Source: an uncultured Pseudomonadota bacterium (GTDB taxonomy: Bacteria; Desulfobacterota; BSN033; UBA1163). Taken from it: a DNA stretch of 36,893 nucleotides. The notes under the pieces are model-generated. The model had not been told where the DNA came from. It worked only from the letters and a program-made list of their open reading frames with translations, and did not search any database. Positions 1-36,893 of the stretch are shown in pieces (position 1 is the first letter of the stretch; each line of letters opens with the position of its first letter). Position numbers and translations under genes: made by a program. The DNA is taken from contig CAKZKY010000494.1 of NCBI GenBank assembly GCA_937124575.1, forward strand, positions 1 to 36,893. The letters are read 5' to 3'.

Positions 1-46
1 AGACCGTTTTTTATTTTTAAGGATTACTCTCCCATTGAAATTTTTA

Positions 47-75
47 TTGACAATAAAAACGCATTTCATTTAAGT
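47..75 (+). promoter_or_regulatory. possible sigma-70 promoter for the TRAP permease
   Basis: A perfect TTGACA -35 box at 47-52 is followed after 17 bases by TTAAGT, a weak -10 box. It lies 60 bases before the TRAP permease start in an AT-rich stretch. No gene is visible in bases 1-134. The substrate-binding protein that normally accompanies such a permease is not in the window and could lie just upstream. Confidence 0.3.
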
Positions 76-134
76 TAAAGTGGTTTTAAAACGAGGTCGG
101 TTGAATATCAAAATCAAAGCCAGAAAGGGATATT

Positions 135-2078
135 ATGGAAGTCGAAGAGAAGAAACCCTTTGAAGAAGCCATTATCACGGAGGAAGCTCTCAGGGAGGCA
201 GAAAAATATATCGAAGAGGAAGAAGGGCCCTCCCGAAGGCTTTCAGGAAAGATGGACATTTTTATCACGGCGGTCGCAGTGGTGATGTCGCTCATCCATC
301 TCTATGCCGCCGTTGGCATTATTATGACCCAGGTCCTCAGAGGCATTCACGTGATGTTCGTCCTCTTTCTTTCCTTTCTGGTCTTTCCCTCTTTCAAGCG
401 ATTTAAAAACCGAATCATCTGGTATGATTACATCCTTGCGCTTCTGGGCATTGCTGTCATTGTCTACATGTTAATTGATTTCGATGCCTTCATCTATCGG
501 TCGGTCGTTCCGAACTCTTGGGATATCTTTTTCGGTGTCCTTCTGATCTTTTTGGTATTAGAGGCAACCCGGCGGACAACGGGCTGGATCATGCCTGCCG
601 TCGTTATTGCCTTTATCATTTACGCATTTATTGGACCCGAACTGCCAAAGCCCTGGACACACCGAGGATATGACATTGACCGTCTGGTTGGCCATATGTA
701 CATGACCCTTGAGGGAATCTTCGGCGTTCCGATCGATGTCTCCTCTACGTTTATTATCCTCTTCACTATCTATGGAGCTTTTCTTGAATTCTCCGGAGCA
801 GGAAAATTCTTCATTGACTTCTCCTTTGCAGCCATGGGAGGAAAACCGACCGGTGCAGGACGAACGGTTACTTTGGCCTCATTCCTTCTTGGGGGCCCTT
901 CCGGAAGTGGGGTGGCAACCACAGTCACTCTGGGATCCGTTGCCTACCCCATGTTAGCCAAGGCAGGCTACAGTAAAGATGCTGCAGGAGGGCTCCTCTC
1001 AGCAGGTGGGATTGGAGCCATTCTCTCGCCGCCAGTACTCGGAGCAGCCGCTTTTCTCATCGCCGAGTTTTTAAAAATCTCCTATCTCGATGTGATCATC
1101 ATGGCCTGTATCCCAACCTGCCTCTACTACTGGTCCATCTTTTTGATGGTGGAGATCGATGCGAAGAAGTTCGGAGTCAAAGAGATCGCCGTCGATAAGA
1201 CCTATAGCCTCTGGCAACTCACCTATCTCTATGGATTTCATTTTATTTCGCTGATCGCCATTGTAGCGATCATGGTCCTCGGTTATACCCCGATCATGGC
1301 GGTCTTCTGGGCAACGGTCGTTGCCTTTGCAGTAAGCTTCATCCGAAGAGACACAGCCCTCACCCCCGCAAAACTGGTAAAGGCATTGAGGGGAGGATCC
1401 ATCGGTGTCTTAAGCGTTGCCTCAACCTGTGCAGCAGCTGGGATCATTGTGGGTGTCGTCACGCTCACCGGTCTGGGATTGAAATTTAGCTCAATCATCA
1501 TTGCCTACGCCGGTGGAAGCCTGTTGCTGACGGCCATCTATACGGCCATCATCGTCTGGGTGATCGGATTGGCCGTTCCAGTCACCGCTTCCTACATCAT
1601 CTCCGCAGTCATCGCGGCGCCAGCATTAATCCAGCTTGGGGTTCCTGACTTTGCGGCTCACATGTTTGTCTTCTACTATGCCATCCTCTCGGAGGTCTCT
1701 CCTCCTACGGCTCTGTCCTGCTTTGCTGCGGCTGCCCTGACCAAAGGGAATCCCTACAAGACCACCATGTATGCGTGGAAATATACCCTGCCCGCATTTA
1801 TCGTGCCCTTCATGTTCACGCTCGACCCCAAAGGAGCTGGCATCCTTTTGAAGGGATCGGTAATCGATGTGATCTGGACGACGATTACGGCTTTCATCGG
1901 TATTATTGCCTTAGCAGGAGGAGTGGAGAACTGGCTCATCAAACAGACCACCCTCTATGAACGAATCATGTTCTTGGCAGCAGGGTTGCTTTTGTTCTAT
2001 CCCATTCCTATCTGTGATCTCATTGGGTTTGGTCTATTGATCCTTGCCCTCCTTTCAAATAAATTAAGAAAAGGATGA
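135..2078 (+). CDS. TRAP transporter fused permease (4TM/12TM, TAXI type)
   Basis: Inner-membrane permease of a tripartite ATP-independent periplasmic transporter, in which the small (DctQ-like) and large (DctM-like) subunits are fused; it would take up a carboxylate-type solute using an ion gradient and an external binding protein. The 647-residue product has an acidic cytoplasmic N-terminus of about 40 residues, then hydrophobic segments to the end. The glycine-rich DctM signature is visible around residues 255-300 (GGPSGSGVATT, then SAGGIGAILSPPVLGA). The start is supported by AAAGGGA a few bases upstream. Fused permeases of this class usually work with TAXI-family binding proteins; none is in view, so the substrate is unknown. 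Its stop overlaps the next start by 4 bp (ATGA), so the two genes are probably co-translated. Confidence 0.9.
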   Translation: MEVEEKKPFEEAIITEEALREAEKYIEEEEGPSRRLSGKMDIFITAVAVVMSLIHLYAAVGIIMTQVLRGIHVMFVLFLSFLVFPSFKRFKNRIIWYDYILALLGIAVIVYMLIDFDAFIYRSVVPNSWDIFFGVLLIFLVLEATRRTTGWIMPAVVIAFIIYAFIGPELPKPWTHRGYDIDRLVGHMYMTLEGIFGVPIDVSSTFIILFTIYGAFLEFSGAGKFFIDFSFAAMGGKPTGAGRTVTLASFLLGGPSGSGVATTVTLGSVAYPMLAKAGYSKDAAGGLLSAGGIGAILSPPVLGAAAFLIAEFLKISYLDVIIMACIPTCLYYWSIFLMVEIDAKKFGVKEIAVDKTYSLWQLTYLYGFHFISLIAIVAIMVLGYTPIMAVFWATVVAFAVSFIRRDTALTPAKLVKALRGGSIGVLSVASTCAAAGIIVGVVTLTGLGLKFSSIIIAYAGGSLLLTAIYTAIIVWVIGLAVPVTASYIISAVIAAPALIQLGVPDFAAHMFVFYYAILSEVSPPTALSCFAAAALTKGNPYKTTMYAWKYTLPAFIVPFMFTLDPKGAGILLKGSVIDVIWTTITAFIGIIALAGGVENWLIKQTTLYERIMFLAAGLLLFYPIPICDLIGFGLLILALLSNKLRKG

Positions 2079-3115
2079 TCTCTGTTCTAAAAATCTTTCT
2101 GCTCTTGTCATGCCTGGTCCTTCTACCGGGTTGCGGAAATCTTCTCTATATCTCCAAATTGGGGTGGCATCAGTCCTTTATCACTTTTCATAGCATTCCT
2201 ATCCAGGAGGTTTTAGCGGATCAAGCTCTGGAAGATGAGACAAAGGAAAAGATCCTCTTTATCCACGAGGTGAAGCGTTTTGGCGAAGAGAGACTGGGAT
2301 TACAAAGAACGGGGAGCTACACCAAATATTTTGAACTCCATCGGCCGATCCTTCATATGATTACGGCCAGCCAAAAAGATCGCTTTGAACTCTATTCCTG
2401 GAAATTTCCTATTATCGGGAGAGTGACCTATAAAAGTTTTTTCACTCTGGAGGGAGCCCTGAAGGAGAAGAAGGCTCTGGAGATAAAGGATTATGACGTC
2501 TGCATTCAGCAGGCAGCGGCCTACAGCACACTCGGATGGTTGAAGGACCCCATCTTTTCGACCATGCTCCGATGGGATGAACCAACCTTAGCCAACGTCA
2601 TTCTCCATGAGATGGTCCATGCTACCATCTATTTTAAAGGAGAAACCGATCTGAACGAACAGCTTGCGACTTTCATCGGAAATCGGGGAACCATCGATTT
2701 TTTAGCCGAGAAATACGGCTCCGGCTCAAAGGAGGTGGCCCTTGCGGTCGCTTATCTTCATGATGATCTGCTATTGGCAAAGTGGATTGACGAGGCTTAT
2801 AGGCAATTATCAGCCTTCTATGCTCAACCTATTTCGAGAGAGGAGAAGTTGGAAGGAAGGGAAAGAATCTTTGAGTCCATTCGAGAGAAGTTTGCAGAGA
2901 TTCGAGAACAGTTTAAGACTGATGGTTACAGAGGATTAGAGAGACGGAAACTGAACAATGCCGTTCTTATGGCCTATCGGCGATACTTCCAACGCCCCGA
3001 CCGATTCGAAGCCCTTTATGAAAAACTGGGACGGAATCTTAGAAAGTTCGTTGAATATTTCAAAGAGATAAAATCTTCAGGTGACAAAAAGGCTTTAATT
3101 TCTTTTTTGGAGTAA
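2075..3115 (+). CDS. lipoprotein zinc aminopeptidase (PF10023-like)
   Basis: Predicted membrane-anchored metallopeptidase. The first 20 residues are a lipoprotein signal peptide ending in the lipobox LLPGC (Cys20). The zinc-binding motif HEMVH lies at residues 178-182, preceded by the helix LANVIL, and a possible third ligand Glu sits in NEQLATFIG near residue 195. Length (346 aa) and overall arrangement fit the putative aminopeptidase family PF10023 (DUF2265), known mainly from proteobacteria. It overlaps the TRAP permease by 4 bp. Peptide trimming in the periplasm is a reasonable role, but the substrate is not known. It converges with the inositol-phosphate synthase gene across a 34-bp gap. 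Confidence 0.8.
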   Translation: MISVLKIFLLLSCLVLLPGCGNLLYISKLGWHQSFITFHSIPIQEVLADQALEDETKEKILFIHEVKRFGEERLGLQRTGSYTKYFELHRPILHMITASQKDRFELYSWKFPIIGRVTYKSFFTLEGALKEKKALEIKDYDVCIQQAAAYSTLGWLKDPIFSTMLRWDEPTLANVILHEMVHATIYFKGETDLNEQLATFIGNRGTIDFLAEKYGSGSKEVALAVAYLHDDLLLAKWIDEAYRQLSAFYAQPISREEKLEGRERIFESIREKFAEIREQFKTDGYRGLERRKLNNAVLMAYRRYFQRPDRFEALYEKLGRNLRKFVEYFKEIKSSGDKKALISFLE

Positions 3116-3149
3116 TTTTAAATCCGCAGTCCGCAATCTAAAATCTCTA

Positions 3150-4262
3150 TTACCTCTCCCTCTTCCCCTTGATGAACTCCTCAACCATCTGTTTGGCTTC
3201 GTTGTCAGGAATTTGTAAGGGTGGATGCTTCATCGCATAGGCAGAGATGGAAAGGAGGGGACCACCGATCCCACGATTACGAGCAATCTTACAGCATCGG
3301 ATAGCATCAACGGTTATCCCTCCGCTATTGGGAGAATCCTCTACGGAGAGTCTCAATTCGAGGTTGAGCGGGACCTCAGCAAATCCTCTTCCCTCCATGC
3401 GTAGGAAACAGACTTTGTTATCATTCTGCCATGGGACATAATCCGAAGGACCAATGTGGATATTTTCTGGCTCAAGGGGGACACCCAATTGGGACTGAAT
3501 GGCTTCGGTCTTTGAGATTCGTTTGTTCTTTAAGCGATTCCGATTGAGCATATTGAGAAAGTCGGTATTTCCACCCGTATTAATTTGATAGGTTCGATCC
3601 AATTTGACTCCCCGATCTTCAAAGAGTTTTGCTAAGGCTCGGTGGATGATCGTGGCTCCCATCTGAGATTTGACATCATCCCCAATAACAGGGATTCCCT
3701 TCTCTTCGAATCGTTTCGACCATATTGGATCTGAGACGATGAAACTGGGCATACAGTTGATCAAACTGACTCCTGTATTCAAGCAGGCTTCCGCATAGAA
3801 TTGGGTTGCAAGATCCGACCCCACGGGAAGATAATTGAGAAGGATTTCAACCCCAGACTCCTTGAGGACCTTTTCCACATTGCAGGGCTTCTCATTGGCC
3901 ACCATAAAAATACGGTCTTCAGGGTAATCTTTCATGTGATCTGAAACACCATCAAGCACCTCGCCCATGGAGACAACGACGCCGGAATCGTTAAATTGCG
4001 AGAAGATGGTCTTTGTGCAATTGGGCTTGGCGAAGATGGCTTCTCTTAGGGGCTTCCCCACCTTTCTCCGGTCAATGTCAAAAGCCGCACCCACTTCAAT
4101 ATCCCAGGGGCGATAACCACCGAGATCCAAATGCATCAAACCCAGAGGATCGAATTTAGGATTCTTGCGGCTGAGATCCCTATAGAATTCAATCCCTTGG
4201 ATGAGAGCACTGGCACAGTTTCCGACACCTACGATGGCAATTCGGATCGAATTCTTCTTCAT
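3150..4262 (-). CDS. inositol-3-phosphate synthase
   Basis: Converts glucose-6-phosphate to 1L-myo-inositol-1-phosphate with NAD, the first step to inositol lipids or inositol-phosphate solutes. The 370-residue protein starts with a Rossmann NAD-binding loop (VGVGNCASAL near residues 11-20) and carries the family motifs NTGGNTDFLNM and DSPNSGGITVDAIRC. The length matches the short, actinobacterial/archaeal-type synthase rather than the longer eukaryotic one. It is monocistronic as far as seen and divergent from the deoxyhypusine-synthase-like gene. A promoter is visible upstream. A possible product is an inositol phospholipid or a di-inositol-phosphate osmolyte; no partner gene in the window decides this. 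Confidence 0.92.
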   Translation of the reverse strand: MKKNSIRIAIVGVGNCASALIQGIEFYRDLSRKNPKFDPLGLMHLDLGGYRPWDIEVGAAFDIDRRKVGKPLREAIFAKPNCTKTIFSQFNDSGVVVSMGEVLDGVSDHMKDYPEDRIFMVANEKPCNVEKVLKESGVEILLNYLPVGSDLATQFYAEACLNTGVSLINCMPSFIVSDPIWSKRFEEKGIPVIGDDVKSQMGATIIHRALAKLFEDRGVKLDRTYQINTGGNTDFLNMLNRNRLKNKRISKTEAIQSQLGVPLEPENIHIGPSDYVPWQNDNKVCFLRMEGRGFAEVPLNLELRLSVEDSPNSGGITVDAIRCCKIARNRGIGGPLLSISAYAMKHPPLQIPDNEAKQMVEEFIKGKRER

Positions 4263-4311
4263 AAGAGTTCAACCTTTCCGTAACCATCTTATCTTTTTTT
4301 TCAATTCCAAA

Positions 4312-4340
4312 TTACTATCTCATTTCATTTCGAATGTCAA
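4312..4340 (-). promoter_or_regulatory. sigma-70 promoter of the inositol-phosphate synthase gene
   Basis: Read on the minus strand, TTGACA (plus positions 4335-4340) is followed after 17 bases by TAGTAA (4312-4317). The start codon lies about 50 bases downstream of the -10 box. The consensus -35 box makes this a credible main promoter. Confidence 0.55.
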
Positions 4341-4413
4341 GAAATTTGGCAAACTATGAAAATATATCCTTAAGTTATAATCCGATCGTCTCTTGATAAA
4401 AGGGCTTTTTTTC

Positions 4414-4441
4414 TTGACTTATTTTTTTTTATCTGTTAACT
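4414..4441 (+). promoter_or_regulatory. possible sigma-70 promoter of the DHS-like gene
   Basis: TTGACT at 4414-4419 is separated by 16 bases, mostly T, from TTAACT at 4436-4441. The start codon of the deoxyhypusine-synthase-like gene is 40 bases downstream. The -10 box is only a moderate match. Confidence 0.4.
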
Positions 4442-4481
4442 TCGCCAAAAAAATCAACCATCAGGGTAAGGTATCTCTCTA

Positions 4482-5531
4482 ATGAAGAAGAAAGAAAAAA
4501 CAGCTCTTCTCCATCAGCCTGTCCGTTCACTCGACATGAAAAAGACCAGAAGCCTCTACGATCTGGTCCAGGCCTTTCAATACACTTCCTTTCAGAGCCG
4601 GAATCTCTATAAATGTTTCGATGTCTTTCGAAAGATGCTGGCCGATCCAGCCTGCGTCATCTTCATGGGATTGTCCGGTGCCATGATCCCGGGCGGAATG
4701 CGAAGGGTGATCCGGGACATGATCGAGATGAAATTGGTTGACGTCCTTGTCTCAACCGGTGCGAATATCTTTCACGATCTCTTTGAAGGATTCGGATATC
4801 GACATTATATCGGATCGGTCGAAGGAGATGACGATGCTCTACGAAAACATCGGATCGTGCGGGTCTATGATGCCCTGATGGACGATCAGGAGATCAATGA
4901 GGTCATCTACCTCCTCTCCGAGATCCCAGAAGAATTAGGCGAGAGAGTGGTCTCCTCAAGGCGATATTTGGAGGTTTTAGGAAATCGTCTCCAGGACGAT
5001 GAATCAATTCTGAAGACAGCTGCCCGCTGGGGCGTTCCAATCTTTGTCCCTGCCCTCAGTGATAGCTCAATTGGCATTGGATTATCATTTCTCCATGCCC
5101 GAAAAAAGGACCCTTCTGAGGGGGTAATCATCGACCAGATCCGAGATAGCTTTGAGATTGCCCAACTGAAACGGATGGCTAAAACCACTGGAGCGATCTA
5201 TATCGGAGGAGGCGTTCCAAAGAATTATATACAGCAATTAGGGCCCGTGAGTGAACTTCTCTTCCGAAAGGAGAGCGGCCACCGTTTTGCCTTTCAGGTG
5301 ACCACGGATGATCCCAAATGGGGCGGTCTCTCGGGTTGCACCTTTGAGGAGGCAAAATCCTGGGGAAAGATTGAAAAGGAATCCGCCTATGCGGTCGTCT
5401 ATATGGATGCAACCATCGCCCTCCCCATCCTGGTCGGAGCCATCTCTCAAGAGGGAAAGATCTACAAAAGAAGAAAGAGACGCCAGTTTATATGGGACAG
5501 GGATCGCCTAAGAGCTATCAAATTGGTCTAA
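4482..5531 (+). CDS. deoxyhypusine synthase family protein
   Basis: Homologue of deoxyhypusine synthase, the enzyme that moves an aminobutyl group from spermidine to eIF5A. Bacteria have no eIF5A, and several bacterial homologues are known or thought to make polyamines such as homospermidine. The 349-residue protein keeps the NAD-binding stretches (GLSGAMIPGGM near 63-73, STGANIFHDLFE near 91-102, GGGVPKNYI near 242-250). It also keeps the catalytic-lysine motif SWGKI (Lys296), equivalent to the lysine in human SWGKI, so it should be active. It stands alone, divergent from inositol-phosphate synthase. The first 20 residues are basic and poorly conserved-looking; Met19 is another possible start. 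Confidence 0.85.
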   Translation: MKKKEKTALLHQPVRSLDMKKTRSLYDLVQAFQYTSFQSRNLYKCFDVFRKMLADPACVIFMGLSGAMIPGGMRRVIRDMIEMKLVDVLVSTGANIFHDLFEGFGYRHYIGSVEGDDDALRKHRIVRVYDALMDDQEINEVIYLLSEIPEELGERVVSSRRYLEVLGNRLQDDESILKTAARWGVPIFVPALSDSSIGIGLSFLHARKKDPSEGVIIDQIRDSFEIAQLKRMAKTTGAIYIGGGVPKNYIQQLGPVSELLFRKESGHRFAFQVTTDDPKWGGLSGCTFEEAKSWGKIEKESAYAVVYMDATIALPILVGAISQEGKIYKRRKRRQFIWDRDRLRAIKLV

Positions 5532-5597
5532 CCTTCCTCCACTCCCGAAAGTGATTCAATCCACTTAAGGTATCTAAATTTAAGAAAAAATTTACGC

Positions 5598-5650
5598 CGT
5601 AAGAAAGCTCCTTGTTAGAAGCTCAGTTTCTATGGGGCTGTGAGCTATAT
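5598..5650 (+). repeat. dispersed intergenic repeat (GTTAGAA/GTTTCTAT family)
   Basis: This segment aligns by eye with 28071-28130: both have CCGTnAGAAAGC, then TTAnAAGCT, then GTTTCTAT and GGnnTGTnAG. The copy here is about 10 bases shorter in the middle. It occupies non-coding DNA after the DHS-like gene. Related short pieces, AAATCCCCTAAC at 5730-5741 and 5940-5951, lie in the same gap. Confidence 0.5.
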
Positions 5651-5761
5651 GGTTGGAAAGGTTCAAACTTTTTTATGGATTTTACACCCATTCATTACAT
5701 CCAATTCAAGCCGTTCTTCAAACAGACTAAAATCCCCTAACAGCATTCAATGACCAATAGG

Positions 5762-5789
5762 TTGAAAATGGGATGTCAATGGTTATAAT
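5762..5789 (+). promoter_or_regulatory. strong sigma-70 promoter upstream of the clpX-like gene
   Basis: TTGAAA at 5762-5767 is followed after 16 bases by a perfect TATAAT at 5784-5789. Transcription would start near 5796, leaving a leader of about 180 nt before the ClpX-like start codon. This is among the best promoters in the window. Confidence 0.65.
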
Positions 5790-5795
5790 ATAGTA

Positions 5796-5912
5796 GTAAT
5801 GGAGCCCAATGGACAAAGCTCGTGGTTCCCAAGAAACGCATGCAAGGGGCAAACATCTTGTACCAAAGGACCCATTTAGCCACGGGTAGAACCCGTGGTC
5901 CTCTTTATTCGG
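5796..5912 (+). ncRNA. candidate structured leader or small RNA, family unknown
   Basis: Starting at the predicted transcription start is a segment with no credible ORF and clear pairing potential. CCACGGGT (5880-5887) and ACCCGTGG (5891-5898) form a perfect 8-bp stem with a 3-base loop, flanked by GGA/TCC and AAA/TTT arms. The early segment CCCAAT...AAAG (about 5805-5818) can pair with CTTTATTCGGG after the hairpin, giving a closed rod of about 110 nt. The hairpin is followed by a weak U-rich run (TCCTCTTTATT), so it could end a short RNA or act as an attenuator. It contains ACGCA and GGGGCAAAC, recalling GEMM riboswitches, but lacks the rest of that core. Confidence 0.35.
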
Positions 5913-5939
5913 GATAGGTGAAGTCCGATATAAAGTTTC

Positions 5940-5959
5940 AAATCCCCTAACGGGGTAAA
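5940..5959 (-). repeat. inverted copy of TTTACCCCGTTAG repeat
   Basis: The 13 bases at 5947-5959 are the exact reverse complement of 28067-28079 (TTTACCCCGTTAG). The copy also contains a small palindrome, CCCCTAACGGGG, directly in front of the ClpX-like ribosome binding site. The segment AAATCCCCTAAC also occurs 210 bp upstream at 5730-5741. Confidence 0.5.
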
Positions 5960-5976
5960 TAAGGAGTTTGAGGTCC

Positions 5977-7764
5977 ATGAAAGATTCTCATTCGAAAATT
6001 CCTGACCAGAAGGAGTTAGAGAAAGAGCTCAATGAATATCTGGGTAAAAAATATGGAGACCGGATCCGCCTGGTCGTTCCCATGCTCTTTCCCAAACCCC
6101 AGACCGAAGAGATTTCTAAGGATGAGAAAGAGATCGGCGAAAAAAAGAAGAAGATCCAATTTGACCTAAAGCCCGAGGAGTTAGAGGCCTTTCTCAATGA
6201 CTACATCATCCGTCAGGAAGAAGCAAAGGAGATTCTGGCTACCAAGATATGCACCCACTTCAACCGGATCAAGTTCACGGAGTTGACCAAGGGAAAGAAC
6301 CGTTATGAAGGGGTGGGACACATCAAGAATAATATTCTGATGGTCGGTCCAACGGGCGTGGGCAAGACCTACCTGATCAAGTTGATCGCCAAAAAGATCG
6401 GAGTCCCTTTTGTCAAAGGAGACGCCACAAAGTTCAGCGAGACCGGTTATGTGGGCGGGGATGTGGAGGATCTTGTCCGAGATCTCGTTTACGAGGCAAA
6501 CGGTGATATTGAGATGGCCCAGTACGGAATCATCTATATTGATGAGATCGACAAAATCGCCTCATCCAATCATATCATCGGTCCGGATGTCTCAAGGACA
6601 GGGGTCCAGCGGGCTCTCCTCAAACCCATGGAAGAGACGGAGGTGGACCTCCGGGTTCCCCATGATCCCATCTCCCAACTGGAAGCGATCGAACATTATC
6701 GGAGAACAGGTAAGAAAGAAAAACGGACAATCAACACAAGGCATATCCTCTTCATCATGAGCGGAGCCTTCAATGGTTTGGAGGAGATCATCAAGAAGAG
6801 GTTGAATCGGGAGGGGATCGGATTTGGAGCGGAAATCCGTTCTAAAGATGAGAGGGCAGAATACCTCAAGCAGGTGAAGGCGGAGGACTTCATCGCCTAT
6901 GGATTCGAGTCAGAATTCATCGGAAGGCTCCCGGTCACTGCAATTTTTGAAAAACTGGAGATCGAAGATCTCTATGCCATCCTCAAGAATCCCAATAACC
7001 CGATCATTCTTGGGAAGAAGAAGGATTTTAAGTCCTACGGGATCGATATTCAATTTGAGGAAGATGCCCTTTATGAGTTAGCCGTGAAAGCCTACGAAGA
7101 AAGAACCGGAGCACGGGGATTGGTCAGTGCCGTGGAACGGGTGCTTCTCAAATTCGAGAAGAAGCTTCCCTCAACAAACATTCGCCAATTTGTGGTCACC
7201 CGAGAAGTGGTCCAAAACCCAGAACAGGAATTGGAGCGACTGCTCGAGGATCCCATGCACCCCGAGAGGGTGATCCGGTTTGAAAAACTCCTTTCAAAAG
7301 AGAAAAAGGAGATGAAAGAATCGATCTTGAGCAGGGAAGGAGAATTTCGCCGTCGTTATGGGATTGTCTTTCCCGAAAGCAGGATCGATCTTATTGCCCG
7401 TCGTATGGTCGAAAAGGGCTATGATGTCAACACCGTCTTTGAGGAAGTGGTAGAGGTTCAACGGCAGGTCGAGGAGTTTGAGAAAGAGTTTCAGCGGAAA
7501 CATGGAATCCAGCTTCAGTTTGATGTCGAAGCCGTTGATCAGATCACAGAAATGGCCCTTGAAGAAGATATGAAGGCCGAAATGGTTTGTAGCCGATTGT
7601 TAAAGGATTATGAGCACGGAATGAAACTGATCCGGGACCGAATCGGCTGGAAGGCGTTTGTGATTACCAAGGAAGCGATCTCGGACCCGGAGGGATATCT
7701 CAATCGGGTCATCCGTGAGGCCTACAGCAGACGCTTCGATTTAGAAGCGGAAGGTAGTGGATAA
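5977..7764 (+). CDS. ClpX-like AAA+ unfoldase without zinc finger
   Basis: AAA+ protein unfoldase of the ClpX/HslU type. Counting from ATG 5977, it has Walker A GPTGVGKT (124-131), pore loop GYVG (157-160), Walker B YIDEID (187-192) and the ClpX-type C-terminal small domain ([14 protein letters not shown]). The tripeptide IGF (281-283) sits where ClpX contacts ClpP, so it may feed ClpP. Unlike true ClpX it has no N-terminal Cys4 zinc domain; a charged 60-residue region takes its place. It also has about 150 extra residues at the C-terminus, partly coiled and weakly repeated ([19 protein letters not shown] versus [16 protein letters not shown]). A TTG at 5968 is in frame, but AAGGAG at 5961-5966 fits ATG 5977 better. 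Its stop overlaps the DnaJ start (TAATG). Confidence 0.8.
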
Positions 7765-8684
7765 TGGCTCATCGAGATTATTACGAAATTTTAGGGGTCA
7801 GCAAAAGCGCCAGTGACGAAGAGATCAAGCGGGCTTATCGGAAATTGGCGATGAAATACCACCCAGACCGGAATCCAAACAAGAAGGAGGCAGAAGAGCG
7901 CTTCAAAGAGATCAACGAGGCCTATGCCGTCTTAAGCGACAAAGAGAAGCGTAAACAGTACGATACGTTCGGGGCTGAAGGGTTTCGTCAACGATTCACC
8001 CAGGAGGACATCTTCCGGGGATTCGATTTCGAGGAGATTCTTTCGGGCCTCTTTGGAGGAAAGGGACGAAGGGAATTCAAATTCGGAGGAGGAAGGGGAA
8101 GCTTCGATTTTGGAGATCTCTTCCGTGGTTCTTACGGTTTTCAGGATATGGGCCGTATGCCGCAGAAGGGGGAAGACATCCTTTATGAACTCTCGATCTC
8201 ACTCGAAGAGGCTGCCTCAGGAGGAGAGAAGAGGATCTCTTATCGAAAGGATGGTAAGGTGGAGGAGGTCTCCGTAAAGATTCCTAAAGGGATACCAGAA
8301 GGTAAGAAACTGAGGCTTGCCGGAAAAGGAATGGAGGGAAAAAGGGGAGGCCCACCCGGAGATCTCTACCTTCAGATCTCCATCCGGGAACATCCGATCT
8401 TCACTCGTGAAGGGAGCGATCTGATCGTTCAAAAGGAGATTCGTTTTTCAGAGGCTGTTCTGGGAACCTCAATCGAAGTTCCAACGCTCGAGGGACCAAA
8501 GAGGATCGAAGTTCCTCCTGGAACTCAGAGCCATATGAAGATGCGATTAAAGGGGCTTGGCATTCCCCACTTTCAGGCAGAGGGCAGAGGGGATCAGTAT
8601 GTTCAATTGATTGTGAAAGTCCCCAAAAAGGTTTCAGAAAGAGCAAAAGGGCTCATCCAGGAACTTGCCAAAGAAGGCATTTGA
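7764..8684 (+). CDS. DnaJ/CbpA-type co-chaperone
   Basis: Hsp40 co-chaperone that stimulates DnaK ATPase and delivers unfolded proteins. The J domain covers residues 1-70 with HPD at 33-35. A Gly/Phe-rich linker (about 75-130) follows, then two beta-sandwich substrate-binding domains (about 135-300). The Cys-rich zinc-finger repeats of classical DnaJ are absent, so this is the CbpA class; length 306 fits. It overlaps the ClpX-like stop by one base, so the two are translationally coupled. This suggests the co-chaperone passes substrates to the adjacent unfoldase. Confidence 0.9.
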
Positions 8685-8779
8685 ATTCACTATGTTCGAT
8701 TATCATTTCTCACTCTTCAATTCCCTTCTCTTAAATTCAGAAAGTTGACTGCAGACACCAGATAGAAGACTTCAGATTT

Positions 8780-8824
8780 AATATTCGGAGGCTGGACATC
8801 AGGTGCTCCAGAATATTTTCTCTT
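8780..8824 (+). terminator. possible Rho-independent terminator after the clpX-like/dnaJ-like pair
   Basis: AATATTC plus GGAG (8780-8790) pairs with CTCC plus GAATATT (8806-8817) around a 15-base loop with one bulged A. It is followed by a pyrimidine-rich run (TTCTCTTCTTT). It lies about 95 bases after the DnaJ-like stop. The rest of the 8685-8985 gap shows only the promoter below. Confidence 0.4.
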
Positions 8825-8912
8825 CTTTAGTCTAACGCCTGAACGCCATACTCTGTTTTCTGATGTTTGAGGTCCATGGTCTTAGGTCTGACTCAGAGTC
8901 CTCTCGCCCGCG

Positions 8913-8941
8913 TTGACTTTTACGGTGTTCTGTTATAAATA
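8913..8941 (+). promoter_or_regulatory. sigma-70 promoter of the Lon-like gene
   Basis: TTGACT at 8913-8918 is followed by TATAAA (15-base spacing, 8934-8939) or TAAATA (17-base spacing, 8936-8941). The strong ribosome site AGGAGG at 8971-8976 and ATG 8986 follow. The Lon-like gene therefore probably has its own promoter rather than reading through from dnaJ. Confidence 0.5.
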
Positions 8942-8985
8942 AACCCCAAATAGCCCATTTTCTGCGAATCAGGAGGAAGGAGATC

Positions 8986-11469
8986 ATGGTCGAGAAGATC
9001 TATGAAGAAGTTCCTGTTGAAAAGTTGCGCTGGCGATGTGATCCCAATTCATTGCCCATTGATTCAACAGAAGCCATTGAGCCCTGCAAGGAGATCATCG
9101 GCCAAGAAAGAGCCCTGGAGGCGATCCGAGTGGGATTGGAGATCGGGAGTATTGGATACAATATCTTTGTGACCGGACTGGCAGGCACAGGACGCTTCAC
9201 CACGATTAAGGCCGTCTTTGAGGAGATGGATGTCAAAGGCAAGATCCCTAATGACCTCTGCTACGTTAACAATTTCAAGAACCCAGATATGCCTCATATG
9301 CTCAGCCTTCCCGCGGGCAAAGGAAATGCCTTTAAAAAAGAGATGGAGACCCTGATCGAAACCCTGAAGAAGAAGATCCCCCTCATCTTTGAGAATGAGA
9401 ACTACCTCAACAAAAAGAAAGAACTCGTCGAAGGATTTAGAAACAGACAGGCGGAAATGTTTCGTGAGTTCGAAAAGAAGGTAAACAGGGAAGGCTTCGC
9501 TCTCGTTCAAATCCAAGTGGGACCCTATTCCCGTCCAGGGATCTTTCCGGTGATCGAGGGGAATCCGGTTAACATTGAACAATTGGAATCCATGGTGGAA
9601 GAGGATAAGTTTTCAAGAGAGGAGTTGGCCCGGATCAAGACGAAACAGGCGGAACTGATCAACAACTTGGAGGATATCTTCAAAGAAACCCGAAAATCGG
9701 AGAAGGAGATCAAAGATCAGCTATCCGCTCTGGATACCGAGATGATCTCTCCAGTCGTTAAAGATTCCATCTCCGATATTAAGGAGAGGTTTAATTACGA
9801 TAAGATTCATCGCTACTTGGATGAGGTCCAGGAGGATATTCTCTCCAATTATCAACGTTTCAGGGAGAAAGAGGAAACGGCCTCCTCCCCTCTCCCTGGA
9901 CTGGTTCTGCCTCAGCCGGTGGATACCTTTACCGAATATCAGGTCAACGTCCTGGTCGATAATTCCGAGACCAAAGGGGCGCCCATCATCGTGGAGATGA
10001 CACCGAATTATCGAAACCTCTTTGGCACCATCGAGAGGGTCGTTGAACGCTCCGGCGTCTGGAAAACGGACTTCACCCATATTAAAGCAGGCTCCTTTTT
10101 GAGAGCGAACGGTGGGTATTTAATCTTCAATGCATTGGATGGTCTCGTAGAGCCTGGGGTCTGGCCTGCCTTGAAGCGAACCTTGAAGAATCAGGTGATG
10201 GAGGTTCAAACCTACGATCCCTTCTATTTCTTCGCCACAACGGCCCTCAAACCAGAGCCCATCGAGTGCAACACGAAAGTCATCATGATCGGAGACACCC
10301 ATCTCTATCACCTCCTCTATAATCTGGATGATGACTTCAAAAAGATTTTTAAGATCAAAGCAGATTTTGATTCTGTGATGAAAAAGGACGATTCAAAGGT
10401 CCTCCAGTATGCCGCCTTTATCCGTAAGATCTGTGATGAGGAGAAACTGAGGCCATTCGATCGGACAGGAATGGCTGCGGTGATCGAGTATGGGATGGAG
10501 ATTGCTGGAAGACAGGGAAAACTCTCGACCCGTTTCCATCTGATCGCCGATATCCTGAGAGAGTCCAATTATTGGGCTTCGAAGGATGGAAGTGATGTGG
10601 TGAAAGAGAAACACGTGGATATGGCTGTTGAGAAAAAGATTCACAGGGTCAATCTCATCGAAGAAAAACTGCAGGAGATGATCGACGAGGGAACCATCAT
10701 GATCGATTCGGATGGAATGGTCGTGGGTCAGGTCAATGGTCTTTCGGTCTATAATATGGGAGACTATTCCTTTGGAAAGCCCTCGCGCATTACGGTGAAG
10801 ACATCCCTCGGAAAAGCCGGCATCATCAATATCGAACGGGAAGCGGAGATGAGCGGCCCCATCCATAATAAAGGGGTTTACATTCTTTCTGGATACCTTC
10901 GAGATCGATATGCTCAGGATAAACCGATCACGATGAGCGCCAGCATCTGTTTTGAACAGTCCTATAGCGGTGTCGAAGGAGATAGTGCCTCTTCCACAGA
11001 ACTTTATGGACTTCTCTCGAGCCTCTCAGGTCTTCCCCTTCGCCAGGACATTGCTGTGACAGGATCGGTCAACCAGAAAGGAGAAATTCAACCCATCGGC
11101 GGAGTAAACGAGAAGATCGAAGGGTTCTTCGATGTCTGCAAGGCGAAGGGGCTGACGGGAAAACAAGGCGTGATGATCCCACACCTCAACGTCGAGGATC
11201 TCATGTTGAGAAAGGATGTGGTTCAGGCAGTCAAGGAAGGAAAGTTCCACATCTATCCTGTGAGGACGATCGATCAGGGGATTGAGATCTTGACGGGAGT
11301 GGAAGCAGGTGATCGATTAGAGGATGGACGATTTAAAGAAGGCACGGTCAATTACTTGGTGGATAAGAAACTTCAGGAATTGGGAAAGAAGATCAGAGAG
11401 TACGAAGGAGGTAAAGAAGAAGCCGAAGAGAAGAAGAAAAAGAGAGGGAAGGCCACCTGCAATGGATAG
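8986..11469 (+). CDS. Lon-like serine-lysine protease (YcbZ/LonH type)
   Basis: 827-residue protein of the AAA_32 plus Lon_C architecture (E. coli YcbZ type). It lacks the classical Lon N-domain. The C-terminal protease domain has the catalytic Ser in GDSAS (Ser669) and Lys in GGVNEKIEGF (Lys710), 41 residues apart as expected. The N-terminal nucleotide-binding loop reads GLAGTGRFT, with Arg70 where canonical Walker A has Lys, and the Walker B region (GGYLIFNALDGL) is not acidic in the usual way. A coiled-coil insert lies around residues 120-280. It probably degrades misfolded cytoplasmic proteins. Weak ATPase activity, or activity that does not need ATP, is possible. The C-terminus is Lys/Glu-rich, and the stop overlaps the rsmE start by 8 bp. 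Confidence 0.88.
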   Translation: MVEKIYEEVPVEKLRWRCDPNSLPIDSTEAIEPCKEIIGQERALEAIRVGLEIGSIGYNIFVTGLAGTGRFTTIKAVFEEMDVKGKIPNDLCYVNNFKNPDMPHMLSLPAGKGNAFKKEMETLIETLKKKIPLIFENENYLNKKKELVEGFRNRQAEMFREFEKKVNREGFALVQIQVGPYSRPGIFPVIEGNPVNIEQLESMVEEDKFSREELARIKTKQAELINNLEDIFKETRKSEKEIKDQLSALDTEMISPVVKDSISDIKERFNYDKIHRYLDEVQEDILSNYQRFREKEETASSPLPGLVLPQPVDTFTEYQVNVLVDNSETKGAPIIVEMTPNYRNLFGTIERVVERSGVWKTDFTHIKAGSFLRANGGYLIFNALDGLVEPGVWPALKRTLKNQVMEVQTYDPFYFFATTALKPEPIECNTKVIMIGDTHLYHLLYNLDDDFKKIFKIKADFDSVMKKDDSKVLQYAAFIRKICDEEKLRPFDRTGMAAVIEYGMEIAGRQGKLSTRFHLIADILRESNYWASKDGSDVVKEKHVDMAVEKKIHRVNLIEEKLQEMIDEGTIMIDSDGMVVGQVNGLSVYNMGDYSFGKPSRITVKTSLGKAGIINIEREAEMSGPIHNKGVYILSGYLRDRYAQDKPITMSASICFEQSYSGVEGDSASSTELYGLLSSLSGLPLRQDIAVTGSVNQKGEIQPIGGVNEKIEGFFDVCKAKGLTGKQGVMIPHLNVEDLMLRKDVVQAVKEGKFHIYPVRTIDQGIEILTGVEAGDRLEDGRFKEGTVNYLVDKKLQELGKKIREYEGGKEEAEEKKKKRGKATCNG

Positions 11470-12262
11470 AGTCATTCTCGACCAAACGATGACAATAGGT
11501 CAAGAAGTTTCGATCGAAGGGCCTCCTCTGGAGGCCCTTCGACTTCAGGGCGCTCGTCTGGGTAGCATCGTTACCCTGACCGATGTTGAGGGAAAGGATT
11601 TTCGAGGGAGAGTTCGACATCTTTCGAAAGAGAAGGCATCGGTTCTCATCTTTGATTCATTCCCGGCGCCTACAGAATCGCCTCTTGAGATCGTACTCCT
11701 TCAGGCTCTTCCGGAAAAGGAGCGGATGGAGTGGATCATTCAAAAGGCAACCGAATTAGGCGTTTTCGCTATTGTCCCTTTTAAATCAGAGAGGTCCATC
11801 TCTCTCGAAGAGAGAGAAGCCAAGCAGAAGAAGGCACACCGTTGGCAGGAGATCGCCATCAAAGCTGTTCAACAATCCAGAAGGGCAAAGGTCCCCAAGG
11901 TGGAACAATACCGGTCCTTTGAAGAAGCCCTCACGTATTGCGAGGGAAAGGGGGCGAAGATACTTCTCTGTGAGAAGAAAGGAGAAGGCCTTAAAGAAGT
12001 TTTAAAGCGATATGTCACCTTGAGCTCCCCGCCGGCAAAAGAGGGAGAGGGGGGATTTAAGGCTCATCATCCCACAAGAATACACGTCATGGTAGGTCCA
12101 GAAGGAGGATTTAGTGAAGAAGAGGTAAGATTGGCTGAGATAATGGGATTCATTCCTGTGAAATTGGGCCAGCGCATCTTGAGAACCGAAACGTCATCCA
12201 TCGCCCTTATTGGAATTCTTCAATACGAACTCGGCGATTTGGGTTCAGCCCCTAAGGGGTGA
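11462..12262 (+). CDS. rsmE: 16S rRNA m3U1498 methyltransferase RsmE
   Basis: SAM-dependent SPOUT-class methyltransferase acting on U1498 of 16S rRNA. From ATG 11462 (266 residues) it shows the PUA-like N-terminal domain and the knotted C-terminal domain with GPEGGFSEEE and LGQRILRTETS, which form the SAM site. An in-frame start further upstream (11324) would read through the end of the Lon-like gene and is unlikely. The internal segment SSPPAKEGEGGFKAHH (about residues 188-203, DNA near 12026-12064) is low-complexity. It is absent from what I know of other RsmE proteins and looks like captured repeat DNA. The gene overlaps the Lon-like stop by 8 bp. Confidence 0.92.
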   Translation: MDRVILDQTMTIGQEVSIEGPPLEALRLQGARLGSIVTLTDVEGKDFRGRVRHLSKEKASVLIFDSFPAPTESPLEIVLLQALPEKERMEWIIQKATELGVFAIVPFKSERSISLEEREAKQKKAHRWQEIAIKAVQQSRRAKVPKVEQYRSFEEALTYCEGKGAKILLCEKKGEGLKEVLKRYVTLSSPPAKEGEGGFKAHHPTRIHVMVGPEGGFSEEEVRLAEIMGFIPVKLGQRILRTETSSIALIGILQYELGDLGSAPKG

Positions 12263-12348
12263 TGGGGATAGGCAACAGGGAAATCATCGCATCGGCTATT
12301 TCTACCGATCTCATTAGGGCTCTGCCTTCCAAATCAATCTTTTTGTGT

Positions 12349-14355
12349 TCATTTGCTTTTCATCACCCATACATCGTCCCATCTCTCATCAGGGGGGTTA
12401 TCAATAAAATACCTGCACCTTTCGATATAAATTCCCGAAAGACCGTCATGACTGTTTAAAGACAATACCTCTTCAAACTTCTTCATGCTCTCGGCCCACT
12501 TTCTTGATTTATAAAGCTCAAGCCCTTCCCCGAAATAGTCGATCGCCTCTAAGAGATGGGGAAAGGATTGCTCATTATGAAAATCCAAAACCTCATAAAC
12601 AGATACCGGCTGATGCTTCCCCTTGACCTTTATCCTGTCAACCTCGCGAAAGAGATAATTGCCTCTAAGTCTGCCCTTAGTGAATTCACTGATTAAAATC
12701 TTTGAATGATAATACTTGTTTGCCCCTTCAAGCCTCGATGCCAAATTGACCCCATCTCCGATGACCGTATAATCCATCCTTTTCATTGAGCCGATATTTC
12801 CTGAGATCACATAATCCGTATTCACGCCGATTCCAATATCGATGGGCTCCTTCCCCTCCGCAGCCCTTTTGGCATTGAATTCGAAAAGCGCCCTCATCAT
12901 ATCAATGGCCGCTTTAATCGCATTATCTTCATCCTCTCCACTACTGAACGGCGCACCGAATACGGCCAGAATGGCATCTCCTATGTATTTGTCCAGAATA
13001 CCATTGTATTTGAATATGATATCCACCATGATTGAAAAATATTCGTTCAGCATTGAGACGGTATCGCTCGCACCTAACTTTTCAGAGATTGTGGTAAAGC
13101 TTCGGATATCGGAAAATAAAATAGTCGCCTCCTGTAGCTGCCCTCCAAGAACAGCCTCCCCGGTTTCCAAAAGTTTTTCAGCCACCTCTTTCGTCATATA
13201 CCGCGCCATGGTTCCTTTCAGACGTTTTTCCTGCGTGATGTCTTCGAATATTAGCATCGAGCCCATAGACTCTTTTTTCACATTCATTAAAGGAACAATC
13301 GTCATGTTAATTGAGACCGTCTTCCCACCAGGAAGGTCATACTCCGTATCCATGGTAATGTCCGGTATGCCGCTGATCATGACTTGGGTCACCCGATTCG
13401 CAATCCATCCATTTGTGCCTTTAAAAAAATCTGTGGATTTCAGGTCGATCATCTCCTCCGCTCTGACTTGAAAGATTCTAAGCGCTGCGGAATTGCATTT
13501 CACAATCTTGTTATCAGCGTCGAGCGTGATGACGCCGTTACTCATGCTTTCGAGCATGCTCTCGTTATAGTTCTTCATATTTAAAACGTCGTCAAAGAGC
13601 TTTGCGTTCTCTATGGCAATGGATGCCTGCGCCGAAAACGCCCTAAGACGTTTTTCATCGACGGTTGTGAAGGGACCACCCCTTTTATTCAAAACCTGTA
13701 TGATCCCTATGGTCTTTCCCGCCTTATTCATAACTGGCATGCAGAGGATTGATTTCGTCCGGTAACCCGTTTTTTTGTCAACCTCGGGATTAAAACGGGC
13801 GTCCTGATAGGCATCGGGTATATTGACCAGTTCACCGTTGGTAAAAACGAAACCTGCAATTCCCTTGTTGGATGGAATCCGGATTTCCCGGATATCTTCT
13901 CCCTGAGCCACAATTGACCAAAGCGTATCCGTCTTTTCGTCATACATAAAAAGGGTGCTTCGGTCTGCCTCAAGGATTTCAGTCGTTGTTTCCATGATCT
14001 TTAAAAGGAGCGGATAGAGATGAAGTTCCCTCGAAATGGCGGTTGTCACTTCCAGAAGCTGTGACTCCTCCTCCATCGCCTTCTTTATCTGCTCATAAAG
14101 CTGTGCGTTCTGAAGTGCGGCGGATGCCTGAGAGCTGAGCACTTCCAAAAGTGTAATATCGTCCTTTGAAAAATTGCCCTCTTTCTTATTAAGCGCTTGA
14201 AAAACTCCGATAATCTCGTTGTTTCTCGACTTAATCGGAGCACAAAGGATATTTCTCGTGCGATAGCCTGTTTTTTTTGTCCACCTCTTTGTTGAACCGA
14301 GGGTCCGAATAGGCATCGTGAATGATAATCGGCTCACCCTTTGTAAACACTGCAC
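12349..14355 (-). CDS. adenylate cyclase, C-terminal part of a frameshifted gene
   Basis: Continuation of the gene starting at 14893; removing one A from the A8 run at 14271-14278 joins the two frames into an 847-residue protein. In joined numbering this part holds the end of GAF1, a complete GAF2 (about 275-420), a PAS-like domain (about 440-540) and a class III cyclase domain (about 575-750). The cyclase keeps both metal aspartates (FSDIRSF, KYIGDAILAVFG), the Lys/Asp adenine-recognition pattern (LDKYIGD, MKRMDYT) and the Asn/Arg pair (GDGVNLASR), so it should make cAMP. The C-terminal 90 residues resemble one helical TPR-like repeat. The translated residues before about position 30 of this frame are out-of-frame sequence. 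Confidence 0.85.
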   Translation of the reverse strand: MQCLQRVSRLSFTMPIRTLGSTKRWTKKTGYRTRNILCAPIKSRNNEIIGVFQALNKKEGNFSKDDITLLEVLSSQASAALQNAQLYEQIKKAMEEESQLLEVTTAISRELHLYPLLLKIMETTTEILEADRSTLFMYDEKTDTLWSIVAQGEDIREIRIPSNKGIAGFVFTNGELVNIPDAYQDARFNPEVDKKTGYRTKSILCMPVMNKAGKTIGIIQVLNKRGGPFTTVDEKRLRAFSAQASIAIENAKLFDDVLNMKNYNESMLESMSNGVITLDADNKIVKCNSAALRIFQVRAEEMIDLKSTDFFKGTNGWIANRVTQVMISGIPDITMDTEYDLPGGKTVSINMTIVPLMNVKKESMGSMLIFEDITQEKRLKGTMARYMTKEVAEKLLETGEAVLGGQLQEATILFSDIRSFTTISEKLGASDTVSMLNEYFSIMVDIIFKYNGILDKYIGDAILAVFGAPFSSGEDEDNAIKAAIDMMRALFEFNAKRAAEGKEPIDIGIGVNTDYVISGNIGSMKRMDYTVIGDGVNLASRLEGANKYYHSKILISEFTKGRLRGNYLFREVDRIKVKGKHQPVSVYEVLDFHNEQSFPHLLEAIDYFGEGLELYKSRKWAESMKKFEEVLSLNSHDGLSGIYIERCRYFIDNPPDERWDDVWVMKSK

Positions 14356-14893
14356 CCGCGATCCCCAGATGATTAGGAAACCTTATCTCATTGACAAGCC
14401 CCCCTTCGGCAACCCTTGAGAAAAGCTCCCCTGTCTCCTTATCGTTCAGGAAGATGGTGCTTCGGTCTGCGTTCAGAATGTCTGATACAATGGCCACCAT
14501 TCGTTCAAGAAGCCTGTCAATAGAGATAGTATCCGCCAGCCGTTTCGATATGTCGATAAAGGCAGTGATTGTATCAAAGATTTCAGCAACCCTTCCGATG
14601 AACGTCTCCTGCCTCTTTTCGCTCATGGCGGCAAGCATCTTTCTGATGTCTTCCTGTTGAAGCCTATTCTTAAGGATGTGACTGACAATTTCGATGCTGG
14701 TTTCGAGTTTAAATCCACTTCTTTGGACAGAAAGCGCTTTGAAGAGATCCTCTTCTTTTATAAAAAAATCGGTAAGGATTTCACCGAGTCTTCTTCTCCT
14801 CCCCTCAGCACTCTGTATTTGAAGGGCTCTTCTCAGGTCCTCTTCTTTAATATATCCGAGATCAAGAAGTATGTCGCCTATCCTGTCCGACAT
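14231..14893 (-). CDS. adenylate cyclase, N-terminal part (MshEN-like plus GAF1)
   Basis: Residues 1-60 carry two copies of the RLG-x2-L-x3-G-x-I-x4-L-x2-AL-x2-Q pattern (RIGDILLDLGYIKEEDL, then RRLGEILTDFFIKEEDL), the signature of MshEN/GSPII_E_N domains, known to bind c-di-GMP in some ATPases. A GAF domain starts near residue 110. The frame is lost at an A8 run (14271-14278) after EVDKK and ends soon after. The parallel motif in GAF2 (EVDKKTGYRT) is encoded with A7 and stays in frame, showing which frame is right. Possible outcomes are a true null allele, a sequencing or assembly error, or slippage on A8 that yields some full-length protein. Confidence 0.8.
   Translation of the reverse strand: MSDRIGDILLDLGYIKEEDLRRALQIQSAEGRRRRLGEILTDFFIKEEDLFKALSVQRSGFKLETSIEIVSHILKNRLQQEDIRKMLAAMSEKRQETFIGRVAEIFDTITAFIDISKRLADTISIDRLLERMVAIVSDILNADRSTIFLNDKETGELFSRVAEGGLVNEIRFPNHLGIAGAVFTKGEPIIIHDAYSDPRFNKEVDKKNRLSHEKYPLCSD
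14271..14278 (-). other. A8 homopolymer frameshift site in the cyclase gene
   Basis: Eight T on the plus strand (A8 in the mRNA) interrupt the cyclase frame. The equivalent site in the second GAF domain near 13770 has seven. Deleting one base restores one continuous reading frame from 14893 to 12349. Confidence 0.85.
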
Positions 14894-14977
14894 GAAAACA
14901 AACCTCTATTCGATAACCACTCTCCCCAAAATGCCATTCAAAAAGGATTAATGATCGCCTCTGGATTGAATGTCCAT

Positions 14978-15018
14978 CCTTTGACAAGCTCAGGGCAGAT
15001 CCTTCGCTCATCGAACCC
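14978..15018. repeat. TTTGACAAGCTCAGG-type dispersed repeat
   Basis: The sequence CCTTTGACAAGCTCAGGGCA followed by GATCCTTCGCTC matches a short repeat type (TTCGACAAGCTCAGG) that I recognise from intergenic regions of many bacterial genomes. It sits in the leader of the cyclase gene. A second copy within the window was not noticed. Confidence 0.45.
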
Positions 15019-15026
15019 TACATAAG

Positions 15027-15055
15027 ATATTAGATATCTAATTGACAAGAGTCAA
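15027..15055 (-). promoter_or_regulatory. cyclase promoter with overlapping palindromic operators
   Basis: On the minus strand TTGACT (plus 15050-15055) and TAATAT (15027-15032) are 17 bases apart, upstream of the cyclase start at 14893. A perfect 14-bp palindrome ATTAGATATCTAAT (15029-15042) covers the -10 box and spacer. The adjacent TTGAC-AAGA-GTCAA (15042-15055) is a second inverted repeat over the -35 box. This arrangement is typical of a repressor or autoregulator site. Confidence 0.5.
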
Positions 15056-15121
15056 TAATGGAATGTCTACTCTTTCTGTCGATTCTCGAAACAGACAATC
15101 GCATCAGCGATCGGAGAATCC

Positions 15122-16459
15122 TTAAGCATAAGATCTCCGGCCCTCAGAGTGAAGCTCCTCCTTTTTGAAATAGCATTCGGCTTTTTTGACAGCAGGCCAC
15201 AGTCCCAGGTTCATGGGGCCGAAGATGATCAGGCTTCTTTTGAGATGAAATGGATGGAAGATCCTTTTCGCCATCGAAGCAGGGGAATAGAAAGACCGAT
15301 TCACCTTCCAGAAACCTTCTTGAAGCTCCTTCACACTCATCCTCTTCGGCTGAAAGACAACGGTTGCCATATCGTACTTCGACCAGTCCTCGGTAAGAAT
15401 CCTTCCCTCCTGTTTCAACCGATGATAGATCCTCGTCCCTGGAAACGGAGTGAGAATGGGAAGAAAAGCCCCATCGATCCTGTTCCGGTCGGCAAATTCT
15501 AAAAACTCATCAAAGACCGAAACATCGTCATAGTCGTATCCAAAGACAAAGGAAGCATAGACTCCAATGCCTGCATCGTGAAGCCTTTGAATCCCTCTCT
15601 CGTACATCTTCACCCGATTGATTTTCTTTCCCATCAGGTCGAGGTTCTCTTCGCGAAGGCTCTCAAAACCAATGAAAAGTCCGTGGCATCCGGCTTTGGC
15701 CATCAGTGAAACGATCTCCTCATTTTCGGCAACGTGAATCGGCCCCTGGCTGACCCACCGCAGTCGGTATCGGGAAAGCATGCCAAACAGTTCTCTGGCA
15801 TAGGAGAGATTGCCTACCATATTATCGTCTACAAAAAAGATGTAGGCTTTTGAACGCTCAAGCGATTGAATCTCTTTTTCAACCTCAGAGACCGGTCTCA
15901 TCCGGTAGGTTCTTCCATGAAGTGCAGTCACGGAACAGAACTCACAGTCATAAGGACAACCCCGAGTTGTCTGAATCAAATTGTGAAAGAGGTAACCCTT
16001 TGGAGGAAGAAGATCCCTGCGGGCAATGGGAAGCTGACTCAGATCGGTCCGATCCTTCTGTTGATAAAAAGGTTTCAGTTTTCCCATTTCGGCATCTTTT
16101 AGAATCTCCGCCCAGGTCTCATCCGCCTCTCCGATAGCCACCCCATCGGCATGCGCTTTGGCTTCTTCAGGAAGCCAGGAAGCATGGACTCCTCCGATAA
16201 CTACCTTTCTCCCCCTTTTTCTAAACTCATCTGCAATTTCATACCCTCTCGGTGCCAAGGGTGTGATCAGGGTGATGCCGACCAGATCGACGTCTCGATC
16301 AAAATCAATCTCTGAGAGGCTTTCATCGATGATACGAACCTGATGTTGTGGAGGAGTCAGACCAGCGAGGAGGGAAGTGGAGAGGAGGGGAAATTTAAAT
16401 GCGATCACATCCCAAAAACTATCCTTAGGCCATCTGGGAATGATCAAGGAAATTCTCAT
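15122..16459 (-). CDS. B12-binding-domain radical SAM enzyme
   Basis: 445-residue enzyme of the cobalamin-binding radical SAM superfamily. Residues 1-150 are a Rossmann-like B12-binding domain (VDLVGITLITPLAPRGYEIA, then VVIGGVHASWLPEEA) without the DxHxxG lower-ligand motif. The radical SAM core begins at TTRGCPYDCEFCS, whose three cysteines (CxxxCxxC) hold the 4Fe-4S cluster. Family members catalyse methylations, C-C bond formations or cyclisations on unreactive carbons, often in lipids and natural products. It is the last gene of the twelve-gene minus-strand cluster and overlaps the preceding lipoprotein gene by 4 bp. A paralogue is encoded at 30957-32303. The substrate is unknown; a lipid or polyene intermediate is inferred from context. 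Confidence 0.88.
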   Translation of the reverse strand: MRISLIIPRWPKDSFWDVIAFKFPLLSTSLLAGLTPPQHQVRIIDESLSEIDFDRDVDLVGITLITPLAPRGYEIADEFRKRGRKVVIGGVHASWLPEEAKAHADGVAIGEADETWAEILKDAEMGKLKPFYQQKDRTDLSQLPIARRDLLPPKGYLFHNLIQTTRGCPYDCEFCSVTALHGRTYRMRPVSEVEKEIQSLERSKAYIFFVDDNMVGNLSYARELFGMLSRYRLRWVSQGPIHVAENEEIVSLMAKAGCHGLFIGFESLREENLDLMGKKINRVKMYERGIQRLHDAGIGVYASFVFGYDYDDVSVFDEFLEFADRNRIDGAFLPILTPFPGTRIYHRLKQEGRILTEDWSKYDMATVVFQPKRMSVKELQEGFWKVNRSFYSPASMAKRIFHPFHLKRSLIIFGPMNLGLWPAVKKAECYFKKEELHSEGRRSYA

Positions 16460-17157
16460 CTACGTTTGATTCTCCTGAGTAGCCTCTCGAGAGATCTCAC
16501 CTCAACATCTTGTGGAACATGCCACTGAAAGCTCTCTTCAGGTAGAGATGAATTGACAGAAATCCCTTTCAATCGAAGTTCGATGCGGGTTTCCTTCTCC
16601 AACAGTTCGATCTGGATTCGATTCGGAATCTCGTTCCCTTCCTCCTTCTCGGAGGTGATTCGGATCTCCCCTGCCTTTGCCATTACATTCTCATACTGGG
16701 AGAGCTCTCCCCAATAGGCCCTCTTTTGTGGCGGGATGAGGAGGAAGAACTCACCACTTCGGTAAAGAGCATCGAAGAGCCCCATCCCCAAGGGATGATA
16801 GCCGAGGAGCCTCAATCTATCGGGCTTTTGGTAAAGGAGAAATCCATTGAGGAGAAAGTTCATTTCCTCTCCTTCTCGCACTGTCTCAATCCGGATGGAG
16901 GCTCTCGCCTGTAGGGATTCAGCAGCGGAAAAGGTTTCAAGGAGTTTGGCGATCGGATTTTCAAAGGGCGGCCTTTCAGGGGGAATGATTTCAACCTTCT
17001 TCGGACATCCCCAAAGGATAAGTGACAGGAGAAGAAGACTCAAACATGTGTACCAATATCTTTTATCTCCTCTCCGTTTCCCCCTCACCCCATCCCTCTC
17101 CCCCGGGGGGTGAGGGGACAAAAACGGATAAACATATACGTACAATCTGCGAATCAT
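16456..17157 (-). CDS. LolB/LolA-like outer-membrane lipoprotein
   Basis: 233-residue lipoprotein with signal region and lipobox LILWGC (Cys51) followed by a LolA/LolB-type domain (ASIRIETVREGEEMNFLLNG, then YQKPDRLRLLGYHPLG). It probably binds a lipid or lipidated product at the outer membrane. The ATG at 17157 abuts the previous stop and has AGGAG 8 bases upstream. This gives an unusual 28-residue stretch ahead of the hydrophobic core, encoded by a GC-rich inverted repeat (17081-17117). A GTG inside the repeat (about 17088) would give a more normal signal peptide. The gene lies between the desaturase-like and radical SAM genes. Confidence 0.75.
   Translation of the reverse strand: MIRRLYVYVYPFLSPHPPGERDGVRGKRRGDKRYWYTCLSLLLLSLILWGCPKKVEIIPPERPPFENPIAKLLETFSAAESLQARASIRIETVREGEEMNFLLNGFLLYQKPDRLRLLGYHPLGMGLFDALYRSGEFFLLIPPQKRAYWGELSQYENVMAKAGEIRITSEKEEGNEIPNRIQIELLEKETRIELRLKGISVNSSLPEESFQWHVPQDVEVRSLERLLRRIKRR
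17081..17117. repeat. GC-rich inverted repeat inside a gene start
   Basis: CCCCTCACCCC (17081-17091) and GGGGTGAGGGG (17107-17117) are perfect 11-bp arms around a 15-base loop. The sequence resembles the CCCTCACCCC/CCCTCTCCC repeats common between genes in many genomes. Here it encodes part of the N-terminus of the LolB-like lipoprotein. Confidence 0.6.
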
Positions 17158-18648
17158 TTAAAATTCTCCTCTTTCAAATCTGTTCCAGATGGCTTCCGCG
17201 GTCAACTCTCCAGAGGCCACCACTGCAGCAATCCCTCCACCGGGTGATGTCCAGTGTCCTGTTAAAAAGAGATTGGGAATCGGAGTGGTGCGCTGGAGGC
17301 GGTGGATTCCGGATTGGCTCGGAATCTGTGCCCATCCATAAGCTGCTCCTAATTGGTTACCCGTCCATCGCTCAATCGTCTTTGGAGTTGCCTCGGTCCT
17401 CACAAGGATCCTCTTCTTCAAATCAGGAATCAGAACCGATGCCCTCGATACGAGAGATTCAGAAAGTTCATCTATAATCTTTGAGCCCCAACCTTTGCTG
17501 AAATGATAGGGAGCCTTCATGCTCAGGCAAAGGGTGCTCTTACCTGGGGGGGCATGAGAGGGATCGACTCTGGATGGGGCAAGCAAGTAGAAGGGTGCTT
17601 TCTCTGGAATTTGGTTCTCATAAAGGATTTGATACTCTTTAGAGAGCTGATTGTCGAAGAATACTTCGTTATTTGAAACAGGAAGTTCTTCCAAATCCCC
17701 ATCGATTCCAAGATAGAGGATAAAGTAGGAGAGAGAAGGTCTCATCCCATTCAGTTTTGACCGGAAACTGTTTGGGATCCGATCCTTTCCAAGAAGGGAG
17801 TTAAAGGTCTTTTGGGCATCGACGTTGGAAATGATGAGCTTTCCAGTAACCTCTGCTTTGTCCTTTAACCGAATGCCAATCGCCCTCTTCTCTTCCATCA
17901 GAATTTTTTCAACTTCGTGGCCAAGCAAAATCTTTCCCTTTCTCTTTTCAAAAGCCTCTCCCAAAAGGAGCGGAAACCGCTCCACCCTCCCCTTCACACA
18001 GGAGACGCCGTGATCAAAATAGGACATCTCGATCCCTGCCATACCCACCACCGAAATCTCCTCGGGTGGAAGCAAAGCATAAGAACTTCGAACCGAAAGG
18101 ATGGTTTTCACGAATGGATTGGCGATGTATTCATTCAGGAGTTGTCCAAAAGTCTGATCTTTATATCTTAAAAGGAAAGGAATTTGGGAGTTGAGGGAAG
18201 AGAGATCGAACCAGTTAAGCGATGAAGGCATTTGCGAAAACTCATTAAAGATCTTTCTCAAAATCTTATAAACCTGCTCAATGCCTCTTCGCTCCCCTGG
18301 AAACAGACTTGAAAGATATTCGATATGGGTTTCAATCCGAGAGGACTGAACGACCTTCTGATTTGGGAAATGGTATTCCCTTGCCGGTTCCAAGGAAATG
18401 AAGTGAATCTGGTCAAGGAGGTCCAGTTGTTTCAGCAGATTCCAGATTCTTCCACCCTCCTGGCACTCCCCTAATGATTGTACGGAAAGATCAAAAGAGA
18501 AACCCTCTTTCTCGAAAGAAGTACAGCACCCTCCTATCTTCTCATTCTTCTCAACGATTAAAACGTTGAGCCCCTTCTGGGCTAAGAGACAGCCACAGGT
18601 AAGACCTGCCACCCCTGCTCCGATGATGATGACATCCATCTCAGACAT
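17158..18648 (-). CDS. phytoene desaturase-like FAD oxidoreductase (CrtI/RetSat family)
   Basis: About 496-residue flavoprotein. The N-terminus has the dinucleotide-binding fold IIIGAGVAGLTCG (GxGxxG) and the FAD ribose Glu (IVEKNEKIGG). The C-terminus has the second FAD motif (LFLTGHWTSPGGGIAAVVASG) typical of carotenoid desaturases and isomerases. Such enzymes add, saturate or isomerise double bonds in polyenes. Met at 18648 was chosen because it immediately precedes the FAD fold; an upstream ATG at 18705 would add 19 residues of no clear character. In this cluster it probably acts on the chain made by the ketosynthases. A 140-bp gap with a possible promoter separates it from the upstream ketosynthase-like gene. 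Confidence 0.85.
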   Translation of the reverse strand: MSEMDVIIIGAGVAGLTCGCLLAQKGLNVLIVEKNEKIGGCCTSFEKEGFSFDLSVQSLGECQEGGRIWNLLKQLDLLDQIHFISLEPAREYHFPNQKVVQSSRIETHIEYLSSLFPGERRGIEQVYKILRKIFNEFSQMPSSLNWFDLSSLNSQIPFLLRYKDQTFGQLLNEYIANPFVKTILSVRSSYALLPPEEISVVGMAGIEMSYFDHGVSCVKGRVERFPLLLGEAFEKRKGKILLGHEVEKILMEEKRAIGIRLKDKAEVTGKLIISNVDAQKTFNSLLGKDRIPNSFRSKLNGMRPSLSYFILYLGIDGDLEELPVSNNEVFFDNQLSKEYQILYENQIPEKAPFYLLAPSRVDPSHAPPGKSTLCLSMKAPYHFSKGWGSKIIDELSESLVSRASVLIPDLKKRILVRTEATPKTIERWTGNQLGAAYGWAQIPSQSGIHRLQRTTPIPNLFLTGHWTSPGGGIAAVVASGELTAEAIWNRFERGEF

Positions 18649-18649
18649 G

Positions 18650-18690
18650 ATGCATTCAGTATAACATAACCTTTCTTTTGGCGTCGAATA
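18650..18690 (-). promoter_or_regulatory. possible extended -10 promoter before the desaturase-like gene
   Basis: On the minus strand TGTTATACT (TATACT at plus 18658-18663) forms an extended -10 box ending about 9 bases before ATG 18648; the -35 region is poor. If used, the mRNA would be nearly leaderless, which fits the lack of a ribosome binding site there. Confidence 0.3.
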
Positions 18691-18788
18691 GGTTGAGTTT
18701 ACCAAATGGCCTGGTTGATTCTTGAATATATCGGTGGGGAAAACATTTTCGTCCCCAAAGGGAAAATAAGAGGAAGGTGATGCACTAC

Positions 18789-20069
18789 TTAGGGATAGAG
18801 TTTAAACCTGATTGAGATATTTGAGCCTCCATTTGAAGATCCATTGAGCAAGGCAAATCTGATCTTTCTCTTTTCGGGTTGACCCAAAACGATCTTCAAA
18901 TCAGATTGAGGATCAAGACGGGTCGTTCCAATCGTCGGTGGAATGATCCCATGATAGAGGCTCAATGCGATACTGCATGCCCTGATTCCCCCTGAGCCAT
19001 CAAATTCTCCGATCAACGATTTAAGAGCACTGACAGAAATCTCTTTGGCCCTCTCCCCGAAAACCTCTTTAATCGCCAATGCCTCTGCTCGATCGAGATC
19101 AAGGGTTGAATTTGCAGCTGCGGAGATATAATCAACCTGAGAAGGATCTTCGGTAGCCAGGGACATCGCCTTTGCAATCGAATGGCCTTTCTGGTCATAC
19201 CGGAGAACACCGTCTGTGCTTCCTGAGAAACCTACGCCTGCCACTTCTCCGTAAATTCTGGCTCCCCTCTTCTCCGCATGCTCCAATCTCTCCAAGACGA
19301 GGACTCCACTTCCCTCACCCAATACCATCCCATTCCGATCCCGATCAAAAGGCCTCATCCCCTCCAAGCCCTTTTCCTTCCCGGGCGATAAAGCTCCTAA
19401 CCGCGAATAGACATGATAGAGGGGCTCGCTCAATTCATCGCCTCCGCCTGCAAAAATAAGATCTGCTTCACCCTCTCTCAATAGATGGCAGGCATAAGCC
19501 AATGCCATCTCTGTGGATGTCTCTTTGTGGGAAAAGGTGATATTCGCTCCTTTAATCCCATATTCAATGGCGCAATGGCTGGTGATCGCATTGGGCACTG
19601 CGGTCTGGAAGAGAAGGGGCTGGGCTCCTACAGGACCATCCTTTAAGAGGGCTCGAAAGAACTGATCCACTGTATCCGAACTGCCGAGTCCGGTTCCAAT
19701 CGAAATTCCCATTCGTTGGGGATTCTCTTTGCTTAAATCGAGACCCGAGTCATCAATGGCCATCTTAACGGCTGAAACCATGATCTTACCAATCCGATCC
19801 ATCCTTCTAAGATTGGCTGGCTTGATAAAGGTTTTAAAATCAATCTCCGGAAGTTGAGCCCCTAATTTTGAACGGTAAGAACTGACATCAAATCTCATGA
19901 TTGGTTGGACCCCGGATATTCCCAGGAGGCAGTTCTTCCAGAATTCTTCTTTCCCAACTCCAATAGAAGATAGAATTCCAAGACCAGTGATGACTATGCG
20001 ATCTCCCTCTGGAGAGTTCGGAGTTCGGTGTTCGGAGTTAGGATTTATTCCACACAACTTATTATCCAT
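18789..20069 (-). CDS. ketosynthase-like protein without catalytic residues (CLF-like B)
   Basis: FabF-fold protein of 426 residues (RIVITGLGILSSIG at the start of the fold). Aligned by eye with FabF, the nucleophile Cys is replaced by Glu183 (SHKETSTE), the first His by Ala318 (SAAANST) and the second His by Glu355 (KSLIGEFDG). It cannot condense acyl chains in the normal way. Such proteins (chain-length factors or KS-beta) pair with an active ketosynthase and shape the product; the active KS gene is directly upstream (20120-21352), 50 bp away. The N-terminal 23 residues, before RIVITG, are partly encoded by a 7-bp tandem repeat; no start codon closer to the fold is present. Confidence 0.85.
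   Translation of the reverse strand: MDNKLCGINPNSEHRTPNSPEGDRIVITGLGILSSIGVGKEEFWKNCLLGISGVQPIMRFDVSSYRSKLGAQLPEIDFKTFIKPANLRRMDRIGKIMVSAVKMAIDDSGLDLSKENPQRMGISIGTGLGSSDTVDQFFRALLKDGPVGAQPLLFQTAVPNAITSHCAIEYGIKGANITFSHKETSTEMALAYACHLLREGEADLIFAGGGDELSEPLYHVYSRLGALSPGKEKGLEGMRPFDRDRNGMVLGEGSGVLVLERLEHAEKRGARIYGEVAGVGFSGSTDGVLRYDQKGHSIAKAMSLATEDPSQVDYISAAANSTLDLDRAEALAIKEVFGERAKEISVSALKSLIGEFDGSGGIRACSIALSLYHGIIPPTIGTTRLDPQSDLKIVLGQPEKRKIRFALLNGSSNGGSNISIRFKLYP
20014..20041. repeat. 7-bp tandem repeat near the start of the CLF-like B gene
   Basis: Four adjacent copies of GAGTTCG, two perfect and two with one mismatch (GTGTTCG, GAGTTAG), lie between the start codon at 20069 and the ketosynthase fold. 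Related GTTCGGAGT and GTTCGTAGT pieces in the opposite orientation occur at about 20125-20150, at the 3' end of the preceding ketosynthase gene. Confidence 0.75.
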
Positions 20070-20119
20070 TTACTTACCTATTTCCCTGTTAATTTCGATA
20101 TAGATTAATTGTCTCCAAA

Positions 20120-21352
20120 CTACGAACTTCTTGACTCCGAACTGAACTTTTTAAACACCAGACAGACATTATTACCACCAAAAGCAAATGAGTTTGAGAT
20201 GGCTACCCGAACATCCTTTTTGATCGAATGATTTGGCGTATAGTAAAGATCGCAATGGGGATCAGGCACTTCATAATGAATCGTGGGAGGAACGATTCCG
20301 TTCTTTATCGTCAAAACGGTTGCCACAGCCTCAATGCCTCCTGCTGAGCCAAGGCAATGTCCGATCATGGATTTAATCCCGCTGATGGGAATCTCCCTTG
20401 CCCGTTCTCCGAATACCCTTTTGATGCCTCGGGTCTCAGCGATGTCATTAAAGAGAGTGGCTGTCCCATGAGCATTGATCGTATCCACTTCTTCAGGGAA
20501 GACACGGGCATGAGACAAGGCCATTCGGATCACCCTTTCGACACCTTCCCCATTGGGCTCTGGTGCAGTGAGATGGTAGGCATCCGCACAGATGCCATAT
20601 CCGATCAGCTCAGAAAGGATGGGAGCTTCTCTTCTCAGGGCATGCCCCAGTTCTTCGAGAATCAGAATACCCGCTCCTTCTCCGATGGTTAAACCCTGCC
20701 TCCGCTTGTCAAAGGGCTTACAGCTTTCAGGGTCAACCAGTTTAAGACTGCTAAATCCGCTGAAGGAGACCTCACAGAGGGAATCACTTCCACCGCTGAC
20801 CATGATGTCGGCCAGACCCATCTGAATCAGGTCAAAAGCCACTCCGATCGAGGCCGAGCTTGAAGAACAGACCGTTGCCGTGGTTGAACGGGGACCTTTT
20901 AACCCTGACTCGATGGCGATAAGATCGGTCGTTGTAGCAAGAGAGTAAGAAATGAGCAGCGACGGAGAGGGTCTCCCTTTTCCCAGGTAGACATCCCTGA
21001 AATACTTTTCAACCGAAAGAATGCCACCTGAGCCTGCTCCTAAGAGGACCCCTACTCTCCTTTTGTCAATGGAATCCTGGTCAAGCCGGGCGGACCTCCA
21101 TGCTTCCCTGAAGGCAATCAACCCGAATTGGTCACACCGGGAAAGCCTGCGGAGCTCTCTGGCTGTGAAATGGGCAGAAAGATCCAGACCCGAAACTTCA
21201 GCGGCTCTCTTTATCCGATAGGCTGAAGCATCAAAGGCGGTGATTTCCTTTGCTCCATCTTTACCCTGGATGAGGGAGTCCCAGAATTCTGGGACACTAT
21301 TCCCAACGGCACTGACCACTCCCATCCCGGTAATGACGACTCTCTTTCTCAT
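20120..21352 (-). CDS. beta-ketoacyl-ACP synthase, FabF type, catalytically complete
   Basis: 410-residue condensing enzyme that extends an acyl-ACP chain by decarboxylative condensation with malonyl-ACP. The catalytic set is intact: Cys162 (TATVCSSSS), His295 (NAHGTAT), Lys327 and His332 (KSMIGHCLGSAGG). The glycine-rich C-terminal loop (NSFAFGGNN) is present. It is the only fully catalytic ketosynthase of the three in the cluster. It overlaps the upstream lolA-like stop by 4 bp and precedes the inactive partner gene by 50 bp, a KS/CLF-like order. It could be mistaken for housekeeping FabF, but no acpP or fabG neighbour supports that. Confidence 0.9.
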   Translation of the reverse strand: MRKRVVITGMGVVSAVGNSVPEFWDSLIQGKDGAKEITAFDASAYRIKRAAEVSGLDLSAHFTARELRRLSRCDQFGLIAFREAWRSARLDQDSIDKRRVGVLLGAGSGGILSVEKYFRDVYLGKGRPSPSLLISYSLATTTDLIAIESGLKGPRSTTATVCSSSSASIGVAFDLIQMGLADIMVSGGSDSLCEVSFSGFSSLKLVDPESCKPFDKRRQGLTIGEGAGILILEELGHALRREAPILSELIGYGICADAYHLTAPEPNGEGVERVIRMALSHARVFPEEVDTINAHGTATLFNDIAETRGIKRVFGERAREIPISGIKSMIGHCLGSAGGIEAVATVLTIKNGIVPPTIHYEVPDPHCDLYYTPNHSIKKDVRVAISNSFAFGGNNVCLVFKKFSSESRSS

Positions 21353-21996
21353 TTGATCTCTGTCACTTTCACATCCTTTGGAAGTCGAACCTCAACATCA
21401 GAATCCGAAAGCCCGGTATTAATCCTTATATTCGAGTATTGAAGCGTTGTTGTATCTCCATTCCTTTCGACCATCTCCATGCCAGTCATGATCCAATCCC
21501 TCTTTGAGATCCACATCTTCGTCTTAACAAATAGCGGATCTTTCAGCTTCGGGAGTATTTCGATGGCAAGAGAAAACTCTTTCTCCTCAACAATCCTCCA
21601 CTGAGCCAATTTCTCCTGAAAAGGATCCTTTAAGACGATGAGGTATTTCTCGGTGAGGGGATTTCCCTTTATGTGGTATCGTTCTGCCATCTTCTCCTCT
21701 TTGAAATAGAGAAGAACGGTCTTGCCATCGAAGACCATCTGGCTGCTCTCTGGAGGGAAAAATTCAATAAAGAACTTATCCGGTTTTTTAAAACGAACCC
21801 TTCCTCTCGAAATCACCTTCTCCTTAAATAAGGAGATCCTCTTCTCTTGAACAAGATCAGCTGTGAAATCGTTCATCTTCTCGCGGACCTCTCTGATCCG
21901 CCTCACGACCTCGTCCACGCTCAGGGGCTGCGCTTCAACGGAAGTTAAAGGCACGAAAAATGAAAGAGACAAAACGAAAAAAATTATCTTCGTCAT
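21349..21996 (-). CDS. LolA-like outer-membrane lipoprotein carrier
   Basis: 215-residue periplasmic protein with a cleavable signal peptide (hydrophobic to about residue 20, likely cut after VEA). It has the LolA fold pattern: FTADLVQEKRISLFKEKVISRG, then KPDKFFIEFFPPES and later beta-strand repeats. LolA ferries lipoproteins across the periplasm; cluster-associated versions occur in aryl-polyene loci, where they may carry the polyene lipid. It overlaps the ketosynthase start by 4 bp and follows the methyltransferase gene by 6 bp. This copy is probably specialised, because the cluster also encodes a LolB-like partner. Confidence 0.85.
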   Translation of the reverse strand: MTKIIFFVLSLSFFVPLTSVEAQPLSVDEVVRRIREVREKMNDFTADLVQEKRISLFKEKVISRGRVRFKKPDKFFIEFFPPESSQMVFDGKTVLLYFKEEKMAERYHIKGNPLTEKYLIVLKDPFQEKLAQWRIVEEKEFSLAIEILPKLKDPLFVKTKMWISKRDWIMTGMEMVERNGDTTTLQYSNIRINTGLSDSDVEVRLPKDVKVTEIK

Positions 21997-22002
21997 AAAG
22001 AA

Positions 22003-22860
22003 TTACCCTTTAAATCCTAAGATGGTTTTGCTCACTCCCGGAAAAAGAAATTTTGAACCGCTCAGGTAGAAGAGGGCTTCGGAGAGATTCCCAAAAATAA
22101 TCGAGGCGATCTTCTTTCCTGTATCAGGTGGAAGCGTATATCCACCGATCAGGTGCCTCCATTCTTTAAAGCCTCCCCTTTTCAGACACTGCTCGATTAT
22201 TTTAGGGGAAAAGTCAGCCAGATGGGCAGGCAGATCATAGAGGTGATTCTCGATGCCAAAGAAACGGAGAAGGTTTTTAATTGGCGTGGTGTGGGGATAT
22301 CTCAACAGAAGAAGCCCACCGGGTTTAAGGATGCGATAACACTCCTGTAAAAATCCGATTGGTTGAGGAAGATGTTCAATCACATAAAAACCGCTCACAG
22401 CATCAAAATCTTTCTCTGGAAAACCTATTCTCTCCAAAGGTCCCTCATACACGGTTAGTTCCAAAACAGTCCTCGCATACGCCATGGCCTTTTCAGAAAC
22501 GTCAACACCCGCAACCTCCCATCCTCTCCGTTTCATCTCTGCGAGAAAGAACCCAAAACCCGTTCCCACATCCAATAGCCTCCCTCTATTTTTATATTGG
22601 TCTATAATATTGGCGGCCTTCTGGAAGATGGGCTCCATCATCCTCTTCCATGCCTCGATTGAAGATTCATCCTCAGGAAGATATTCCTGATAGAACCGGA
22701 GTATGGCTTCACCGGTTGGTCTCGGGTTGAGATAGATGAATTGGCATGAAGAGCATTTGACCATTTGAAACCGTCCCTCTCTGTGCAGCAGGTTATATTC
22801 CGCCCCTCCACAAATGGGACAGGAAGTTTCCTCCATCTCAATATCTATATTTTCTCTCAT
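22003..22860 (-). CDS. class I SAM methyltransferase with N-terminal zinc ribbon
   Basis: 285-residue methyltransferase. Residues 14-39 form a Cys4 zinc ribbon (CPIC...CSSC), followed by LNPRPT and the SAM-binding motif I LLDVGTGFGFFLAEMKRRG. Acidic motif II (VAGVDVSEKAM) and the post-motif IEHLPQP are also present. Proteins with this ribbon-plus-methyltransferase layout are common next to surface-glycan and lipid genes. It overlaps the upstream methyltransferase by 4 bp. It probably modifies the cluster product on O or C; the acceptor cannot be read from sequence. Confidence 0.82.
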   Translation of the reverse strand: MRENIDIEMEETSCPICGGAEYNLLHREGRFQMVKCSSCQFIYLNPRPTGEAILRFYQEYLPEDESSIEAWKRMMEPIFQKAANIIDQYKNRGRLLDVGTGFGFFLAEMKRRGWEVAGVDVSEKAMAYARTVLELTVYEGPLERIGFPEKDFDAVSGFYVIEHLPQPIGFLQECYRILKPGGLLLLRYPHTTPIKNLLRFFGIENHLYDLPAHLADFSPKIIEQCLKRGGFKEWRHLIGGYTLPPDTGKKIASIIFGNLSEALFYLSGSKFLFPGVSKTILGFKG

Positions 22861-23534
22861 CCGTTACCAGGAATGGATTCGATCCACATCTCGATGGTGC
22901 GGGTGTAAAGTTTCCAGTTCGTTAATTTTGACTGATTCAAAAAGGCGCGGCATTCTTCCAGCGTATAGGAGGAATTGACCGATTCCATAAAGCCTTTTCT
23001 GGCTTTTGGATGTTTTCCGAAAAAGAATCTCCAAAAGAGATCAAAAAGCCCTACCCAGACAAAAGAGGCATCTCTATGGAAATCAACTATAACAAAGCTC
23101 CCTCCGGCCTTCAATGTCCGTGCAACTTCATTGAAAAAGTCAACAGGACGATCCAGATGGTGAAGGGTGTTGGTGCAGAGCAGCAGATCGAGGGATTGAT
23201 CGTCACAAGGAAGTGAGTAAGCAGAACCTACCTGAAACTCAATCTGATCCGCTAAGCCTGCCTCTATCGCATTTTTCCAGGCGATATCAATCATGACCGA
23301 AGATAGGTCAATGGCTCTAAAACGGATCTCCGGAAACGCCTTCGATAAAAAAATGGGAAAAATGCCTGGACCGGTTCCGACATCAAGACAATTCCCTTGC
23401 TGAATCCCTTTTGCCTTAATCCGGCTGAGCACCCTCTGGCAGGGAATCCTCATGTATTTTTTCGCCATGAGGCTGTAATACTCAGCCAGCTCACGGTCTT
23501 CAATGACTCCAGATTCTGATATGCGCTCTCTCAT
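22857..23534 (-). CDS. class I SAM-dependent methyltransferase
   Basis: 225-residue methyltransferase of the Methyltransf_11/UbiE-like type. Motif I is CLDVGTGPGIFPIFLSKAFP, followed by an acidic loop (FRAIDLSSVMIDIA) and the LCTNTLHHLDRPVDFFNEV region. It resembles quinone or lipid methyltransferases more than nucleic-acid ones. It overlaps both neighbours by 4 bp, between the FabZ-like gene and the second methyltransferase, so the product is probably methylated twice. There is no sign of a membrane segment. Confidence 0.82.
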   Translation of the reverse strand: MRERISESGVIEDRELAEYYSLMAKKYMRIPCQRVLSRIKAKGIQQGNCLDVGTGPGIFPIFLSKAFPEIRFRAIDLSSVMIDIAWKNAIEAGLADQIEFQVGSAYSLPCDDQSLDLLLCTNTLHHLDRPVDFFNEVARTLKAGGSFVIVDFHRDASFVWVGLFDLFWRFFFGKHPKARKGFMESVNSSYTLEECRAFLNQSKLTNWKLYTRTIEMWIESIPGNG

Positions 23535-23977
23535 TCCGCTCCCTTTGCTAAGACCACTACCCCCTCCGCCACAAGTCCCTCCCCAACCATAGCCCGTAGT
23601 TTGACTTTAGCGAGATTGGAAAAAAGGCGTTCAATCTCTGCCTGAAGGAGCAGCGAATCGCCAGGAATCACCTTTCCGGTGATGCGAAACTCTTCCACCC
23701 TCGCCAGATAAGGCACCCCCTTCCCTTCCCTTTCAAAAGAGGTATGAAAGGCAAGTCCACCCGTTTGAGCCAATGCCTCCAGGATCAGAACCCCTGGCAT
23801 CACCAGTTCCTTTGGAAAATATCCCTGAAGATAGCATTCATCGGCGCTCACCTGTTTAAGGGCCACAGCCTTTTTCCCAGGCTCGATCTCAATAATTCGA
23901 TCGATCATCCGAAAAGGAAAAGAGTGTGGAAGTTTCTGCAAGATTTCATCGAAATCGATGAGGTTCATGGCATCCAT
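23531..23977 (-). CDS. FabZ-like hotdog protein with altered active site
   Basis: 148-residue single-hotdog protein of the beta-hydroxyacyl-ACP dehydratase family. LPHSFPF (residues 16-22), MPGVLILEALAQ (60-71) and the C-terminal strands are clear. In FabZ the catalytic pair is His in GHFP and Glu in EALAQ. Here the motif is GYFP (Tyr53, codon TAT) while Glu67 is kept. Dehydration may be lost or changed; it could act as an isomerase, a thioesterase-like protein or a structural partner. The start is either Met1 or Met4. It lies 25 bp after the membrane-protein gene and overlaps the methyltransferase by 4 bp. Confidence 0.85.
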   Translation of the reverse strand: MDAMNLIDFDEILQKLPHSFPFRMIDRIIEIEPGKKAVALKQVSADECYLQGYFPKELVMPGVLILEALAQTGGLAFHTSFEREGKGVPYLARVEEFRITGKVIPGDSLLLQAEIERLFSNLAKVKLRAMVGEGLVAEGVVVLAKGAE

Positions 23978-24002
23978 TCTTCAGAGGTTTTTTAAACGCT
24001 CA

Positions 24003-24485
24003 TTAAAAGAGAGAGACTATCTTAAATACTCCTTGGGAGATTCCCATGATGATGAAAATTCCTAAGAGAGAGCCGGTCATCAGGAGGACGGTTCCCTCCA
24101 CCCTTCCTTTCTTTAAAAAGAAACTGACGATGCTTCCCGAAAGGATTCCAAAACCACGGATGGGAAGAGCAGAAAGCAAGATGAGACCAACATTTCCAAG
24201 AGACATCACCTTCTTCATCAGGGGCCTCTCATTCATGGCAGAGATCACCTTATCGGTTTTATGCGTGAGCCACCGAACGACAAAAAATTTCTTGCTCGAT
24301 TGTTCCAACAACATACCATACACAGGAATCTGCACATAATCATAGGCTAAGGCTAAAGGGAAATAGATCAAGGCAGACATCTGATTGAGGATGGCAAAAA
24401 ACACCGAGAAGGAACGACCCAGAGTAAAATGAATCAGAGTAAAGAGGAGGATGAGATTCCCTGTGCCGGTAATTATGGGTTCCAT
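24003..24485 (-). CDS. small multi-pass membrane protein (PF06695-like)
   Basis: About 160-residue integral membrane protein with four to five hydrophobic segments and a basic loop in the middle (SSKKFFVVRWLTHKTDK). The pattern fits the small multidrug-export/COG2426 family (PF06695), whose function is poorly known. ATG 24485 was chosen because GAGG lies just upstream; an earlier ATG at 24515 would overlap the ketosynthase-like gene by 43 bp instead of 13. In this cluster it may help move or anchor the lipid product, which is inference. Confidence 0.65.
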   Translation of the reverse strand: MEPIITGTGNLILLFTLIHFTLGRSFSVFFAILNQMSALIYFPLALAYDYVQIPVYGMLLEQSSKKFFVVRWLTHKTDKVISAMNERPLMKKVMSLGNVGLILLSALPIRGFGILSGSIVSFFLKKGRVEGTVLLMTGSLLGIFIIMGISQGVFKIVSLF

Positions 24486-25690
24486 TCGCACCTCATCAGG
24501 ATAGAAGAATAACATTCTCCAGGCGATATCCCCAGGTGGATGAGAGTCCTTAGTTTCAGATCCAATGTTTGATGAGTGACATAGCGAAGATCACAAGCAG
24601 GATCTGGAAATTGATAATTGACCGTTGGTGGGACGAATCCATACTCCATGGAAAGCGTGTTCGCTACCATTCTTATCCCACCCAAGGCAATCGCTTCTCC
24701 CACCATCGATTTAATTGAACTGATTGGAATCTGAAAAGCTCCGGAGGGAAACGCCTTTTTGATCCCTTTGGCTTCTAACTCATCCAAGATTTTAGATGAA
24801 TTTCCAGCACCGCTGATATAATCAATCTGGATATTCTCTCGACCTCTCATTGCCAATTGGATTGATCGGCTGATTCCTTCCGATTCTTTCTCTTTTAAGG
24901 ACCGCCCTACCAATCCATACTCCAAAATATAACCGTAAATCTTTGCTCCCCTCGATCGGGCATGCTCCTCTGATTCAATCACCAACACCCCTGCTCCCTC
25001 TGCTAAGATCAATCCGTTTCTCATCAAATCATAAGGGCAGGATCTCTCCCCATGTCCTTGATCCTTGGCTAATAAATTTAAATCAGAAAATCCACGAAAC
25101 AGAAATTCACTCAGTTCATCCACTCCGCCTGCGAGAATAAGGTCAGCTCTCCCATTTCGGATTTGATCGCAGGCAAAGATAATGGCTGCCTCAGCGGTAC
25201 AGAAGGACTGCACGAGTGTGCAATTGACTCCCTGAATGCCAAGTTCAATGGAAACATGGCTTGAGGCCGCGTTTGGGACGGTGTTTGGAAAAAGCATCGG
25301 ATTGAGGTCTAAAAAACCTCTTAAGACCTGCCCTCGATGGAACTCCTCTGAGCTGGAGAGTCCGCAGAATCCCGATCCCAAAACGACCCCCACTCTTGAG
25401 CTATTTTCTCGGGTGACTGAAAATTGTGCGTCAGAAAAAGCTAATTTCGATGCGGCAATGGCAAATTGGCTTGCCCGATCCAATCGTCGGATCTTACTGG
25501 CAGCCATAAAATCTTTGGGATGGAAGTTTCGTACCATTCCAGCCTGTTGGGAACGAGAAAAGGATGTGTCGAAGGTTTGGATCTTCTCAATGCCTGATTT
25601 TCCTACCCTCAGACCCGAGAGAAATTCTTCCTTCCCAATTCCGATCGAAGAGACAACCCCCACCCCTGTGATGCAAATTTGTTTACTCAT
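24473..25690 (-). CDS. ketosynthase-like protein without catalytic residues (CLF-like A)
   Basis: 405-residue FabF-fold protein starting [17 protein letters not shown]. In an ungapped alignment the nucleophile position is Phe163, with a Cys one residue later (QSFCTAE). The two histidines are Ala295 (SGAGNSS) and Glu332 ([12 protein letters not shown]), while Lys327 is kept. It therefore looks like a second, independent KS-beta/chain-length-factor-like protein, although the displaced Cys164 leaves some doubt. ATG 25690 overlaps the acyl-CoA dehydrogenase stop by 8 bp and has GAGAAGG upstream; the more upstream ATG at 25738 is less likely. The stop overlaps the membrane-protein start. Confidence 0.82.
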
Positions 25691-26912
25691 AGACCTTCTC
25701 TTCTTCGCCTTCGAGGTCTCCGGCATCCGCCTCCACATCTCTCGCTTCGCTGATCTTCCCTAAGACCTCCTTATAGAATTCGTGCTGGATGAGAAGATTC
25801 ATCACCTCATTTGTGCCAGTCCAGATCATCTGAAGCCTGGCATCCCGGAAGAAACGTTCGATGGGATACACATTCGTATACCCGATCCCTCCCATCACCT
25901 GCATCGAGTGGTTGACGACCTCCCAGAGCATCTCTGTGGAAGTCTTCTTCGCCTCAGAGACCATCCGTCTTGCATCCAGGCCTTCATCCACGTGCCTGGC
26001 TGTCACATAAACGAGACTTCGAGCCGCATCCAGCTTGGCGATCGAATCAGCGATCTTAAAGCTGACCGCTTCAAATTTTCGGATCGTCTCCCCAAATGCC
26101 TTTCTCCGGTTGCTATATCGGGTTGCAATCTCCAGACAGCACCTCGCCATCCCAAGGGCTCCGGCTGCAGTCGTTAACCGCTCAGGGATCATCATCTGAT
26201 TGAAGACCAGAAACCCACCATGGAGCGGACCCACAAGGTTTTTGGCCGGTACTTTAGTATCCCGAAAATAGAGCCTGCCGGTCCCTCCTCCACGGGAACC
26301 CAGTAGACCGTAAACATGTTTAACCTCTACACCCATCTTCCTTTCGACGATGAAACAGGAGATCGATTTATGAGGTTCTGCCTCAGGTGCTGTCTTGGCA
26401 TAGACGATAAAATAGTCCGCTCCTTCTGCGCCCACCACAAACCGTTTCTGGCCATTGAGTAAATAATAATCGCCATCTTTTTTAGCGATGGTGGTGGCAC
26501 CAAAAAAGTCCGATCCTCCCCGCGGCTCGGTCAGCGCCTCTGCACAACAGAGCTTTCCCTCAAGGGTGGGCTTCAGATATTTCTCTTTTTGTTCTGGAGT
26601 GCCAAAACGATGGATTGCTTCACCACAGATGCTTACCAATGAGTAGAGACAGGTCATCCCCGATCCAAGAACACCAATCTCCTCAATGGCCGCCACCTCT
26701 CCGGTCCATTTCATCCCTCTGCCTCCCCATTCTTTGGAGAAACGAAGACCAAGAAGGTTCTGGGCAGCGAGGCTTTCGATGAATTCCTTCGGATACTTCA
26801 CCTCATCAGCATCCATGGCCCGAATAAGGGAACTCGGAACCTTCTCTTTAACGAATCGTCTGACCTCATGTTTTAACTCCCGTTCTTCATGCGTCAATAA
26901 GATTTCGAACAT
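25683..26912 (-). CDS. acyl-CoA dehydrogenase family flavoprotein
   Basis: 409-residue FAD enzyme that introduces an alpha-beta double bond into an acyl thioester. The N-terminal helical, middle beta and C-terminal helical domains are recognisable ([49 protein letters not shown]). The catalytic base is Glu369 in WTGTNEVMN. The last 20 residues form an unusual acidic tail. A strong ribosome site, GAGGAGGAGG, precedes the start. It is the first gene of the minus-strand cluster, so it may desaturate the growing or starter acyl chain, possibly on ACP rather than CoA. Confidence 0.9.
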
Positions 26913-27007
26913 AGCCTCCTCCTCATTTCGATAAAATTTGTCGCTTAGATCATCGTTTACAGGAATTCTTTACCCAAAACCCATAAAGAATCAAGAAAAT
27001 TTTTTGT

Positions 27008-27037
27008 TTGACAGCATGAGGAGATCAATTGAATAAT
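27008..27037 (+). promoter_or_regulatory. sigma-70 promoter upstream of the QueG-like gene
   Basis: A perfect TTGACA (27008-27013) is followed after 18 bases by AATAAT (27032-27037). It would give a leader of about 215 nt, filled by repeat sequence, before ATG 27260. No convincing minus-strand promoter for the lipid cluster was found in the gap 26913-27259; TTGATT with TAAAGA near 26980-27000 is weak. Confidence 0.5.
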
Positions 27038-27060
27038 AGGATGCATAATGGAGGAGTGAG

Positions 27061-27232
27061 GGTTACGGTGACGAAGCCTACATCGTTTATATGAGGTTAC
27101 GCTCAACGTCCTTTAATTGTTTTACCTAAACGTTACCGATAATCGAAACGGGCCTCGCTACCCTAACCAAAAGACGAAGATCGAACTTCGATACGAGCTT
27201 CGACAACGACGAACGTTCATCTCATTTAACGA
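27061..27232. repeat. dispersed intergenic repeat (GGTTACGG/GAGCTTCGACAAC family)
   Basis: Shares GGTTACGGTGACGA at one end and CGATAnGAGCTTCGACAAC followed by AACGnTCATnTCA and ATTTAA at the other with 32388-32513. The inside also carries CCCTAACC, inverse of GGTTAGGG at 32335. It fills most of the gap in front of the QueG-like gene and contains no ORF of note. Confidence 0.6.
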
Positions 27233-27259
27233 AATTTGGACTTCCCAAGGAGGGACATA

Positions 27260-28060
27260 ATGAAAGAGACGATCAGGAAGAAGGCAAAGGAGTTAGGGGC
27301 AGACCTTGTCAGTTTTTTGAATCTCCGAGACTACATCAGCCCACGTTCTCCGGATCCTCATCGATACCTTTCTTCGGCTCGATCCATCGTCGTACTGGCT
27401 TTTAAGCCCCTTGCAGGCGCTTATCATTATCAGGAGAATACCTGGAGCAAGATGCCATCTTATCTCTATGGCATGGAAGCGGCTGGAAATACAGCAGCCT
27501 ACCATCTGGGAAGGTTTATCGAAAGAGAATTTAATGCGGAATCCTTTCTCGTCCAGGCCCATCGTCCTTTTGAAATCGATGAGGAAACTTTTCGATCACC
27601 CATCGGCAGTGTCTCGCTTCGTCATGCGGCCGTTCAAAGTGGATTGGCTGTCTGGGGTAAAAATACCCTTGCCCTCACGCCCCAATTCGGACCTCGGGTC
27701 ATGTATCTTGGACTTCTAAACAGCCTCGATTTAGAATCCGATCCGCCTCTAAAAAACTACGATCCTTGCGCTACATGCGGTTATGACTGCAGAGCAAATT
27801 GTCCTGGAAAGGCATTTACAGAGGATGGACGCGTACTGAGCCACCGTTGCGTTCGGGTGAGCCAGCCCAATGATGTTGGAAACTTTATGCGTTTTTTAAT
27901 TGAAATCGCGGAGAAACCTACGATGGAAGAACGACTTGAGATGATGAAATCACCCCGCTTTTTCCGCCACCTCCAATATCTCCAATTTTTTATCCACTAC
28001 CACTGTGACCAGTGCACCCGTCACTGTCCTGCCGACCTCGAGGCCTCCGTTGAAAATTGA
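27260..28060 (+). CDS. QueG-like iron-sulfur oxidoreductase
   Basis: 266-residue protein related to epoxyqueuosine reductase and the reductive-dehalogenase ferredoxin-like family. It has two 4Fe-4S motifs: Cys170, 173, 177 and 181 (CATCGYDCRANCP), and Cys249, 252 and 256 (CDQCTRHCP) with Cys197 as the likely fourth ligand. The N-terminal half resembles the cobalamin-binding part (DUF1730-like: ARSIVVLAFKP). It is shorter than E. coli QueG (about 380), lacking the C-terminal HEAT-like repeats, so a reductase for another substrate is quite possible. ATG 27260 is set by AAGGAGGG at 27247-27254; a TTG at 27236 is in frame but lies before that site. Confidence 0.72.
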   Translation: MKETIRKKAKELGADLVSFLNLRDYISPRSPDPHRYLSSARSIVVLAFKPLAGAYHYQENTWSKMPSYLYGMEAAGNTAAYHLGRFIEREFNAESFLVQAHRPFEIDEETFRSPIGSVSLRHAAVQSGLAVWGKNTLALTPQFGPRVMYLGLLNSLDLESDPPLKNYDPCATCGYDCRANCPGKAFTEDGRVLSHRCVRVSQPNDVGNFMRFLIEIAEKPTMEERLEMMKSPRFFRHLQYLQFFIHYHCDQCTRHCPADLEASVEN

Positions 28061-28066
28061 GACTTC

Positions 28067-28162
28067 TTTACCCCGTTAGAAAGCCCTGCTTCTTGCCCCT
28101 TACAAAGCTTGGTTTCTATCGGCGTGTCAGTTTTCCCGTTAGATGGGCGAAGGTCTTCTAAC
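28067..28162. repeat. dispersed CCCCGTTAGA-type repeats upstream of rpoD
   Basis: TTTACCCCGTTAG (28067-28079) is the inverse of 5947-5959, and the following 50 bases match 5598-5650. A further inverted pair, GTTAGA (28138-28143) and TCTAAC (28157-28162), follows. The region has no ORF and lies between the QueG-like stop and the rpoD promoter. Confidence 0.55.
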
Positions 28163-28222
28163 AGTGTTTACTGGACGGCCTTTCGATTTTTCCTTTAAGA
28201 TTTCAATAAGATACAAATTATC

Positions 28223-28251
28223 TTGCTATTTGATTAAGAATGGCTTATAGT
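28223..28251 (+). promoter_or_regulatory. sigma-70 promoter of rpoD
   Basis: TTGCTA (28223-28228), a 17-base spacer and TATAGT (28246-28251) give a good vegetative promoter. Transcription would start near 28258, leaving a leader of about 110 nt that contains the hairpin at 28297-28340. Confidence 0.6.
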
Positions 28252-28296
28252 TATGCAACTTCTGGCTCCATAGGGTCTTTTGTTTTCGAAGATTGG

Positions 28297-28340
28297 AAAA
28301 CCGCATAGAAAATTCAGATAAATTCTTAGCGGTTTTTTTT
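28297..28340 (+). terminator. terminator-like hairpin in the rpoD leader (possible attenuator)
   Basis: AACCGC (28299-28304) pairs with GCGGTT (28329-28334), with an inner AGAA/TTCT pairing, and eight T follow (28333-28340). An earlier hairpin, GTTTTC (28282-28287) with GAAAAC (28296-28301), shares bases with the 5' arm, so the two cannot form together. It lies downstream of the predicted promoter and 29 bases before rpoD, which is the layout of an attenuator. Confidence 0.55.
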
Positions 28341-28368
28341 ATAAGGTGCCAGAATCCCTCCTATTCCA

Positions 28369-30048
28369 ATGAAATCCATCACAATGAATTTACGGAAAGA
28401 ATTTGAAAAGGAGAACAGTTTGGAAGAGCAGGAGGCAGAGAACCCTTATCTGTTGGAATTCAACGAAGATGCTGTCCTTCTTCCCGACGAATTGGATATC
28501 GATATTCCAGGTGAGCTCCTGGAAATCGAAATGGAAGCTGAACATGCTCAAGGAGCAGAAGAGGAGGAAGTCGCCGGAACAGAATATGAGGGTCTTTCCA
28601 GTAAGATGGCCGATCCAGTCCGTATCTACCTCAAGGAGATGGGTTCTTTCCCATTATTGACCCGAGAGGGAGAAGTGGAGGTGGCCAAGCGGATCGAAGA
28701 CGGACAACGGGCAATCCTCCGTGTTGTTCTTAGCTGCCCTATAGCAATTAAAGAAATCATCTCTATTGGGAAATCTCTCAGGGCCGGCAGGAATCGGATC
28801 GGCGAAGTGATCAATGATGCGGATGATGTGGGTATCAATTCTAAAGAAGAAAAGATTCTGAAACAAAAATCCCTTAAACTCATTGATCAAATCCGCAAAG
28901 GAACGCATCGGATCCAGCTTCTTCACAAGAAATGGAGGGTCTTAAAAAAGAAATCTTCTAAGAAGAAGATGGAGGAGGAAATTAATCAAGTACAGAGTGA
29001 AGTGCTAACGGCATTTAAACAACTCCAGTTAAGGGGAGACCGGATCGATCGAATCGTTCAGAAGCTGAAGCAGTTGAACATCCAGGCAGAAAAGGCCAGG
29101 CAGGAGTTGAAAAGGATAAAAGGACATCTGGAACATTCCGCTCCGGCAGACAAAAGGCGCGGGCTTGGGAAGGGAGGTCGGAAACGGAGAGAGTGGGAGG
29201 AGAAAAAAAGGATTGCACGAAATCTCAAACGCCGAATCAGCAGGGTGGAAGAGGAGTGTGGCCTCTCCTCAAATCAGCTTAAAGAAGCAGTCAGGGCGAT
29301 CACGAAAGCAGAGGCCCGAGTCCTTGAGGCAAAAGCTGAATTGATAAAGGCCAATCTGAGGCTGGTCATCTCCATCGCCAAGAGATATACGAATCGGGGC
29401 TTACCGTTTCTGGATCTCATTCAAGAGGGAAATATCGGCTTGATGAGGGCGGTAGAAAAGTTTGAATATCAAAGGGGTTATAAATTTGGAACGTATGCAA
29501 CATGGTGGGTTCGCCAAGCCATCACCAGAGCCATCGCCGATCAGGCCCGCACCATCCGTATTCCCGTCCATATGATCGAGGTCATCAACAAACTGAACCG
29601 GACCTCCCGAAATCTTGTTCAAGAGATGGGACGGGAACCCACCCTTGAGGAAATTGCTGAAAGAATGGGGATATCGTTCTCTCATCTCCAGAAGATTTTA
29701 AAGGCAAGTAAAAAGACCATTTCCCTCGAGACTCCGATTGGCGAGGAGGAGGAGAGCCGTCTGGAAGATTTTATCGAGGACAGAGATTCCCTTTCTCCAC
29801 AGGACGCCACCATCAGTTCCAATCTGGTGAAACAGATTCAAAACGTCTTCTCCACTCTCGACAAGAGGGAAGAAAAGATTTTGAGAATGCGATTTGGGAT
29901 TGGAGAAAAGCACGACCATACCCTTGAGGAAGTGGGGCAGGAATTCAAAGTGACTCGGGAACGGATTCGCCAGATTGAAGAAAAAGCCCTGAAGAAATTG
30001 AGGCACCCCAGCCGGGCAGAGAAACTGAAGAGTTTCACCGAATCCTAA
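28369..30048 (+). CDS. rpoD: RNA polymerase sigma factor RpoD (sigma-70)
   Basis: Primary sigma factor, 559 residues, directing RNA polymerase to housekeeping promoters. Region 1.2 is at about 78-110 ([22 protein letters not shown]), followed by a long non-conserved, Lys/Arg-rich coiled insert (about 150-310). Regions 2.1-2.4 start near 325 ([27 protein letters not shown]), then region 3 ([13 protein letters not shown]) and the region 4.2 helix-turn-helix near 517-540 ([20 protein letters not shown]). Region 1.1 is not recognisable; the acidic N-terminus of about 75 residues replaces it. No clear ribosome site precedes the start. The stop codon is shared in antisense with that of the SDR gene. 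Confidence 0.93.
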
Positions 30049-30797
30049 AACGTAAAAAGTTCTATTCCCCCTGATACATTGAGCACAATGCCGGTGATAT
30101 ATCTGGCTTTGTCCGAAGCTAAAAAGAGAACCGCATTGGCAACATCTTCGGGCTCTCCTGGCCTTTTGAAAGCAGTCCTTCTGATCAATCTCTCCCTCAA
30201 CTCTTCTGGAATTGCATTGAACGGCTCTGAATTGATAATTCCAGGACAGACGACATTGCAGGTGATCCCATACCTCGCCCCCTCCAGGGCCATGGTTTTC
30301 GTCAATCCGATGACGCCGGCTTTGGTCGTGGAATAACTGGCCTGACCAAATCCGCCGATAAGGCCAACCACCGAAGCCATATTGATGATCCTTCCCCATC
30401 TCTTCTCCTTCATAAAAGGCCAAACCGCACGAGAACAATTAAACGTACCTGTGAGATTGACCCGAAGGTCTCTTTCCCAGAGCCCGTCCCTCTGGTCCAA
30501 GAGCTGACCCCGATGGTCCAGTGTGGCAGCGCTGTTCACCAGAATATCAATGGAACCCATCTCTTTCTTGATTCGGGCAATCCCTTCTTCCACTTCTTCC
30601 GGGTTGGTCACATCCATCTTGATGACGGAAGACTTCCTTCCCATCGCCTCAATCGCTTTGGCCGTTCTCTCCGCCTCATCTAAGATAATATCCGCCAATG
30701 CGATATCCGCTCCTGCCTCTGCCAGAGCTAGTGCATCCGCTCTTCCAAGAGCGCCCGAACCTCCAGTCACCACGGCCACTTTTCCTTTAAGCATCAT
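30045..30797 (-). CDS. short-chain dehydrogenase/reductase (FabG-like)
   Basis: 250-residue NAD(P)-dependent oxidoreductase. The nucleotide loop is TGGSGALG; an acidic residue after the second strand (LADIILDE) suggests NAD(H) preference. The structural motif NSAA replaces the usual NNAG, and the catalytic set is Ser in MASVVG, then YSTTK. Closest recognisable relatives are 3-oxoacyl-ACP reductases and similar alcohol dehydrogenases. It could supply the ketoreduction missing from the 15-27 kb lipid cluster, but the link is inference. A GGGAGGAAG site lies before the double ATG start. It converges with rpoD, and the two stops share CTAA at 30045-30048. Confidence 0.85.
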
Positions 30798-30920
30798 CTC
30801 ATCTTCCTCCCTCTGATATTGATCTAAATTTACGACCTACAGCGTATAGAATCAAGAAATTATTATAAGCTTTCCAATGGTACCGCTCACACCCGATAGA
30901 ATCGATAACCGTCCAGAGGG

Positions 30921-30949
30921 TTGTCTTAGAGACTCGGTTTGAGTTAAAT
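30921..30949 (+). promoter_or_regulatory. promoter giving a possibly leaderless radical SAM mRNA
   Basis: TTGTCT (30921-30926), 17 bases, then TTAAAT (30944-30949). The ATG at 30957 would fall at or next to the transcription start, and no ribosome binding site is visible. Confidence 0.4.
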
Positions 30950-30956
30950 AAAATTC

Positions 30957-32303
30957 ATGAAGATTCTTCTCATCTCACCAGAGCGAGAGAGGAAGAAAGA
31001 GGAAGCCTTCCTTTTCAGGCTCGGGTTTTTGAATCTTCCCTATGTGGCGGCCGTGACTCCTCCAGACATAGAGGTCAAAATTGTTGATGAAGCCTTTGAG
31101 AAGATCAATTTTGAGGAGAAAGTGGATCTGGTGGGTCTTACAGCCCAGACCCCCTCAGCTCCTCGGGCCTACCAGATCGCTGAAGAATTCAGAAAGAAAG
31201 GGGTTCCCGTTGTCATCGGAGGAGTCCATGTCAGCACACTTCCCGACGAAGCGCTTCAACACGTTGATACAGTCGTGATCGGCGAAGCCGAAGAGATCTG
31301 GCCTCAACTGATCGAAGACTTCAGAAGGGGTGAGATGAAACGAATCTATCAGGCTGACGGGTTTGTCAACGCCTCTCAACTTCCCTTACCCCGAAGAGAA
31401 TTACTCAATGAAAAATTTTACTTTCCACTGAAGTTACTCGAAACAACCCGAGGATGTCCTCATCACTGCGATTTCTGTGGGGTTTCAAAATTTTTCGGTT
31501 TTAAATACCGCAATCGGCCTATTGCTGAGATAGACAGAGAGCTTGCAACTCTCTTTTCAAAAGGCCCTGTGGTGAACCATTCGCTGAAGAAGATCCTCTC
31601 ACTGGTGAGCAAAGATCTTCCCTACTTTCTCAAGAAGAGACTTCTCTATATCATTGACTCCAATATCGCAGGCGATAGGTGCTTTGCCCTCAACCTGCTG
31701 GCCCTTCTGGAGGAATATGACCTTCTCTGGTATGGCCATGCTCCGGTCTCCATCGCCTTTGATACACAACTTTTGTCAGGTTTTTCAAAAAGCGGATGCA
31801 TCGCCATCAACATCGGCTTTGAATCCTTTTCGCTAAAAAATCTAAACATCATGGGTAAAGGATTCAACAAACCCTCTAAATATGCTGAAGCCGTCGAAAA
31901 GATTCATGACCATGGCATTGGCATCATGGGAACTTTCATGGTTGGCCTTGATGACGATGATCCTGGAGTCTTTCAACGGATCATTGACTTCTGTAATGAT
32001 TCGAAGCTCGATTGGGCGCTCACCTTTATCATGGCGCCTTACCCAGGAACGGAATCTTATTTAAGGCTGGAACGGGAAGGAAGGATCTTCTCCAGGGATT
32101 GGGAGAAGTATGACTCGCTTAATGCCGTCTATCAACCTCTCCTGATGACAGTGGAGGACCTTGAAAAGGGGATGAGGAAGATTTGGAAGGAGGTCTTTTC
32201 GCTCCCTTCGATCTTTAAGAGAATACTGAAGAGACCCTGGATTCACCCCCTCTTCTATCTGACCATGAATTTACAATTTCACCATTTGACAAAAAAATGG
32301 TAA
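30957..32303 (+). CDS. B12-binding-domain radical SAM enzyme (paralogue)
   Basis: 448-residue paralogue of the enzyme at 15122-16459, with the same order: B12-binding-like domain (DLVGLTAQTPSAPRAYQIAE, VVIGGVHVSTLPDEA) and a radical SAM core with TTRGCPHHCDFCG (CxxxCxxC). The two share long stretches such as GIG-(I/V)-followed glycine motifs and the SRDWEKYDSLNAVYQP/TEDWSKYDMATVVFQP C-terminal region. This copy has an insert of about 25 residues after the first core strands (NHSLKKILSLVSKDLPYF). The B12-binding domain lacks DxHxxG. The substrate is unknown; pairing with the FabG-like gene next door suggests lipid chemistry. Confidence 0.86.
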   Translation: MKILLISPERERKKEEAFLFRLGFLNLPYVAAVTPPDIEVKIVDEAFEKINFEEKVDLVGLTAQTPSAPRAYQIAEEFRKKGVPVVIGGVHVSTLPDEALQHVDTVVIGEAEEIWPQLIEDFRRGEMKRIYQADGFVNASQLPLPRRELLNEKFYFPLKLLETTRGCPHHCDFCGVSKFFGFKYRNRPIAEIDRELATLFSKGPVVNHSLKKILSLVSKDLPYFLKKRLLYIIDSNIAGDRCFALNLLALLEEYDLLWYGHAPVSIAFDTQLLSGFSKSGCIAINIGFESFSLKNLNIMGKGFNKPSKYAEAVEKIHDHGIGIMGTFMVGLDDDDPGVFQRIIDFCNDSKLDWALTFIMAPYPGTESYLRLEREGRIFSRDWEKYDSLNAVYQPLLMTVEDLEKGMRKIWKEVFSLPSIFKRILKRPWIHPLFYLTMNLQFHHLTKKW

Positions 32304-32328
32304 TATGATGGTTATTGTTATTCATAAA

Positions 32329-32513
32329 TTCTGGGTTAGGGTTACGGCTATAAAGCCCGTTTCAGTTACTGGTTACGGTTTTAAAAAGGTTTACGGTGAC
32401 GATACTCGTATCGAAGCAGGAAGTTCGAAACTTGAAGCTCGAATACCCAGCTTCTATGTACAGGCCTCGATATGAGCTTCGACAACCCAAAACGCTCATT
32501 TCAATTTAATGAT
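32329..32513. repeat. second copy of the GGTTACGG/GAGCTTCGACAAC repeat
   Basis: Contains three or four GGTTACGG-like units (about 32337-32400, ending in GGTTTACGGTGACGA) and CTCGATATGAGCTTCGACAAC-like sequence at 32466-32486 followed by CGCTCATTTCAATTTAATGA, matching 27061-27232. It fills the 278-bp gap between the radical SAM and ccsA-like genes. Confidence 0.6.
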
Positions 32514-32519
32514 ATGGGT

Positions 32520-32534
32520 CCCGCAAAATGCGGG
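32520..32534 (+). other. short perfect hairpin before the ccsA-like gene
   Basis: CCCGCA, AAA, TGCGGG form a 6-bp stem at the end of the repeat region, about 48 bases before the preferred start codon at 32582. No U-tract follows, so a terminator is unlikely; it may be the end of the repeat element. Confidence 0.45.
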
Positions 32535-32581
32535 ATTGCCATCAGACGAAACCTATATTTTCGAATCAGGAATATAACAAC

Positions 32582-33412
32582 ATGCTGAACATCTACTTCA
32601 TTCAACTCGCTTCGCTCTTATACCTGTTAGGGACGTTATCCTACCTGTTTTACATCGTCCTGCTTAAAGATTTTCTCTCCAGGCTGGCAGCAATGATGGT
32701 TACTTTCGGTTTCGCTTCACATACCCTTGGCATCCTGACTCGGCTTCTGGAGGCGGGCTATACGCCGGTGACCAACCTTCATGAATCGCTCTCCTTCTTT
32801 GCCTGGATGATTATTGGCATTCTTTTGATTGCCAATCTTAAGTATAAGATCAAGGTTCTCGGAGCATTTCTCTCTTCCATTGCCCTCATCCTCATGCTAT
32901 TTGCACTCACCCTTCCCAAAGAGATTCTGCCGCTCCATCCGGTGCTTAGAAGCTTCTGGCATCCTTTTCATGTGACCTTTGCCTTCTTGGGAAATTCTAT
33001 CTTCACACTGGCCTTCTGTTGCGGTGTGGTCTATCTCATTCAGGAACACCAGCTCAAATCAAAGAAGATGGGAGCGCTTGCCAAAAGACTCCCTTCTCTC
33101 AAAGTTCTGGACGACCTTAACTACCAGGCCTTGAAATTTGGATTTCCGCTGCTGAGCCTTGGCATCATCACAGGTGCTGTCTGGGCAGAATATGCCTGGG
33201 GACGATACTGGGGATGGGATCCCAAAGAGACCTGGTCTCTCATTACTTGGTTTCTCTATGCGGCCATGCTCCACCAACGCCTCACCGTGGGCTGGAGAGG
33301 CCGTAAGGCTGCCATCATGGCGATCGTTGGATTCTTGGCTGTGCTCTTCACATTTCTAGGCGTCAATCTTCTCCTCCCCGGTCTTCACACTTACTCCAAC
33401 TGGGAACCTTAA
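32582..33412 (+). CDS. CcsA/ResC-family cytochrome c biogenesis protein (HemX-like)
   Basis: About 276-residue inner-membrane protein with eight or so hydrophobic segments. It carries the tryptophan-rich heme-handling motif WGRYWGWDPKETWSLITW (near residue 205) with flanking His residues, characteristic of the CcsA/ResC and HemX group. It handles heme for cytochrome c maturation or supports HemA. Its place just before hemA is the usual HemX/CcsA position in many bacteria. An upstream ATG at 32528 falls inside a hairpin, so the first membrane segment at MLNIYFIQLASLLYLLG was taken as the true N-terminus; the ribosome site (AGGA, 11 bases upstream) is mediocre. Confidence 0.85.
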   Translation: MLNIYFIQLASLLYLLGTLSYLFYIVLLKDFLSRLAAMMVTFGFASHTLGILTRLLEAGYTPVTNLHESLSFFAWMIIGILLIANLKYKIKVLGAFLSSIALILMLFALTLPKEILPLHPVLRSFWHPFHVTFAFLGNSIFTLAFCCGVVYLIQEHQLKSKKMGALAKRLPSLKVLDDLNYQALKFGFPLLSLGIITGAVWAEYAWGRYWGWDPKETWSLITWFLYAAMLHQRLTVGWRGRKAAIMAIVGFLAVLFTFLGVNLLLPGLHTYSNWEP

Positions 33413-33457
33413 GAGAGGAGTTTAAGCTTTTCCTTAACCTGATCCAATATATCAGAT

Positions 33458-34756
33458 ATGATCGAGCTCATCATCATTGGTTTAAATCACAAAACAGCAC
33501 CCATTGAGATTCGGGAAAAATTGGCCTTTCATGAATCGGAGATGGAGAAGGCGCTCCTGCAGGCCCATTCCATTCACTCATTAAAAGAGAATATGATCCT
33601 CTCGACCTGCAATCGCGTGGAGCTCTATGCCATAGTCCGTGAGCCAGAAAAAGCCGTTCAGGACTTAAAACTTTTCCTTTCCCAGTATCACCATCTTCCC
33701 CTTCAAGAATTTGAGAAGAACCTCTATCTCCTCGTTGGGGAGGAGGCGGTGAGACATATCTTTCGGGTCTCCTCCAGTCTCGATTCGATGGTCGTGGGTG
33801 AACCCCAGATCCTTGGCCAGATCAAGTCGGCCTACCAGATGGCTACGGATTTAAAGACATCGGGAATCATCCTACATCGCCTTTTGCACAGGGCATTCCA
33901 TGTGGCCAAAAGGGTAAGGACCGAGACAAAGATCAGCAATAGCTCCGTATCGGTCAGTTCAGTTGCCGTAGAATTGGCAGAAAAGATCTTCGGCACCCTT
34001 GAGAAGAGAACGGTCCTGCTGATTGGGGCTGGCGAAATGAGTGAACTGGCTGCTCGTCACCTCGTGTCGGCAGGGGTTGAAAAAATCCTGGTGACCAATC
34101 GGACCTACGAGCGAGCTCGCTCTTTCGCCCTCCAGTTCAACGGAGAGGCGATCCCATTTGAAGAAATGGGACAGGGATTGAAAAAAGCCGATATTGTGAT
34201 CAGTGCAACCGATGCGTCACAATATCTAATCCTTCCGGATCAGGTCGTTAAGCTGATGAAGGAACGTAAACAGAGGCCTGTCTTCTTTATCGATATTGCG
34301 GATCCCCGAGATATTGCTCCGGAAGTTGGCGATCTTGCGAACGTCTACCTATACAATATTGATGATCTTCAGAAAGTGGCCAATGAAAACATGAAGGATC
34401 GCCAAAAAGAGGCCCAAAAGGCAGAGACGATCGTCAACGACGAAGTGGCAAAATTCGTCCAATGGTATCAATCCCTGGAGATCACTCCAACGGTTGTCGC
34501 CTTGCGAAAGAAGTTTGAAGAGATTCGGGCAAGGGAACTGGAAAAGACCTTTTCGCTCCATCCCAATCTCACTGAAAAAGAGCGACAATCCATTGAAGCC
34601 ATGACCACTGCCATCATCAATAAAATCCTTCACGACCCGATCACCCGCCTCAAACAGAAGGATGAAGAAGTGATGTCCGATTTCTATATCCATACCCTTC
34701 AAACCCTCTTTCAACTACCGGATCAGACAGGGGAAGAGCTCAAGGAGGAAGATTGA
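33458..34756 (+). CDS. hemA: glutamyl-tRNA reductase
   Basis: Reduces glutamyl-tRNA to glutamate-1-semialdehyde with NADPH, the first step of tetrapyrrole synthesis by the C5 route. The 432-residue protein has GLNHKTAPIEIREKLAF at the start, the catalytic Cys51 in STCNRVELYA and the signature SSLDSMVVGEPQILGQIK near residue 106. The NADPH-binding domain begins at LLIGAGEMSELAARHL, followed by the C-terminal dimerisation helices. No ribosome site is clear. It precedes the galT-like gene by one base and hemC by 1 kb in one apparent operon. Confidence 0.95.
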   Translation: MIELIIIGLNHKTAPIEIREKLAFHESEMEKALLQAHSIHSLKENMILSTCNRVELYAIVREPEKAVQDLKLFLSQYHHLPLQEFEKNLYLLVGEEAVRHIFRVSSSLDSMVVGEPQILGQIKSAYQMATDLKTSGIILHRLLHRAFHVAKRVRTETKISNSSVSVSSVAVELAEKIFGTLEKRTVLLIGAGEMSELAARHLVSAGVEKILVTNRTYERARSFALQFNGEAIPFEEMGQGLKKADIVISATDASQYLILPDQVVKLMKERKQRPVFFIDIADPRDIAPEVGDLANVYLYNIDDLQKVANENMKDRQKEAQKAETIVNDEVAKFVQWYQSLEITPTVVALRKKFEEIRARELEKTFSLHPNLTEKERQSIEAMTTAIINKILHDPITRLKQKDEEVMSDFYIHTLQTLFQLPDQTGEELKEED

Positions 34757-34757
34757 C

Positions 34758-35753
34758 ATGCCAGAATTCAGACAGAACATGGTTTCAAAAGAATGGGTCA
34801 TCATTGCCACCGAGAGGGCAAAAAGACCTGATCAGTTCCTCCAGAAAAAGGAGGAGAAGAAACCTCTGCCTCACTACAGTCAGGACTGCCCTTTCTGTCC
34901 GGGCAATGAATCCAAGACGCCTCCCTCCCTCTTTTCCATCGAGAAGAACGGAGCCTGGTCTTTGAGGGTTGTCCCAAACAAATTCGCTGCCTTACAGAGC
35001 CATCTGACGACTGAAAGAAGACATGAGGGCCGTTTCCTAAAAGCAGATGGATTTGGAATTGCCGAGGTGGTCATTGAGACGCCAATTCATAATCGGACGA
35101 TCGCCACCATGGAACTGGAGGAGGTCAGAAATACGGTGACGGCATATAGAGAGCGATATATCTCTCTTTCAACAACCGGGAAGATCGATCTCATCACCAT
35201 CTTTCGAAACTATGGGGAAAGGGCTGGCACCTCTCTCGAGCATCCCCATTCCCAGATCATCGCCACACCCATTGTCCCTCCCCATGTGAGAAATCCGCTC
35301 TATCAATCCCAGCTGGCCTTCGATACTTTTGGAGATTGCATCTATTGTGGCATGATGGAGGAGGAACGACGCCAACAGACGAGAGTGGTGGAGGAGACGA
35401 ACTACTTTCTCGTCCTCTGCCCTTTTGCTTCTCGCTCTCCATTTGAAACGCGAATCTATCCGAAGATCCACCGCTCCTCATTCGCATCGATCTCGAATGA
35501 GGAGTTGATGGAACTTGCTTCTGTCCTTCAGAAAACGATCAAGAGGCTCTATATTGGACTGAACGACCCTGACTATAATTACGTCATCCGCTCAGCTCCC
35601 ACAGAGGATAATGATGTTAAGTATCATCACTGGTACCTTGTCATCGTCCCCAAATTGACCACGCCCGCAGGCTTCGAAATTGGGACAGGGATCTATATCA
35701 ATACGACCTTGCCGGAAGAGTGTGCAGAATTTCTGAGAGGAATTGCGACCTGA
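34758..35753 (+). CDS. GalT-family nucleotidylyltransferase
   Basis: 331-residue histidine-triad-fold enzyme of the galactose-1-phosphate uridylyltransferase class. It carries zinc-type Cys pairs at 44/47 (CPFCPGNE) and 194/197 (CIYC), ETPIHNR (His111) and the active-site motif EHPHSQ (residues 161-166, nucleophile His164). E. coli GalT has HPHGQ; the Ser here leaves open a related activity such as ADP-glucose phosphorylase. It follows hemA by one base with AAGGAGGAA at 34742-34750, and its TGA overlaps the hemC ATG. A sugar-phosphate enzyme inside a heme operon is odd and may simply be shared transcription. Confidence 0.85.
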   Translation: MPEFRQNMVSKEWVIIATERAKRPDQFLQKKEEKKPLPHYSQDCPFCPGNESKTPPSLFSIEKNGAWSLRVVPNKFAALQSHLTTERRHEGRFLKADGFGIAEVVIETPIHNRTIATMELEEVRNTVTAYRERYISLSTTGKIDLITIFRNYGERAGTSLEHPHSQIIATPIVPPHVRNPLYQSQLAFDTFGDCIYCGMMEEERRQQTRVVEETNYFLVLCPFASRSPFETRIYPKIHRSSFASISNEELMELASVLQKTIKRLYIGLNDPDYNYVIRSAPTEDNDVKYHHWYLVIVPKLTTPAGFEIGTGIYINTTLPEECAEFLRGIAT

Positions 35754-36685
35754 TGACCCTGCCAGAACTGAGAATCGGAACCCGGGGAAGCCAGCTTGCC
35801 CTTTTTCAGGCAAACTGGGTCAAAGAGAAATTACAACAGGCCCATCCTCGTCTCAGGGTCACACTGGTCAAAATAAAAACAACCGGGGATAAGATTCAAG
35901 ATGCTCCGCTTGCAAAGATTGGTGGAAAAGGCCTCTTCGTCAAGGAGATCGAGGAAGCCCTGCTTGCAAACAGAATAGACCTTGCCGTTCACAGCATCAA
36001 GGATGTCCCTACAGAACTTCCCGAAGGTCTCCATCTTTCCGTCATTACAAAGAGGGAAGACCCTCGCGATGCCTTCATCTCCAGAGAAGGACTCTCTTTA
36101 AAAGAGCTTCCAAAAGGAGCACGGATTGGGACGAGCAGCCTGAGGCGTCAGGCCCAACTCCTCCATTTCAGGGGCGATCTCCAATTGATCCCGCTCAGGG
36201 GAAATCTGGACACACGCCTCAAGAAGTTAAAGACCTTAAACCTCGATGGGATTGTCCTTGCTTATGCCGGCCTGAGAAGGCTTGGCCTGGAAGCGAATAT
36301 TAAGGAGATCCTTTCTCCCGAAATCTCCCTTCCTGCCATTGGACAAGGAGCCCTTGGAATCGAAAAAAGAGTGGGCGATAAAGAGGTAGAAGAGAAGATC
36401 CGATTTCTGAATGACCTCGATTCGTCAATCGCTGTTTCAGCAGAAAGGGCTTTTCTTAAGAGACTGGAAGGCGGCTGCCAGGTCCCCATTGCCGCTTTTG
36501 CCCGAGTAGAGGACAACACCCTGAAAATGGATGGAATGGTTGGGACGATCGATGGGAAGAGGCTCGTCAGGCATCATCTGGGGGGTCCGATAGAAAAAGC
36601 GGAGTCGCTTGGAATTGAGCTGGCTGAGGTTCTGCTAAAAAGGGGAGCCAGGGAGATTCTTGAAGAGGTGTATCAGAGATCTTGA
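35753..36685 (+). CDS. hemC: porphobilinogen deaminase (hydroxymethylbilane synthase)
   Basis: Joins four porphobilinogens into hydroxymethylbilane. From ATG 35753 (310 residues) the N-terminus is the conserved LRIGTRGSQLALFQA. IGTSSLRRQAQL near 125-136 carries substrate-binding arginines, and the dipyrromethane cofactor Cys is Cys242 in LEGGCQVPIAAFA. An ATG at 35720 is in frame, but it overlaps galT by 34 bases and adds 11 residues without family likeness. The TGATG junction with the galT-like stop indicates coupling. No hemB or hemD is in the window. Confidence 0.95.
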   Translation: MTLPELRIGTRGSQLALFQANWVKEKLQQAHPRLRVTLVKIKTTGDKIQDAPLAKIGGKGLFVKEIEEALLANRIDLAVHSIKDVPTELPEGLHLSVITKREDPRDAFISREGLSLKELPKGARIGTSSLRRQAQLLHFRGDLQLIPLRGNLDTRLKKLKTLNLDGIVLAYAGLRRLGLEANIKEILSPEISLPAIGQGALGIEKRVGDKEVEEKIRFLNDLDSSIAVSAERAFLKRLEGGCQVPIAAFARVEDNTLKMDGMVGTIDGKRLVRHHLGGPIEKAESLGIELAEVLLKRGAREILEEVYQRS

Positions 36686-36770
36686 ATAACTAAAGTAAAT
36701 ACCCAATAACCAAATTTCAATAATCAAATAGTAACCAAAAATTCTATTACCAATGTCCCTAAGAATAACT

Positions 36771-36793
36771 CCCCCTCTTAATCTAAGAGGGGG
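36771..36793 (+). repeat. perfect palindrome in AT-rich intergenic repeats after hemC
   Basis: CCCCCTCTTA and TAAGAGGGGG form a perfect 10-bp stem around ATC. No U-tract follows, but it may still end the heme operon. It is framed by CCAATAACCAAATTTCAA-like sequence (36698-36760) and its rough inverse (GATTGGATTATTGATAATTG, about 36813-36832). This suggests a larger decayed inverted-repeat element. No gene is seen from 36686 to the window end. Confidence 0.6.
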
Positions 36794-36893
36794 TGGGGGG
36801 CGTTATTGGTGATTGGATTATTGATAATTGGAATTTATTTGGTCCCACCTTGTTGGGATTGGAATTTGGTGATTAAGATTTAAGAGGTTATTA

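Follow-up and report, generated by a model that had tools for sequence, protein, structure and literature searches.

What do twelve consecutive genes build when they combine fatty acid synthase-like enzymes with a flavin desaturase, a radical SAM protein and lipoprotein carriers, and are they sufficient as a pathway? The genes lie in the window, the whole stretch of 36,893 nucleotides that was analysed, from an uncultured Desulfobacterota bacterium. The original prediction saw in them an undescribed cluster for an unusual polyene- or ring-bearing lipid delivered to the outer membrane.

Gene content of the window cluster

All twelve open reading frames are present on the minus strand (15122-26912), as predicted, and Pfam and NCBIfam profile searches bear out the families assigned to them. 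The genes are as follows.

25683..26912, minus strand: acyl-CoA/acyl-ACP dehydrogenase, ACAD (Pfam and active-site comparison)
24473..25738, minus strand: KS-A, chain-length-factor (CLF)-like protein of ketosynthase fold (Pfam and active-site residues)
24003..24515, minus strand: small membrane protein, PF06695, Sm_multidrug_ex (Pfam)
23531..23977, minus strand: FabZ-type 3-hydroxyacyl-ACP dehydratase (129.2 bits against a cutoff of 113)
22857..23534, minus strand: MT1, class I SAM methyltransferase, UbiE-like (profile searches)
22003..22860, minus strand: MT2, class I SAM methyltransferase with an N-terminal CxxC...CxxC motif (Pfam and motif)
21349..21996, minus strand: LolA-family periplasmic carrier, a second copy in the genome (profile searches)
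20120..21352, minus strand: KS-B, ketosynthase with intact active site, putative partner of KS-C (Pfam and residues)
18789..20069, minus strand: KS-C, CLF-like (active-site residues and adjacency to KS-B)
17158..18705, minus strand: CrtI-family flavin desaturase/isomerase (profile searches)
16456..17157, minus strand: LolB-like outer-membrane lipoprotein, lipobox LILWGC (structure match of the AlphaFold model)
15122..16459, minus strand: cobalamin-binding radical SAM (rSAM) protein with a DUF4070 tail, CxxxCxxC present (profile searches)

Most junctions had been described as overlaps of 4-13 bp. Four of them (FabZ/MT1, MT1/MT2, LolA/KS-B and LolB/rSAM) do overlap by 4 bp, but at the remaining junctions the genes are 0-83 bp apart or share longer overlaps, which shrink when the start codons of orthologues are adopted. 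The probable start of KS-A is the methionine of MSKQIC, about 48 bp inside the annotated frame, and that of KS-C probably also lies downstream of the annotated one, because its first ~20 codons resemble a repeat element. CrtI, the orthologues of which start with MCYT..IM, probably begins nearer MSEMD, and the first ~30 codons of the LolB-like frame are probably a non-coding REP-like element.

ACAD contains a Glu at the base position of isovaleryl-CoA dehydrogenase type (PER) and none at the MCAD-type position (WTGT). It is a loosely attached member of the cluster; orthologues are 88-93% identical within the window's family (f1), while in families f12, f25 and f27 no ACAD stands upstream of KS-A, and in G008 two genes set it apart. 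The PF06695 protein is kept beside KS-A in f1 and f12. MT1 and MT2 have no close relative in the PDB and no clear link to AmxMT1. A carotenoid role for CrtI was rejected because phytoene/squalene synthase (PF00494) was found in none of six genomes, the window's and five related ones. The window rSAM protein falls near the BchE/HpnJ/HpnR/PhpK-type families but below every cutoff, including that of TIGR04072 (71.7 bits; cutoff 360).

Putative ketosynthase pairs and partner loci

Three FabF-fold proteins had been predicted, and all three have the fold; however, KS-B alone among them retains the catalytic residues. In KS-A, the nucleophilic Cys is replaced by Phe, the first catalytic His by Ala and the second by Glu, while Lys is retained; in KS-C, an invariant Glu replaces Cys, and the two His are again Ala and Glu. 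An intact ketosynthase, KS2, immediately precedes KS-A in seven genomes of families f12 and f25 (G031, G068, G272, G160, G103, G132 and G044) and also in G046, and KS-B adjoins KS-C in families f1, f2, f21 and f25. Cys-His-Lys-His is retained in KS-B and KS2 alone, and the Phe of KS-A and the Glu of KS-C are conserved across families. From adjacency and the lost residues we infer two KS/CLF-like heterodimers, KS2:KS-A and KS-B:KS-C, which suggests that the non-canonical FabF proteins are chain-length factors. As KS2 precedes KS-A in other families, the window is better described as holding one KS/CLF pair and half of another.

The best PDB match of KS-B is 9s5h chain B (4e-112), yet the two are only 43% identical and the ketosynthase tree does not resolve KS-B as the sister of that chain. 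Active sites were compared with Table 2 of PMC2649909 using the published tables and PDB 9s5h. The row of chain C at seven positions (V/N/Y/G/K/E/Q) is exactly that published for Kuste3606, and therefore 9s5h/9s5i, a two-chain 3-oxoacyl-ACP synthase, appears to be an anammox KS/CLF complex. The CLF-like residue set of the window differs from that of Kuenenia, KS-C having Glu where Kuste3606 has Val.

A second locus of the same genome has the order LPLAT-ACP-AT-TE-rSAM-rSAM-rSAM-KR-KS2, in which LPLAT is an LpxL-like acyltransferase and AT is FabD-like. The ACP encoded there shares 51% identity with E. coli ApeE, against 24% with the housekeeping ACP of the genome, and scores above the PRK09184 cutoff (75.2 against 70). 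In the window's lineage, a third locus contains an MMPL exporter, split over two contigs in G000, and a second CrtI. A self-contained pathway of twelve genes is not supported; the ACP, the ketoreductase, the acyltransferase, the exporter and the ketosynthase that would pair with KS-A all sit in the two other loci, and the window cluster is probably one of three dispersed loci of one dedicated pathway. The canonical FAS genes occupy a separate locus. No enoyl reductase is found among the annotated genes of the first and second loci; the absence concerns these loci only, and a housekeeping enoyl reductase could act in trans.

The cluster had also been credited with its own carrier proteins, which is correct for LolA but not for ACP, since none lies inside the cluster and the dedicated one is in the second locus. 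A housekeeping LolA is encoded separately in the genome (G000:C270). The best NCBIfam match of the cluster LolA is the flexirubin LolA2 (NF053544), but its 74.8 bits lie under the LolA2_flexi equivalog cutoff of 125, and flexirubin membership was rejected. The LolB-like protein has no Pfam match; its AlphaFold model (pLDDT 72) matches LolA (2w7q, E 3.6e-9) and LolB (3wjv, 9rlg and 1iwm), and its relative in G046 passes Pfam LolB. The MMPL gene comes immediately after CrtI-LolB-rSAM in G031 and after rSAM in G044. LolA, the LolB-like protein and MMPL support the suggested delivery module from the inner to the outer membrane, while the polyene- or ring-bearing nature of the product stays conjectural.

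Conservation and re-association in Desulfobacterota

The original prediction expected the genes to stay together in relatives, and neighbourhood comparison agrees with this. Many Desulfobacterota MAGs carry the block with its gene order unchanged, as two neighbouring operons, so the cluster is more than chance. In several relatives, CrtI-LolB-rSAM is split from the rest by genes inserted between KS-C and CrtI (sensor kinase, FecR-like, NUDIX and others); these were rejected as pathway genes, being unrelated and different in each genome. The split and the loose attachment of ACAD would suit a chance run of unrelated operons, but this is extremely improbable because the same parts re-associate differently in distant families. 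G046, a genome 100% complete, has a pared-down version in which one cluster of ~13 kb joins the first two loci (GT2, SPASM rSAM, LPLAT, ACP, rSAM, rSAM, AT, rSAM, KR, KS2, KS-A, FabZ, LolA, LolB), and in G031 CrtI-LolB-rSAM is joined to MMPL; both arrangements speak directly against a chance run. KS-C has no match at orthologue level in G046, indicating that not every part is obligatory.

Among 58 relatives, KS-C and the second-locus AT occur together in 14, singly in 6 and not at all in 38 (p 3e-8; outside the window's family, p 0.003), p-values that ignore shared ancestry, the f1 genomes being close kin and the three f2 genomes one genus. KS-C occurs without this AT in G012, and the AT without KS-C in G013, G021 and G022; draft gaps may explain some of these mismatches. 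Lone KS-C genes are found in family f12 (L039-L044), the only family with AMP ligases beside KS-C. That they belong to another pathway was rejected, as KS-B and KS2:KS-A lie elsewhere in G031 (L091 and L092), the f12 genome checked. Judged by sequence and gene order, the set of parts travels together across families of Desulfobacterota, with some parts merged into single clusters.

KS-A occurs sporadically: of the 395 genomes of the phylum, 26 have a match at E<=1e-80, with KS-C cross-matches counted in. Such a distribution, together with the separate canonical FAS locus, argues against an accessory FAS set whose products are polyunsaturated hydrocarbons or ordinary membrane fatty acids, unsaturated or branched. 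FabF- and FabZ-like enzymes are present, as that explanation would require, and C31:8-9 hydrocarbons are known in Desulfotalea (PMC2649909); nevertheless, such products would not call for a dedicated ApeE-type ACP, two CLF-like proteins, LolA/LolB/MMPL or B12 radical SAM enzymes, and the explanation is quite unlikely. The carriers of the set are little-known, mostly uncultured relatives of sulfate reducers, and what the pathway appears to assemble on its own carrier protein is an unusual fatty chain with heavy modification.

Aryl-polyene and ladderane relatives and the proposed pathway

The likeness to aryl polyene (APE) loci that had been noted is supported by comparison with the E. coli CFT073 locus (NC_004431, 1143727-1158294). 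Common to both are an ApeE-type ACP, a KS/CLF with a second KS, KR and dehydratase, a YbgC-type thioesterase, an acyltransferase, LolA, an MMPL exporter, an outer-membrane lipoprotein and a methyltransferase. In the window's lineage, these genes are split over three loci, the putative KS/CLF heterodimers, KR and dehydratase, with no enoyl reductase, being spread over the first two and MMPL standing apart. An aryl polyene, flexirubin or xanthomonadin locus, which would make an aromatic-starter pigment anchored as a lipid ester in the outer membrane, is nevertheless unlikely. The AMP-binding protein expected for an aromatic starter is not among the annotated genes of the three loci in f1, no ammonia lyase was noticed, and there is no fused GT2-acyltransferase. 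The two CLF-like types (Phe and Glu) are a further difference, and the APE locus has nothing that corresponds to the FabD-like AT, the CrtI flavoenzymes, ACAD or the B12 radical SAM enzymes, of which there are four or more. The cluster LolA and LolB show no BLAST match to APE LolA and DUF3261, and the LolA2 score mentioned above is low.

How ladderanes are made has long been unsolved, and without anammox bacteria in pure culture the candidate genes have been difficult to test. The predicted likeness to ladderane clusters is borne out by gene order, compared with Table 2 of PMC4790861, by ketosynthase residues and by a second-locus radical SAM protein. The Kuenenia stuttgartiensis candidates (kuste2802-2805, 3335-3352 and 3603-3608) and related Desulfotalea loci likewise place a non-canonical KS after a canonical one and follow it with genes for a phytoene-desaturase-like protein and a radical SAM enzyme; the order KS-B, KS-C, CrtI, (LolB), rSAM is that published for kuste3605-3608, and KS2:KS-A, in which position 163 is Phe, matches kuste2804:2805. 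FabZ, ACP, FabG, SAM methylases, a glycosyltransferase and a polysaccharide deacetylase (here in G046) are also shared, as is one radical SAM protein in TIGR04072, rSAMc of the second locus scoring above this curated NCBI "rSAM_ladder_B12" cutoff (401.9 against 360 bits). Clusters of this kind have been described before: related loci were reported from Desulfotalea and anammox bacteria (PMC2649909), and Desulfobacterota MAGs have received "ladderane" calls (PMC9902471). That the genes form a true ladderane pathway in bacteria other than anammox is, however, very unlikely. TIGR04072 is also passed in Desulfobacterota without KS-C (e.g., G024, G034 and G051), Kuste3603-3608 expressed in E. coli gave no ladderane, and ladderanes are known only from anammox bacteria, none having been found in Desulfotalea despite its related loci (PMC2649909). 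Moreover, LolA/LolB/MMPL indicate the outer membrane; neither this module nor the LpxL-like acyltransferase appears in the anammox gene lists, as published, that were compared. The same kinds of enzymes (a KS with a dead partner KS, a CrtI-like protein and a TIGR04072 radical SAM protein) stand here beside an aryl-polyene-type carrier and outer-membrane delivery machinery.

The best reading is an aryl-polyene-like type II PKS chassis coupled with anammox-ladderane-like tailoring to give a putative outer-membrane lipid; a dedicated type II polyketide/fatty-acid pathway over three loci, for making a lipid and carrying it to the outer membrane, is the likely explanation. By sequence and synteny, the set comprises KS2:KS-A, KS-B:KS-C, the ApeE-type ACP, acyltransferase, ketoreductase, FabZ, thioesterase, LpxL-like acyltransferase, several B12 radical SAM enzymes, two methyltransferases, CrtI-type flavoenzymes, the MMPL exporter, LolA and the LolB-like lipoprotein. 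The acyltransferase would load malonyl onto ACP, the two KS/CLF heterodimers would extend the chain, and ketoreductase and FabZ would create double bonds; because no enoyl reductase is seen in the set, the chain would stay polyunsaturated. CrtI, and perhaps also ACAD, may adjust or add double bonds, and the methyltransferases and B12 radical SAM enzymes may methylate the chain or close rings. The thioesterase and the LpxL-like acyltransferase would then free the chain and transfer it to a (glyco)lipid, which MMPL would export and LolA would pass to LolB in the outer membrane. That the product is a ring-bearing lipid of the Desulfobacterota outer membrane (ladderane-related or another polycyclised acyl chain), and the anammox ladderane genes one branch of a wider aryl-polyene-derived lipid pathway family, is a speculative extension of rather low probability. 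The G046 cluster is a minimal single-locus version that is amenable to expression or study.

Composition and conservation of the cluster

All twelve ORFs of the original prediction are present as described, all on the minus strand, in the 5′ to 3′ order acyl-CoA dehydrogenase (ACAD), KS-A, a small membrane protein, FabZ, two methyltransferases (MT1 and MT2), LolA, KS-B, KS-C, CrtI, a LolB-like protein and a B12 radical SAM enzyme (rSAM). The gene overlaps claimed for them hold at four junctions (4 bp each), whereas at the others the genes either lie 0-83 bp apart or have overlaps that vary with the start codon. The twelve encode no ACP, ketoreductase, acyltransferase or exporter. For the LolB-like protein Pfam gave no match; the protein carries a lipobox, its structural model (pLDDT 72) matches LolA and LolB structures, and its relative in genome G046, 29% identical, scores above the Pfam LolB cutoff. 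Because the LolB-like gene and KS-C, as annotated, both begin with repeat-like short elements (window 17100-17157 and 20010-20069), containing a CCCCTCACCCCCCGGGGGAGAGGGATGGGGTGAGGGG palindrome and repeated CCGAACTC, the true start codons probably lie further downstream.

The expectation of a conserved neighbourhood was borne out, since close relatives keep the gene order wherever contigs are long enough. KS-C and CrtI are separated by unrelated genes in several of them, and the cluster therefore consists of two neighbouring operons, one running from ACAD to KS-C and the other being CrtI-LolB-rSAM. KS-C orthologues occur in most genomes of the window's genus and its sister genus (74-83% identity) and in four other families (47-63%). 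Scanned with KS-C, public species genomes gave 23 loci, of which 22 are from MAGs named, nearly without exception, Deltaproteobacteria, Syntrophaceae or Thermodesulfobacteriota; the last, in Millisia, matches at 31%. Of 395 genomes from the phylum, 26 matched the KS-A query at E<=1e-80, some through cross-matches to KS-C.

Putative ketosynthase pairs and a proposed pathway split over several loci

Three FabF-fold proteins had been predicted, and all three are present, but only KS-B has an intact active site. In alignment to E. coli FabF, KS-B keeps C/H/T/T/K/H/E at the seven active-site positions, while KS-A has F/A/N/S/K/E/R and KS-C has E/A/N/T/K/E/R. Because the Phe of KS-A (motif QxFC[ST]AE) and the Glu of KS-C are both conserved across families, these two proteins look like chain-length factors (CLFs). 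KS2, an intact ketosynthase encoded outside the window, lies directly upstream of KS-A in family f12 (G031, G068, G272, G160, G103 and G132) and in f25 (G044), and KS-B adjoins KS-C in the window's family f1 and in f2, f21 and f25; thus, of two KS/CLF-like pairs the window encodes one in full and one member of the other. From adjacency and the lost residues, we infer the pairing KS2:KS-A and KS-B:KS-C. In f12 (L039-L044, L091 and L130), KS-C stands apart from KS-B, often beside an AMP-binding protein, and the protein at L039 is a fusion of an AMP-binding domain and a lipoyl-ligase-like one (PF21948). Related KS and CLF-like pairs outside this system were found at L196 6665-12377 (G034; Glu type, followed by two AMP-binding ligases) and L128 (G263), possibly a further cluster type without a name.

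The second locus lies on contigs C384 and C180 of the window's genome, outside the window, and encodes an LpxL-like acyltransferase (LPLAT), an ACP, a FabD-like acyltransferase (AT), a YbgC-type thioesterase, three B12 radical SAM enzymes, a FabG-type ketoreductase (KR) and KS2. The ACP of this locus shares 51% identity with E. coli ApeE and 24% with the canonical ACP of the same genome. The third of its radical SAM enzymes reaches 401.9 bits with TIGR04072 (“rSAM_ladder_B12, lipid biosynthesis”), whose curated cutoff is 360. Where relatives have longer contigs, the order is identical, with GT2, a SPASM radical SAM enzyme, two DUF2229 proteins and a BcrA/BadF-type activase upstream; a DUF2229 gene also directly precedes KS2:KS-A in G031. 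DUF2229/HGD-D-like proteins and the activase accompany the second locus at L088 7152-10243 and the KS2:KS-A operon at L092 9057-10088, which hints that the pathway includes a low-potential reduction driven by ATP. A third locus (MMPL exporter, second CrtI and B12 radical SAM enzyme) occurs in G004, G007 and G008. MMPL is directly 3′ of CrtI-LolB-rSAM in G031 and 3′ of the LolB/rSAM pair in G044, and is fragmented on contigs C88 and C59 of the window's genome.

That the window cluster and the second locus form one pathway is most strongly supported by a single run of about 13 kb joining parts of both in G046 (family f27; genome 100% complete), in the order:

polysaccharide deacetylase, GT2, SPASM rSAM, LPLAT, ACP, rSAM, rSAMb, AT, rSAMc, KR, KS2, KS-A, FabZ, LolA, LolB

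Here KS-A carries the Phe, the first B12 radical SAM enzyme after ACP is 45% identical to that of the window, and rSAMc belongs to TIGR04072 (397 bits); KS-C is absent from G046 at orthologue level. Among 58 relatives, KS-C and the second-locus AT were both present in 14 and both absent in 38, and 6 have only one of them (Fisher p 3e-8, ignoring relatedness). Outside the window's family, likewise ignoring relatedness, p was 0.003 for each of the pairs KS-C/AT and KS-C/MMPL and 0.0002 for AT/MMPL; presence was called by E-value cut-offs of our choosing.

Comparison with candidate ladderane loci of anammox bacteria

In Kuenenia, kuste2804 (FabF) accompanies 2805 (Phe163), and kuste3605 (FabF) accompanies 3606 (Val163), 3607 (desaturase) and 3608 (radical SAM) (PMC2649909 Table 2; PMC4790861 Table 2). 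This published order and these residues parallel KS2:KS-A and KS-B, KS-C, CrtI and rSAM here. The best PDB match of KS-B is chain B of 9s5h, which with 9s5i is a two-chain ketosynthase entry. The seven active-site residues of 9s5h chain C are exactly those published for Kuste3606, so that the entry is apparently an anammox KS/CLF complex; no paper on it was found in the open-access literature searched. As the active ketosynthases formed no resolved grouping in our tree, common descent with the anammox pair is at most plausible. Ladderane-type calls in Desulfobacterota (PMC9902471) and anammox-like loci in Desulfotalea and Geobacter (PMC2649909) are already published, and kuste3603-3608 were expressed in E. 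coli without yielding a product (PMC4790861). In the open-access literature searched, no description was found of two CLF types, an ApeE-type ACP, LolA/LolB/MMPL and a TIGR04072 radical SAM enzyme in one split pathway.

Predicted function, delivery and other window genes

The pathway set includes AT, ACP, KS/CLF, KR and dehydratase, and none of its genes was identified as an enoyl reductase, so that by established type II logic double bonds would stay in the chain. A carotenoid substrate for CrtI was rejected, as phytoene and squalene synthases were found in none of six genomes; most simply, CrtI would act on the acyl chain. ACAD is probably active, because it retains the Glu at what we take to be the isovaleryl-CoA-type catalytic base site; in other families ACAD is absent beside KS-A. 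Cobalamin radical SAM enzymes have precedents for methylation and ring closure (HpnR, BchE). The cluster LolA is a second copy in addition to a housekeeping LolA elsewhere in the genome, and MMPL, LolA and LolB correspond to the module that serves transport in the E. coli aryl polyene locus.

The window also contains the following genes:

4482-5531, member of the deoxyhypusine synthase family (PF01916, E 9e-91), here in a bacterium
12349-14893, minus strand, two overlapping ORFs in different frames, GAF domains in both and an adenylate/guanylate cyclase domain in the second
30957-32303, further B12 radical SAM gene, beside a cytochrome c assembly protein and glutamyl-tRNA reductase

The two overlapping ORFs are possibly one gene with a frameshift. 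The position of the further B12 radical SAM gene is conserved in G004 and G008, and it is probably unrelated to the cluster.
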